Source of the DNA: Arachis hypogaea
Taxonomy: Eukaryota > Streptophyta > Magnoliopsida > Fabales > Fabaceae
Length of the DNA stretch: 64,000 bases
Direction: 5' to 3'
NCBI RefSeq assembly: GCF_003086295.3
Contig: NC_092041.1
Coordinates: forward strand, 94,699,827 to 94,763,826
A program made the position numbers and the translations under genes. Shown here piece after piece: positions 1-64,000 of this stretch (position 1 is the stretch's first letter; every line of letters starts with the position of its first letter). Under the pieces are notes generated by a model. That model did no database searches. It was given only the letters and a program-made list of their open reading frames with translations, and was not told where the DNA came from.

Positions 1-1166
1 TTTTCGTTGATCGACTTATTCTTATGTGACGCTCGTCTTCCTTTTTTTTATTGGTTATTGTTAGAGTTGTTGTTTTCTTCTTTCTATCGTAGATTTTTGT
101 GAAGCATATTTTTTATGAATTGTTGAGTTATATGCACTTTCTATTGTGTTTGTTCCATCTTTGCATGTATGTTCTTCTTCCGAAAATGTGTCTTGAATTT
201 GTGTGGTTTTCTTTCTCCTTAATCTCTTGATGTACATACAGTTTTTCAATGACATCTACAATACAAAGAACAAAAATGTGTAAAATTTTTTTTAAATAAG
301 TTATTTTTAATAAGAATAATTGAAATAGTATAAAGTAAAATTATCCGTTAATATTTTTCTTTGATCCACTCTATCAAACAATGTCTCAAGTGATACAAAT
401 TCAAAATAGTGTTAGAAAATGTTCAATTTAAAAAATACAATTTAAAATTACAATAAATATGTTTGTTTTGTACCTTTTCATCTAATATAATTATTTCTAA
501 GTAAAGAAACTCTTCTTCATTTGTGGGTGTTAATGTTTTTCATAGACGAACCACATGAACTTTGATAAATCAATTGTGTTTGTTTGGTGATATTGTCCAA
601 AAAATAATGTTCCATTGAGTAAGTTTGAGATGTTGTGTAGTGCGAAAATAATTTTTTGTGCTAAATTTGATATTATTTGAAGAAATAGTAATAAGAGACT
701 TATACAAGTAGTTCAAATAATATGGAATTTGAATAGATTTGTAACTTAAAATTTATTATGATCAATAGATTATTATGGCATTTGTAAGAATAGATGTTTA
801 TTTATTTAATGAGTTATTTATAAAAATAAATAAATTATTATTGGGGTTATTAAGAATAGATTGTTTATAACGGTAAAATATAATAAATATAGGCATATGG
901 ATTCTTGTAGGTTATAAATTTGCATATATTTCTATTAGTGATATATTTTTTTATATATTTTATTTTTTTGCTAATTTGGAAATAATAGTTGATTTGGCAA
1001 AAAATTAGTGGTTGATTCTAAAGTTTTGCCAAGTAAACAATGTTACTGACATGGCATTAGTAGGAAGAGAGAAGTGGCTTAAAAGTAATGTGGGTAAACT
1101 TGTATATCTACTTTTATATATTAAGAATAGATTTCTTGCAGCGACATGATATTATCTTCTTAACAG
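1..1166. other. AT-rich region with no recognised exon, probably intron
   Basis: I see no exon here. The region lies directly upstream of the first visible HNH-gene exon, so it is either intron or sequence where the 5' exons have been lost. The only local structure noted is a pair of 9-bp inverted arms, TTGGCAAAA at 994-1002 and TTTTGCCAA at 1024-1032, which could be part of a small decayed transposon. The phrase AAGAATAGAT recurs near 788, 849 and 1121. Confidence 0.5.
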
Positions 1167-2485
1167 GTATTGCTCGTCACATGAGAATTTGACCATTGAT
1201 CATGTGGTGCCAACTGCACGAGGTGGAGAATGGACGTGGGAAAATCTAGTAAGACACATATAGAAACTGTTAACTATTTGATAATTAATGTTTTCATATT
1301 TATAAAAAAATTTGGTATGCAAATCTACATGATAATTATATTGGCTAGTCTTGTGAACACAAGCTTTTTCATCAGAGCCATTGATTCCATGTTTTATTTG
1401 TTCCCTATATAATCAGCCAACAGAAACCTAAGAAAATTCTGCGTATCTAGCTGAAGATATATTTACTGGAAACGATAGGATGACCATTGACATTAGTTTT
1501 GGAGTTCATTGCTCACTGTTCTATTAAAAACCAAACACACTTTTGTCATGGAAGGAAAAAATACATAGCCTATAGCCTGTAACTGTAAGCAGGGGCAGAG
1601 CTAGATAAAATATTAGAGGGGGGCCAAAAATATTTATACAATAAACTAAGACTAAAATAAAATTTTAAGGAGGGCTAAACTGAAATTTACATATAATTTA
1701 CATGTAAAAAATTAAAATTAGGGGAGGCCATTGCCCCCCTTTCCCACCACCTAGCTCCGCCCCTGACTGTAAGTTTACCTATTGATAAGTTTAGGGAGGG
1801 AGGAATTTTTGTGAGCATTCCAAAGACTATGTAAAGAACTCCTTAAACAGTGTTATCGATGCTGACTCAGGTGACTGCTTGTTCCAAGTGCAACTCAAAG
1901 AAAGGTCAGAAAACTTTGGAGGAAGCAAAAATGACATTAAATAAGATCCCGAAGGTATTAGTTACATTATATCTGAAGAAAATATTTAGGTTGTGCTCAT
2001 TTCGTCATAAAAGATTAAAATCACTTTATCAAATGAAAAATTTTTTTTTTTCATATATCTGGATAACTTTTTTTTAAAGCAAATCAGAATTTCATAAAAG
2101 GTCTGTTTTAAGTAACTTCTAGAAAGAAAATCAACTTTTTCAATTTTATATAGAGGATTTGAGGTGTAAAATCATTTTATTCAGAAACTGAAATAATCAC
2201 ACCCTTTTTTCAAATGATGTTTTGGCATAATTGGGTGTCATCATGCTACCAATACCATGAACATGTTGCTAGCTATTAAAATCAGTAGTGAATTACATGT
2301 GTTAATTGAGACATACTATCTTTTTCAACGTGTTACAATAGTAAATTTTACTGTGTTTTTCACTTTTTCAGGCCCCAAAGGAGTATGACATACTCGCCAT
2401 GCCTCTAACTTCTGCAGCTCTAAGAATGCTGACAATAAGAAAGGGAACACCTGAAGAATGGCGGCAGTATCTAAGGTCCTCTTGA
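1167..2485 (+). CDS. HNH-endonuclease-domain protein, last three exons (5' partial)
   Basis: Three exons can be read: 1167-1248, 1871-1954 and 2372-2485 (TGA at 2483-2485). Each is bounded by AG/GT, and the two visible introns are phase 0. The joined peptide carries the HNH signature: TIDHVVP with the catalytic-type His, then GEWTWENL, then a [10 protein letters not shown] zinc-type Cys pair, and ends in [23 protein letters not shown]. This matches a conserved plant family of HNH proteins thought to be organellar; the molecular role is not established from the sequence. The first visible exon needs two bases from an upstream exon (phase 2, giving a Gln codon). Upstream exons encoding the N-terminus were not found between 1 and 1166, so the gene either starts outside the window or is truncated. 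The visible part has no frameshift or stop. A hAT MITE lies in the intron between 1249 and 1870. Confidence 0.82.
1590..1765. mobile_element. hAT-type MITE with 8-bp target-site duplication
   Basis: A 176-bp element has 15-bp terminal inverted repeats matching at 14 positions: left CAGGGGCAGAGCTAG, and right the reverse complement of CTAGCTCCGCCCCTG. It is flanked by a perfect 8-bp direct repeat ACTGTAAG at 1582-1589 and 1766-1773. The 8-bp duplication and CAGGGGCGGAGC-type ends are typical of the hAT superfamily. No coding capacity. It lies inside an intron of the HNH gene. Confidence 0.88.
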
Positions 2486-3328
2486 CATCCATGAAAATTA
2501 GTCTTTTGTGGAAGTTGTGAACAACTAATAAATAAAAGTAAAATCCTCATGATTCTTAGATTAATCTAATTGACACATTTAAGAAGAAAAAGAACAAAAA
2601 AATTGTAAGCATTGATGTTGTTCAATCAAGATTGTAAAAATATATGTATAGTAAATTCCTGCTTCATTGACAGGATTTGATATATGTAATTGAATCCACT
2701 TAATGGGACAAGACATAATTTATGTGGTTGTAAATTCATGCTAAAATTCCCAGACCTGTTTGGTTGCTCATGGATTAGTAGGTTGCTCCATCGTTTGCAC
2801 TTTATTGCTAGAAATCTGATTACTCCAATTCTGAGAACCGTAGCCATTTATTTCAGTGAAGGTTGAGGGGTATGCATAATATTATGAGGTTCAAATTTCA
2901 TTGGCATCGATGTGAATTAACTACCAAAATTGACCCCGATTTTTAATATGCTGATCTTACTTTTGTTAACCACAAAAATGTCTTCAAAATATTTTGGTTA
3001 GCATTTCCAAAAATAGGGTGCGATTTTGGTAGTTTACCCAAAAAAAAAAGTATTGCATTCATAGGGTTCTTTTGGCAATTCATTGCATTTCACCCAAAAT
3101 CCAAAGGCTATACCAACCAAATAACTTTTGGTCTTGATGTTCATATAGTAATTTACTACATCATACTTTATTGTTAGAAAAACATCTTAAACCACCATAA
3201 CAGAACACCACTTAGTACATCTTCCAATTGCTATATGAAGACAAATGCTTGTTTAAGATTAAATTTTGTTCTGGTAAAGAAAAGATTAGGTAGAGAAGCT
3301 TAAATCTCCAAGACCTGGAGCTGTAAGA
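2486..3328. other. Intergenic space between two convergent host genes
   Basis: AT-rich DNA between the stop of the HNH gene (+) and the stop of the polyketide synthase gene (-). It must contain both 3' untranslated regions. No further ORF or repeat is recognised. Confidence 0.6.
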
Positions 3329-5059
3329 TTACAGACTACGTAGGAGAATTCCTTCGAAAGTAATTCCCGGACCGAACGCCAATCCGAGACCCCATTCCTC
3401 CCTTCCTTCTTTCAAGTACTCTCTCATGTACTCCATCACATAGAATATGGTGTTGCTACTAACATTCCCATAATCCATTAGTGCCTTTCTACTACAATCA
3501 AGCTTCTCACTGCTCAATTTGAGTGTACTCTCTAGTTTGTTGAGGATTGCAGGTCCCCCAGGATGAACAGCCCAGAATAGCTCATTGAAATCCTTGATGT
3601 TGCTCTTAGCCATGAGCTTCTTGCAGAACTCCTCGATGTTGTCTTCGATTTTCTGAGGAAGGTCTCGTCCGAGTTTGAAGTTTATACCCTCCTCAGAGAG
3701 CCTACCATCAATCACAGTGTGTGTCTCCGGCACGAATTTTTGGACAGCATAGTTGAGCTCCATGAAGGGAGATTCTTGTCCCAAAACAGGGTTGGCTCCA
3801 ATTATAACTGCGGCTGCTCCATCGCCAAAAAGCGCAGCCCCAACGAGATCATAAGGCCTAGATTTGTTGGGGGGTCTGAAGCCAAGTATAGTAGTCTCAG
3901 ATGTTGTGAGTAGAACCCTGCTACCAAGATTATTTTCCGCTATGTCCTTAGCGACTCTTAGGCCAGTGACTCCGCCGTAGCAGCCAAGAAAGTAGAGCAT
4001 TACTCGACTGACATCGCTCCTCAAGCCAAGCTCATTGGCCAGATAGAGGTCTCCTCCCGGCAACCGAATTTCACTGGACGAGACGTAGACTATGTGAGTG
4101 ATGTCTTGTGCAGGCCTTCCCCATTCCTTGATGCAGGCAAGGCTGGCATTGGTAGCCATCTCTACAACGGCCGGATTTGCTATTTCCAGCTTTTGCTTTA
4201 TGGTTGCTGAGCCCTCTGTGGCCAACTCAGGGTATTTGTCTAGAATCTCCTTTGACATCACTGTGTATCTTGTCTTCACAGTAGTGTTTTTACCTGAGAT
4301 AACATACAATCACAAATCATCAAGCTATGTGTTGCGTTAACAAATCAGATTTCCTGGTGCAATGCAAGTTCAAATATTGCCAGCAAGTTTTGCTAGGAGT
4401 AAGGTTGAATCAATTAATCCATGAGAGCTATAAAGCATAAAGACACCACATGTTTCTCACACGTTTTCAAAACTGGATTGAACAGTCTAGTTTAATCAGT
4501 TTAACCGGAAATTGATCATTAAATTAGTTTTGTCAAGATAAAAATTAGTTATCAGAACATCAATAAATATTAAAAAAAATCAATAAAACAAATAGACCGA
4601 CTTGATTAATTCGATTTTTTAACAATTAATAGATTTAAAATAATAAACCTCAATTTTACTAAACTAACTCTAGTTAGTGGTAATTATTAATAGTCAAACA
4701 TTTATAATTTCCTAAAAAATCATATAATTGTTGAAAATATGCACATCTATATTATGTATTAATATCATAACATGTATGTTAAACATTTGGTATGTTTCGT
4801 GTGAATTGTGTCAATTTCCGTACTTCATAAAAAGAATATATAAATATTTGGACTTACATAGACGCTCCAACTTCTCCTTAATATATGAATCCTCACACTT
4901 TGTGTCACGAATATAACCTTCCACTAAGCATTCTTGAGGGATGATTTGGCTTGGGAATGCCTTCCCTATTGCAAGTATTGTTGCTACCCCTGGCGTAGGA
5001 ACACGCCTAGTGCATGCAGCATGCTCCTTGGAACTACCATTCAACTTACCTTGTGTCAT
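3329..5059 (-). CDS. Type III polyketide synthase, PKSA/LAP6-like (sporopollenin pathway)
   Basis: Two exons on the minus strand: 5059-4858 (202 nt) and 4293-3329 (965 nt), 388 codons plus TAA. The intron (GTAAGT...CTCAG) splits Cys68 as T|GT, the position conserved across plant type III PKS genes. The catalytic triad is visible: Cys172 in FLGCYGG, His311 in AVHPGG, Asn344 in DYGNVSS. The gatekeeper Phe positions are kept (F206, F273), as is the GFGPG-type C-terminal loop (AFGPGITFEG). The stretch from RVMLYFLGCYGGV to GFRPPNK, and the N-terminal IRDTKCED...KEKLERLC, resemble Arabidopsis PKSA/LAP6 more than chalcone or stilbene synthase. That enzyme condenses hydroxy fatty-acyl-CoA with malonyl-CoA to alkyl-pyrones for pollen-wall sporopollenin in tapetum cells. 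The ATG at 5059 gives the usual N-terminal length. No defect is seen, so it is probably functional. Confidence 0.9.
4294..4857 (-). other. Intron of the PKSA-like gene with a degenerate CCGGTT-type repeat
   Basis: The 564-bp intron has a canonical GTAAGT donor at 4857 and a CTCAG acceptor ending at 4294. Its middle (about 4471-4625) is AT-rich with phrases such as AACTGGATTGAAC, TTTAACCGG and GACCGACTTGATTAATTCGAT. These resemble the decayed dispersed repeat at 8050-8600 and 60800-61190. It is probably an old transposon remnant. Confidence 0.5.
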
Positions 5060-5132
5060 CTTTGTGAGTTTTCAATACAAGTTCTTGAATTTTAATATAA
5101 ATTTCTTACTTATGCAATTAAGAGTTATGGGG

Positions 5133-5143
5133 TTATATAAATA
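5133..5143 (-). promoter_or_regulatory. Putative TATA box of the PKSA-like gene
   Basis: On the minus strand TATTTATATAA lies about 75-85 bp upstream of the ATG at 5059, a normal distance for a plant core promoter. The 5' leader between them has no upstream ATG in the part I read. This is inference from position and sequence only. Confidence 0.5.
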
Positions 5144-5293
5144 GGAGCTTGGCTTGTTATTTGAGAAGTTGGTGTCAAGCAAGTCTCGCATGCTAGTTGG
5201 AAACATTAATTTGATGGTGTGTTGGTAACATTTTTTTCAGTTCATAGTGTTTGAATGTGTGAGACATGAGAGATTTCATAGGTCAACAAAAAT

Positions 5294-5312
5294 TCTCTCT
5301 CTCTCTCTCTCT
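5294..5312. repeat. (CT)n microsatellite
   Basis: About nine uninterrupted TC repeats, followed by a short imperfect GTCT tail. They lie about 240-250 bp upstream of the PKSA-like ATG, i.e. in its promoter region. GA/CT tracts are common in plant promoters; no function can be shown here. Confidence 0.8.
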
Positions 5313-6140
5313 GTCTAGCACCGAATTCATTTCTAACTCTTAACAATTTTCAACCTTGGAGTCAAATAAACAAAATAAATGTGGACATCTGAAATCGTCA
5401 ACATAATGGTTGTTTAACATAAATAGTAAAATAAAAACGAGTGATGCCGCAAGTACAAATTTTTTTTTGGCATTTAAGTCTAATCAAATTAGTCCAATTA
5501 CAATAAAAATCACTCTTAAAGCAAAAAATAAAATGCCTTCTCCACTAACGCAGAGTTCAAAGAGCTTGCACCGTATGTGCAAGTCTTTTTACACTTTCTG
5601 CAACACAACAATTTTTGTTGAAAAACACACAAATTTCAAAACATAGCACACAAATTTTTGAAGTATAATACATAAAAATTGATATGAAATATAAATTTAT
5701 CAATATAGCACATAAATTTTTGCATATAATCCACAAATTTTTTAATTATAATACATAAACTTTGAAGCACAGCACACAAAATTTACTACATTAAAATTTA
5801 TATGTATATTATTTTATTGAATTCTATTATACATTTATTTTTTTTATGGTGTGTAAACCAATCACCATTCATTACAAGCTAAAATTACATTATAGGTTTC
5901 ATTTCCAAAAAACACACACAAAAAAAGATGCTGTTGACACTCTTTTTAAGTATGTCATCATAACTCATGGCTATTAATTCTAACGTGCAGTTTTAACATT
6001 TTCTAGTGGCTAGGGTCTCCGAAAGTGTGGCATGACAATCTCTGAGTGCACCCAACACAACTCCTTTGTGTTCATGGAATGTTGCCCTTAGATGCAAGAG
6101 GTGTAAATCAGCTTTGAATGTAATTGCTTTTGAAAAGCTC
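5313..6140. other. AT-rich intergenic DNA, no gene
   Basis: No coding region is recognised. Between about 5640 and 5800 short phrases of the type ATAGCACACAAATTT recur loosely. Similar phrases reappear at 6660-7010, suggesting a decayed repeat family. Confidence 0.4.
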
Positions 6141-6640
6141 AACGATGGCCTGCATGGACACTGACACAGACACAGGATACGACACGACATGAAATACACG
6201 GACACGCGAATTTAAAATTCTTATAAGACACGGGGACACAGCATATATATAAAATATAAAGTATGTTTTAGATAAATTAAAATGATATTTTAGTATTTTA
6301 TTGATATTAAAATATAAATTATTTTTTAATTATTTTAATATATTTTTTAATTATATAAAATATTTAAAATATATTTTATTTTAATAATTAATAATATATA
6401 CTATTTCTAAACTCATTTCAAGAATACATGTTAAGAATAAGACCGGACACGCTGACAAGTGATAGTATTTAGGTTTGTGCAAGTGTGTCCGAAGAAAAAT
6501 TTTTTATTTTTTATTATGACACGGTTGGACATAAAAGACACGCGTGTCGAATGAGTGCCGATGTGTCATGTCCGAAATGTGTCCAACATGAGAACACGAC
6601 AAACACGACAAATAAAAGAAGTGTCTGTGCTTCATAGTAA
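6141..6640. mobile_element. Probable MITE with GACACGACAC-rich terminal inverted repeats
   Basis: The left part (about 6150-6240) is rich in GACAC/ACGACACGAC phrases. The right part (about 6530-6635) carries the complementary arrangement (GTGTCGAATGAG, GTGTCATGTCC, then AAGTGTCTGTGC). The centre is almost pure A/T. GC-rich inverted ends around an AT-rich core are typical of Mutator-like MITEs. Exact ends and a target duplication could not be fixed, so the boundaries are approximate. Confidence 0.42.
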
Positions 6641-8690
6641 ATCAAATAAAGTGAAACAACACACATCCCTTTATTTTCATAGCACACAAGTAATCGAAGC
6701 TAATAGTTTGATAGCTCACACTAATTTAACAGATATTATTAAATAAATTTTTCTTTATCATAGTACACAAATATTTAAGTATAACACATTTTTGTTCGGT
6801 ATAGCACACAAATTCACATATATAACACAAAAATCAAAATAATAAAATAACACTAATTTAATAATTTTTCAAACAACTTAATTAAAGAAAACTAAGATCA
6901 TTATAAATAACCATAATCAAGAAAAAAAAAACAAAAAACTGTATAATTACACACAAATATCGAGTATAAAAAAATAACACAAGTATTCGAAGTTAATAAT
7001 CTAGTAACTCACACTAATTTATCAAGAATAATTAAATAAATTCTAATTTATTACAGTACAAAAGAAGACAACGATAACAGCAATAGCAACGACAACGACG
7101 ACGATGGTAATAATGACAGCGACAATATTAAAAAAGAAGAAAAAAAAAGAGAAGAACATAACTAAAGATTAAATTTTAATAACTTAATTAACTTAATTAA
7201 TAAAAACACCTGAAGACGTAACACTTTTGAATAAAAACTACCTCCTATTTTGTTATCTATAATCATTCTAATGCAAATAGTAGTAATTTGACTATTAACG
7301 TTTATATTTTTGTTATTATTTTGTAATAGTCTATTTTAACGTTTATATTTTTGTTATTATTTTGTCCACTGATTTTACATTTCATTTATTTAATACATCT
7401 TGTAGGCTAAAAGGAAATACACAAACACGTTGTTATTCCCATTTCAAACATAACTACCTACAAAAATTATACAAATTATGTTCTCCTATTTTCTCTCTTT
7501 CCATTATTCATTCTTTTTTTTTTGTCTTTCTTTTTTCTTCTTTATTTTAGTAATATTTTTTTACTAATTTTTTCTTCATCTCTATTTTTATCTAAAAAGT
7601 ATAGATATTAATCCAAATATAAAACAGGATACACATAAGATATGTAGATATACAAAAGAATAAAAAACTAATTGATCCCTACCTATTTTTACAAAAGATA
7701 GTACGATCCCTTAAAGAAAATGTCCATTTTGGCCCATAATTTTATTCTCTCAAATAGCTAACAACTAATTTAGCAGTGATAATATAATATTTAACGGCCA
7801 ACTCATTACTCTTACATGGTAGCTAGGCAATTCCATTACGAAATAGACCTTTTTTAATTGTAAAAGATCGCGTTGTTTTTCATCAAAATTTTAGAAGCCG
7901 AATTATTATTTCACTCAAAATGGGATAGATGTCCGCAAAAAAAAATTAGACACCTTGCCGATCATAAAAGATAGGCCAATATTTTCAAAAAAAAAAAAAA
8001 AGTGCCAACAAGACGCTGCCGTTAATAAAAGAAAAATCTCTTAAAAAGTACATGACAAATCTGTTATAAGGTTACGTAAATAAGATCAATTATCGAACCG
8101 TTTTAGTTATTAATTTATTGCTTCAATCGATTTAATCCTAATTTAATAAAAAAATTATTTTATAATAAAATAATAAATAAATTATAAATAAACATCTTAA
8201 AATATAATTATAATTTAATATAAATTTTAAAATATTTTTTAAATTTAAAACACTATATAAAATGCTATTAACTAAAGTCTTAACAAAGATAATATCATAT
8301 GTAAAATGAAGAGCTGATTGAAGGACCAAAGTTTATTAAAGTCGTAATACATCCACATTCGATCAGCCAAACAACTTTTTATAGTCAAGTTGGCAATAAT
8401 TTCATGCCCTATATCGTAATAGAAGGAAATAGTTAGCAAACAAGTTAAACAACCGAAGAAAACTATCGATAAATGAAGCAAAATAACATCCATATATAAT
8501 TAAGGTTGCGAGAATCGGACCGGTTAATAAATCGATAAAGTTACTGGTTTAATAATTTATTGGTTCGACTGGATTCAATTGATTTAATTAAATATTAAAT
8601 AAAATTATTAAAAAACTTAAAATAATCTTAAGTATATAAATTCAATAATTTCTAATTTAATAAAATTTAAAATTTCACATAATAAATTAT
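6641..8690. other. AT-rich intergenic DNA with degenerate repeats, no gene
   Basis: No gene is seen. At 7077-7125 there is a short AAC/GAC-rich tract. At about 8090-8150 and 8505-8600 are decayed copies of the CCGGTT/TTTAAT repeat (GAACCGTTTTAG; GGACCGGTTAATAAATCG). The long AT-only stretches prevent finer assignment. Confidence 0.4.
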
Positions 8691-9372
8691 CCATTACTTA
8701 ATATTAGAGGTTCACAAACAACTTCAAACATAAAAGTTTATAATTAAACAAAAAAAAAAAATACATAATGCACAAACCCATAATGTTCTACATTCAAAAG
8801 ATCAGAAAACAACTTCAGAAAACCATAAACAAATAAATAATTCATCATGAAGCAGCAAACAAAAATCATGAAGGCATCAAACATATTCAATTATTCATCA
8901 TGAAGCAGCAAACATATTCAGAAATAGCAAAACATATCCAAAATCATGAGTAAATAACCTCAGAAAATCAAAAACAAAAATCATGAAGCAGCAAAATAAA
9001 TCGAAATCAGTAAGTCAAGCAGGTAGCAAATAATTCGAAATCACAAAATCAAGAAGGCAGCAAAATAAATCAAAATAGTAAATCAAGAAGGCAGCAAATA
9101 AATCGAAATCAGTAAAGAATCAAGCACAGAACTCATAATCAGAACTCAGAAGGCAGCAAGTTCAAGCACAGAACTCATAATCAGAAGGCAGCAAGTTCAG
9201 AGGGAGGCGAGATCAAAAAATCAAAATCAAGAAGCATAGAACTCATAAATCATAATCAGAATTCAGAAGGAAGCAAGTTCAAGCATAGAGCAGGCAAGCT
9301 CATAAATCATAATCAGAACCCAGAAGCCCAGAAGGCAGCAAATAAATCAAGAAGACAAGAACAGAGTCTTAC
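8691..9372 (-). other. Probable first intron of a truncated hAT element
   Basis: Read on the minus strand, this region follows a good splice donor (CACTG|GTAAGACTC, GT at 9372-9371). It is pyrimidine-rich with many short repeats such as TTGCTGCCTTCTGA and GATTTATGAG. No acceptor or transposase exon is found to the left before AT-rich DNA resumes, so the element appears broken. The left boundary is a guess. Confidence 0.3.
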
Positions 9373-9704
9373 CAGTGGCGAGTGAGGACGCGGTGTCGGC
9401 GACAGTGAATGAGGAGGCGGGCTCGGCGAGCTCGGCGACGTTCGGCGACGAGGAGGCGGGCTTAGCGAGAAGCAGAACGCAGTGGTGGTCGCGGCTGCTG
9501 TGGATGGCTGTGGGTGGCTCGGTGGTTTCTGGAATCTGGAGCTTGGTGGCAATGGTGGGTGAATGGCTGAATGCACTTGGAAAGGGGAAAGGGGAAACTG
9601 ATTAGGTTAGACGAACTTATTTTAAATGAGATCCATATAAAAAAAATCTTGACAATTATCTTCTATCTGGCCCCCCCAAAATTTTGTTTCAAGTTCCGCC
9701 ACTG
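9373..9704 (-). mobile_element. 5' terminus and leader exon of a hAT-like transposon (truncated)
   Basis: On the minus strand the sequence begins at 9704 with CAGTGGCGGAACTTG, followed by a C/G homopolymer (GGGGGGGCC). This terminus resembles the ends of plant hAT elements and of the MITE at 1590. It leads into a GC- and proline-codon-rich stretch that ends in the splice donor at 9372. I see no BED zinc finger or hAT dimerisation domain, so only the 5' end seems present. The terminus directly abuts the truncated retrotransposon A. An 8-bp duplication cannot be checked because the opposite end is missing. Confidence 0.45.
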
Positions 9705-10000
9705 TTCACGCGTACGCGTGGGTGGTTTGAAAGCGAAAGGACGCGCACGCGTCATGGACGCGTACGTGTGGGTGATTTTGTGCCTCTAGCACAGTTCCAG
9801 TGCGAGGGCAGCACAACTCTCGGGTTAGTATGCTTATTACGCCGATTTCCCTACCCACGCGTACGTCTCAGGGACGCTTATGTGTGAGGTGGCTTGTGTG
9901 CCACGTACCCCTCCCACGCGTCTCTCGCGCAACTCTCTGGTCTGTTGTGCAGACACATACGACGCGTGCACGTCGTGGATGCTTGAGCATCGATCCCTCT
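9705..10000 (-). repeat. ACGCGT-rich palindromic 3' untranslated region of element A
   Basis: CpG-rich, self-complementary phrases recur here: ACGCGTACGCGT at about 9708, ACGCGCACGCGT and ACGCGTACGTGT around 9741-9770, ACGCGTACGT near 9857, then ACGCGT and GCACGT near 9918 and 9961. Related phrases (GACGCGTGCGCGT, GCATGCGTGCGCGTCGC) occur in the LTR at about 13224-13255. The same type of motif is thus present both in the LTR and near the 3' end of the element. Confidence 0.6.
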
Positions 10001-10160
10001 TTTTTTTTAATGCAGAATGCAGGTGATGATGCAGAATGAATGAATGAACACTAATAAAAATAAAACAAAATAAAACTAAAAATGAAAAGTAAATATGCAG
10101 AACTGGAAATGAAAACTGACAGAAATAAATTAAAACTAATAAAAAGGAGGATCATACCAT

Positions 10161-10178
10161 GGTGGGTTGTCTCCCACC
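10161..10178 (-). promoter_or_regulatory. Conserved hairpin of Athila-type elements (copy in A)
   Basis: On the minus strand GGTGGG-AGACAA-CCCACC can fold as a 6-bp stem with a 6-nt loop. Elements D and E have the matching position TTGGG-AGGCAA-CCCAA, with different stem pairs but nearly the same loop. It lies between the ORF and the 3' region. Function unknown; a role in element RNA is inference. Confidence 0.5.
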
Positions 10179-10280
10179 TAGCACTTTTAGTTATTATCCT
10201 TAAGTTGGACATTTGATGAGCTCCTTGTCATGGTGGTTGTGCTTGTACTTATCCTTGAATCCCCACCAATGTTTGTAATT

Positions 10281-12075
10281 CTAATAGCCTCCGAGATCCC
10301 AAACTAGGCGCATTAAGTCTTCAAGTAAGTTAAAGCAGGTGACAAGGCCCCAAGAGTGTTGATTGCTAGAATGAATTTCGGGGTCCCAAACCTTGCTTTT
10401 GCACCTATATTCTTGTTGATCATCATTGTTCCAACTGGGTGGCAAGCAATCTGAATTCTCACTGAGACTTACAAACAACTTCCTAGACCCATTCAATCGA
10501 GTTCTACACCAACCTTTGCATTTCAACTTAGAGCATACAACCATAGTTAACCTTGCATGACAGCTCCTATCACTTATCATATCCCTCTTACGCTTAATGC
10601 CACAAAGAGCTCTAAGTTGATCATCTGTCTCCAGTAGCCCATATTCAAGTGGGAAAGTAAAGGTTAAGGACAAGAATTTTACCCATTGAATGTTGTATTG
10701 GATGGTAGTGGTTTGGGAGAGGTGTTTCAAATGATTGTGCAAGCTCCACTCCCTTGTGCTCTTTTTTGAATTCTTCCACCTCTTTGCAAGCCTCCTCAGT
10801 TTCAACCTCTTCCTCTTGTAGTTTTCCTCCAATCCAGTCTCTTCTTCGTTGCCTACCAAGGGCATGAGAGGCTGTGCTTCTTCTTCTTTAATCTCCATCT
10901 CTTGATCAACCTCTTCAAAGTCTTCAACCATGATATGCCTTGGAGGTTGTACACCTTCCTCAACATCAACATCAAACACCTTAGAAGGAGGCTCTATGAC
11001 TGGGCTTTCCCATGGAGGTTACGCATCTCCCAAGTCTTCAACCACTTCTTCCTCTTCAGCTATTACGGCTTCCTCCACTTGTTCCAATACAAAGTCACGT
11101 TCCTCATTATCCACTGGAGTTTCTAGTGTCTCCTCCATGCTACGTGCTTCATTAGATTCTTCATATGTAGCTATGGGAGTTCCTTGAGTGTCCAGCTGTT
11201 GGGAGGCTAATCGACTTATTAACTCGCCCAAGGCGGCCAAAAAATTTAGCACATTCTCGTGGAACTCTTGTGTCGTTCCTTGCATCTCTCTTTCGTCTGG
11301 AAGAAGAACATTTATAGTGTCATCCATGGGAGATCGTGATGGATAAGAGGGTTCATTATTTGGGAGGAAAGGTTCATGATATGAGGGTGGTCCATCATAA
11401 TAAGAATGTGGCGGTTCAATAGTCTCCATCTTGTCCACTTGTTGCGTAACACACTTCAATTCCTTGTTCTCCAGTTGAGATTCTTTAGCTATGGAAGCTT
11501 CGTGTGCTTTTCGGCTTATCACTTGCTCCAATAGATGAACGGCTACTTGAAATTGATCCAGTGTGTCCTTGAGACGATCCCGTGACTCTTGTTCCTCTTG
11601 GATAACATAATTGGGATCATAATGCTCTTGAATTGATGGATATGGACATGGTGTATATGGAGGTGGTGGTTCTTGGGAGTAATTAGGTTGAAATTGGGGT
11701 GGTTCTAGATATGGTTCATATGGCTCATAAGGTGGTTGGTATGGTGGGTAAGGATTAGGATCATATGAGGGTGTTTGGTAGTAGGGAGCTTGTGAGTATG
11801 GTGGTTCAAAGTTATGTTGAGGAGGGGCTCATAGGTATAGTGTGGTGGGGGTTGATTGTCACGGAAGGGTCCACCATAACCATTGCCTTGATATGCATCA
11901 CAGAATGGTTGTTGCTTGTAACACATTGGAGGAGTTTGTTGCCAAAAGGGTTAATCAAATCCTTGTGGTGCCTCCCTTCTTTGGTCGTTCCAACCTTGAT
12001 GCATGTTTTCATTGTAATCTCCTCTTCTTGCAACACAATAGTAACCAGACTCATAGCCAAAGGAGTGAGAGTTCA
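10281..12075 (-). pseudogene. Element A proline/glutamate-rich ORF (degenerate)
   Basis: On the minus strand a long product can be followed through several frames. It has a Tyr/Pro-rich part (many PPY, YEP and PPP runs, about 12075-11550), a Glu-rich part (EEVVEDLGDA near 11020), and a C-terminal block with WVKFLSLTFTFPLEYGLLE and HSWGLVTCFNLL. Frameshifts and stops break it, for example at 11019 and around 11700-11820. It is not a gag or pol protein I recognise. Similar ORFs are known to me only as hypothetical proteins in legume repeats. Some other reading of the region may still be missed. Confidence 0.5.
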
Positions 12076-12203
12076 TAGTAGCTAAAGAAAATAAAAACAA
12101 AAACTAGTAAAAATAAGCAACTAAGTTTTAAAACTAACAAAAACTGGCAAACAAGCAAGAAGCAAATATTTACAATAACCAATAATAAGGCACACGTTTG
12201 CAA

Positions 12204-12222
12204 TTCCCCAGCAACAACGCCA
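12204..12222 (-). promoter_or_regulatory. Primer-binding site of element A (tRNA-Asp type, diverged)
   Basis: On the minus strand TGGCGTTGTTGCTGGGGAA lies three bases inside the 5' LTR (which ends at 12226). It is close to the tRNA-Asp primer site TGGCGCCGTTGCCGGGGA used by Athila/Tat elements and seen exactly in element E. The differences are mostly C-to-T changes. Confidence 0.65.
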
Positions 12223-12225
12223 TTT

Positions 12226-13695
12226 TGACAAACGGATTTTTGCTAATAAAGAATTCACAATAAATTCTCGTTGCAAGTATAGTTTCTAAACTAACAATAA
12301 TCCTTTCATACAAAAACTTGTTTGTCACTTAAGAAAACTCAATAAAAATAAACCGAAGTATTTAAACCTTAGGTCTTCTCTCAAGGAATTGTAGGGAGGT
12401 GTAGTTATTATTGGTTATGGGATTGTATCTTTTTGGGTTTTGGATTAAGGAACAAGAAAAGAAAATGGCAAGGAAACAAAATAATAATTAAGAAAAGTCT
12501 TAGCAAGGATTGATAATCAGAATTCCTATCCTTATTATCAATGTCAATTGTGAATGGTAATTGCCTTTTACCATCACTTAGTTAACCTCTAACAATTGAA
12601 AGTAAGTCAAGTAAGAACATCAACTTGAATTCACAAGGCCTAATCAAAGATTAGAGTAGTGAATCTCAAGCCAACTAGCTAGTTTCAATCACCAACCAAC
12701 AAGAGATTTTGACAATTCAAGAGTCTCTAATCACTCAATCTAAGCTAAGAACAGAAAAAGCTAATTTAAAATCCTACCAAGCATTTTATCAAACACTTGG
12801 AAGGCGCAAAATAAAAACATTAAATAGAAAGAAGCAATAAATCTGAAATACCTCAAATTGCATTAATAAAAGAAATCAAATCTAACATGAGAATTCATAA
12901 ATTAAAGTAATAGAATAAATAAAAGTAGAAGAGAAACTAAATTAAAGGAACATTGAACCTGGATTGGAGGAGAAATAGACCTAAAACTAAAAGAAATCAT
13001 AAATCCTAAAACCTAGAGAGAGGAGAGAGCCTCTCTCTCTAGAAAACTACATCTAAAACCTAAAATTATGTGAATAAAAATTCAGTTTGAATGATTCCCC
13101 CACTCTGCAGCCGCTAATCTGTATTTTCTGGGCCGAAAACTGGGTCAAAAACAGCCCAGAAATCGCTGGGGGCGATTTCTGATCTCTGAGGGCGATTTCT
13201 GATCGCTGAATTTTCGCAAAAACGACGCGTGCGCGTGATGCATGCGTGCGCGTCGCCTAGCTGTACGGATACTATGGCAAATTATATATCATTTCGAAGC
13301 ACCGGATGTTAGATTTTTAATGCAACTTGAGCCGCCTCATTTGGACCTTTGTAGCTCAAGTTATGAGCGATTGAGTGTGAAGAGGTCAGGCTGGCAGCTT
13401 TACAGTTCCTTCAGCTTCTTGTATTCCTTCCACTTTTGCATGCTTCCTTTCTATCCTCTAAACCATTCCTACCCTGTAATCTATGAAAACACTTAACACA
13501 CATGTCATGGTATCGAATGGTAATAAGAGAAGATTAAAATTAGCTAAATTAGGACCAAAGAAACATGTTTTCAATCATAGCACAAAATCAGGAAGGAAAA
13601 TGTAAAACCATGAAAATTATATGAATAAGTGTGCAAAGACTTGATAAAAACCATTCAATTGAGCACAAGATAAACCATAAAATAGTGGTTTATCA
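12226..13695 (-). repeat. 5' LTR of element A (1470 bp)
   Basis: The plus strand starts TGACAAACGG and ends GGTTTATCA, giving TG...CA ends. In element orientation it begins TGATAAACCACTATTTTATG, a start I associate with a common legume LTR family. A primer site adjoins its 3' end (12222). Base CATAT at 13696-13700 would be the right half of a 5-bp duplication; the left half is lost. CpG-rich palindromes lie at 13224-13255. Confidence 0.7.
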
Positions 13696-13697
13696 CA

Positions 13698-15835
13698 TAT
13701 TTTTGAAGACATGAAAGACCAATTGCTCCTTATGCACTCTAAGCACTAATTCACCCTTTTCTACATCAATTAGAGCCTCCCATTTGCTAGAAATGGTCTT
13801 CCTAGAATTATGGAAGTATTGTCATCCTCTCCCATATCAAGAATGATAAAGTCGGATGGAAGGAAGAACTTTCCTACTTTGACCAATAGATTCTCCACTA
13901 TTCCATGTGCATATTTTAGAGATTTGTCCGCCATTTGTAATGCTATCCTTGTTGGTTGCTCCTCTTTGATTTGTAACTTCTCCATCACAAACAAGGACAT
14001 TAAATTGATACTTGCTCCTAGATCACACAAGGCTTTCTCAAAGGTTATGCTCCTAATGGTGCATGGAATTTGAAAGCTCCCTGTATCTGGCATCTTCCTT
14101 GACAAATTACTCTGAATTATGGCACTACATTCCTTGGTTAGGTCTATTATCTCATCTCCCTTTAAAGTTCTCTTCTTGGATAGCAACTCCTTCATGAATT
14201 TAACATAGAGAGGCATTTTCTCCAAAACCTCAACAAAAGAAATATTAATTTGCAACTTTCTGAAGACTTCTAAGAACTTTGAAAACTGCTTGTCCTTGGT
14301 TTTTTTTTGAAGCCTCTGAGGATAAGGAATTTTAGGCTTGTACTCAGGCATTGGAAACTTCACCTTGTATTGCTCAACATCAAATGGAAAAGGGTTGTTA
14401 GGGTGCCTATCAGGGGCGTGTTTCTTCTTGGCTTGTACTTCCTCCGGAGCTTCTTTTTCAACCGGCTCCTCAGTAACCCGTGCTTCCATACCTGCTACTT
14501 GTCCACTTACTAAGGTGATGGCCTTGCACTCCTCTCTTCGGTTTGGAATTTCGTTACTAAGAAAGGTATTGGTGAACCTCTTATCGATTTCAGCAACTTA
14601 TGTGGCTAGTTGATCCATCTGAGCCTCCAAATTCCTAATTGAAGCTCTAGTTTTCTGCATAAAGCTAATAGTATTCTTGGAGAGTTCTACAATTAAACCT
14701 TCCAAGTCAGAAGATTTATGAGAACTAGATGATGGCCATGATTATTATTGAAATTTTGTTGTTTCTGTGGTTGATTTCCCCATCCGAAATTTGGGCAATT
14801 TCTCCACCCCGAATTGTAAGTCATAGAGAAAGAATCACTATTGGTAGGCCTGGAGGAATTGCCCATATAATTAACCTGTTCATAAGAAAATTGACCATAA
14901 TCAAAATTCTCACCTTGAAGAAATCCACCACTCATGTCATAAGAAGCATCTTGGGTATTGATTGCTGAAATTTGTAATCCACCCAAGTGTTGAGTAATGG
15001 CATTTATCTGTTGAGACATGGCTTTATTCTGAGTAAGAATGGTATCCAGAGCATTTAGTTCCATAACTCCTTTCCTCCTGGCAACCTGAGTAATCCCATC
15101 ATAGAAGATCTGCAACTGTATCCAGTTCAGAAACATGTCAGGAAGACACTTTCTGAGCATAACCTTGTACCTCTCCCAAGCTTCATAGAGAGATTAACCC
15201 TCTTGTTGCCTGAAGGTCTGAATATCGATCCTTAGCTTGGTCAGCCACTGAGGTAGAAAAAATTTAGTGAAAAATCTGCTGACCACATTATCCTATATAT
15301 CCAGGCACTCCTTGGGTTGTATATCAAGCCATTACTTGGCTCGGTCCTGTACATCAAACGAAAAGAGCAACAACCGATAAACATCAGGATGGACTCCATT
15401 AGTCTTTACTGTATCACAAATCTGCAGGAAATTAGAGATGAACAAGTTTGGATCTTCTTGCAGGAGTCTATGAAACTAAAAGTTTTGTTGCACCAAAGTA
15501 ATGAGCTGAGGTTTTAACTCAAAATTGTTAGCATTCATTAGAGGCACACCAATGCTATTGCCATAGAAAGTGGAATTTGGAGCAGCGTAGGAGCCAAGAG
15601 TTCTCCTAGCTTGTTTAGGAGCATTAGAAGTATTAGGAATGGCAACATTGTGGTTGTTGTTTGGCTCCATGATGATTTCTTCAATTTCTTTCTTAGAATT
15701 GTCCTTGAGACTTTCATCAGCTTTATAAGCTCTAGCCTAATGTTGGCGTCTTCTAACGGTCCTTTCAATCTCAGGATCAAAATCAAGAAGAGGTTCCTTG
15801 TCCCTGTTCCTACTCATAAACAAACAAAAAAATAA
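13698..15835 (-). pseudogene. Element B gag-protease (broken)
   Basis: On the minus strand the product starts MSRNRDKEPLL at 15835. It contains the Athila gag core (NNFELKPQLITLVQQNF, VYRLLLFSF, LYEAWERYK), then a spacer, and the retroviral-type aspartic protease CDLGASINLM near 14000 followed by IILGRPFLA. In-frame stops (near 15726, 15483, 15288 and 15193) and a one-base shift just before the IDVEKGELV segment break it. The coding sequence is cut by the LTR of element A at 13695. Family knowledge: gag forms the particle and protease matures it. Confidence 0.75.
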
Positions 15836-16097
15836 GAAAAAGTAGAAATCTCTACATTAGAGTAAAGAGAATTCTCAGTGAGGTAAACTAAGTAAAAGAA
15901 GTAAAATAAAATTAACTAAATAAAAGAATGTAGAAATTTTTGAAATTAGAAGAAAAAAATAGGAAAAATAAAATGAATAAAACTAAGGGAATTAGCATAC
16001 AATTTTTGAAAATTAAAAGAGAAAAATAAGCAAAATAAAGTAAGAAAACATCTAATCTAGGTAATCAAACAACGGGTAGTTTTCAATCACAGTTAAT

Positions 16098-16114
16098 CCT
16101 CAGTAATGGCACCA
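16098..16114 (-). promoter_or_regulatory. Primer-binding site of element B
   Basis: The minus strand reads TGGTGCCATTACTGAGG a few bases inside the 5' LTR. This is a mutated version of the tRNA-Asp site, and its position next to the LTR supports the assignment. Confidence 0.6.
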
Positions 16115-16120
16115 AAAACT

Positions 16121-17424
16121 TGGTGCGGATTTTTGAAAATCACAAACCAACCAGAAAGTGCACCAGGTTGTACCAAGTAATAACTCAAGTGAGTGAGTGT
16201 CAATCTCACGAGGATTAATGGATCAAGCAATAGTAGTTGAGTGATTAGGCTAGTCAAACAAGCTAAATTGAGTGATTTGGATTCAAATAGCATAAAACAG
16301 AAGTTAAAGCATGCAAGGAAACAAACAGTGAATTGTCGGTAAAAATAGTATGAGAAAATAGTTAAGGCTTTGGAGTTGTTTAAATTTCCGGATTTACAAT
16401 TCTTATCGTTTACCTTAATCATGCAAAGATTCAATTCACAACAAACCTTAAGTGATTAAACTCTAATTTCTTAGTAATTTAATCTCTTCTAATCCAATCA
16501 ACTACCAATTCCTTTGTCATGTAATTCAAATTAGAAGGTAAATTCAATTCTAGTTTATGAGTCACACAAATCCTAAGTACCCAAACACAAGATGATTATA
16601 TGTCATATATCATGTTAAATCTAGATAATTAGAGAATTATGGGAAATTGATTTCAAGCTGTTATTCAAGTAATTTAACTTTTCCAAGGTTCAACAAGAAT
16701 TCAATTAGGAAAAGAGTTATCTTTCAATATACTCTAATTCTAGGGATGAAGAACGAAATCAATCCTTGAATTTAAACCAGTTCATTGATTAAGAATAGAA
16801 TGACAATAGTATTAATCTATCAAAATAAATAGAGCTCCTAACCTTAATAATGAAGGTTTAGTTGCTCATGGCTCAGAGAAAAACTGTGAGTTCTAAGTGT
16901 AAAAGTGCAGAATGAGGAAGAAGAAGAGAAGAGAGCCTGAAAGGTTGAATCTTTTCTCCTTTTATATCTAATCTTAATTGATACAAAATAAAAATTCTAA
17001 AACCTAAATTAAAAACTAAAATAAGCCTTCCATGGAGCAGTTTGACGCACTACTGGCGCTAAACGCTGAGCAGTGGCATTTAGCACTACTAAACAGTGAG
17101 CATCCTTGGCATTTCTGGACACCTGGCGCTAAACGTTCGGTAGTGGCATTTAGCGCCACCAGTGCAGGACCTTGGCACACTTTACGAGGTACCTGGTGCA
17201 AAACGTCGAGTCGTGGTATTAAGCACCAGCTTGACAGAATCAAATTTCTCCTTTTTCTTCTGCAAAACTCTGTCAAATTCGCTCGAATTTTACCTGAAAT
17301 AGATAGAATAATAGTGCAACTCAAAGTAGCATACATAATTGTCTAAAACACCAAAAACTCATAAAAAATCAACAAATCTACATCTAAATCACTAAGAAAA
17401 GATAAGAAAGATGCTCACCCATCA
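16121..17424 (-). repeat. 5' LTR of element B (1304 bp)
   Basis: Plus-strand ends TGGTGCGGAT...GCTCACCCATCA give TG...CA. In element orientation a TATAAAAGG box lies at about 16960-16970. Upstream of it, at 17053-17229, are three inverted-repeat units built on TGGCGCTAAA/TTTAGCGCCA. The LTR shares with C, D and E a block near its 3' end that includes CAAGTAATA and an (A/G)ATCTCACGAGG-like phrase. Confidence 0.78.
17053..17229. repeat. 70-bp-period inverted-repeat array in the U3 of element B
   Basis: Units start at 17053, 17123 and 17193. Each pairs GGCGCTAAACG (or a variant) with a downstream GGCATTTAGCGCC-like arm about 20 bp away. The middle unit has perfect 10-bp arms TGGCGCTAAA/TTTAGCGCCA. 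The array lies about 90-260 bp upstream of the TATA box. Element C has two related units at 19369-19480 with the same spacing. Confidence 0.7.
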
Positions 17425-18137
17425 ACCATCATAGAAAATCTGTAATTGTATCCAGCCCACAAACATGTCCGGAGGGCACTTTCTCACCATAGCCTTGTAT
17501 CTCTCCCAACCTTCATAGAGAGACTCTCTTTCAAGTTGTCTAAATGTCTGAATGTCAGCCCTCAACTTAGTCAACCTTTGAGGTGGAAAAAATTTGGTTA
17601 CAAACTTACCAACAAAATCTGCCTAGGTTGCTATACTTTCCTTAGGTTGTGTCTCATGCCACTGACTAGCTCGGTCCCTCACAGTAAAAGGGTTATAACA
17701 ACAACCTGTAGACATCGGCAGGAACCCCATTAATCTTGACTATATCACGTATCCTCATAAAATTGGATATGAATAGATTAGGGTCCTCCTGCGGACTTCC
17801 CCTAAACTGACAATTCTGTTGAACCAAAGAGATGAATTGAGACTTTAAGTCAAAGTTATTGGCATGTACAATCAGTGGTACAATGCTTCCCAAACAATTT
17901 CTGGGATTGGGATTAATATATGACCCCAGAGTTCTTCTAACCGGCAAGGCATTGTTGGGGGTTATTTACCACAAGATTCTCAATATTATTAGCCATACTG
18001 AGTTTAGCTTCCTCCTCAGACTCGTCTCCAAAGATTTCTTGAACTGATTGGGCTCTAGCTTGTTCCCCTTGCCTCTGAAGAGTTCTTCAAATCTCAGATT
18101 CGTATAGAAGAGGCTCTTTATCCTTTTTTCTCTGTAT
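17425..18137 (-). pseudogene. Element C gag, N-terminal fragment
   Basis: Minus-strand reading from about 18137 gives the Athila gag start (QRKKDKEPLLYESEI), with the initiator apparently mutated to ATA. It continues with NNFDLKSQFISLVQQNC, DVYRLLL and CPPDMFVGWIQLQIFYDG, where it is cut at 17425 by the LTR of element B. It has internal stops. The rest of gag and all of pol of C are missing from the window. Confidence 0.7.
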
Positions 18138-18363
18138 AAACAACTAGAGATAAAAAAAGTAGGATTCTCAATGTTACAGTAAAGGGAATCCCAGTGAAAC
18201 TCACAAAAATAAAAGAAAAAGAATTAAAACAAATAAAGTCTAAAGGGGCAAAAATTAAAGGGGAATAAAATAAAAAAAACGAGAATTAGCAACTAAACAA
18301 AAGTAAAACGAAGAAAAATGTCTAATCTAGGCAACTAATCAACTAGTAGTTGTTAGTCACAGT

Positions 18364-18383
18364 TAATCCCAGCAATGGTGCCA
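18364..18383 (-). promoter_or_regulatory. Primer-binding site of element C
   Basis: The minus strand reads TGGCACCATTGCTGGGATT next to the 5' LTR end at 18390. It is a C-to-T-decayed tRNA-Asp type site. Confidence 0.6.
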
Positions 18384-18389
18384 AAAACT

Positions 18390-19720
18390 TGGTGCGAAAT
18401 TTCTAACCACAACTTACCGACAAGTGCATCGGGTCGTACCAAGTAATAACTCACGGTGCGAGTGTCGATCCCACGAGGGTTAACGGACTAAGAAAGCAAT
18501 GGTTATAGTTGTTCTAGTTAGACATATTAAAATGAGAGTTTTGATTGTCAAATAGCATAAAAAGCAATAAACTAATAAAAACGAATAGTAAATGGTTGAG
18601 AAAACAAATATGAGAGTGGAGTTAAGGTTTTGGAGATGTTTAAATATCTGGGTTAATATTCAATGTCAACTACCTTGATCATGCAATGATTAAGTTTATG
18701 GCAAACCCCAAGTGATTAAATTCCTATTCCTAGGCAATCCAATCTCCTCTAATCCAACCAACCGTCAATTCTTTGATCACTCAATTATATTAGAGGGTTA
18801 AGTTCAAATTTTGATTTATGAGCCACACAAATCCTAAGAACCCAAAAGCATGATGCAGTTATATGTCACGTACCACATTAAGTTCAGATAATTAAGGAGT
18901 TGCGAGAAATTGGTTTGAAGCAGTAATTCTAATGATATAACTTTTTCAAGATTCAAATAGAATTCAAGTTAAATTAGAGTTATTTCCCAACAATCACTAA
19001 TCCTTAGGATGAAGAACAAAACTAATTCTTAAACAATAATCAATGCATTAATCAAGAGTAGAAGAACAAATAATTATTAATCCACTAAGGTAAATAGAAC
19101 TGCTAACCTTAACAATGGAGGTTTAGTTGCTCATGATGTAGAAAATTCTAGTAGAGAAAAAGCGTAAAAGTGTGGAATGAAAATTAGGATAAGAGAACTC
19201 CCCGCGTGGGCGGATCTCAATCCTATTTATAGTCCTAATTAAAATTGATTTGAAACCTAAATTAAAACCCTAAGAGATCTTTTTTAGTTGTTATTTGATT
19301 TGGAATCAAATCTTAAAGCCTTCCGTTGATGCATTGCAAACATGTGGTCCCCATTGTGATTCTTTCCATTGGCGCTAAACGCGAGTGACTGGGGATTTAG
19401 CGCCAGCTATCCAGCAACCAGGCACAAATTACGAAGCTTTCGGCGCTAAACACCGAGTCGTGGCATTTAACGCCACCCATCCAGAGGAGAATTGTCTTGT
19501 TTAAGCTCTTGTAGTCATGCGTACGTGCACCACATGCGTACGTATGGCTTCCCTCTCTGCTCAAATGCATGCGTACGCATGAGCCTCCTTTGCTTCTTCA
19601 TGCCTTTTTTTAATTCTTCATTCGAATGCTATCTAAATTCAATCAAAATCCATAAAAACTCAAAGTAGCATTCACTGGGGCATAGTCCACTAAAATACTC
19701 TAATAAACCAATAGAATGCC
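18390..19720 (-). repeat. 5' LTR of element C, first part (split by element D)
   Basis: The plus strand starts TGGTGCGAAAT. The LTR continues after element D at 29154-29217 and ends GCTCACGCATCA, homologous to the end of the B LTR. Together they make about 1.39 kb. A TATAAATAGG box (minus) is at 19224-19231. TGGCGCTAAAC/TTTAGCGCC inverted units lie at 19369-19410 and 19440-19480, and TGCGTACGCA-type palindromes at about 19518-19580. Confidence 0.75.
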
Positions 19721-21244
19721 TGGTGCACGAAATTGCAATCACACTTTTGCAATCCCGCACAACTAACCAGCAAGTGCACTGGGTCATCCAAGTAATACCT
19801 TACGTGAGTAAGGGTCGATCCCACGGAGATTATCGGCTTGAAGCAAGCTATGGTTATCTTGTAACTCTTAGTCAGGATATCAATAATTATCAGGGGTGAT
19901 TGTAAAAAGCAAAAGAACATGAAATAAGTACTTGTTTTGCAGTAATGGTGAACAGGTTGAGGTTTTGGAGATGCTCTATCTTCTGAAGCTCTGCTTTCCT
20001 ACTGTCTTCTTCTTCAAGCACGCAAGGCTCCTTCCATGGCAAGCTGTATGTAGGGTTTCATTGTTGTCAATAGCTACCTCCCATCCTCTCAGTGAAAATG
20101 TTCAACGCGCCCTGTCACGGCACGGCTAATCATCTGTCGGTTCTCAATCGGGTTGGAATAGAATCCAATGATTCTTTTGCGTTTGTCACTAACGCCCAGC
20201 CCTCAGGAGTTTGAAGCTCGTCACAGTCATTCAATCCTTGAATCCTACTCAGAATACCACAGACAAGGTTTAGACCTTCCGGATTCTCTTGAATGCCGCC
20301 ATCAATTCTAGCTTATACCACGAAGATTCTGATTAAGGAATCCAAGAGAAATCTACTCAATCTAAGGTAGAACAGAGGTGGTTGTCAGGCACACGTTCAT
20401 AGTTGAGAATGATGATGAGTGTCACGGATCATCACATTCATCAGGATTAGGAACAAGTGATATCTTAGAATGGAAGCAAGCATGATTGAATGAAAAATAA
20501 TAGTAATTGCATTAATCCATCAAGACACAGCAGAGCTCCTCACCCCCAACCATGGGGTTTAGAGACTCATGCTGTAGAAGATACAATGAGAAATGTGTAA
20601 AGTGTCATGAGGTACAGATACAATATCAAAAGGTCCTATTAATAGTGAACTAGTAACCTAGGGTATACAGAAATGAGTAAATGACATAAAAATCCACTTC
20701 CGGGGTCCACTTGGTGTGTGCTTGGGCTGAGCATTGAAGCTTTCATGTGTAGAGACTTTTTCTGGAGTTAAACGCCAGCTTTTGTGCCAGTTTGGGCGTT
20801 TAACTCCAATTTTTGTGCCAGTTCCGGCGTTAAACGCTGGGAATTCTGAAGCTGATTTGCAACGCCCGTTTGGGCCATCAAATCTCGGGCAAAGTATGGA
20901 CTATTATACATTTCTGGAAAGCCCAGGATGTCTACTTTCCAACGCAATTGAGAGCGCGCCAATTGGGCTTCTGTAGCTCCAGAAAATTTACTTCGAGTGC
21001 AGGGAGGTCAGAATCCAACAGCATCTGCAATCCTTTTTCAGCCTCTGAATCAGATTTTTTGCTCAGGTCCCTCAATTTCAGCCAGAAATTACCTGAAATC
21101 ATAGAAAAACACACAAACTCATAGTAAAGCCTAGAAAAGTAAATTTTAAATAAAAACTAATAAAAACATACTAAAAACTAACTAAAATGTACTAAAAACA
21201 TACTAAAAATAGTGCCAAAAAGCATATAAATTATCCGCTCATCA
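19721..21244 (-). repeat. 3' LTR of element D (1524 bp)
   Basis: Ends TGGTGCACGA...CCGCTCATCA. It is near-identical to 27631-29153. The former TATA position reads CTATTAATAG where E and C have CTATTTATAG, so the core promoter may be weakened. Three 31-bp-spaced palindromes start at 20762, 20793 and 20824, just upstream of that position. Confidence 0.88.
20762..20841. repeat. 31-bp-period palindrome array in the U3 of element D
   Basis: Three units start at 20762, 20793 and 20824, an exact 31-bp step: GGAGTTAAACGCC, GGCGTTTAACTCC and GGCGTTAAACGCT. The first two are perfect reverse complements of each other. The array lies about 117 bp upstream of the TATA position. The 5' LTR has the same array at 28672, 28703 and 28734. 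Confidence 0.85.
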
Positions 21245-21281
21245 CAACACCAAACTTAAATTATTGCTTGTCCCCAAGCAA
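21245..21281 (-). promoter_or_regulatory. PPT-like motif and hairpin next to the 3' LTR of element D
   Basis: Directly before the 3' LTR (minus strand) is TTTAAGTTTGGTGTTG, in the place of a polypurine tract. Further upstream TTGCTTG-TCCC-CAAGCAA (21264-21281) forms a 7-bp-stem hairpin. A second pair of the same motif plus a hairpin is at 22544-22580. The role in plus-strand priming is inferred from position. Confidence 0.55.
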
Positions 21282-22178
21282 CTGAAAATCAAATAGGATA
21301 AAAAAAAGAGAACATACTATAGACTCCAAAATATCAATGAAACTTAGCTCCAATTAGATGAGCGGGACTAGTAGTTTTTTGCTTCTGAACAGTTTTGGCA
21401 TCTCACTTTATCCTTTGAAGTTTAGAATGATTGGCATCTATAAGAACTCAAAATTCAGATAGTATTATTGATTCTCCTAGTTAAGTATGATGATTCTTGA
21501 ACATAGCTACTTTATGAGTCTTGGCTGTGGCCCAAAGCACTCTGTCTTCCAGTATTACCACCGGATACATACATGCCACAGACACATAACTGGGTGAACC
21601 CTTTTAGATTGTGACTCAGCTTTGCTAGAGTCCCCAATTAGATGTGTCCAGGGTTCTTAAGCACACTCTTTTGCCTTGGATCACTTTTTATTTCTACCCT
21701 TGCCTTTTGGTTTAAAGGGCTACTGGCTTTTTCTGCTTGCTTTTTCTTCTTCTCTCTTTTTTTTTGCTTTTTTCTTGCTTCAAGAATCAATTTGATGATT
21801 TTTTTGGATCCTCAATAACATTTCTCCTTTTCCATCATTCTTTCAAGAGCCAACAAATTTAACATTCTTTAAACAACAAATTCAAAAGACATATGCACTG
21901 TTCAAGCATTCATTCAGAAAACAAAAAGTATTGTCACCACATCAAACTAATTCAACTAGTTTCAGAGATAAATTCGAAATCCTGTACTTCTTGTTCTTTT
22001 GTAATAAAAACATTTTTCATTTAAGAAAGGTGAGGGATTCATAGGACATTCATAGCTTTAAGGCATAGACACTAAGATACTAATGATCATGTGATAAGAC
22101 ACAAACATAGATAAACATAAGCATAAAAATTCGAAAAACAGAAAATAAAGAACAAGGAGATTAAAGAACGGGTCCACC
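21282..22178 (-). other. Non-coding 3' region of element D
   Basis: No ORF is recognised. The region is homologous to 49007-50024 in element E, including phrases such as CTCACTTTATCCTTTGAAG. It contains T-rich and C/T-rich stretches. Confidence 0.5.
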
Positions 22179-22506
22179 TTAGTGATGGCGGCTTGTTCTT
22201 CCTCTTGAAGATCTTATGGAGTGCTTGAGCTCCTCAATGTCTCTTCCTTGCCTTTGTTGCTCCTCTCTCATGATTCTTTGATCTTCTTTAATTTCATGGA
22301 GGAGGATGGAATGTTCTTGGTGCTCCACCCTTAGTTGTCCCATGTTGGAACTCAATTCTTCTAGGGAGGTGTTGATTTGCTCCCAATAGTTTTATGGAGG
22401 AAAGTGTATCCCTTGAGATGAATCTCTCCATCTCCCATGGCTCGGAGGTGGAAGCTTTTGCCTTCCCTTTCCTCTTTCTAGAGGTTTCTCCGGCCTTAGG
22501 TGCCAT
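22179..22506 (-). pseudogene. Element D ORF3 remnant with internal deletion
   Basis: On the minus strand it starts MAPKAGETSRKRKGKAK at 22506 and ends SSRGRTSRHH with TAA at 22179-22181. Compared with element E (51169-50025) an 817-bp stretch is missing. The junction falls in CCCTTGAG (22410-22417), which occurs at both deletion edges in E. The lost part includes the core resembling the 'putative plant transposon protein' domain. The remaining C-terminal segment is Gln/Glu-rich and coiled-coil-like. Confidence 0.6.
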
Positions 22507-22543
22507 AAATGGTTATGGAGAAACAAAAAGCAACGCTTTTACC

Positions 22544-22580
22544 ACACCAAACTTAGAAGGTTTGCTCGTCCTTGAGCAAA
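22544..22580 (-). repeat. Second copy of the PPT-like motif and hairpin in element D
   Basis: ACACCAAACTTAGA (plus) at 22544 is followed by TTTGCTC-GTCCTT-GAGCAAA at 22561-22580, a 7-bp-stem hairpin. The order matches the copy at the 3' LTR boundary. Confidence 0.6.
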
Positions 22581-22703
22581 AGAAGAAAGAAGAAAGAGAG
22601 TGGTGGGGGAGGTGGGGATCCTGTGGGGTCCACAGATCCTGAGGTGTCAAGGATAATTCATCCCTGCACCAAGTGGCGAGCAAAAATGCTCCTTCTGCCA
22701 ATC

Positions 22704-22875
22704 CTGGCGTTAAACGCCAGGCTGGTGGCCATTTCTGGCGTTTAACGCCAGCTTGGTGCCCATTCCTGGCGTTTAACGCCAGTCTGGTGCCCCTTTCTGG
22801 CGTTAAACGCCCAGAATGGTGCCAGACTGGGCGTTAAACGCCCATTTGCTGCCCTTACTGGCGTTTAAATGCCAG
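22704..22875. repeat. 31-bp-period palindrome array in the 3' region of element D
   Basis: Six palindromes start at 22704, 22735, 22766, 22797, 22829 and 22858 (steps 31, 31, 31, 32, 29). The core is CTGGCGTTTAACGCCAG with variants CTGGCGTTAAACGCCC and GGGCGTTAAACGCCC. The roughly 14-bp spacers are similar to each other (TGGTGCCC-like). Element E has the same six-unit array at 51674-51844. Confidence 0.9.
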
Positions 22876-23012
22876 CAAGTTTTCCTCCAGGGTGTGCTAT
22901 TTTTCTTTCTGTTTTTCATTCTATTTCTGCTTTTTCAATTGATTTTGTGACTTCCCATGATCATCAACCTATAGAAAACATAAAATTACAAAGGAAAATA
23001 ATAAATATAACA

Positions 23013-23028
23013 TTGGGTTGCCTCCCAA
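23013..23028 (-). promoter_or_regulatory. Conserved hairpin of Athila-type elements (copy in D)
   Basis: The minus strand reads TTGGG-AGGCAA-CCCAA between the coding region and the palindrome array. Compare GGTGGG-AGACAA-CCCACC in element A: the stems differ but pairing is kept. Confidence 0.5.
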
Positions 23029-23077
23029 CAAGCGCTTCTTTAATGTTAGTAGCTTGACAGTGGGCTCTCATGGAGCC

Positions 23078-26000
23078 TCACAGATACTCAGAGCCATGTT
23101 GGAACCTCCCAACACCAAACTTAGAGTTTGAATGTGGGGGTTCAACACCAAACTTAGAAGTTGGTTGTGGCCTCCCAACACCAAACTTAGAGTTTGACTG
23201 TGGGGGCTCTGTTTGACTCTGTTTTGAGAGAAGCTCTTCATGCTTCCTTTCCATGATTACAGAAGGAGAACCTTGAGTCTTATAGTTTGCACTGTCTGCA
23301 AGCCACGGAGCTTCCTGAATAGCAAATAATTGCTCATCTGGAAAGGTTTCAGAGATCTCAGTAGGAGGGAGGGATGCTCCTGCTACTGGTTCTATCCGGG
23401 ACAGGTGATCAGCTACTTGATTCTCTGTCCCTTTTTTGTCTCTTATTTCTATATCAAACTCTTGCAGAAGCAACACCCATCTTATGAGCCTGGGTTTTGA
23501 ATCCTGCTTTGTGAGTAGATATTTAAGAGCAGCATGGTCAGTGTACACAATCACTTTTGATCCTACTAAATAAGATATGAACTTGTCAATGGCATAAACC
23601 ACTGCAAGTAACTCTTTTTCTGTGGTTGTGTAGTTCTTCTGTGCATCATTTAGAATACGGCTGCCATAATAAATGACGTGCAGAAGCTTACCATGCCTTT
23701 GTCCCAATACTGCACCAATGGCATGGTCACTGGCATCACACATTAGTTCAAATGGTAACGTCCAGTCTGGTGCAGAGATGACTGGTGCTGTGACCAGCTT
23801 AGCTTTCAGAGTCTCAAACGCCTGCAGACACTCCTTATCAAAGATAAATGGCGTGTCAGCAGCTAGCAGATTACTCAGAGGTTTGGCAATTTTTGAAAAA
23901 TCCTTTATAAACCTTCTGTAGAATCTTGCATTCCCCAGAAAGCTTCTGATTGCCTTAACATTGGTAGGTGGTGGTAATTTTTCAATTACTTCAACTTTAG
24001 CTTAATCCACCTCTATTCCCTTGTTTGAAATTTTATGCCCAAGGACAATCCCTTCAGTCACTATAAAGTGACATTTTTCCCAGTTTAAAACTAGGTTAGT
24101 CTCTTGGCATCTTTTCAGAACAAGTGCTAGATGGTTAAGGCAGGAGCTGAATGAGTCTCCAAATACTGAAAAGTCATCCATGAAGACTTCCAGAAATTTC
24201 TCTACCATATCTGAGAAGATAGAGAGCATGCACCTCTGAAAAGTTGCAGGTGCATTGCACAGACCAAAAGGCATCCTTCTGTAGGCAAATACTCCAGAAG
24301 GACATGTAAGTGCTGTTTTCTCTTAGTCCTGAGGATCTACTGCAATTTGGTTGTAACCTGAATAGCCATCAAAAAAGCAGTAATATTCATGACCTGCCAG
24401 TCTCTCCAGCATCTGGTCTATGAATGGTAAAGGAAAATGATCCTTCCTGGTAGCTGTGTTGAGCCTTCTGTAGTCAATACACATACGCCACCCTGTAACT
24501 GTTCTTGTAGGAACCAGTTCATTCTTTTCATTATGAACCACTGTTATGCCTCCCTTCTTGGGGACAACGTGGACAGGGCTCACCCAGGGGCTATCAGAAA
24601 TAGGATAAATAATCCCAGCCTCTAGTAACTTAGTGACCTCTTTCTGCACCACCTCCTTCATGGTTGGATTTAGCCGCCTTTGTGGTTGAACCACTGGCTT
24701 AGCATCATCCTCCAATAGGATCTTGTGCATGCATCTTGCTGGGCTAGTGCCCTTAAGATCACTTATGGACCACCCAAAAGCTATCTTATGTGTCCTTAGC
24801 ACTTGAATTAGTGCTTCCTCTTCCTGTGGATTTAAAGCAGAGCTTATGATCACTGGAAAAGTGTCACCTTCTCCCAGAAATGCATATTTCAGGGATGGTG
24901 GAAGTGGCTTGAGCTCGGGTTTAGGAGGCTTATATTCTTCTTGAGGAATTTTCAGAATTTCTTTTATTTCCTTTAGTTCCTCCAGATCAGGCTGAACATC
25001 TTTAAAGATGTCCTCTAGCTCTGATTCGAGACTTTCAGTCATATTGACCTCCTCCACCAAAGAGTCAATAATATCAGCGCTCATGCAGTCATTTGATGTG
25101 TCTGGATGCTGCATAGCTTTGACAACATTCAACTTGAACTCATTCTCATTGACTCTCAGGGTTAATTCCCCTTTTTGGACGTCAATAAGGGTTCATCCAG
25201 TTGCTAGGAAAGGTGAGAGTTGCACTCTTGTGCTCCTCCATTTCCAGCACTACAAAGTCAGTGGGAAAGCAAATGGCCCAACCTTGACAATCATGTCCTC
25301 AATTATGCCTGATGGGTATTTAATGGAGCCATCAGCAAGTTGAAGACATATCCGGGTTGGTTTGACCTCTTCAGTCAAGCCGAGCTTTCTGATAGTGGAT
25401 GCAGGTATTAGGTTGATACTTGCCCCAAGATCACATAGAGCTTTCTTGGTACAAGTACCCTCTAATGTGCATGGTATCATAAAGCTTCCTGGATCTTGAA
25501 GCTTTTCTGGTAAGCTTTTCAGAATGACTGCACTGCATTCTTCAGTGAGAAACACTTTTTCGATTTCTCTCCAATCCTTCTTATGACTTAAGATATCTTT
25601 CATGAACTTAGCATAAGAAGGTATTTGCTCAAGTGCCTCTGCAAACGGAATCTTTATTTCAAGAGTCCTTAGATAGTCTGCAAAGCGGGCAAATTGCTTA
25701 TCCTGTTTCGCTTGGCGGAGTTTCTGAGGATAAGGCATCTTGGCTTTATATTCTTCAACCTTAGTTGCTGCAGGTTTATTCCTTACAGAGGTGGTTGGAG
25801 AAGCCTTTTTAGAGGGGTTACTATCAGCACTCTCAGGTGTCTGATTCCCCATTGGCGTTTGAACGCCAGGATTGGGTGAAGAATGGGCATTTAACGCCAA
25901 CTTTTCCCCCTTTTCTGGCGTTTGAACGCCAGATCTGGGCAAGGAATGGGCGTTTAATGCCAGCTTTTCCCCTCTTTCTGGCGTTTGAACGCCAAGAGTA

Positions 26001-27000
26001 TTCCTCTCTGGGCTCTTACTGTCCTCAAAGGGATTTTGGACAGTGGTTTTGTCATCCTCTGTCAATTGTTCTTTTCTTGGCTTTTTGCTACTTTGAGCAG
26101 TGTTATTCAATGTCTTCCCACTCCTCAGTTGAACTGCTTGGCATTCTTCTGTTATCTGTTTAAATAACTGCTGTTTTGTCTGATTCAACTGCGATTCTAT
26201 GTTCTTGTTAGCAATTTTAGTCTCTTGTCTCTTGGAGTATCTCTTTAAATTCTGCTAACTGTTTTGTCATCAGGTGTAATTGCTGATTAAGCTCAACAAT
26301 TTGTTCTTGAGGATTAGGATCAGTGGCTACTGCCATAACTTCTTCTTTTGTAGAGGACTCACTGCTAGAGTACAAATATTGATTTCTAGCAATAGTATCT
26401 ATAAGCTCTTGAGCCTCTTCAATCGTCTTCCTCATATGTATAGATCCACCAGCTGAGTGGTCTAGAGACATCTGAAAACATTTCAGAGGGACATTTTCTT
26501 AGCATACCTCTATACCTCTCCCAGGCATTATAAAGGGATTCATTATCCTCTTGTTTAAAGCCTTGGATGTCCAGCCTTAGCTGTGTCATCCTTTTTGGAG
26601 GGTAAAATTGATTCAGGAATTTGTCTGATAACTGTCTCCATGTCTTTATGCTTGCTGTAGGTTGGTTATTCAACCACCTCTTGGCTTGATCTTTTACAGC
26701 AAATGAAAACAGTAATAGTCTGTAGACATCCTGATCCACCTCTTTATCATGTACTGTGTCAGTAATTTGTAAGAATTGTGCCAGAAACTCAGTAGGTTCT
26801 TCCTGTGGAAGACCGGAATACTGGCAATTTTGCTGCACCATGATAATGAGTTGAGGATTTAGCTCAAAGCTGCTTGCTTTAATGGGAGGTATACAGATGC
26901 TACTCCCATATGCAGCTGTAATGGGGTTAGCATATGACCCCAGAGTCCTTCTGGACTGCTCAATTCCACTTAGGTCTATGATGGAGAAAGGGAATATGAT
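23078..27000 (-). pseudogene. Element D gag-protease-RT-RNase H (broken, no integrase)
   Basis: Read on minus: gag from about 27000 (SRRTLGSYANP, MVQQNCQYSG, LYNAWERYRGMLRKCP); gag spacer with a 21-residue repeat; protease CDLGASINLI near 25420; RT with WRMCIDYRRLN, FFDGYSGYNQI and the catalytic FMDD (24180 region); RNase H with [24 protein letters not shown] and [11 protein letters not shown]; then PWLADSANY, the point where integrase normally follows. Instead the frame passes into [15 protein letters not shown] and an 11-residue repeat ending at 23078. In-frame TAA codons at 24323 and 24002, frameshifts near 25250 and 26419, and no clear start codon show it is inactive. The two TAA codons sit where a Gln is usual. 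Confidence 0.85.
25852..25995 (-). repeat. Palindromes inside gag of element D, 63-bp codon-phased repeat
   Basis: Palindromes start at 25852, 25884, 25915, 25947 and 25978 (steps 32, 31, 32, 31). On the minus strand they encode a 21-residue repeat, GVQTPEKGEKLALNAHS plus a four-residue linker, so two palindromes make one 63-bp codon-phased unit. Alternate units are GGCGTTTGAACGCC and GGGCATTTAACGCC. Confidence 0.8.
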
Positions 27001-27605
27001 ATGGATTCACAAGTAAAGTAAAATTATTTTTTTATATAACCGAAAATAATGAAATAAAATAAATGGAAAATAAAATAAGAATTTGAAAACAAAAAGAGAA
27101 TAAAATCAAAGCAAATTGAAAACTAAATTAAGTAATCAATTAAAAAGATATGATTGAAAATTATTTTGAAGAAGATTTGATTTTTTTGAAAAAGATTTGA
27201 AAAGATCAATTTTTTTTTGAAATTAGAATTTTGACTTGACTAAAAAAAAAGATATGATTTTGAAAATCTTTGACTAATTTAATGCAAAATTTCGAAAATT
27301 ATGAGTAAAATAAGGAAAGGATATTTTTTTTTATTTTTAAATTTTAATGAGGAAAGAGAAAAACAACAAAAAGACACTAAACTTAGAAATTTTAGATCAA
27401 AACGAAGAGAACAAACAAGAAAACTTTGAATGTCAAGATAAACACCAAGAACAAATTTTTGAAAAATTTTTAAGTGAATAAAAGCACAAAAGACACCAAA
27501 CTTAAAATATGAAACTAAATTCAAATAAAAGACTCTAAACCAACAAAAATAAAACAGTCCTAATCTAAGCAACAAGATAAACCGTCAGTTGTCCAAACTT
27601 GAACA
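27001..27605 (-). other. Untranslated leader of element D
   Basis: AT-rich leader between the primer site and gag. It contains two more copies of the PPT-like motif (ACACTAAACTTAGAA near 27364 and ACACCAAACTTAAAA near 27490). No palindrome array is seen here, unlike the leader of element E. Confidence 0.55.
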
Positions 27606-27624
27606 ATCCCCGGCACTGGCACCA
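27606..27624 (-). promoter_or_regulatory. Primer-binding site of element D
   Basis: The minus strand reads TGGTGCCAGTGCCGGGGAT, six bases inside the 5' LTR. It differs from the exact tRNA-Asp site in element E at a few positions. Confidence 0.75.
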
Positions 27625-27630
27625 AAAACA

Positions 27631-29153
27631 TGGTGCACAAAATTGCAATCACACTTTTGCAATCCCGCACAACTAACCAGCAAGTGCACTGGGTCGTCCA
27701 AGTAATACCTTACGTGAGTAAGGGTCGATCCCACGGAGATTGTCGGCTTGAAGCAAGCTATGGTTATCTTGTAACTCTTAGTCAGGATATCAATAATTAT
27801 CAGGGGTGATTGTAAAAAGCAAAAGAACATGAAATAAGTACTTATTTTGCAGTAATGGTGAACAGGTTGAGGTTTTGGAGATGCTCTATCTTTTAAACCT
27901 CTGCTTTCCTACTGTCTTCTTCTTCAAGCACGCAAGGCTCCTTCCATGGCAAGCTGTATGTAGGGTTTTATCATTGTCAATGGCTACCTCCCATCCTCTC
28001 AATGAAAATGTTCAACGTGCCCTGTCACGGCACGGCTAATCATCTGTCGGTTCTCAATCGGGTTGGAATAGAATCCAATGATTCTTTTGCGTTTGTCACT
28101 AACGCCCAGCCCTCAGGAGTTTGAAGCTCGTCACAGTCATTCAATCCTTGAATCCTACTCAGAATACCATAGACAAGGTTTAGACCTTCCGGATTCTCTT
28201 GAATGCCGCCATCAATTCTAGCTTATACCACGAAGATTCTGATTAAGGAATCCAAGAGATATCTACTCAATCTAAGGTAGAACAGAGGTGGTTGTCAGGA
28301 ACCCGTTCATAGTTGAGAATGATGATGAGTGTCATGGATCATCACATTCATTAGGTTTAGGAACAAGTGATATCTTAGAATGGAAGCAAGCATGATTGAA
28401 TGAAAAACAGTAGTAATTGCATTAATCCATCAAGACACAGCAGAGCTCCTCACCCCCAACCATGGGGTTTAGAGACTCATGTTGTAGAAGATACAATGAG
28501 AAACGTGTAAAGTGTCATGAGGTACAGATACAATATCAAAAGGTCCTATTAATAGTGAACTAGTAACCTAGGGTATACAGAAATGAGTAAATGACGTAAA
28601 AATCCACTTCCGAGGTCCACTTGGTGTGTGCTTGGGCTGAGCATTGAAGCTTTCATGTGTAGAGACTTTTCCTGGAGTTAAACGCCAGCTTTTGTGCTAG
28701 TTTGGGCGTTTAACTCCAATTTTTGTGCCAGTTCCGGCGTTAAACACCGGGAATTCTAATGCTGATTTGCAACGCCAGTTTGGGCCATCAAATCTCGGAC
28801 AAAGTATGGACTATTATACATTGCTAAAAAGACCAGGATGTCTACTTTCCAACGCAATTGAGAGCGCACCAATTGGGCTTCTTTAGCTCCAGAAAATCCA
28901 CTTCGAGTGCAGGGAGGTCAGAATCCAACAGCATCTGTAGTCCTTTTTCAGCCTCTGAATCAGATTTTTGCTCAGGTCCCTCAATTTCAGCCAGAAATTA
29001 CATGAAATTACAGAAAAATACACAAACTCATAGTAAAGCCCAGAAAAGTAAATTTTAAATAAAAACTAATAAAAACATACTAAAAACTAACTAAAATGTA
29101 CTAAAAACATACTAAAAATAGTGCCAAAAAGCGTATAAATTATCCGCTCATCA
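27631..29153 (-). repeat. 5' LTR of element D (1523 bp)
   Basis: Ends TGGTGCACAA...CCGCTCATCA. It is the partner of 19721-21244, with only scattered differences. Palindromes at 28672, 28703 and 28734 keep the exact 31-bp step. Block GTAAGGGTCGATCCCACGGA near its 3' end is shared with LTRs of C and E. Confidence 0.88.
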
Positions 29154-29217
29154 ACGCCATATAAATCATATAGAATATAAATCATATAGAAAAGATACTA
29201 ATAATGCTCACGCATCA
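29154..29217 (-). repeat. 5' LTR of element C, remaining 64 bp
   Basis: This short block starts with the duplicated ACGCC of the element D target site. It reads on to AAAAGATACT and GCTCACGCATCA, matching the outer end of the element B LTR. It is the U3 start of element C and marks the junction of C with the CACTA transposon at 29217/29218. Confidence 0.72.
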
Positions 29218-29239
29218 CCCCTCACATGACCTGACATAG

Positions 29240-29737
29240 TAACAACAAGAGAGATGATGGAATCATGACGCATCCGTCACATGAAGAATCTTGGAAGCAT
29301 TTTGATCGTATCCATCCTATATTTGTGAGCAAGCCTAGAAATGTTAGACTAGCTTTGTGCTCTGACAGGTTTACACCGAATTCCAATTTCGGTAACACGT
29401 ACTCTTGTTGGCTTGTAGTGGTGACATCTTGTAACCTGAGTCTCGAAATGTGCATGAAGGACCCATAAATGTTCTTAACTTGCATCGTATCTGGTCCCGC
29501 AATCCAAAGACCAAAATAGATGTCTTCTTGCAGCCATTGATGGATGAGTTAAAAGAGTTGTGAATCCATGGTGGAGAAACATATGATATTTTGACAAAGA
29601 CAAACTTCTAATTGCATGTTATGTTGATGTGGACCATTACAACTTTCTTGCATACCGGATATTGTCAAGTTGGTCCACTCAGAGCAGAATGGAATGCCCC
29701 ATTTGTATGGAGGATACAAAGGCATTTTTGTTGACAA
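29240..29737 (+). pseudogene. CACTA TNP2 transposase fragment
   Basis: The conceptual product includes SWKHFDRIHPIFVSKPRNVRL, CSDRFTPNSNFGNTYSCW, then PKTKIDVFLQPLMDELKEL and VMLMWTI. These match the conserved TNP2 transposase block. Several stops and frame changes (for example after ELKEL near 29561) show it is dead. It continues into the next ORF. Confidence 0.72.
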
Positions 29738-30298
29738 ATGTCTAGGTTAGACTTGAAGGACATTTGCAGGCAGCCAGATTTGAACTTAAAAAGACTTGAT
29801 AACGGGCAGTCGGCTAAACCAAAGGCGGTGTTCGCTCTAGCGAAGGACCAGAGACAAAATATTTATAAGTGGATTAGAGGATTGAAGTTTCCTGATGGTT
29901 ACACCTCTAACTTGAGCAGGTATGCAAACGTCTCACAGGGTAAGCTTGCTAGGTTGAAGAGTCATGATTGTCACGTCTTCATAGAGTCTTTGCTTCCTGT
30001 CGCATTCAGAGAACTTTCAACCAACATCTGGAAATCTCTCACAGAAATAAGTGAGTTCTTTAAGGAGTTATGTGCTACAAAACTTAGCATTAATGATCTC
30101 ACAGTCATGGACGAGAACATTCCCATCATACTTTATAAGTTAGAGAGGATATTTCATTCATCTTTTTTTGACATTATGGAACACTTAGCAATCCACCTAC
30201 AGTATGAAGCAATACTATGTGGGCCACTCCAATTTAGGTGGATGTACCAATTTGAGATGATAATTGGTTTATACCATAAAGAACAGAGTTCAGATTGA
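29738..30298 (+). pseudogene. CACTA transposase-associated DUF4218-like region
   Basis: A 186-codon open stretch has LKFPDGYTSNLSRYANV, LKSHDCHVFIESLLPVAFRE, LCATKLSINDL, HSSFFDIMEHLAIHL and GPLQFRWMY. This order is the DUF4218 domain found downstream of TNP2 in CACTA elements. The ATG at 29738 is probably internal to the original protein. TGA at 30296 is followed by more related sequence in other frames. Confidence 0.72.
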
Positions 30299-31489
30299 GG
30301 GCAGCATTTGTGAAGCATTCCTAGCTAAGAAAACATCCGCATTTTGATCACTCTATTTTTAGCCTCATATTGAGTCACGTAGAACAAGGGTTGGAAGGAA
30401 CAATGAGAGGGGAGAATTCTTGTCAAGTGGAACAACATATCCAATCTTTCCTCTCGAAGGAGCTACAATGGGTGCGAGCAGTGACTACTGGTTAGAGTAG
30501 AAGGAAATCGATGCCGAATATATACATGTTTTGCTTTGACTGTGACTAGATTTTACCCTACCTCATGTGAGTTTTTTAAGTCTTTGTAAATATTGCAATT
30601 AGTAAGATACTAACTTCTTAATCTAATCAAAACTTCTTTATCCTATTCTATCATATAGGGTATTCCAAGAGGCAAATCCTAATACCTCATTGAATAATTT
30701 TTCACATTGGTTCAAAGAATATGTCAGCATCTAACTGATATAACAGATTGGGAACTAGTTGCACTTAGTTGAGGCCCAATAAATAAGGGCACTAGCTACT
30801 CGATATGCAATGTTAATGGATATCGGTTCCATTCTTTACAGTGGTTGATTGAAAAAAAGCAGATGACACCAGAGTTTGGATTTGTGGGATTCAGGCGGTG
30901 GTTATTCTGATTGGTTTGGTGTATGTTGCACAACACAATTCAGTTAGAGTATTTCTGTCGCACTACGTAGGTGTACATGTTTAAATGTGAATGGTATGAT
31001 CCAAGTTCGCGACAAGAAACATGAAAGCACAAGGACTATGATATCACTGAAGTTAATATAATCAGGAAATATAGGCACTACGATCCTTTTATTCTACCTC
31101 AAAATGTACGACAGATATACTATTTACCTTATCTGGGTTCATGAAAGTCTAGTTGGGTAGTCATGGTTAAGACTAAGCCAATAGGCCGCATCGAGTCTGA
31201 TGATGGAACAGAGGGTCAGGAACCTTACCAGATTGATAACCCAACTCCTTCGAAAATGGTGGTTGATATCGGTAAGTCAATCACCCTTAGGTCGGCTGTT
31301 ATGGATGATGATATTATTGGCCTTGGAATAGATAATGATGCACTACCACTAGAGGACGATGATCTTCAAGAAAAAGACGAGATCGATGGCGACGAAGAAG
31401 AGGAAGATGAGTTCAATGATCGGAAAACTATCTCGGAAGAGGAGGATGGTGAACCAGAGGAAGAAGATGATGAATCTGAATATGGTTAA
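30299..31489 (+). pseudogene. CACTA DUF4216-like remnant and acidic C-terminus
   Basis: Broken reading frames include SHVEQGLEGTMRGENSC, a DUF4216-like part (FKCEWYDPSSRQE, YDPFILPQNVRQIYYL near 30980-31130), and a 108-codon open end (31163-31489) very rich in Asp and Glu. The acidic ORF is in the place of the protein C-terminus, so I treat it as part of the element and not as a separate gene. Confidence 0.6.
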
Positions 31490-31669
31490 TGTACATATAG
31501 TTCTATCGTATGTATTTCTTTACCAAACTTTGAGAAGAATGTAATATAATTAGTATTGTTTTAAATATTTTAATTACCATCATTCCGTATTTTTAATTTG
31601 TATAGTTAATATTTCACATCAGGTTTAAAGCACTATTTCAATTATTAATTATCAGGATACATTATAGAT

Positions 31670-32069
31670 GGACGGAAAAAGATTATTAAAACAAATAAAA
31701 AAAACTACCGTCGGAATATATCAATGGTAATAGCCAGCCAATTTTCCAAAAAAAATTAAAAAATATTTCCGTCGGCATTACTATCGGATTTATCCGCCAG
31801 TAAGATAGCGCGAAGACGTATGATATGGTGCCTACATTACCGTAAAAAAATTTTCTACCGGTAACAATCAACAAATTTTGTTTTCTTGATAACCGTATTC
31901 CGTTGCTAAATTTGATGCAAATTACCATCGGACGCATAAATCCGACAGTACTTTGTTACCGGTGAAGTTTATTCTGTCGAATAAATATCGGCGCAAAATC
32001 TGACAATAAACATCGTACTATCAAATTTTATTTGTTTTTTCAACGGCACTCAACGTTTTTCTTATAGTG
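31670..32069 (+). repeat. 3' subterminal repeats and terminus of the CACTA element
   Basis: Motifs of the form CCGTCGG, CCATCGG and their complements recur at 31710, 31770, 31926 and nearby. The end ACGTTTTTCTTATAGTG at 32069 is the CACTA-type terminal repeat. Confidence 0.72.
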
Positions 32070-32378
32070 AGATCCGGTTTTCAAAAGCTGACCGGGTCAC
32101 TGTTTTTTCATAGAATCCGCACAAATCAAACCAGTTCTCACTTGTTTTGATACAAGTCCAGTCCCAATAACAACTCAACACAATTTAGTGGTTGGGTGAG
32201 CGGTTTTTCAATCTGACCAAGTGGATCTTTTCGATTTTACAATTATGGAATGTATATTTATGACATTGGATATTTTCAAAAGTCAAAAACTATTTTGATG
32301 AACATTAAAAATTCAAGGAAGCAAATTAAGATATATTTTTTTGAAAATTCAAAAACTTATACACTCTAAAATCATTGA

Positions 32379-32437
<59 letters not shown>

Positions 32438-33571
32438 AGAAAATAAAAAAACAAACAAGGATAAAATTTACCAAAAAATCATATACATAGTATTATTGTT
32501 GTTGTTCTTTATCATCACCATCATCAAGATTTAAAAAAAATATTGTAGGTAAAGACAACAACCACATACTTGCATTAAGTCAAGAATGGCAAGTTAGTGA
32601 GATGCAAATGTACTGAAGCAGCGAGAGGTATAGATGAGATGCTATAATAGTGATAAACAAGGTCAAGACAGCATTGAGAAGAGATGTCGAGAGTCAAAAC
32701 GGTGAGAGGCAAGTTGAGATGTTAGATGTCATAGTTCTATGTGAGAGAAGCGATTGCCAGTGGTGTCCAAACAAGATTGAGGGAAGATGAAAAGTGGTTC
32801 AAGGGCCTATGATGTATTTTTGGTTTGGCTTAGTATGTAAGCTTAAGTACAAACTATTTCAAAATTTAAATTTATTAACAGACTAGATCAAGAGTAAAAA
32901 ATAAATTTAATTGACCTATTAGACATGTTTAAACCTATTAAAATATAAATAAATATATAAATAAGTTGTTATAATTAAAAAGGTTATTAAGTTTTTTAAA
33001 TTTATTATATTTTATTATAACTACTTTGCTATATTTTAAATACTATAAAAATTTAAAAATGTTACAAATACTAAATTTGATATATTATATATAAATAAAT
33101 TTTTAATAAAAATATTTAAAAAAATATCAAGTCTCTTAATAGTTTTAGGCCAAGCTAATTTCAATAACACGTTAGACTTAATAGTTTAAAAAAAGTTTAT
33201 AGCAAACTTCAAGTTAAGCTCAGACCAAACCAACTTTAATAACAGAAGACAGAATTAATAGTAGAAGCCTATAGCATATTACAAGTTAAGCTCATACTAA
33301 CTAATTACTCTTAAGAGTAAAACTTCACCTAACTTGACCTATTTTAATCCTTAATAGGAGCAAGAAAGAGACCAAAAAGAGTGGGTGAAATTCAAATAGA
33401 AGAGGCAAAGATGAAGTCACAATTAAGGTTTTACAAGGTAAGAGTACTCAGATTGATTGCTATATGCACTAAAATAGTTTTTCAAATTCTAATTGTACCA
33501 AGTACATTTTGAGATTATCAAAACTACATCATGTTTCCTAAATTCTTATCTATCAAGTGATTCATCATACT
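32070..33571. other. AT-rich spacer between two transposon nests
   Basis: No gene. From 32070 to about 32240 there are phrases like CCGGTTTTCAAAAGCTGACCG and GACCAAGTGGATC of the CCGGTT-type dispersed repeat. From about 32820 to 33360 is an AT-rich decayed repeat with several variants of CAAGTTAAGCTCA. Confidence 0.45.
32383..32435. repeat. (ATT)n microsatellite
   Basis: About 17 consecutive ATT units with no interruption. Likely length-polymorphic. Confidence 0.9.
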
Positions 33572-33674
33572 GTCAAGGACCACTTTTTTATTTTTGACAT
33601 TGGGTGAGTGATCGTGTATAACAGCATTATGGGGGTACAGGGTACTTGATGGGAGTGTAACGGCTAGGATTAAC

Positions 33675-33758
33675 AAATCGATCGGTCCGATTTAAAGAAC
33701 AGTAATCGGACGGTTCGATTATAGGTTAGGTAGGTACACAAATCGGACCGTTCGATTT
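33675..33758. repeat. Left-arm palindromes of the MULE
   Basis: Three palindromes of the type AAATCGGACCGTTCGATTT are at 33675-33693, 33704-33720 and 33740-33758. They match those of the right arm (62071-62384). They may be transposase binding sites; that is inference. Confidence 0.7.
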
Positions 33759-33799
33759 GTGCCCCCAACCAGGATGTATACACTCCCAAGTTAAATGAA

Positions 33800-34890
33800 T
33801 GTCCCTGTTCCCTTTCAATTTTGAACCAGTTCAGAAATTCTCCTCTCCTCCAACCACACCTCCAGCTTCATTCATTCATTCTCCTCTATTGATGAAGTTT
33901 TGAGTAAAAAAAAAAATTGGAGCACACATTTTTAGTACTGCCTAAAAGAAGAAGAATAAAAAATGTCAATCGTCTGGAGTTCTACATTGTTAATTATCTT
34001 GATCATCCTAATTATGTAAGTTTTTATTTCAAAAAATTTTATTTTAATTAAAATAATAATTATAATGTTAGAGATTAGTAGTTTATTATAGTGATAATGT
34101 AAGAAATTAGTGGAGTAATAATTTTTAAATATTTAATTTAATTAAAATAATTTTAGAGATTAGTAATAATAAATTATAATGCAAATGTTAGAGATCTCTA
34201 GTGTATTAATATTGTTTAGAAGGAAGGATTATGTTACATTATAATAATAAATTAATTATTATTATTAATAGAATAATTGCAATAATATTAATAATAATAA
34301 TAATACTACGGTTATTAAAAATGGATATATGATAAATAGAATAACTAATATTAATTGTTATTAATGAATTTATTGTAATAATAATAATAATAATTGTTGT
34401 TATTACTACTACTAGTCTGATAGTTTTTTAATTATCATTAGAATATAGTACTAATATTGTTCTGTACGTGTGATAATAATAAATAAATTAATTAGTATTA
34501 ATTATTAATAATAAATAACTTTTTGTAGTAATAATGTTTATTATTAAGCTTTCGTTCGTTCGAACGATAGTAAAATGAATATTATGAATTAAAAATGATT
34601 GAATTAATTTTTTTTGGTATAAGTTTAATATAAATATTTAATAAAGAATTAATGATTGATTTATTATTGTATGTATGTTGTTAGAATAGAATAGAATAGT
34701 TATTTGAGTATTAGTATATAATATAATAGTTATTTATATAAATTATTGTTATTATTATTATTTTTATTGATTATGGATATGTTTTACTGGTTATTTGATA
34801 ATGAAAATTTTATTCTGTTAAATTTAATTTATTAATTAATTAATATTATGTTTGTATTTATGGGACACCGGCTTTTATCATATTTCATAG
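33800..34890 (+). other. MULE interior upstream of the PMD exon
   Basis: Very AT-rich, with many ATT/AATAAT runs. An ATG-starting stretch at 33963 (MSIVWSSTLL...) ends at a possible GTAAG donor (34016), but it is not recognised as PMD sequence and is left unassigned. Confidence 0.35.
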
Positions 34891-36119
34891 ATTGGAGTTG
34901 TCCAATGTCAGTCGGCATTGGTTAATGCTCTAATCGAGAGATGGCGCCTTGAGACTCACACATTCCATTTTCCGGTTGGTGAGTGTGCTGTGACGTTGGA
35001 GGATGTGGCGTTAATTCTTGGTCTTCCGACGAATGATTTGCTAGTTACAGGACCGACACTGAGCAGTTATGAGGCGTTAGATGCTGAATGCTTGGATCAG
35101 TTTGGTGTTGCACCTAGGAAGGCAGACTGCAAGGAAAGTTTCATCAAGTTAACGTGGTTTCGAGCATTAAAAGATCAATTAGTGTTGGTTGATGATATCC
35201 AGATTCAGAGGTACGTGAAGTGCCACATAATGTTATTGTTTGGGACTGTTGTGTTTGGAGTAAATGAGTCTGGATCAGGGGTGCACTGGAAGTTTCTACC
35301 ATTACTCCGTAACTTTGGTGGGATCATATAGTTCAATTGGGGATCGGCTTGCCTAGCACACTTGTATAGGGCATTGTGTAGGGCAACTCGTGTCGACTGT
35401 AAGGAGATTGATGGTCCGCTGACACTCTTGCTTACCTGGGCTTGGATCCGTCTACCATTCATTGCGCTGATTCCTAGCAATCCTCGAATCTTTCCGATTG
35501 CAAATAGGTAAATTTAATTACTAAACGCTTTGAAATAGTGTATTTTAAATTGTATTGATAAATGTAAATTAACAAGTTGTCTGATGTCATGTGGCGTAAC
35601 TAGGAACGTGAGAATCGGCCTTACAGATTTCATACCCTTGTTCACTTTAGGAGAGATCTGGATGTTCTGCAAGAAGGACATGTTTGTTGTAATAAATAAG
35701 TAGTTGTTTTCGTTTAGCCGTATTATTATTCAGTGTGTAATCCTCGGTTACCTGCATAATGTGTGCAGTTTGTTTGGGAGCCTTATGCAATTGGTCGGAC
35801 CGATCCAGACGTGATTCCTCCTGACATCAGTCAGCATTCGGCTATTTAGAGTGCCACAGTTCCACTTATATCTTTTGAATGTATTGAGTGGCATGCATCT
35901 GATAGACTAAGGAGGCAATTTGGCTTGACTCAGGGCGTTCCTCATCAAGAGCGGGATCTAGGTGAAGCACATGGCGAAGTTCTGACATGTCCAAAAAATC
36001 AAGATTGGTCTGGAACCCACTCATTCTGGGTTACGCATTGGATGAATCGGTATAGTCATGTTCTTGTCGAGCACATGGTGCCCTCACATCATCAGGCAGA
36101 TATCTACTTGCATTGGTAC
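34891..36119 (+). pseudogene. PMD (plant mobile domain) gene of the MULE, 5' segment
   Basis: Exons 34891-35507, 35604-35681 and 35769-36119 with AG/GT borders. The product has ERWRLETHTFHFPVGECAVTLEDVALILGLP (PMD start), WGSACLAHLYRALCRA, ENRPYRFHTLVHFR, PDVIPPDISQHSA, FECIEWHASDRLRRQFGL and WSGTHSFWV. These match the aminotransferase-like/plant mobile domain family related to MAIN and MAIL1. In-frame TAG codons at 35329-35331 (a Gln position) and in HSAI*SATV (a Trp position) disable it. At 36119 the ORF is cut in the middle of the YLHWY codons by the Tat element. The start exon upstream is not found. Confidence 0.75.
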
Positions 36120-36622
36120 TGTTCATACCCTGGGTCGAGCTATCCGACCCGGGATGTTCCGCAGACAAAGCGACCGACCTCTTCAAGTCAGGACAACCCG
36201 ACCTCTTCTCAAAGAGCTCGGCCAAGTCACAGGAAAGTCCAAACAAAGGGCCCAAATAGAGGAACACGTCCCAAATTCAAGGGCAGCCCAAGCCCGTAGA
36301 GATAAAGGTGGTTCCCTTAAAGATAAGAGGACCCCAGTCAAATATAAGATAAGATAAGATAAGATAACTAACTTATCTAATCTAAAGAGGTCACTCTACA
36401 CCATTATAAATACACTGGAGCACCCAGGTATAACTCATACTCTGATTCTACTCAATACCTGCTTAATACCCTTGCTAACTTAAGCATCGGAGTCCCTTGC
36501 AGGTACCCCCACCCTCTGGGGACGAAGGATCAGCATCATAACCAAGTCGGACACAACATCCCTGACCCGCACAGAAGATCTCGTCCGAGATCGACCTACA
36601 GTTTTAGATAACCCCCAGAACA
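36120..36622 (+). repeat. 5' LTR of the Tat element (503 bp)
   Basis: Starts TGTTCATACC and ends CCCCCAGAACA. It contains an AAGATAAGATA tract at about 36340-36370 and a TATAAATA box at 36405-36412. Next to its end is the primer site. Confidence 0.9.
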
Positions 36623-36623
36623 T

Positions 36624-36640
36624 TGGCGCCATTGCCGGAG
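36624..36640 (+). promoter_or_regulatory. Primer-binding site of the Tat element
   Basis: TGGCGCCATTGCCGGAG, just inside the 5' LTR, resembles the tRNA-Asp site TGGCGCCGTTGCCGGGG with two changes. Confidence 0.7.
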
Positions 36641-36664
36641 ATTTTCGGAAGTCATCCCATTACC

Positions 36665-39600
36665 ATGGCGGAAGATCATGACGACAATCACACCTCAGAT
36701 CTAGAAGAAAGAACGCCGCATAAAAACACGGACTCTACACCAAAAGATACTTCCCAAATCAACAATAAGGACTCCCCAAACGAGGGAGCCTTGGATGCAT
36801 TTCAAGATCGGTTAAAACAACTTGAGGTAGACGCTCTACGTCAACGAGAGGCCGAGAAGGATCTACAAAGAGAAATAAGGCGACGCCGGGAATTGGAGAA
36901 TAAACTCCTAAAACTTGAAGCCGATGTCAAGACTAAAGCCAGCCGATCCATTCTCGAAGATAGCACCCACAAGGAGCAAGATCCATTCACCAAGGAGATC
37001 ATGAAGAAAAGAATCCCAAAAGACTTTAAACTCCCAGACATGGCCTTGTACGACGGCACTACGGATCCCAGCCATCATCTTAGCAACTTCAGGAGTAGAA
37101 TGTATCTCACCGACGCCTCAGATGCAGTTCGTTGCAAAGCCTTTCCAACTACTTTAATAAAAATAGCAATTAGATGGTTCGACAACCTCCCTCCTAGATC
37201 CATCTCGAGTTTCGACGATATGGTCAAGAAGTTCCTGGCCAGATTCTCCATCCAAAAGGAAAAAGCTAAACATGCGCCGAGCTTACTGGGAATCAGACAA
37301 GGAGAAAGGGAAACCCTGTGCAACTACATGGAGAGATTCAACAAGACATGCCTGGATATACAAAACCTGCCAACAGAAGCCGCTATCATGGGCCTTATTA
37401 ATGGCCTACGAGAAGGGCCTTTTAGTCAATCTATATCAAAGAAGTACCCCACGTCTCTAAACGAGGTGCAGGAACGAGCGGAAAAATACATCAACATAGA
37501 AGAAAACTCCTGATTAGGAGAGACCTCAAAGGATGGGTTCACCTCTCGGGATAAAGACAAAGATTCCAGAAAGAAGGAAGATCACCATGGAGAGAAAATC
37601 AAAAAATACCACAATTACACCCTTCTCCGGGTGTCTCTTGTGGATGTCTACAGAGAGGTTTGCAACACAGAAAAAATACCACCAGCTCGACCATTCAAAG
37701 GCAAAAAAGGAGGAGGAAACCAGGCTGAATATTGTGAATACCATCGGATCCGCGGGCACTCCACCAATGAGTGTTTTGACTTAAAAAATGTCATAGAAAA
37801 GCTCGTACGAGAAGGAAAGCTAGATCGATACCTGGCCACCCATGATGATGAACAAAGGAAAAGAAGAAGAGCAGAAGATGTTGAACCAACCGCGCGATCA
37901 TCCTGGACGCCAGAAAGACATGTCCACATGATACACGGCGGATTCACCGGGGGAGGAATCTCCAAATCATCCCGCAAAAGACATCTCAAAGACGTATATC
38001 ACGTTGCAGAAAAGGAAGAAGCACTCGACATCCCGGTGATCACTTTCACCAAGGAAGACGCATCCGGCGTCGCGTCAGGGCATGACGATCCCATGGTCAT
38101 CACTATTATACTGGCAAACGCAAATCTTCACCGCACGTTGATAGACCAGGGGAGCTCTGCCGATATCTTATTCAAAATCGCTTTCGACAAACTCGGTTTG
38201 GAAGAAAAAGAACTCAGAGCATATCCGGACAGCCTGTTCGGGCTGGGAGATATCCCAGTTCAACCGATGGGATACATCTCACTCCACACAACTTTTGGAA
38301 AAAGAAGTCAGTCAAGAACACTCAAAATAGATTATATCGTCGTCAACGTAAGCTCAGCCTACAATGCCCTACTAGGTCGGGCAACGTTAAATCAGCTTGG
38401 CGCAATAGTCTCGACTCCACATCTATGCATGAAGTTCCCAACTGCAGGTGGAATAGCTACAGTAAAGGCAGATCAGAAGATGGCGCGCTGCTGTTACAAC
38501 GAAAGTCTAAACCTCAGAGGCAGAGGAGAAGAATTCCACACAATCGAGCTCGGTGGAGTTCGGAGGCGGGAGGAGCTCCGCCCACAACCTGAAGGAGAAA
38601 TAGAGAAAATTCAGATCGGGAACACCCTGGACCAAACAACCAACATCGGCACACTCCTAAAAGGGGACATAAAAGAATCACTCATACAGTTCCTACGCGA
38701 CAACGCTGACCTCTTTGCGTGGAAGGCCGCAGACATGCCAGGCATAGATCCCAAACTAATGTGCCACAAGCTAGCAGTCTACCCAGGATCTCGGCTGGTA
38801 CAATAAATGCGCAGAAAGCTAGGACCAGAACACTCTCAAGCGGTGGAAGAACAGGTACGAGCTCTACTGGAGGTAGGCTTCATAAGAGAAGTCAAATACC
38901 CGTTATGGCTTGCTAATGTCGTTTTGGTAAAAAAGTCAAATGGGAGGTGGAGAATGTGCACCGACTATACCGATCTCAACAAACCTTGCCCGAAAGATCC
39001 TTATCCGCTCCCAAACATCGACGCACTAGTAGATGCCTCCTCCGGATACAAATACCTCCCCTTTATGGACGCATACTCAGGATATAACCAAATCCCAATG
39101 TACCCATCCGACCAAGAAAAAACCTCTTTCTTAACCCCAAAGACAAATTACTGCTACATCGTTATGCCCTTTGGTCTCAAAAATACGGGAGCCACTTACC
39201 AAAGATTAATGAACAAAGTTTTTTCGGATCGCATCGGAAAGATCATGGAGGTCTACGTAGACGACATGCTAGTAAAGACGCAAAACGAAGAGATGTTATT
39301 ATCCGATCTGACACAAGTATTCAACACCATAAGACGACACGGCATGCGACTCAATCCCACGAAATGTACCTTCGCAGTAGAAGCTGGTAAATTCTTGGGT
39401 TTTATGATCATACAGAGAGGAATCGAGGCAAACCTGGACAAGTGCAGGGCCGTACTCGACATGAAAAGCCCGACTTGTATCAAAGAGGTACAACAACTCG
39501 GGCGGTTGGCAGCCTTGTCCAGATTCCTGGCTGGATCAGCAATAAGATCTCTCCCCTTCTACGCCATTCTAAGGAAGGGAAAGGAGTTTGAATGGACAGC

Positions 39601-41786
39601 TGAATGCGAGCAAGCCTTCCAAGACTTCAAAAAATTTCTAGGACGGCCACCTATATTAAGTCAGCCACGGGAAGGAGAACCACTCATCTTGTACCTCACA
39701 GTGGGAAATCGGGCAATAGCCTCAGTACTGGTCCGAGAAGACAACAGTGGGCAACAACCCATATACTTTATCAGCAAAGTGTTACAAGGGTCCGAGCAGA
39801 ACTACCAGAAAATAGAAAAGTTTGCTTACGCTCTCATAATAACATCTCGACGACTTCGCCCATATTTCCAGTCTCACACCATTAAAGTTCGGACCAACCA
39901 GCCCATAAAAGGAATCTTATAGAAAACAGACTTGGCAGGCAGAATCTTGCAATGGGCAGTCGAGTTGTCTGAATTCGACCTTCAATACGAAGCTCGGACG
40001 GCCATCAAATCTCAATATCTGGCCGACTTCATTGCCGAATTTACGGACACACCGAAAATCCCCGCAGAATAGAATCTATACGTGGACGGCTCCTCAAATA
40101 AAATGGGAAGTGGCACAGGCGTAATAATTGAAAGCGACCAGAGGACCCAAATCGAACTCTCCCTCAAATTCGGGTTCCCTACCTCAAACAATCAAGTGGA
40201 ATATGAGGCACTACTAGCTGGTTTGAAGCTGGCTAGGGAGGTTGGAGCTCAAAAACTTATCATCTTCAGCGACTCACAGGTAGTCACTTCACAAATAACA
40301 GGAAGCTACCAAGCCAAAGATCCCACTATGAAAAAGTACTTAGACAAAACCAGGGAATAGCTCGGACAACTCGGAGAGTATGAGATTCGACACATACTCC
40401 GAGAACAGAATGCCCGGACCGATACACTCTCAAAACTAGCCAGCACCAAACCAGGAGGCAACAATAGAAGCCTCATCCAAAAAATTCTACAGAATCCATC
40501 AATCTCAAAAGAAGAAAAGGTCCTAGCCATAACAGGTCGCGATCAGGGATGGATGACCCCCATAATTAATTACCTCACAACAGAAGCCCTCCCTACAGAT
40601 GAGAAAGAGGCAAAGAGGTTAAAATGGGAAGCACAATACTACACCATCATAAATAATACTTTATACAAAAGAGGGATTTCGACACCATTACTAAAATGCG
40701 TGCTGACTTCCAACACTAAGGATATCCTAGAAGAAGTACACAGTGGCATTTGTGGCAATCACTTCGGAGCACAAGCACTCGCCAAAAAAGTACTTCGGAC
40801 AGGATTCTATTGGCCAACTCTACAAAAAGAAGCCACAGAATTTGTAAGGACATGTTCGCCATGTCAAAAGCATGCCAACTTCCACACCGCTCCGCCAGAG
40901 GAACTCATCAGCGTAACCTCACCTTGGCCATTCACAAAATAGGGACTCGATCTCCTCGGACCTTTTTCTCAAGGATCAGGACGAGTCAAATTCCTCATAG
41001 TTGGAATAGACTACTTCACAAAATGGATCGAGGCAGAACCCCTAGCCAATGTCACAGCTCAAAGAAGTCAGAAATTCCTATATAGAAACATCATCACAAG
41101 GTTCAGAGTTCCATACTCCATCACTACAGACAATGGTACCCCCAGTTCACAAACGCAGGCTTCAGAAAACTAGCGGCCGACCTGAATATAAAACAACAAT
41201 TCACCTCTGTTGAGCACCCCCAAACCAATGGGCAAGTTGAAGCTGCTAACAAAGTTATATTAGCAGGGTTAAAACGGAGATTATAGGATGCAAAGGGAGC
41301 CTGGGCTGAAGAGCTCCCGCAAGTCCTATGGGCATATCGAACGACTTCACATTCCACGACAAAGGAGTCACCTTTCCGATTAGCCTATGGAATGGAGGCA
41401 ATGATCCCAGTGGAGGTCAAAGAAGGATTACCCAGAGTAATCCATTTTAGCGAAAAGCCAACTCCCAACTTCAAAGGCAAGAGCTCAACTTACTTCCAGA
41501 AATCCGAGAAAAAGCTCGGATAAGGGAAGAGGCGCTGAAACGACGAATGGCCTCCAGATACAACCGAAAAGTAATACAGCGGGCCTTTACTGAAAACGAC
41601 CTCATCGTAATCCAAAATGATATAGGAACAACTCGACCTGGAGAAGGAAAGCTGGCAGCAAACTGGAAAGGACACTTTCGAGTCATAGAAGTACTGGGAA
41701 AGGGTTACTACAGGCTTTCCGAACTCGACGGGCGAGAGCTTCCTAGATCATGGCACGCCTGTAACCTAAGAAGGTACTATAGCTAG
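36665..41786 (+). pseudogene. Tat gag-pol polyprotein (broken by stops and frameshifts)
   Basis: ATG at 36665 (MAEDHDDN). Gag has a Glu/Arg coiled-coil region and KRIPKDFKLPDMALYDGTTD, then zinc-knuckle-like CEYHRIRGHSTNEC. Protease reads LIDQGSSADILF (active-site DQG). RT contains WRMCTDYTDLNK, FMDAYSGYNQI and YVDDML (39255). RNase H is followed by a second RNase H (LYVDGSSNKMGSG; IIFSDSQ; EYEIRHILREQN). Integrase has HSGICGNHFG...CSPCQ, GIDYFTKWIEAEP, TTDNGT and HPQTNGQVEAANK. TGA 37511, TAA 38804 and TAG at 39920, 40070, 40358, 40940 and 41284 interrupt it. A 2-nt insertion near 41141 and an indel near 41445 shift the frame. At least five of the seven stops sit at usual Gln/Arg codons. Confidence 0.88.
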
Positions 41787-42279
41787 GGATGATAAAAGAT
41801 CTTGGACAAGGCACACTCTTTTTCCTTAAAAAGGTTTTTTAACGAGGTGCCCCGCCAAGACCTACAAATCACCCGACTTAGGACATTAACTCTTCATGTA
41901 TATTTGCATTTTCTTTTAATAAAATTTATTCAGATTCTCTACAAACGCTCAAGTCATATTATTCTGAAAATATTTATCACCCGATTGTAAAGCTACAGAT
42001 CGATAGAAAGTGAAAACCAAATTCACTGCGCGATCACGATAAAAACGAGGGCTAAAAACCCAAATTCTACAAAATCGGCAAAGATGAAAACAGAATAATG
42101 CAAGAAGTTATAGAAAGTGATCCATAGAAAGGACCTGACGAGGTCCTAATAAAATGGATTGCTATAAAATAACTTAAAGACTGGCCGACACAAAAAGTCA
42201 GACCAGCCACAACAACCCAAGTTATAAGTAAAGCCCTGGAAAGAGGTCTGGCCAACCCTATAAAAGAGGATTACTATAA
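41787..42279 (+). other. Non-coding region downstream of Tat pol
   Basis: AT-rich, no ORF recognised. It leads into the tandem repeat. Confidence 0.5.
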
Positions 42280-42985
42280 CTTCGAAGAGCCCAACATGAG
42301 GAAGTCAGACTCCTACAAAAAAGTTACAAAAGATAATCCCTGAAAGAGACCTGAACAAGGTTCAAGAAAGAGGATTATCAAGTAACTCGACATGGCCCGA
42401 CGTGACATAGTCGGCCCGGAAAGATAAAGTTACAAAAGATAAATCCCTGAAAGAGACCTGAACAGGGTCCAAGAAAGAGGATTATCAAGTAACTCGACAG
42501 GGCCCGACGTGACAAAGTCGGCCTGGAAAGATAAAGTTACAAAAGATAAATTCCTGAAAGAGACCTAAACAAGGTCCAAGAAAGAGGATTATCAAGTAAC
42601 TCGACAGGGCTCCGTGACAAAGTCGGCCCGGAAAGATAAAGTTACAAAAGATAAATCCCTGAAAGAGACCTGAACAAGGTCCAAAAAAGAGGATTATCAA
42701 GTAACTCGACAGGGCCCGACGTGACATAGTCGGCCCAGAAAGATAAAGTTACAAAAGATAAATCCCTGAAAGAGACCTGAACAAGGTCCAAGAAAGAGGA
42801 TTATCAAGTAACTCGACAAAGCCCGACATGACGAAGTCGGTCCAAGATACAAAGCTACAAAGGTAATCCCTGAAAGAGCCCTGAACAAAGTCCAAGAAAG
42901 AGGATTACCGAGTAAATTGACAGGAACCGACACGATAAAGCTACCCTTGGAAGAGACCTTAAGTAAGGTCCAAAAAAGAAGCGCT
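42280..42985 (+). repeat. 106-bp tandem repeat in the Tat element
   Basis: About six copies of a unit containing GATAAATCCCTGAAAGAGAC, CCAAGAAAGAGGATTATCAA and AACTCGACAGGGCCCGAC. Copies begin near 42332, 42439, 42545, 42650, 42757 and 42863 (steps about 105-107). The outer copies are more diverged. Confidence 0.85.
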
Positions 42986-43329
42986 ACAAACAAAAACCAA
43001 GTTGAAAAATCGGCAATCTCAGTATCATGATAAACAACAGTTTACGATTGATGAAAGCAGCGTCAGGCCAAAGAATCAAGTTGACAAAAACCTACGAAAG
43101 TGCGAAGACGAGTGCAAAGCAGACAGGATATAAAAACTACTAAGTTATGATAATAGCAAGCTTCAGAGGCCACCCAAATCAGCCCAGGAAGCTCGAAAGT
43201 CATTTTGTTTTTCAAAACAAAGTTGCTAAACAAGCAACAGAAGTATCAACAGTCAAACAAAACACCATTTACAAAGTAAAAGAGTTCAAAGCCCACAGGC
43301 CGGGCTATACACAAGTACATCAGAAATAA
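42986..43329 (+). other. Non-coding spacer before the antisense ORF
   Basis: No ORF or repeat is recognised apart from the diverged last tandem copy. Confidence 0.4.
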
Positions 43330-45263
43330 TCAAGGAGAGTCCAAAGGTTTCCCAGTAGCAGCATCCCGGGGTGAAGGAGGACGAGTTTGAAGAGGCACTG
43401 CATCTACTGTCCCATCATCCCGGTTCAGGATCTGGACATCAGGATCGGACTCAGACTGAAGGACTTCAGCTGCCTGAGAAGAAGAAGGCGGCACAACAGA
43501 GACTTTGGTAGAAGAAACAGGAGGAGGCTCAACATCATCGTCATCAGGGTCCTCGGGAATGATTTTACCATCCTTCACAACATTATCCAAGCTAAACAAG
43601 GCAAGGTCAGCCTCCGGGGCAATAACCCGAACCTGTTTCTTCAGGTTCTCATAGGCAGCAGTTACGCTGCCCACAAGATGACCCTGGAGCTCCCTAATAA
43701 TCAACCCAGACTGACTCTAGCTCCCCCCAAAGATGCATCACTTCTCGGTAGGACGTGACATAGCTTTCTTTGTGCTTCAAAGCCACATCCTCAGCCAATC
43801 GCACAGAGGCCGCCAGGGCAAGAGAGCTGGCCTTCTCCACTTCCAGCTCCTTCTTCAGTTTAGTCACCTCCGCTTCAAACTCCTCCTTGAGACCCTTCAT
43901 CCGATCAAATTCTCGCTTAGCTTCCTCCATAAAAGCTTTGGTAGCATGCAGAGGTAGATTTTGGGCAGTACGATACAAAGCAGCTCCCATATGAGCCATC
44001 TTGACACTAATCCGAGTTATAAAATCCAAGTGACGAAGGAGAGATACATCATCCATTGAAAGAGCACCATAAGGTGCGATCTGCTGGTCCACAAAACCAA
44101 TAGGATCAAAATCTGGGGCATCTAGATTGAAAGGTTCAACAGTTCAAGGTCTTTTTGGAGGAGGAGCAGCCGAAGAAGAAACCACAGCAGCAGTAGAAGA
44201 TTGAGGGGGATCCACTAAACGGACCCGAGGTGTAGGGATCATTCTCCTCGGGCCAGGAGAGCTCGGCACGGATGGCTTCAAAGGAGATTGGGAAGTTCCT
44301 TCCCCATTAGCCCGGGCCGAGATGTTTTGAGCCGCAGTAGCTTTTCTCGCCTTCTTGAAGGCCTTCATTGCATCATTATTCTTGGCCATCTCTGCAAAAT
44401 GAAAAACAATAATTTATCACGCCAGGAAGTAAGTAGGAGAAAAAAAGATAACAAGATATATCAAGGCAGTACCCAAAGCAGTTCGAATAAGGGACAGATC
44501 TCCCAAAGACTTTTTAGTATCCAAGTGAGGAGGTTCTCCCCAAATATCCTCCAAAACACTCATAAAGGACTGCTCGACCTCGCTCAACATCTCCCAAGTA
44601 TATCGGGATACCACTACGTTCTTCTGCCACTCTAAGGGAAAGCAGGGCTCATTATTTTCATCCAGAAAGAAAGGTCGGGCTCCTTCAACAGCCCAGACCT
44701 TAAAGAAGTAGTTCTTAAAATCCCGAAAAGATTCATCATACATGAAAAAAAACCTTTTGCCCCTGGGCAGACCTAAAAGAAATCCAAGAAGCTTTCTTCT
44801 TGGTAGTCCCAGGTTTGGTCAACACAAAAAGATACAGAAAAAGAGTTTGAGAAGGCGTAACACCAAATTCTTGACAAACAAGCTGAAAAATCTTGATGAA
44901 GCCCCATGAATTCGGATGGAGCTGCGAAGGGGCTACATTACAAGACCATAACAGGTCAGTTTCAAAAGAAGTAAAAGGAAAGGTGATGTTCATTTGGCTA
45001 AAAAAGAAGTCATAAGCATAGAAGAAGGGACGCTCCCCCTGGATCAAGACTAGGAAGCAGACTCTATCGCCAGAATCAGGTGCTACCAACTCATAATTGC
45101 CCTCCTGATCTGCACTGCTACAGACACGATGATGCTTTTTAAGCATCGCACAAAATTCTAAATCAATTAAAGAAACACACAACAAGACAAGAGAGTCCAG
45201 CCAATCGGACATCCCTTCGGGAACCTCAAAAGAGGCCTCGACAATATTTTTTCGGGAAGACAT
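43330..45263 (-). pseudogene. Antisense ORF of the Tat element (broken, with its own intron)
   Basis: On the minus strand, starting MSSRKNIVEASFEV at 45263. The product has ECC-free globular parts (PNSWGFIKIFQLVCQEFGV, SYDESFRDFKNYFFKVW), then an intron at about 44473-44394 with GTACTG...TTTTGCAG borders, a Ser/Pro-rich linker, and a coiled-coil tail (EEFEAEVTKLKKELEVEKASSLALAASVRLAED). It ends near 43330. A T-homopolymer shift near 44745, TGA after PPPKRP near 44145, and an indel near 43720 break the frame. Similar antisense ORFs with transposase-like names are known in Tat/Retand elements; function unknown. Confidence 0.7.
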
Positions 45264-46272
45264 GGCCAACTAATCCTACAAAGCAAGAAAAAATATTGGG
45301 TTACTAAAAAGGTAAAGACATCCCAGACGAAATCAAAACAACTTGGACAGCACATTCCAGCGTGGTACAAATAAAAAGGAAAATCCCAGGACACAACCCA
45401 GAGTCCAGGGGCATCCTTTGGAGGTAATCAGGGAATAAAGATTCAGGAAAATCCACATGACTAATGTCTCAGCAAAAACCCTTTTCAAGAAAAAACTAAC
45501 GTCTCAGTAGAAACCCTTTCCAAGAAAAACAAACCCAAAGAAGATAAAAAAATCCATCAAAAGGAGCAAACTCTCTCAAAAAAAACAAAGTTCAACAAAA
45601 CAGGAGTGGCATTTGAAGCCCTAAAAAGCAAAATTAGGAGAAAACACCCAGAAGCATACATAAAGGCAATAAGAAGACCAGAAGGCATGCATCACAGTGA
45701 TAAACCGAGCGTGATAATATACAAAGATCCAAGCTTTCCAACATACACTCAGTCAGAACTTCAAAAAAACAGATACGGAGTAGCAAAATAGACGACGGAA
45801 GAAAAAGAAAAACCAACCTGAAAAAGGAGAAGAATGCGGAAGAGGGTTGAAGACAAAGAGGCCAGAAGCTGCCGTCGGAAGCACTCACGATCGCCGAAAC
45901 CACGTTGAGACACCAAGAAACATAAGCTTTCAGGGGAAAACAAAAGTGAGAAAGAAAAGAGGAAGTTACTGAAAGGAGAAAAAACCGTCTCCGTGTGTGA
46001 AGTTCAAAATAAAAGAAGCAAGAGAAACGGGGCATTGAAAACCAATTAATGGGGGCATTAAAAACCCTCGCGCCTTCCCAAGGCCAGGGCACTAAATGCA
46101 AAAGCACGCGCTTTCAGAGGAAACGGAACAAAAACGTTCCGCATTCAAAAAAGGAGAACTCTACAAAAAGAAATCGATAAAATGCTCGAGTTCGACTTCA
46201 CCAAAGAAGGATCAAAGTCCTAAAACTAAACACTCGACCTCAAAAAGGAAGACCAAGCTCGAGCAGGGGCAC
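45264..46272 (+). other. Non-coding region before the Tat 3' LTR
   Basis: A-rich on the plus strand, no ORF supported. It ends in GAGCAGGGGCAC just before the LTR, a possible polypurine tract. Confidence 0.45.
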
Positions 46273-46776
46273 TGTTCATACCCTGGGTCGAACTATCCAA
46301 CCTGGGATGTTCTACAGACAAAGCGACCGACCTCTTCAGGTCAGGACAACCCGACCTCTTCTCAAAGAGCTCGGCCAAGTCACAGGAAAGCCCAAACAAA
46401 GGGCCCAAATAGAGGAACACGTCCCAAATCCAAGGGCAGCCCAAGCCCGTAGAGATAAAGGCAGTTCCCTTGAAGATAAGAGGACCCCAGTCAAAGATAA
46501 GATAAAGATAAGATAAGATAACTAACTTATCTCATCTAAAGAGGTCACTCTACACCATTATAAATACACTGGAGCACCCAAGTATAACTCATACTCTGAT
46601 TCTACTCAATACCTGCTTAATACCCTTACTAACTTACGCATCGGAGTCCCTTGCAGGTACCCCCACCCTCTGGGGATGAAGGATCAGCATCATCACCAAG
46701 TCGGACACAACACCCCCGACCCGCACAAAAGATCTCGTCCGAGATCGACCTATAGTTTCAGGTAACCTCCGGAACA
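46273..46776 (+). repeat. 3' LTR of the Tat element (504 bp)
   Basis: Starts TGTTCATACC and ends CCTCCGGAACA. TATAAATA at 46559-46566. Differences from the 5' LTR are mostly C/T and G/A changes. Confidence 0.9.
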
Positions 46777-46781
46777 GGTAC

Positions 46782-47309
46782 CGAGGTACATATGGTGACC
46801 ACTTGCATCTGTCAGATCTCGAACCGCAACATAATCAGCACGGTGATCTTATGCATTATTAGAAGAATCAACAAGTATAACCACCGCCACCACTATTGCC
46901 ACCGCAACCACCACCATCCCCTCACAAACACAGGCACAGGAAGAGCCTGAGCCGTTCACTCCATACATTCCTGACACATATTCTGCAGATTACTTCACAC
47001 CACCAGTACATCAACAGTATTGGAGTGTCCCGCACCAAGAATCAGGTGAATAAGGTTTGTCTAGCCAGCTGCTTGGATTCATGGCTCCTGTGCCAGGTTA
47101 CTCATATCCAACTTACGGAGACATTCCCACCGACCAGAGGGCCCAATCGAGTGGGATTGCTCCAGGTAGATTGTCATTGGATGATGCCTCGACAGCTCAC
47201 TTCCTCTGATACCTCTGAAGGTAGACTTTCTGTTGACTCAAGTAGGAGTGATGATGCCACGAGGGGGATCATACAGAGCGGAAATTCACGTCCTTTTCTG
47301 ATGGGTCTA
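46782..47309 (+). pseudogene. PMD gene of the MULE, middle segment between two retrotransposons
   Basis: After the duplicated GGTAC the PMD frame resumes with RGTYGDHLHLSDLEP, then a Pro/Gln-rich low-complexity part (PPPPLLPPQPPP) and YIPDTYSADYFTPPVHQQYW. TAG and TGA codons at usual Gln sites break it. Element E cuts it at 47309. Confidence 0.6.
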
Positions 47310-48969
47310 TGGTTCACGAAATTATGATCATCAATGGTGCCATCAACATGGTACGCTCAATTGCAATCTCAACTCTTTATCACAACTTCGCACAACTAAC
47401 CAGCAAGTGCACTGGGTCGTCTAAGTAATAAACCTTACGCGAGTAAGGATCGACCCCACGGAGATTGTTGGTATGAAGCAAGCTATGGTCATCTTGTAAA
47501 TCTCAGTCAGGCGGATTCAAATGGTTATGGAGGATTAATGATTAAAAGATGAATAAGACATAAAATAAAGATAGAGATCATATTTATGTAATTCATTGGT
47601 GAGAATTTCAGATAAGCGTATGGAGATGCTTTGTCCCTTCCGTCTCTCTGCTTTCCTACTGTCTTCATCCAATCCTTCTTACTCCTTTCCATGGCAAGCT
47701 GTATGTTGGGCATCATCGTTGTCAATGGCTACAGTCCCGTCCTCTCAGTGAAAATGTTCAACGCGCTCTGTCACAGCACGGCTATTCATCTGTCGGTTCT
47801 CGATCATGTCAGAATAGAATCCAGTGATTCTTTTGCGTCTGTCACTAACGCCCCACAATCACGAGTTTGAAGCTCGTCACAGTCATTCAATCCCTGAATC
47901 CTACTCAGAATACCACAGACAAGGTTTAGACCTTCCGGATTCTCAAGAATGGCCGCCAATGGATTCTAGCTTATACCACGAAGATTCTGATTAAGGAATC
48001 CAAGAGATATCCACTCAATCTAAGGTAGAACGGAGGTGGTTGTCAGGCACACGTTCATAGGTGAGAATGATGATGAGTGTCACAGATCATCACATTCATC
48101 AAGTTGAGGAACAAGTGATATCTTAGAACAAGAATAAGCTGAATTGAATAGAAGAACAATAGTAATTGCATTAATACTCGAGGTACAGCAGAGCTCCACA
48201 CCTTAATCTATGGTGTGTAGAAACTCTACCGTTGAAAATACATAAGAACAAGGTCTAGGCATGGCCGAATGGCCAGCCTCCCAAAGAGGGTTTAATCATA
48301 AAAATATGATCAAAAGATGATCCGAAGATTGAAAGATTCCCCCTAATACAATAGCAAAATATCCTATTTATAGAGAACTAGTAGCCTAAGGTTTACAGAA
48401 ATGAGTAAATGACGTAAAAATTCACTTCCGGGCACACTTGGTGTGTGATTGGGCTGAGCATTGATGCTTCTATGTGTAGATACTTTTCTTGGAGTTAAAC
48501 GCCAGCTTTTGTGCCAGTTTGGGCGTTTAACTCCCACGTTTGTGCCAGTTCCGGCGTTTAACGCCAGGAATTCTGAAGCTGACTTGGAACGCCTGTTTGG
48601 GCCATCAAATCTTGGGCAAAGTATGGACTATTATATTTTTCTGGAAAGCCCTGGATGTCTACTTTCCAACGCAATTGAGAGCGCACCAATTGGGCTTCTG
48701 TAGCTCCAGAAAATCCACTTCAAGTGTAAGGAGGTCAGAATCCAACAGCATCTGCAGCTCTTTTCAGCCTCTGAATCATATTTTTGCTCAGGTCTCTCAA
48801 TTTCAGCCAGAAAATACTTGAAATCATAGAAAAACACACAAACTCATAGTAAAGTCCAGAAAAGTGAATTTTAAATAAAAACTAATAAAAATATAATAAA
48901 AACTAACTAAAATATACTAAAAGCATACTAAAAATAATGCCAAAAAGCGTATAAATTATCCGCTCATCA
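47310..48969 (-). repeat. 3' LTR of element E (1660 bp)
   Basis: Ends TGGTTCACGA...CGCTCATCA. TATAAATA (minus) at 48365-48372. A palindrome array upstream starts at 48489, 48520 and 48551 (exact 31-bp step). Shared block with D near the 3' end. Confidence 0.9.
48489..48568. repeat. 31-bp-period palindrome array in the U3 of element E
   Basis: GGAGTTAAACGCC, GGCGTTTAACTCC and GGCGTTTAACGCC at 48489, 48520 and 48551. They lie about 117 bp upstream of the TATA box. The 5' LTR has the equivalents at about 57333-57413. Confidence 0.85.
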
Positions 48970-49006
48970 CAACACCAAACTTAAATTGTTGCTTGTCCCC
49001 AAGCAA
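48970..49006 (-). promoter_or_regulatory. PPT-like motif and hairpin next to the 3' LTR of element E
   Basis: Same arrangement as in D: TTTAAGTTTGGTGTTG touching the LTR, then TTGCTTG-TCCC-CAAGCAA at 48989-49006. A second copy of motif plus hairpin is at 51207-51242. Confidence 0.55.
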
Positions 49007-50024
49007 CTGAAATTCAATAGGATAAAAAGAAGAGAATATACAATGAATTCCAAAAACATCTATGAAGATCAGTATTAATTAGATGAGCGGGGCTTTTAGC
49101 TTTTTGCCTCTGAACAGTTTTGGCATCTCACTTTATCCTTTGAAGTTCAAAATGATTGGCTTCTATAGGAACTCAGAATCCGGATAGTGTTATTGATTCT
49201 CCTAGTTAAGTATGATGATTCTTGAACACAGCTACTTTATGAGTCTTGGTCGTGGCCCAAAGCACTCTGTTTTCCAGTATTACCACCGGATACATCCATG
49301 CCACAGACACATAACTGGGTGAACCTTTTCAGATTGTGACTCAGCTTTGCTAGAGTCTCCAATTAGAGGTGTCCAGGGTTCTTAAGCACACTCTTTTTGC
49401 TTTGGATCATGACTTTAACCGCTCAGTCTCAAGTTTTCACTTGACACCTTCACGCCACAAGCACATGGTTAGGGACAGCTTGATTTAGCTGCTTAGGCCA
49501 GGATGTTATTCCTGTAGGCCCTCCTATCCACTGATGCTCAAAGCCTTGGATCCTTTTTATTATTCTTGCCTTTTGGTTTAAAGGGTTATTGGCTTTTTCT
49601 GCTTGCTTTTTTTTTGAATTCACTGCTTTTTCTTGCTTCAAGAATCATTTTTATGATTTTTCAGATCCTCAGTAACATGTCTCCTTTTTCATCATTCTTT
49701 CAAGAGCCAACAATTTTAACATCCATGAACAACAAATTCAAAAGACATATGCACTGTTCAAGCATACATTCAGAAATCAAAAGTATTGCCACCACATCAA
49801 AATAATTAATCTGTTATAAAATTTGAAATTCATGCAATTCTTCTCTTTTCAATTAAGAACATTTTTCATTTAAGAAAGGTGATGGATTCATAGGACATTC
49901 ATAACTTTAAGGCATAGACACTAAGACACTAATGATCATAAGACACAAACATAAATAAAACATAAAGCATAATTTTCGAAAAATAGAAAAATAAAGAACA
50001 AGGAGATTAAACAACGGGTCCACC
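49007..50024 (-). other. Non-coding 3' region of element E
   Basis: No ORF recognised. Homologous to 21282-22178 in element D, with some insertions (for example around 49410-49550). Confidence 0.5.
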
Positions 50025-51169
50025 TTAGTGATGGCGGCTTGTTCTTCCTCTTGAAGATCTTATGGAGTGCTTGAGCTCCTCAATGTCTCTTCCTTGCCTT
50101 TGTTGCTCCTCTCTCATGATTCTTTGATCTTCTCTAATTTCACGGAGGAGGATGGAATGTTCTTGGTGCTCCACCTTTAGTTGTCCCATGTTGGAACTCA
50201 ATTCTCCTAAGGAGGTGTTGATTTGCTCCCAATAGTTTTGTAGAGAAAAGTGCATCCCTTGAGGCATCTCAAGGATTTCATGATGAGGAATTTCCTCATG
50301 TCCATGAGTGGGATCTCTTGTTTGCTCCATCCTCTTCTTAGTGATGGGCTTGTCCTCATCAATGAGGATGTCTCCCTCTATGTTAATTCCAACTGAATTA
50401 CAGAGGTGACAAATGAGATGAGGGAAGGCTAACCTTGCCAAGCTAGAGACTTGTCCGCCACCTTATAAAGTTCTTGGAATATAACCTCATGAACTTCTAC
50501 TTCCTCTCCAATCATGATGCTATGAATCATGATAGCCCGGTCTATATTAGCTTCGGACCGGTTGCTAGTGGAAATGATTGAGTGTTGGATAAACTCCAAC
50601 CATCCCCTAGCCACGGGTTTGAGGTCATGCCTTCTCAGTTGAATCGGCTTCCCTCTTGAATCTCTCTTCCATTGAGCGCCCTCTTCACAAATGTCTATGA
50701 GGACTTGGTCCAACCTTCGATCAAAGTTGACCCTTCTGGTGTAGGGGTGTTCATCTCCTTGCATCATGGGCAAGTTGAATGCCAACCTTACATTTTCCGG
50801 ACTAAAATCTAAGCATTTTTCCCGAACCATTGTAAGCTAATTCTTTGGGTCCGGGTTCACACTTTGATCATAGTTCTTGGTGATCCATGCATTGGCATAG
50901 AACTCTTGAACCATTAAGATTCCGACTTGTTGAATGGGATTGGTAAGAACTTCCTAACCTCTTCTTTAGATCTCATGTCGGATCTCTGGATATTCACTCT
51001 TTTTGAGTTTGAAAGGGACCTCGGGGATCACCTTCTTCATGGCCACAACTTCATAGAAGTGGTCTTGATGCACCCTTGAGATGAATCTCTCCATCTCCTA
51101 TGACTCGGAGGTGGAAGCTTTTGCCTTTCCTTTCCTCTTTCTAAAGGTTTCTCCGGCCTTAGGTGACAT
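50025..51169 (-). pseudogene. Element E ORF3 ('putative plant transposon protein'-like)
   Basis: The minus strand starts MSPKAGETFRKRKGKAK at 51169. The core contains CLDFSPENVRLAFNLP, YTRRVNFDRRLDQVLIDIC, RRHDLKPVARGWLEFIQHS and SIMIGEEVEVHEVIFQELYK, then MARLAFPHLICHLC and a Glu/Arg-rich coiled-coil end, SSRGRTSRHH with TAA at 50025. Stops near 51100, 50945 and 50835 and a frame change near 50435 break it. The core resembles a domain seen in other Athila-like ORF3 products. The role is unknown; an envelope function is not supported, because no signal peptide or membrane segment was seen. Confidence 0.65.
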
Positions 51170-51673
51170 AAATGGTTATGAGAAAACAAAAAGCAACGCT
51201 TTTACCACACCAAACTTAGAAGGTTTGCTCGTCCTCGAGCAAAAGAGGAAAGAAAAGAGTAGAAGAAGAAGAAATAGAGGAGATGGAGGGGGCTTTTGTG
51301 GTTCGGCTGAGGGGGAGAAGTAGTGTTTAGGTTGTGTGAAAATGAAGGAGTAAAGAAGGGTTTATTTTGGGGTGGAGAGAGGGGTAGGGTTCGGCCATTA
51401 TGGTTGGGTTTGGGAGGGAAAGTGGTTTGAATTTGGATGGTGGGGTTTGTGGGGTTTTATGAAGGATGGATGTGAGTGGTGAAGAGAATGGTGGGATTTG
51501 ATAGGTGAGGGGGTTTTTTTTTTTGGAAGAGGTATTGAGGTGATTGGTAAATGGGTGAAGAAGAGAGAGAGTGGTGGGGTAGGTGGGGATCCTGTGGGGT
51601 CCACAGATCCTGAGGTGTCAAGGATAGCTCATCCCTGCACCAAGTGGCGTGCAAAATGCCCTTTCTGCCAATC
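51170..51673 (-). other. Element E 3' untranslated stretch with second motif/hairpin copy
   Basis: Contains ACACCAAACTTAGA at 51207 followed by the hairpin TTTGCTCGTCCTCGAGCAAA (51223-51242), and G/T-rich low complexity near 51400-51560. No ORF. Confidence 0.5.
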
Positions 51674-51844
51674 CTGGCGTTAAACGCCGGGCTGCTGCCC
51701 TTTTCTAGCGTTAAACGCCAGTTTCTTGCCCATTCCTGGCGTTAAACGCCAGTTTGGTGCCTCTTTCTGGCGTTAAACGCCCATAATGGTGCCAGACTGG
51801 GCGTTAAACGCCCATTTGCTGCCCTTACTGGCGTTTAAACGCCA
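51674..51844. repeat. 31-bp-period palindrome array in the 3' region of element E
   Basis: Six palindromes start at 51674, 51705, 51736, 51767, 51799 and 51828 (steps 31, 31, 31, 32, 29), the same steps as in element D (22704-22875). Confidence 0.9.
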
Positions 51845-51984
51845 ACAAGTTTTTCCTCCAGGGTGTGCTGTTTTTCATTCTGTTTTTCATTCTGTTTTTG
51901 CTTTTTCAATTGTTTTTATAACTTCACATGATAATCAACCTATAGAAAACATAAAATAACAATGGAAAATAGATAAATATAACA

Positions 51985-52000
51985 TTGGGTTGCCTCTCAA
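51985..52000 (-). promoter_or_regulatory. Conserved hairpin of Athila-type elements (copy in E)
   Basis: The minus strand reads TTGAG-AGGCAA-CCCAA. One stem pair is lost relative to element D (TTGGG). Confidence 0.4.
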
Positions 52001-52049
52001 CAAGCGCTTTTTTAATGTCAGTAGCTTGACAGTGGGTTCTCATGGAGCC

Positions 52050-54389
52050 TCACAGATGTTCAGAGTAATGTTGGAACCTCCCAACACCAAACTTAGAGTT
52101 TGAATGTGGGGGTTCAACACCAAACTTAGAATTTGGTTGTGGCCTCCCAACACTAAACTTAGAGTTTGACTGTGGGGGCTCTGTTTGACTCTATTTTGAG
52201 AGAAGCTCTTCATGCTTCCTCTCTATGGTTACAGAGGGATATCCTTGAGCCTTAAACACAAAGGATTCTTCATTCACTTGAATGATCAATTCTCCTCTGT
52301 CAACATCAATCACAACCTTTGCTATGGCTAGGAAAGGTCTGCCAAGGATGATGGATTCATCCATGCACTTCCCAGTCTCTAGGACTATGAAATCAGCAGG
52401 GATGTAATGGTCTTCAATCTTTACCAGAACATCCTCTACAAGTCCATAAGCTTGTTTTCTTGAATTGTCTGCCATCTCTAGTGAGATTCTTGCAGCTTGT
52501 ACCTCAAAGATCCCTAGCTTCTCCATTACAGAGAGAGGCATGAGGTTTATGCTTGACCCTAGGTCACATAGAGCCTTCTCGAAGGTCATGGTTCCTAATG
52601 TGCAAGGTATTGAGAACTTTTCAGGGTCCTGTCTCTTTTGAGGTAATCTCTGCCTAGTCAAGTCATCCAGTTTTTTGGTGAGCAAAGGGGGTTCGTCCTC
52701 CCATGTCTCATTACCAAATAACTTGTCATTTAGCTTCATGATTGCTCCAAGGTACTTAGCAACTTGCTCTTCAGTGACATCTTCGTCCTCTTCAGAGGAA
52801 GAATACTCATCAGAGCTCATGAATGGCAGAAGTAAATCCAATGGGATCTCTATGGTCTCAGTGTGAGCCTCAGATTCCCATGGTTCTTCATTAGGAAACT
52901 CATTGGAGGCCAGTGGACGTCCATTGAGGTCTTCCTCAGTGGCGATCACTGCCTCTTCCTCCTCTCCAAATTCGGCCATGTTGATGGCCTTACACTCTCC
53001 TTTTAGATTCTCTTCTGTATTGATTGGAAGAGTACTAGGAGGGAGTTCAGTAACTTTCTTACTCAGCTGACCCACTTGTGCCTCCAAGTATCTAATGGAG
53101 GACCTTGTTTCAGTCATGAAACTTTGAGTGGTTTTGATTAGATCAGAGACCATAGTTGCTAAGTCAGAGTGGCTCTACTTAGAATTCTCTGTCTGTTGCT
53201 GAGAAGATGATGGAAAAGGCTTGCCATTGCTAAACCTGTTTCTTCCACCATTATTGTTGTTGAAACATTGTTGAGGTCTCTGTTGATCCTTCCATAAGAG
53301 ATTTGGATGATTTCTCCATGAAGGATTATAGGTGTTTCCATAGGGTTCTCCCATGTAATTCACCTCTTCCATTGATGGGTTCTCAGGATCATAAGCTTCT
53401 TCTTCAGATGAAGCGTCCTTAGTACTGCCTGGTGCAGCTTGCATTTCAGACAGACTTTGAGAAATCATATTGACTTGCTGAGTCAATATTTTGTTCTGAG
53501 CCAATATGGCATTCAGAGTATCAATCTCAAGAACTCCTTTCTTCTGATTCATCCCATTGTTCACAGGATTCCTTTCAGAAGTGTACATGAATTGGTTATT
53601 TGCAACCATTTCAATGAGTTCTTGAGCTTCTGCAGGCGTCTTCTTCAGATGAAGAGATCCTCCAGCAGAGCTGTCCAATGACATCTTGGACAGTTCAGAT
53701 AGACCATCATAGAAGATACCTATGATGCTCCATTCAGAAAGCATGTCAGAAGGACATTTTCTGATCAATTGTTTGTATCTTTTCCAAGCTTCATAGAGGG
53801 ATTCACCTTCCTTCTATCTGAAGGTTTGGACTTCCACTCTAAGCTTACTTAATTTTTGAGGTGGAAAGAACTTTGCCAAGAAGGCATTGACTAGCTTTTC
53901 CCAAGAGTTCAGGCTTTCTTTAGGTTGTGAGTCCAACCATATTCTAGCTCTGTCTCTTACAGCAAAAGGGAATAGCATAAGTCTGTAGACCTCAGGGTCA
54001 ACCCCATTGGTCTTGACAGTGTCACAGATTTGCAAGAATTCAGCTAAAAACTGATGAGGATCTTCCAATGGAAGTCCATGGAACTTGTAATTCTGTTGCA
54101 TTAGAGAAACTAATTGAGGCTTAAGCTCAAAGTTGTTTGCTCCAATGGCAGGGATAAAGATGCTTCTCCCATAGAAGTCAAGAGTAGGTGCAGTAAAGTC
54201 ACCCAGCACCTTCCTTCCATTGTTGGCATTGTTGTTGTTTTCGGCTGCCATGTCTTCTTTTTGTTTGAAGATTTCTGTTAGGTCCTCTACAAAGAGTAGT
54301 GCTTTAGCTTCTCTTAGCTTTCTCTTCAAGGTCCTTTCAGGTTCAGGGTCAGCCTCAACAAGAATGCTTTTGTCTTTGCTCCTGCTCAT
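52050..54389 (-). pseudogene. Element E gag-protease in one 779-codon frame with three TAG codons
   Basis: On the minus strand from ATG 54389 (MSRSKDKSILV) to TGA 52050 the frame is continuous. It contains the gag core (NNFELKPQLVSLMQQNYKF, DPEVYRLMLFPFAVRDRA), the spacer (YNPSWRNHPN), protease CDLGSSINLMPL and ESIILGRPFLA, then KHEELLSK and an 11-residue repeat tail KFGVG. The only breaks are TAG at 53814, 53175 and 52191. At 52191 element D has CAG. No RT or later domain follows. Gag and protease could form particles if the stops were absent or suppressed. Confidence 0.85.
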
Positions 54390-56130
54390 ATGAAAGATTA
54401 GAGAACAAGAAAATATGGAATCCTCTATGTCATAGTATAGAGATTCCTTGAGATGTCAGAGGAAAAGAAGAATAGAAGGAGAAGGTAGAAGAAGAGGAAT
54501 TCGAACTTATCAAGAGAGATAGAGTTCGAATTGTTGATAGTGGAGGAGTGTTAGTCCTTAAATAGAAGGATGTGAGAAGAGGGGAAGAATTTTCAAAAAT
54601 AAATTAAAAGATTTTGAGGAAATTTTGAAAAATTGAAGAATGATTTTCGAAAATTAAAGTTGGGAAAGAAATAAAGTGATTTTTGAAAAAGATTTTGAAA
54701 TTAGAAATCAAAAAGATTGAAAATTATTTGGAAAAAGATGTGATTAAGAAGATATGATTGAAGAGTTATGGTTTTAAAAAGATATGATTGAAAAGATATG
54801 ATTGAAAAACAATTTAAAAAGATTTGATTTTTAAAATTAATGACTTGGCTAACAAGAAATTTAAAGGATATGATCCAAACATTAAACCTTTCTTAACAGA
54901 AAAGGCAACATACTTGAAATGTTGAATCAAATCATTAATTGTAGGCAAGTACTTTTGAGAATGGAAAGAAATTGATTTGAAAATATATGATTGAAAAGAT
55001 ATGGTTTGAAAAAGATTTGATTTTGAAAAATTATGAAAAATTGAAAAAAAATTTGGATTAAAAACAAAATCTTCCCTCTTGTATCATCCTGGCGTTAAAC
55101 GCCCAGAATGGTATCCATTCTGGCGTTTAACGCCCAAAATGCTACCCTTTTGGGCGTTAAACGCCCAGCCAGGTACCCTGGCTGGCATTTAAATGCCAGT
55201 TTTCCTTCTTCACTGGGCGTTTTGAACGCCCAGCTTTTTTCTGTGTAATTCCTCTGCTGTATGTTCTGAATCTTCAATTCTCTGTATTATTGACTTGAAA
55301 AGACACAAATTAAAATTTTTTTTGAATTTTTAATGATGAGTAATAATCAAAATGCAAGTAAGATCAAATAAACAATGCATGCAAGACACCAAACTTAGAA
55401 GTTTGTATACTATTGACACTAACAAATTGAGAATGCATATGAGAAACAACAAAACACTCAAGACAAGAGAATTTAAAGATCAGAGCAAGGAAATCATCAA
55501 GAACAACTTGAAGATTAATGAAGAACATAATGCATGTAATTTTCGAAAATTAGAAGAATAAAGACATGCAATTGACACCAAACTTAAAATTAGACACTAG
55601 ACTCAAACAAGAAACATAAAAAATATTTTTTATTTTAAGATTTTATAAAAAAAATTTTGTGCTTTTTCAAAAATTGAGTGGAAAAGAAAAACAAGGGTTC
55701 AAAATTCTTAATGAGAATTCCAGGAATCATTGCAATGCTAGTCTAAGACTCCGGTCCAGGACTTAGACATGGCTTCACAGCCAGCCAAGCTTTCAGTGAA
55801 AGCTCCGGTCCAAAACACTAGACATGGCCAATGGCCAGCCAAGCTTTAGCAGATCATTGCTCACAACAGCAAAAATTGATAGAAATCAACAAGGTCTTGT
55901 GACGATAAGTTGAAACCTCAGTCCAAAAGATTAGACATGGCTTCACAGCCAGCCATACTTCAACAAATCATCATGAAACTCTAGAATCCATTCTCAAAAA
56001 CTCTAAAGAACAAAATAGAAATATTTTTTTGTATTTTTGAAAAATTTTCGAAAAGTAAAAAGCTTAAACATAAAATAAAATTACCTAATCTAAGCAACAA
56101 GATGAACCGTCAGTTGTCCAAACTCAAACA
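54390..56130 (-). other. Untranslated leader of element E with palindromes
   Basis: A long leader between the primer site and gag. It holds the palindrome array at 55089-55233 and two copies of the PPT-like motif (55386 and 55575). Phrases such as CAGCCAGCCAAGCTT recur at 55780-55850. No gene recognised. Confidence 0.55.
55089..55233. repeat. 31-bp-period palindrome array in the leader of element E
   Basis: Five palindromes start at 55089, 55120, 55151, 55182 and 55213, exactly 31 bp apart: CTGGCGTTAAACGCCCAG, CTGGCGTTTAACGCCC, TGGGCGTTAAACGCCCA, CTGGCATTTAAATGCCAG and CTGGGCGTTTTGAACGCCCAG. The fourth keeps its symmetry despite a changed base pair. Confidence 0.9.
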
Positions 56131-56149
56131 ATCCCCGGCAACGGCGCCA
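56131..56149 (-). promoter_or_regulatory. Primer-binding site of element E (tRNA-Asp)
   Basis: The minus strand reads TGGCGCCGTTGCCGGGGAT, the exact complement of the 3' end of tRNA-Asp as used by Athila/Tat elements, six bases inside the 5' LTR. Confidence 0.88.
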
Positions 56150-56155
56150 AAAACT

Positions 56156-57812
56156 TGGTGCACGAAATTGTGATCATCAATGGCGCCATCAACATGGTAC
56201 GCTCAATTGCAATCTCAACTCTTTATCACAACTTCGCACAACTAACCAGCAAGTGCATTGGGTGGTCCAAGTAATAAACCTTACGCGAGTAAGGGTTAAT
56301 CCCACGGAGATTGTTGGTATGAAGCAAGCTATGGTCATCTTGTAAATCTCAGTCAGGCGGATTCAAATAGTTATGGAGGATTAATGATTAAAAGATGAAT
56401 AAGACATAAAATAAAGATAGAGATACTTATGTAATTCATTTGTGAGAATTTCAGATAAGCATATGGAGATGCTTTGTCCCTTCTGTCTCTCTGCTTTCCT
56501 ACTGTCTTCATCCAATCCTTCTTACTCCTTTCCATGGCAAGCTGTATGTTGGGCATCACCGTTGTCAATGGCTACAGTCCCGTCCTCTCAGTGAAAATGT
56601 TCAACGCGCTCTGTCACAGCACGGCTATTCATCTGTCGGTTCTCGATCATGTTGGAATAGAATCCAGTGATTCTTTTGCGTCTGTCACTAACGCCCCACA
56701 ATCGCGAGTTTGAAGCTCGTCACAGTCATTCAATCCCTGAATCCTACTCAGAATACCACAGACAAGGTTTAGACCTTCCGGATTCTCAAGAATGGCCGCC
56801 AATGGATTCTAGCTTATACCACAAAGATTCTGATTAAGCAATCCAAGAGATATCCACTCAATCTAAGGTAGAACGGAAGTGGTTGTCAGGCACACGTTCA
56901 TAGGTGAGAATGATGATGAGTGTCACAGATCATCACATTCATCAAGTTGAGGAACAAGTGATATCTTAGAACAAGAATAAGCTAAATTGAATAGAAGAAC
57001 AATAGTAATTTCATTAATACTCGAGGTACAGCAAAGCTCCACACCTTAATCTATGGTGTGTAGAAACTCTACTGTTGAAAATACATAAGAACAAGGTCTA
57101 GGCATGGCTGAATGGCCAGCCTCCCAAAAAGGGTTCAATCATAAAAACATGATCAAAAGATGATCCGAAGATTGAAAGATTCTCCCTAATACAATAGCAA
57201 AAGGTCCTATTTATAGAGAACTAGTAGCCTAGGGTTTACAGAAATGAGTAAATGACGTAAAAATCCACTTCCGGGCCCACTTGGTGTGTTCTTGGGCTGA
57301 GCATTGAAGCTTCCATGTGTAGAGATTTTTCTTGGAGTTAAACGCCAGCTTTTGTGCTAGTTTGGGCATTTAACTCCCACTTTTGTGCCAGTTCCGGCGT
57401 TTAACGCCGGGAATTCTGAAGCTGAATTGGAATGCCTCTTTGGGCCATCAAATCTCGGGCAAAGTATGAACTATTATATATTTCTGGAAAGCCCTGGATA
57501 TCTACTTTCCAACTCAATTGAGAGCGCGCCAATTGGGCTTCTGTAGCTTTAGAAAATCCACTTCGAGTGCAGGGAGGTCAGAATCCAACAGCATCTGCAG
57601 CCCTTTTCAGCCTCTGAATCAGATTTTTGCTCAGGTCCCTCAATTTCAGCCAGAAAATACATGAAATCACAGAAAAATACACAAACTCATAGTAAAGTCC
57701 AGAAAAGTGAATTTTAAATAAAAAATAATAAAAATATAATAAAAACTAACTAAAACATACTAAAAGCATACTAAAAACAATGCCAAAAAGCGTATAAATT
57801 ATCCGCTCATCA
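56156..57812 (-). repeat. 5' LTR of element E (1657 bp)
   Basis: Ends TGGTGCACGA...CGCTCATCA. TATAAATA at 57208-57215. The palindrome array upstream is at about 57333-57413. Confidence 0.92.
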
Positions 57813-57817
57813 GTCTA

Positions 57818-58500
57818 ATTCAATAGAGATACCAGGCAGTTGATGAGGACGATGATGACTTTCCGGTTGACCATTCAGATGGGGATGAGGACGAGGATGA
57901 GGACGATGATGAGGATGAAGAGGATGATGAGGATGATGATGATAGGGGTGATGGTCTAGATGATGGTTCCGCGCCTAGTGCAGGTAAAACAATTTATTAG
58001 TTAGACTGGTTTGATTTGATTTGATTAGTTGGTTATGGAATTAGTTGGTTTGATAAGATTTAATTATTTTATTTGATTAGTTGGTTATTGAATTAGTCGG
58101 TTATCGAATTAGTTGATTTGATTAGTTGGTTACTGAATTGGTTAGTTATTGATTATTTGATTTGATTACTTAATTTGATTAGTTGGTTATCGAATTAGTT
58201 GAAATGATTAGTTGGTTATTGATAATTTGATTTGATTAGTTGATTTGATTAGTTGGTTATCGAATTAGTTGATTTGATTATTTGGTCATTGAATTATTTA
58301 GTTATTGATTATTTTATTTGATTAGTTGGTTATTGAATGTTTTCATAGGTACAACCACTAGCGAAAAAGGAAAAGGATACAACCTTAGAGTTGATCCCCC
58401 ACGTCAGAGCGCTAGTCGATATACCCCATCCGCTTTTAACCGGGTTGCAAGGAAATGCAAGAAATTATACAAAAATGTAAAACGGGCGATGAGAAAATGA
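57818..58500 (+). pseudogene. PMD gene of the MULE, 3' segment
   Basis: After element E an acidic exon (about 57868-57984: VDHSDGDEDEDEDDDEDEEDDED) ends at AG|GTAAAAC. After an intron the last exon (58350-58500) reads TTTSEKGKGYNLRVDPPRQSASRYTPS and KNVKRAMRK, TGA at 58498-58500. This Lys/Arg-rich C-terminus is typical of MULE-borne PMD proteins. Confidence 0.65.
58010..58330 (+). repeat. GATTAGTTGGTTAT minisatellite in a PMD intron
   Basis: Imperfect copies of GATTAGTTGGTTATTGAATT/GTTGATTT repeat across almost the whole intron, ending in a polypyrimidine-poor TTTTCATAG acceptor. Confidence 0.75.
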
Positions 58501-58839
58501 TGTCTATATCGAACCATGCTATTTAGAATGTGTTTGTTGCTTATTGTTTCCGGTTTGTTGAACTTATTTATGTAGAATGTGTTGGACTTATTTATTTAGA
58601 ATGTATTTGACTTATTTATGTATAATGTATTGGACTTATGTATTTAATGGACTTATTTATGTGATCAACTATGCTACTTTACTTTTCATCAGCACTCACA
58701 TTAAATTTTCAGTATATGAAAATCCCAAAGTCATACAATAACATCACACACGAAAGTCATACAATATATAAAATATTGAAAGTCATACACTAACTCGAGT
58801 GAGCAATATGGCTAGAGCTCTATTGGGTGGTCGCACCCA
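58501..58839. other. Spacer between the two convergent MULE genes
   Basis: AT-rich with loose repeats of GACTTATTTATGTA. It should contain both 3' untranslated regions. Confidence 0.5.
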
Positions 58840-61800
58840 AATTACTTGCACCCCCACGTTGACGACATTTACTACGGTTGTGGCTCTCGGCCCTGCATTG
58901 CTTACATTGCCTAGTTCCACGCAACATCCGAGTGTCCATCTCATTCAAGAAATGGGTCATCCTTGGCCGACCTTTGGATACCGTCTAAGGAATGGATTAC
59001 CTACAAATCGAGGTCCATGATAAACAGTCCATGTTGTGGGATTCTCGAGTGGCCTAAACCTAGCCATGTATACTCATCGAACTTGGTCCATCTTGTAGAC
59101 ATCGTGTACATACAATTGCCAATCCAGCCGTTGTTTTGCACAACAAGCAAACACATGTCGACACGGAAGTCAGTCAACTTTGAATTCACCACAGTCACAC
59201 CGTTGTCGATGGAGGTCCACTGCATACTCCACACCACTGGGACACTCACGCACTTCAAATACCTCATTCTGTCGGTCAAAGCAACTAACTTGGATGTTAC
59301 CCGCTACCCGTTGATTTGCATGCAGTTTGGAGGTTACAAGCTCGGAGAATACATGTCCTGAATTAATTCGAGCCTCAGTCTCGACTCTTTTTTGGGTGAA
59401 CAATTCATTAAGCATATAAAACGTTGCCTTAACAAGTGCAGTGACTGGAAGATTGCGAGCCCTTTTTAGTACCGAGTTGATGTATTCCACTAGATTGGTG
59501 GTCATATGACCCCATCGATATCCCCCATCAAATGCTAAAGCATACTGCTCACGTGGAATCCGATCCAACCAGTTGGTATAAGCCTCACCCCGCTAGCGTA
59601 GACGCTGATAACGTGTCTCTTACTCGCGAACTGTTCATGAGTATCCTGTCAATAAAAAAAAGACCCACGATAAACAACGTTCATCATAATAACTGAGTTC
59701 AAGAGTAAATGTAATCGTAACTATCATACCTATATTGACGATAAGCTTCTGCAGATACGATGCCTTGAACTTTCTCAAAAAATTGGACTCTATATGTCTG
59801 ATGCAGAACATGTGGAATGCTCTGGGAGGAGACCAAGCTCCGTTACTACGAGCAATTGCTGACCTAATGGAATCTTGCCGATCGGAGATAAGGCCCACAC
59901 CATTACATGTCATAACATGTTGTCGCAAGTTAATAAGAAAAAAGTGCCAAGCCTCAGATGTATCTCCTTCAACTATCGCAAATGCAATAGGAACGATGTT
60001 GTTGTTGCCATCCTGTGAGACTGCAACCAACAAAAAACCCTTGTATTTTCCATACAAATGAGTTTCGTCTACCTGCACTATTGGCTTGCAATGTCTGAAT
60101 ATTCTAATACAAGGGTAATAACTCCAGAAGACTCGGTGTAGTACACGAATATTAGGAACCAAATCATCTCCTGATACGCAGGCATTATTTCAAAGTGAAT
60201 AACTGCGGATGGCTCCTTGTGACACATGGCCTCAAACAATATCGGCAAGGCTTCGTACGAAGCTTCCCACCCTCTGAAAATTGACTCTACTACCTTCTGT
60301 TTTGCCAACCATGCTTTGCGATAACTTATGGTGTAGTTAAACTTTGCCTGTACTTCCACAATCACTGATTTCACCTTTATAGACAGGTCAACTTCTACCA
60401 ATGGCTTTATTGCTTCTGCAACTGTGTTGGAATCCAGCTTCGAATGATCTTGAGAAATGGTGGCCCTAGTACAGGTGTAACTAACATTGTACCTCCTTAT
60501 CTCCCAACAGAACTTTTTGGACATTTTGCTCACCCTGATCAGCAAATCACATCCTGCACCATACTGGGTGCATTTAGTATAGAATGTCGTCGGTTCTGAC
60601 TCATGTACCCGATAATCTACATCTCTGCGGATTGTATAATCTTTCATCGCCTTAATTACTACCTCCCTAGAACTGAATTCCATTCCCACGGTAAATTCAC
60701 CATCTGGCATAACGGGAAGCTTCATTGCAATCACATCACAAATTTTAGAGTTGTCAGAACTAATAATCTAATAAACTAATAATTATAGAACAATGGAAAA
60801 TGTAGTTGTCAAAATCGAGCCGGTAATCGAACCGGTCAGGTCACTGGGTCATTGGGTCACTGGTTCAACCAGTGGATCACTGGTTGAACCGATTGACCTG
60901 GTCCTATGTAAATAAAAAATAAAACAATAGTAAAAAATTTTTACTAACATTTTAAAAATATCTAGCTATTCTAAAACAATATGAAATAGGAACAATAGTA
61001 TTTTGTTAATTTCAAGGAGTTTGACCATCTTTGACCGGTTCACTTCGGATTTGAGCAGGTTGCACCGCTTCGTTGCCTTGTGTGGTCTCATCATGGGACC
61101 GGACCGGTCTAAGATCCGGTTCACCGATTTTTTGGCCGAACCGGTCAGTCCGATCGAACTGGCTATTCCGGTCCGGTTTTATTAAAAATGATGGGACATA
61201 CTACATCTCTCAGCATACATGTTTACTTCATAATTAAACATTTCACAATTACTAACTACATGCTATATTTTGCATATTTACCGTTGTCTTAACTATTTGT
61301 CCTAAACTCAAAACCCATGCACAAATCATACTTTAACAAATCTTAATTTAAATTGATGGCGCACCTGCATTTACATATTGAGGAAACTCCGATGCATGCA
61401 TGGTTTCCAAATCCAACTACCGCATGAAACTCGGCTCTACAAATGGCTGCTGGTTTGCTAGTGCATTTACCACATCCGCCATATCTGCCACCATAGCCTC
61501 GTCAGCTTGATCTTCGTCTACACCTGGATCAACGACCTCATAGTTACTTTCGAACTCTTCCTCACTATCATTGTTGTAATCTTCCAATTCAATATTTCAG
61601 TCCGCTGCAGATTGTTCGAACTCGATACACAGTTCGATGAACGATATTCGCGACCGACTTTCAAGATACACTGAAAACATTTCTTGCATGCTCGCTTCGT
61701 CGGTCACGTATTTCGTTTGAAATTGCACGAACCCACCAAAGACAGATATAGGATATCTGTACAAAATACACGACACTCTCCTAGATATTTGAGAATCCTT

Positions 61801-61953
61801 CTTCTCACAAATAACACCTTTCAATTCTTCATAAGACAGTGTGAAAGGAATTATAATATCTAATGGATTTTCACACACAAATTTCACTCATTCAGATGTT
61901 TGTAACAATATTTGGCCATCATAATACACTTTTAATCTCACTCTATCATCCAT
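58840..61953 (-). pseudogene. mudrA-type MULE transposase (decayed)
   Basis: Minus strand, ATG at 61953 (MDDRVRLKVYYDG). The N-terminal part contains KGVICEKKDSQISRRVSCILYRYPI and IELEDYNNDSEEEFESNYE. After an intron are the MuDR zinc-binding-like part (TKCTQYGAGCDLLIRVS) and the DDE transposase domain with VQVDETHLYGKYKG (Asp), GLISDRQDSI (Asp) and HIESNFLRKF. Then come a second intron at about 59730-59650, [23 protein letters not shown], a SWIM zinc finger ([15 protein letters not shown]) and a CCHC knuckle (CKQCRAESHNRSKC, near 58860-58910). Stops at 61887, 61595 and about 59171, and a frame change near 58985, make it inactive. A TATATATA stretch at 62055-62065 could be its TATA box. Confidence 0.8.
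60800..61190. repeat. CCGGTT-type dispersed repeat inside the mudrA intron
   Basis: Dense in CCGGT phrases: CGAGCCGGTAATCGAACCGG, TCACTGGGTCATTGGGTCAC, GGACCGGTCTAAGATCCGG and CCGGTCCGG at the right end. AAAATCG at the left and CCGGTTTTATT at the right are loosely inverted. It lies between mudrA exons. Related decayed copies are at 4471-4625, 8050-8600 and 32070-32240. Confidence 0.55.
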
Positions 61954-62070
61954 GATAGTAGAGAAGAAGAGAGGAAAGAGTAAGACGGTCTGCAGCAATT
62001 TGGAGAACGAGAGAGGAGGAAGAATATGAAGTGGATGCTCAATCTGGGTTTGGAAATATATATACATCAG

Positions 62071-62384
62071 AAATCGGACTTTCGACCGCTTCCTTGGGCA
62101 TTCGAAATTTTTGAACATTAAAATCGGACTGTCTGATTAGGGAACAGCCCGCTAAAAAAAATTGGACTACCTCAAATCGCTATGTCCGATTTAGGCTCCT
62201 CTCACATTTATTCTCAGAAGCCTTGAAATCGGTGGGTCCGATTTCCTTGGCCCAAACCACATACATCCTCTGTGCATGAAATCATTGGGTCCGATTTCTT
62301 TGCACCCAGCCATCCTTGAACCACAGATCGAACGATCCGATTTGTGTCACCTCTTTCCCTGCAAGAAATCGGACCGTCCGATTT
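62071..62384. repeat. Right-arm array of seven spaced palindromes in the MULE
   Basis: AAATCGGACCGTCCGATTT-type palindromes start at 62071, 62121, 62174, 62226, 62279, 62325 and 62366 (steps 50, 53, 52, 53, 46, 41). Both half-sites are kept in most copies while the centre and the spacers vary. The array lies upstream of mudrA, between its TATA region and the end of the element. Confidence 0.8.
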
Positions 62385-62492
62385 TCCTCTGTCACTTAAC
62401 AGCCGTCACAGCAATGTAAATCCCCCTACGATCCATAACCCGGCGTAACACCAATGTATATGTCATATCCAAAAAAATTAGCCGTCAAGGAC

Positions 62493-63668
62493 TACTATGT
62501 TATACTTTTGTCGATTTCAGGGAGATAATTGATGCAATTAGAATTTTGTGATTACTTTAGTGTACGTAAGACTACTTTAAAATTTAACTCTAACAAGAGA
62601 AAAATTTAAGTAATTTAAGTACCCAATATCCATTTTCAAGAGGAAAAATAGTTTCTCTAAATCTACCTCGTTATAATATAAAACATAGATCATTTTTGTT
62701 GAAAATCATAACTCAAATATCTCACACATGCATACTAAAATGTTTTTAAAGTAAAGATTTTATTAAAAACTATCCTAAACGTTTTAAATGTGATGAATGT
62801 CATAAATAGAACAAAGAATTGATTTCATACTTCTTAAAATTATCATACTGTTTTATTGAAACAAGGCATATCTCAGTAAAAGAATTGATTTCCTTAATAA
62901 AGGAACTGATTCCCTCAATAAAGGAATCAATTCTATGTTAAACGGAATGGTTGTTTGTTTCTTCCAAAAATAGAATCGACTCCACAATGCTATAATCGAT
63001 TCTTTGGTTAAAATTCCAAATTATTTGTGTATCGACCAATAAAAAATCGATTGGTTGGCAAAAGATCAATTTCTTCTTCTGCATAAAGTCTTCAATGGTT
63101 AATTTTAAGAAAAATGATCATTCTCGCCAACCCTGTAATATCTTTTAAGGTTCGAGATGCCTATAAATAGAGGTATCAAAACCATTTTCAATAACCAAGC
63201 ACCATTCTAAGCTATCATATTGGTTCATATCAACTTCTATATATTTACGAAGTAATTTTTTATAAATTTAAGAGATATAAAAAGTTTGGTTCATAAAACT
63301 TCCATTATATTCGTCTACTTTTTTTTAGAGAGTTTTTTACTTTTGACTTTGTGTATAACAAAATTATAAAGAAAGAATTATGTAGCTCTTTCTTGATTCT
63401 TGAAGTTGAGATTGCTTCAAGGTCCTTTAAAGCCGGTGTCTCTAATAGTTGACACCTAATAAAATATCGATTAGAAGTCTATAAATATATAAAGTACTCA
63501 TTATTGTAATGGTTTGTCAAATACTCATTGTGAACTTAATAAATAGTAAATAAATTTTCGATATATTTATAAAAAAAAAACTAGATATAAGTAAAAATAT
63601 GTGACGCAAGATGAATAAAATTTATGTTTATAATCTCTCTTTTCTTATCTCTTATTTAAATAAAAAAT
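62493..63668. other. Right flank, possible decayed LTR promoter
   Basis: No gene. Between 62830 and 63070 variants of GAATCGATTC/GGAATTGATT recur. Near 63163 a CTATAAATAG box is followed by a pyrimidine-containing leader. This could be part of an old copia-type LTR, but no LTR ends or primer site were found. Confidence 0.3.
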
Positions 63669-63825
63669 GTTATTTGTATATTAAAATTAGCTACTAAAAT
63701 CAACCACTAATATATTTGTATATAAATATATGTATAGTTTAATTTATTTTTAATATAATTTATATTTCAATATGTATTTTATATTTATAGCTAACTTTAA
63801 TGGCTGATTTTAGTGTACACATAAC
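63669..63825. mobile_element. AT-rich MITE with long terminal inverted repeats
   Basis: The left end GTTATTTGTATATTAAAATT pairs with the right end, whose reverse complement is GTTATGTGTACACTAAAATC. Homology continues into AGC. The centre is almost pure A/T. About 157 bp. The family and target duplication were not determined. Confidence 0.6.
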
Positions 63826-64000
63826 ATAATTCTATTTAAAAATTGTTTGTGGTGTTTTGTCAAGCATCTTGGATGCACTATAGCATAAAATTCTAAGCTT
63901 ATATTCAAAAGGGATGTATTTACATCGTTTGTGGTGTTTTCTCTAAATTACATCGTTTTGCTCTTTAGTCTTCGGGAAAGTATAAAAAGTCAATGGAATA
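63826..64000. other. AT-rich end of window, nothing recognised
   Basis: The last 175 bases show no coding or structural feature I can support. Confidence 0.5.

Follow-up and report, generated by a model that had tools for sequence, protein, structure and literature searches.

The question raised by this region of the Arachis hypogaea genome (the window, a stretch of 64,000 nucleotides; all coordinates given below are positions in it and all of the features to which they refer lie on the minus strand) is why one short palindrome, GGCGTTWAACGCC, recurs in the U3, the leader, the gag-protease linker and the pol-to-LTR region across two LTR retrotransposons, D and E. Supporting signs tentatively assign these carriers to the Ty3/Athila type. 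The 5' LTR of E (56156–57812) shows 95.7% identity to its 3' LTR (47310–48969), and the 5' LTR of D (27631–29153) shows 96.7% identity to its 3' LTR (19721–21244). A Pfam scan of four ORFs of D gave the domain order Retrotrans_gag (PF03732), PR, RT and RNase H, and no integrase domain was found in these ORFs between PR and RT, an order which we take to set D apart from Ty1/copia elements. The E LTR is followed by a TTTTTGGCGCCGTTGCCGGGGA-like PBS, and an ORF piece of E at 50429–50836 was identified by the Pfam scan as env-like (PF20167, Transposase_32); these two features and the long LTRs are presumably signs that link the elements to Athila. The stretch of E that holds the env-like piece (about 50264–51072) is without a match in D, which may be a deletion derivative.

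Each element carries three units in the U3 of each of its LTRs and six in its 3' region, with five more in the gag of D and another five in the leader of E. The U3 arrays of E are located at 57334–57408 in the 5' LTR (unit starts 57334, 57365 and 57396, with steps of 31 and 31 bp) and at 48491–48565 in the 3' LTR (48491, 48522 and 48553), and those of D at 28674–28748 (5' LTR; 28674, 28705 and 28736) and 20764–20838 (3' LTR; 20764, 20795 and 20826). At 405–481 bp into LTRs of 1.52–1.66 kb, they are part of the upper LTR half and start just past 400 bp. In the E 3' LTR, 119 bp lie between the array and the TATA of CTCTATAAATAGG at 48372 further downstream, TATAAATA being 119 bp below the U3 array in E; both LTRs of E carry this TATA at position 598 of the LTR, and a second TATA[AT]A occurs in the 5' LTR at 333, on the upstream side of the array. 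TATA[AT]A is absent from the D LTR, where TATTAATA is found at the matching place. The leader array, seen only in E, spans 55091–55230. The 3'-region array of E (51676–51843) has the gag-region ORFs on one side and the env-like ORF on the other, 0.84 kb upstream of the env-like piece in element sense, and its homolog in D (22706–22873; 92.3% identity in a 698-base alignment) follows the RNase H ORF when read in element sense. As D retains this array although the env-like stretch of E finds no match in it, the array does not seem to be tied to env. The coding array, seen only in D (25854–25993), is borne by an ORF (25250–26254) that comprises the gag-protease linker and the aspartic protease domain. 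Palindromes had been placed in all of these parts by the first-pass annotation and they are indeed present there, the cores starting 2 bp further in. Related boxes were observed in two other LTRs, at 17055–17157 in one of this type (GGCGCTAAACGC ... GCATTTAGCGCC inverted pairs with a 70-bp step) and at 19371–19474 in a fourth LTR (inverted pairs with 70–71-bp steps), in both cases at a distance from the LTR end similar to that of the U3 arrays.

The core is strongly over-represented in the window, where 79 matches (at most 3 mismatches, both strands) were found versus 5.23 expected, a number reached in none of 100 shuffles. Likewise, a motif-free scan detected 63 dyad centres, where 40 Markov shuffles averaged 21.65. 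The regularity of about 31 bp noted in the first-pass annotation is real, as 11 pairs of dyad centres are 30–32.5 bp apart and the shuffles gave a mean of 0.025 and a maximum of 1. The steps in the E leader, which it had described as exactly 31 bp four times, measure 31, 31, 31 and 32 bp by half-site start. It is the spacer between palindromes that hardly changes, being 18 bp in 20 of 22 cases and 17 bp in the other two, since the half-sites of a palindrome are separated by anything from 1 to 3 bp at its dyad centre. The steps of 32, 31, 32 and 31 bp in the D gag array thus reflect 14-mers and 13-mers that alternate around 18-bp spacers. All 28 units with a one-base gap (LTR duplicates included) have an A or a T at the centre.

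A comparison of 19 units, drawn from the 3' region and gag of D and from the leader and 3' LTR of E, gave a mean pairwise identity of 0.94 at the 12 half-site positions versus 0.39 at the 18 flank positions (Mann-Whitney p=2.2e-6), where the two full elements D and E underlie the comparison and p-values overstate independence because the units of any one array share a history of duplication. Core identity between arrays is 0.91–0.96 and flank identity 0.33–0.44, and within arrays the half-sites are 0.83–0.97 identical. The spacers within the four non-LTR arrays are no more than 0.39–0.51 identical despite their near-constant length. Two features of the U3 arrays count against a binding-site reading, viz. 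spacers that are still 0.72–0.78 identical (one pair each) and the imperfection of units 1 and 2; for the core variants, CpG decay is a possible account. Between the two LTRs of D, 3 of 75 array positions differ versus 50 of 1523 over the whole LTR, and the corresponding numbers for E are 3 of 75 and 69 of 1657; since the arrays decay at an ordinary rate after insertion, conservation would act in the source copies. A sharp 12-position footprint of this kind fits conserved sites of protein binding more readily than it fits hairpins or newly made tandem duplications.

In the gag linker of D the motif lies in coding sequence, where the dyad centres are 31.5 bp apart and GVQTP and LALNA are encoded in alternation. 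Among gag-linker relatives the same core can be inferred from the peptides GVQTP, LALNA, WRSTP and GVERP, and the peptides of one relative imply the same word in three reading frames. As differing peptides lead back to one core, it seems to be the DNA rather than the peptide that is conserved. At least three motif peptides occur in seven of 121 proteins, one of which is encoded in the window; the other six, all relatives, have 20 steps in total, of which 18 measure 10 or 11 codons and the remaining two 20 and 21. The inferred gaps in relatives, again with the window's own protein excluded, are 18 in 27 of 34 cases (17 and 19 twice each, 23 once and 49 twice), a count quantised by reading frame and taken from the 12 of 122 proteins with at least one gap of 14–22, a filter that favours 18. 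At the peptide level and for one gag family, non-random spacing thus extends to copies outside the window.

On balance, these arrays are probably phased sets of protein-docking sites that are kept as cis-regulatory boxes by Athila-type Ty3 elements of Arachis. The site, GGCGTT-N(1-3)-AACGCC, whose copies are set 18 bp apart, would be recognised by a sequence-specific DNA-binding protein, each palindrome being bound by a two-headed (dimeric or tandem-domain) factor of the host or the element, and a repeat of about three helical turns would allow neighbouring factors to cooperate. The U3 array above the TATA box would be enhancer-like, a second regulatory array would be the one that sits between pol and the LTR, which in E precedes the env-like gene, and the additional copies found in the leader of E and in the gag-protease linker of D may be of the same kind; transcription or silencing of the element could be affected. 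Of the proposals in the first-pass annotation, protein binding is the best supported, as the 12 half-site positions are nearly fixed and the flanks near chance, whereas dimers aligned along one side of the helix, as it pictured them, are less certain: a rigid dimer is hard to reconcile with 1–3 bp at the dyad centre, and the 31 bp may be nothing more than the length of the repeat unit. The leader and coding locations, odd for an enhancer, also count against the binding-site reading, as do the array that D keeps without a match to the env-like stretch of E and the D/E comparison of the 3' arrays given below. If proteins do bind, one box could be placed in the promoter, the leader and even the coding sequence of an element, and the 18-bp gap with its 12-position footprint would provide a bait for a protein acting on the retrotransposons of a repeat-rich crop genome.

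An unlikely alternative, although one to be taken seriously, is that the arrays are functionless by-products of a tandem-duplicated palindrome that was spread and homogenised by slippage, template switching of the reverse transcriptase and recombination between arrays. Higher-order duplication did take place, as indicated by the 31-, 62- and 63-bp units reported by TRF, and two of the four spacers of the E leader are perfect palindromes with 9-bp arms (dyad centres 55113 and 55175) of differing sequence, as template switching could yield. In the homologous 3' arrays of D and E, the difference between cores (4 of 79 positions) and spacers (10 of 89) is not significant (Fisher p=0.17), and the core arms show no covariation in the half-site check (P=0.35). 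However, near-fixed sites of 12 positions beside spacers of near-random sequence and near-constant length are not what plain duplication leaves behind, and this pattern holds in several contexts, one of them coding. The claim in the first-pass annotation that symmetry is kept while the bases change accordingly applies to particular cases, namely the core at 55184 (GGCATTTAAATGCC), the near-reciprocal U3 units 1 and 2 of the E 5' LTR (GGAGTTAAACGCC / GGCATTTAACTCC) and, modestly, the flanks, but not to the core arms in general. Palindromy of the spacers was also considered as a general rule and was rejected (P=0.80–0.87 over all spacers; P=0.85–1.0 for those of the D 3', E 3' and D gag arrays alone); the E leader alone stands out, and for this a one-base slip is needed (P=0.042, best of 24, versus P=0.50 without it).

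Less probable still is that the palindromes act as hairpins of the genomic RNA, in dimerisation, packaging, or translational control of gag or env. Six segments of D and E fold far more stably than their shuffles (z −5.7 to −11.2; E leader −10.3), U3 units 1 and 2 join with each other into a single long stem in the 3' LTRs of both elements, and pairing of the flank arms exceeds that of shuffled partners (P=0.008). However, any perfect palindrome folds well, also as DNA (z −11.5), the folding of the related boxes at 17.1 and 19.4 kb is less remarkable (z of −2.9 and −4.1), and a search of 19000–58500 against Rfam gave no match at gathering scores. A core that stays fixed instead of covarying makes the packaging signal, raised as an option in the first-pass annotation, a less favoured reading.

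The arrays could, with distinctly low probability, be targets of an anti-silencing protein encoded by the elements, similar to those of VANC in VANDAL transposons. PMC5735166 describes VANC targets as closely packed copies of a short motif, frequently in tandem repeats, outside the coding parts of the transposon, and the arrays described here are likewise found in several element parts. However, the VANC21 motifs are in one orientation and the word palindrome is absent from that text (PMC5735166), the Pfam scan of the D and E ORFs, in which VANC was not specifically included, names no binder, and the structure model of the env-like piece is poor (mean pLDDT 60.8).

There is a very slight chance that an HD-Zip IV-like homeodomain factor, reading the methylated state, uses the arrays as platforms. 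5-Methylcytosine bears the same methyl group as thymine, so that in a silenced copy with CG methylation an L1-box-like palindrome would recur at 31-bp intervals; if so, the element would be transcribed despite, or because of, host methylation. The HD-Zip IV site is given as GCATT(A/T)AATGC, an 11-bp palindrome with an A/T centre, in the available part of PMC3645734. The inner core GCGTT(A/T)AACGC agrees with it at 9 of 11 positions, the two symmetric base pairs that differ being those of the CpG cytosines, and the exact HD-Zip IV site has no occurrence in the window. The least credible account, in which the arrays are hotspots of host silencing and transcribed palindromes give rise to hairpin-derived small RNAs that supply RdDM, as discussed for maize Sirevirus LTRs, draws on small RNA mapping hotspots at the LTR palindrome motifs of three maize Copia families (available part of PMC5311732) and on the stable, CpG-containing hairpins of the arrays, but it does not say why the element should retain them and accounts for neither spacing nor footprint.

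Returning to the docking-site reading, a literature text search with four forms of the core sequence found no paper, and the core-N14..22-core pattern had no match in viral or genome contig collections, as expected for a plant element. A 31-bp repeat is reportedly present in the U3 of Tnt1. This parallel was not confirmed, as the available part of PMC3316501 gives BII boxes without a length and that of PMC1838419 holds none of the relevant terms. The SIRC cassettes of Arabidopsis are defined by morphology, and PMC10342631, as far as available, mentions neither a footprint nor a constant gap of 18 bp. Other Ty3 elements have tandem arrays in the same part, but the repeats are family-specific, and in the accessible portions of the sources the word palindrome occurs twice, both times in a reference title. 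VANDALs are not LTR retrotransposons. Their VANC arrays consist of a dense short motif that evolves by tandem repeat formation (PMC5735166 and PMC10398659, as far as available); the binder is known and encoded by the transposon, and the VANC21 motifs, in contrast to the palindromes described here, have a single orientation. The closest likeness is to the Sirevirus RM boxes, so that the view in the first-pass annotation that no such ruler had been described is too strong. According to the available part of PMC2829016, these are palindromes of 10–20 bp, many per element, located in the upper LTR half from 200–400 bp in, upstream of the TATA, and again upstream of ENV, the extra copies being absent where ENV is absent; the intervening bases differ between elements, and a regulatory role was proposed, with the binder left open by the describers. 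The arrays of D and E share with them the many-fold repetition at high identity and the placement in the upper LTR half above the TATA, and the 3' array of E similarly precedes an env-like piece, whereas that of D is present although the env-like stretch of E has no counterpart there. The two systems differ in the carrier (Ty1/copia versus Ty3/Athila-type), in the core (CGG-CCG in 12 of 13 Sirevirus motifs), in the almost invariable 18-bp spacing and in the additional arrays of leader and gag-protease coding sequence, and neither a fixed spacer nor a coding copy or Ty3 carrier is mentioned in that part of PMC2829016. By this analogy, the arrays are best read as a new variant among Sirevirus-type palindromic motifs of the U3 and the region upstream of ENV, and if they are protein-bound, evenly spaced palindromic boxes would occur in Ty3/Athila-type elements besides the Ty1/copia Sireviruses.

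The palindromic word GGCGTTWAACGCC, in which the half-sites GGCGTT and AACGCC surround a gap of 1–3 bp, was found at every site where the first-pass annotation had placed it, viz. the U3 regions of elements D and E, the leader of E, the gag-protease linker of D and the 3' (pol-to-LTR) regions of both. When up to 3 mismatches were allowed on both strands, 79 matches were observed versus 5.23 expected, a number reached in none of 100 shuffles. The matches with at most 2 mismatches were all inside D, E or the two related LTRs (17.1 and 19.4 kb), and none was present in the Ty3 element at ~36–46 kb. A motif-blind scan for GC-containing dyads identified 63 centres, where 40 Markov shuffles gave 21.65 on average; 11 of the centre pairs were separated by 30–32.5 bp (shuffle mean 0.025, maximum 1). 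The Ty3 element at ~36–46 kb contains a 107-bp tandem repeat (~5.8 copies, 42320–42931) and a Transposase_28 ORF (44736–45269, minus strand) whose orientation is the reverse of that of its gag and RT. The window also includes a chalcone/stilbene synthase-type gene (3329–4309) and a MuDR-type transposase DNA-binding domain (60078–60767), both on the minus strand.

Elements D and E are both on the minus strand, and their 5' and 3' LTRs are 96.7% (D; 27631–29153 and 19721–21244) and 95.7% (E; 56156–57812 and 47310–48969) identical. The ORF domain scan detected gag (26419–27006), protease (within 25250–26254) and RNase H (23078–24001) in D, where RT (24323–25192) was a weak match under Pfam's cut-off, and two gag pieces plus one env-like PF20167 piece (50429–50836) in E. 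None of the scanned ORFs, four from D and five from E, showed an integrase, and those of E also showed neither protease nor RT, so that both of these array-bearing elements look non-autonomous. The Athila label, resting on the PBS, the env-like gene and the long LTRs, is plausible. Among the best 120 of 2030 matches to the D protein, the nearest named relatives come from Arachis, which places the host in or near that genus. Two proteins labelled Enterococcus faecalis (P0153, from a 278-base contig, and P0160, from a 372-base contig) match about half of the Arachis-type env-like piece, with identities of 81% and 88%, respectively, and they are probably plant contamination. Additionally, the 13 bases AAGTTTGGTGTTG (element sense) directly adjoin both 3' LTRs, at 21245 (D) and 48970 (E), and occur three more times per element in 33-bp steps (D 23110, 23143, 23176; E 52082, 52115, 52148; one E copy with 1 mismatch), where they precede the palindrome array in the sense of the element; this repetition recalls the multiple PPTs of Sireviruses.

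The 31-bp ruler proposed earlier holds insofar as the steps are regular (31–33 bp), but the near-constant quantity is the spacer between neighbouring palindromes, which is 18 bp in 20 of the 22 cases (5' LTR copies being excluded as duplicates) and 17 bp in the remaining two, which are homologous to each other. With 1, 2 or 3 bp between its half-sites, a palindrome measures 13, 14 or 15 bp, and together with an 18-bp spacer this gives steps of 31 to 33 bp. In the D gag linker 14-mers alternate with 13-mers, so that dyad centres are 31.5 bp apart four times, whereas in the E leader the supposed four steps of exactly 31 are 31, 31, 31, and 32 by half-site start.

Conservation of the units is concentrated in the half-sites. 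In 19 units (six from the D 3' region, five each from the E leader and D gag, and three from the E 3' LTR; the homologous E 3' region excluded, as were the 3' LTR of D and the two 5' LTRs) the 12 positions of the half-sites have a mean pairwise identity of 0.94, versus 0.39 for 18 flanking positions (Mann-Whitney p=2.2e-6, a guide value, the units being related). The six arrays taken singly gave 0.83–0.97 for the core versus 0.35–0.53 for the flanks (p from 0.012 to 7e-6), and comparisons across arrays gave 0.91–0.96 and 0.33–0.44, respectively, where chance is ~0.25. The edges of this footprint are sharp, and all 28 units with a one-base gap have A or T at the centre, a count that covers LTR duplicates and a single unit from the 19.4-kb LTR. 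With moderate confidence, we regard the arrays as phased protein-docking sites, which would affect transcription or silencing of the element. Against this docking-site reading counts the comparison of the homologous six-unit 3' arrays of D (22706–22873) and E (51676–51843), where differences in the core (4/79) are not significantly rarer than those in the spacers (10/89; p=0.17). After insertion, the arrays decay at the rate of the surrounding sequence (LTR pair differences of 3/75 versus 50/1523 for the whole LTR in D, and 3/75 versus 69/1657 in E).

The array in the D linker is translated, as GVQTP..LALNA..GVQTP..LALNA..GVQTP. That the nucleotide word and not the peptide is kept finds supporting evidence in its relatives, whose peptides can be read, by inference from protein, as the same core word in other frames; thus P0048 has GAERP, WRSAP, WRSTP, LALNA, PALNA, and GVQTP, with inferred steps of 31, 30, 31, 30, and 31. 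The proteins searched were the best 120 of 2030 matches, one more and the window's own. At least three motif peptides were present in 7 of 121 proteins, including the window's own, and in the other six 18 of 20 steps were 10 or 11 codons (the others 20 and 21). A second filter, requiring at least one gap of 14–22 and hence biased toward 18, was passed by 12 of 122 proteins; excluding the window's own, the gap was 18 in 27 of 34 cases (17 and 19 twice each, 23 once, 49 twice), these gaps being inferred from peptides, between given types of which the reading frame permits only steps of three. A gap of 49 would equal 18+13+18 if one unit had decayed.

The suggestion that symmetry is maintained by compensatory changes is borne out at four outer flank positions (54/108 cells paired versus 42.6 with shuffled partners, P=0.008; 27 distinct units) but not in the core arms of the same units (153/162 versus 151.8, P=0.35). 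Palindromy of the spacers was not in excess over all of them (P=0.80–0.87), nor above permuted spacers in the D 3', E 3' or D gag arrays alone; for the E leader P was 0.50 without a slip, and when a slip of one base was allowed the real arrangement ranked best among 24 permutations (P=0.042). As RNA, the six D/E segments tried folded strongly (z −5.7 to −11.2) and the boxes of the 17.1- and 19.4-kb LTRs less so (z −2.9 and −4.1), but palindrome arrays of any kind fold, in DNA form as well. The observed combination of a fixed sequence and slight outer symmetry fits a site for DNA binding better than a stem in RNA.

The U3 arrays are located, from coordinates, 405–481 bp into the LTRs of D and E; that of E ends 119 bp above a TATA of CTCTATAAATAGG, where D carries TATTAATA. 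The 3' array comes before the env-like piece in E and is retained in D, although the E stretch with this piece has no match there. The related LTRs at ~16.1–17.2 kb (boxes 17055–17157) and ~18.4–19.5 kb (boxes 19371–19474), which are 68% alike over a 1720-column alignment extending past the LTR, contain inverted pairs GGCGCTAAACGC...GCATTTAGCGCC in 70–71-bp steps, and their boxes lie 0.9–1.0 kb from the estimated LTR end versus 1.0–1.2 kb in D and E.

Titles and abstract openings among the matches listed make no mention of such an array, and a text search for the core sequence identified no paper in which it is printed; neither is proof of being unpublished. The HD-Zip IV site GCATT(A/T)AATGC (PMC3645734) is identical to the inner D/E core at 9 of 11 positions, and the probability that a random palindrome agrees with a given one in at least 4 of the 5 arm positions is 0.016; as this comparison was chosen post hoc, the resemblance is a lead. 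VANC targets (PMC5735166) provide a second parallel. The nearest known parallel is the repeated motif of Sireviruses, palindromes that lie in U3 above the TATA and a second time ahead of ENV (PMC2829016). Two of its defining features, a Ty1/copia carrier and a CGG-CCG core, are absent from the D/E arrays, which are therefore not members of that motif, but they may work in a similar manner.
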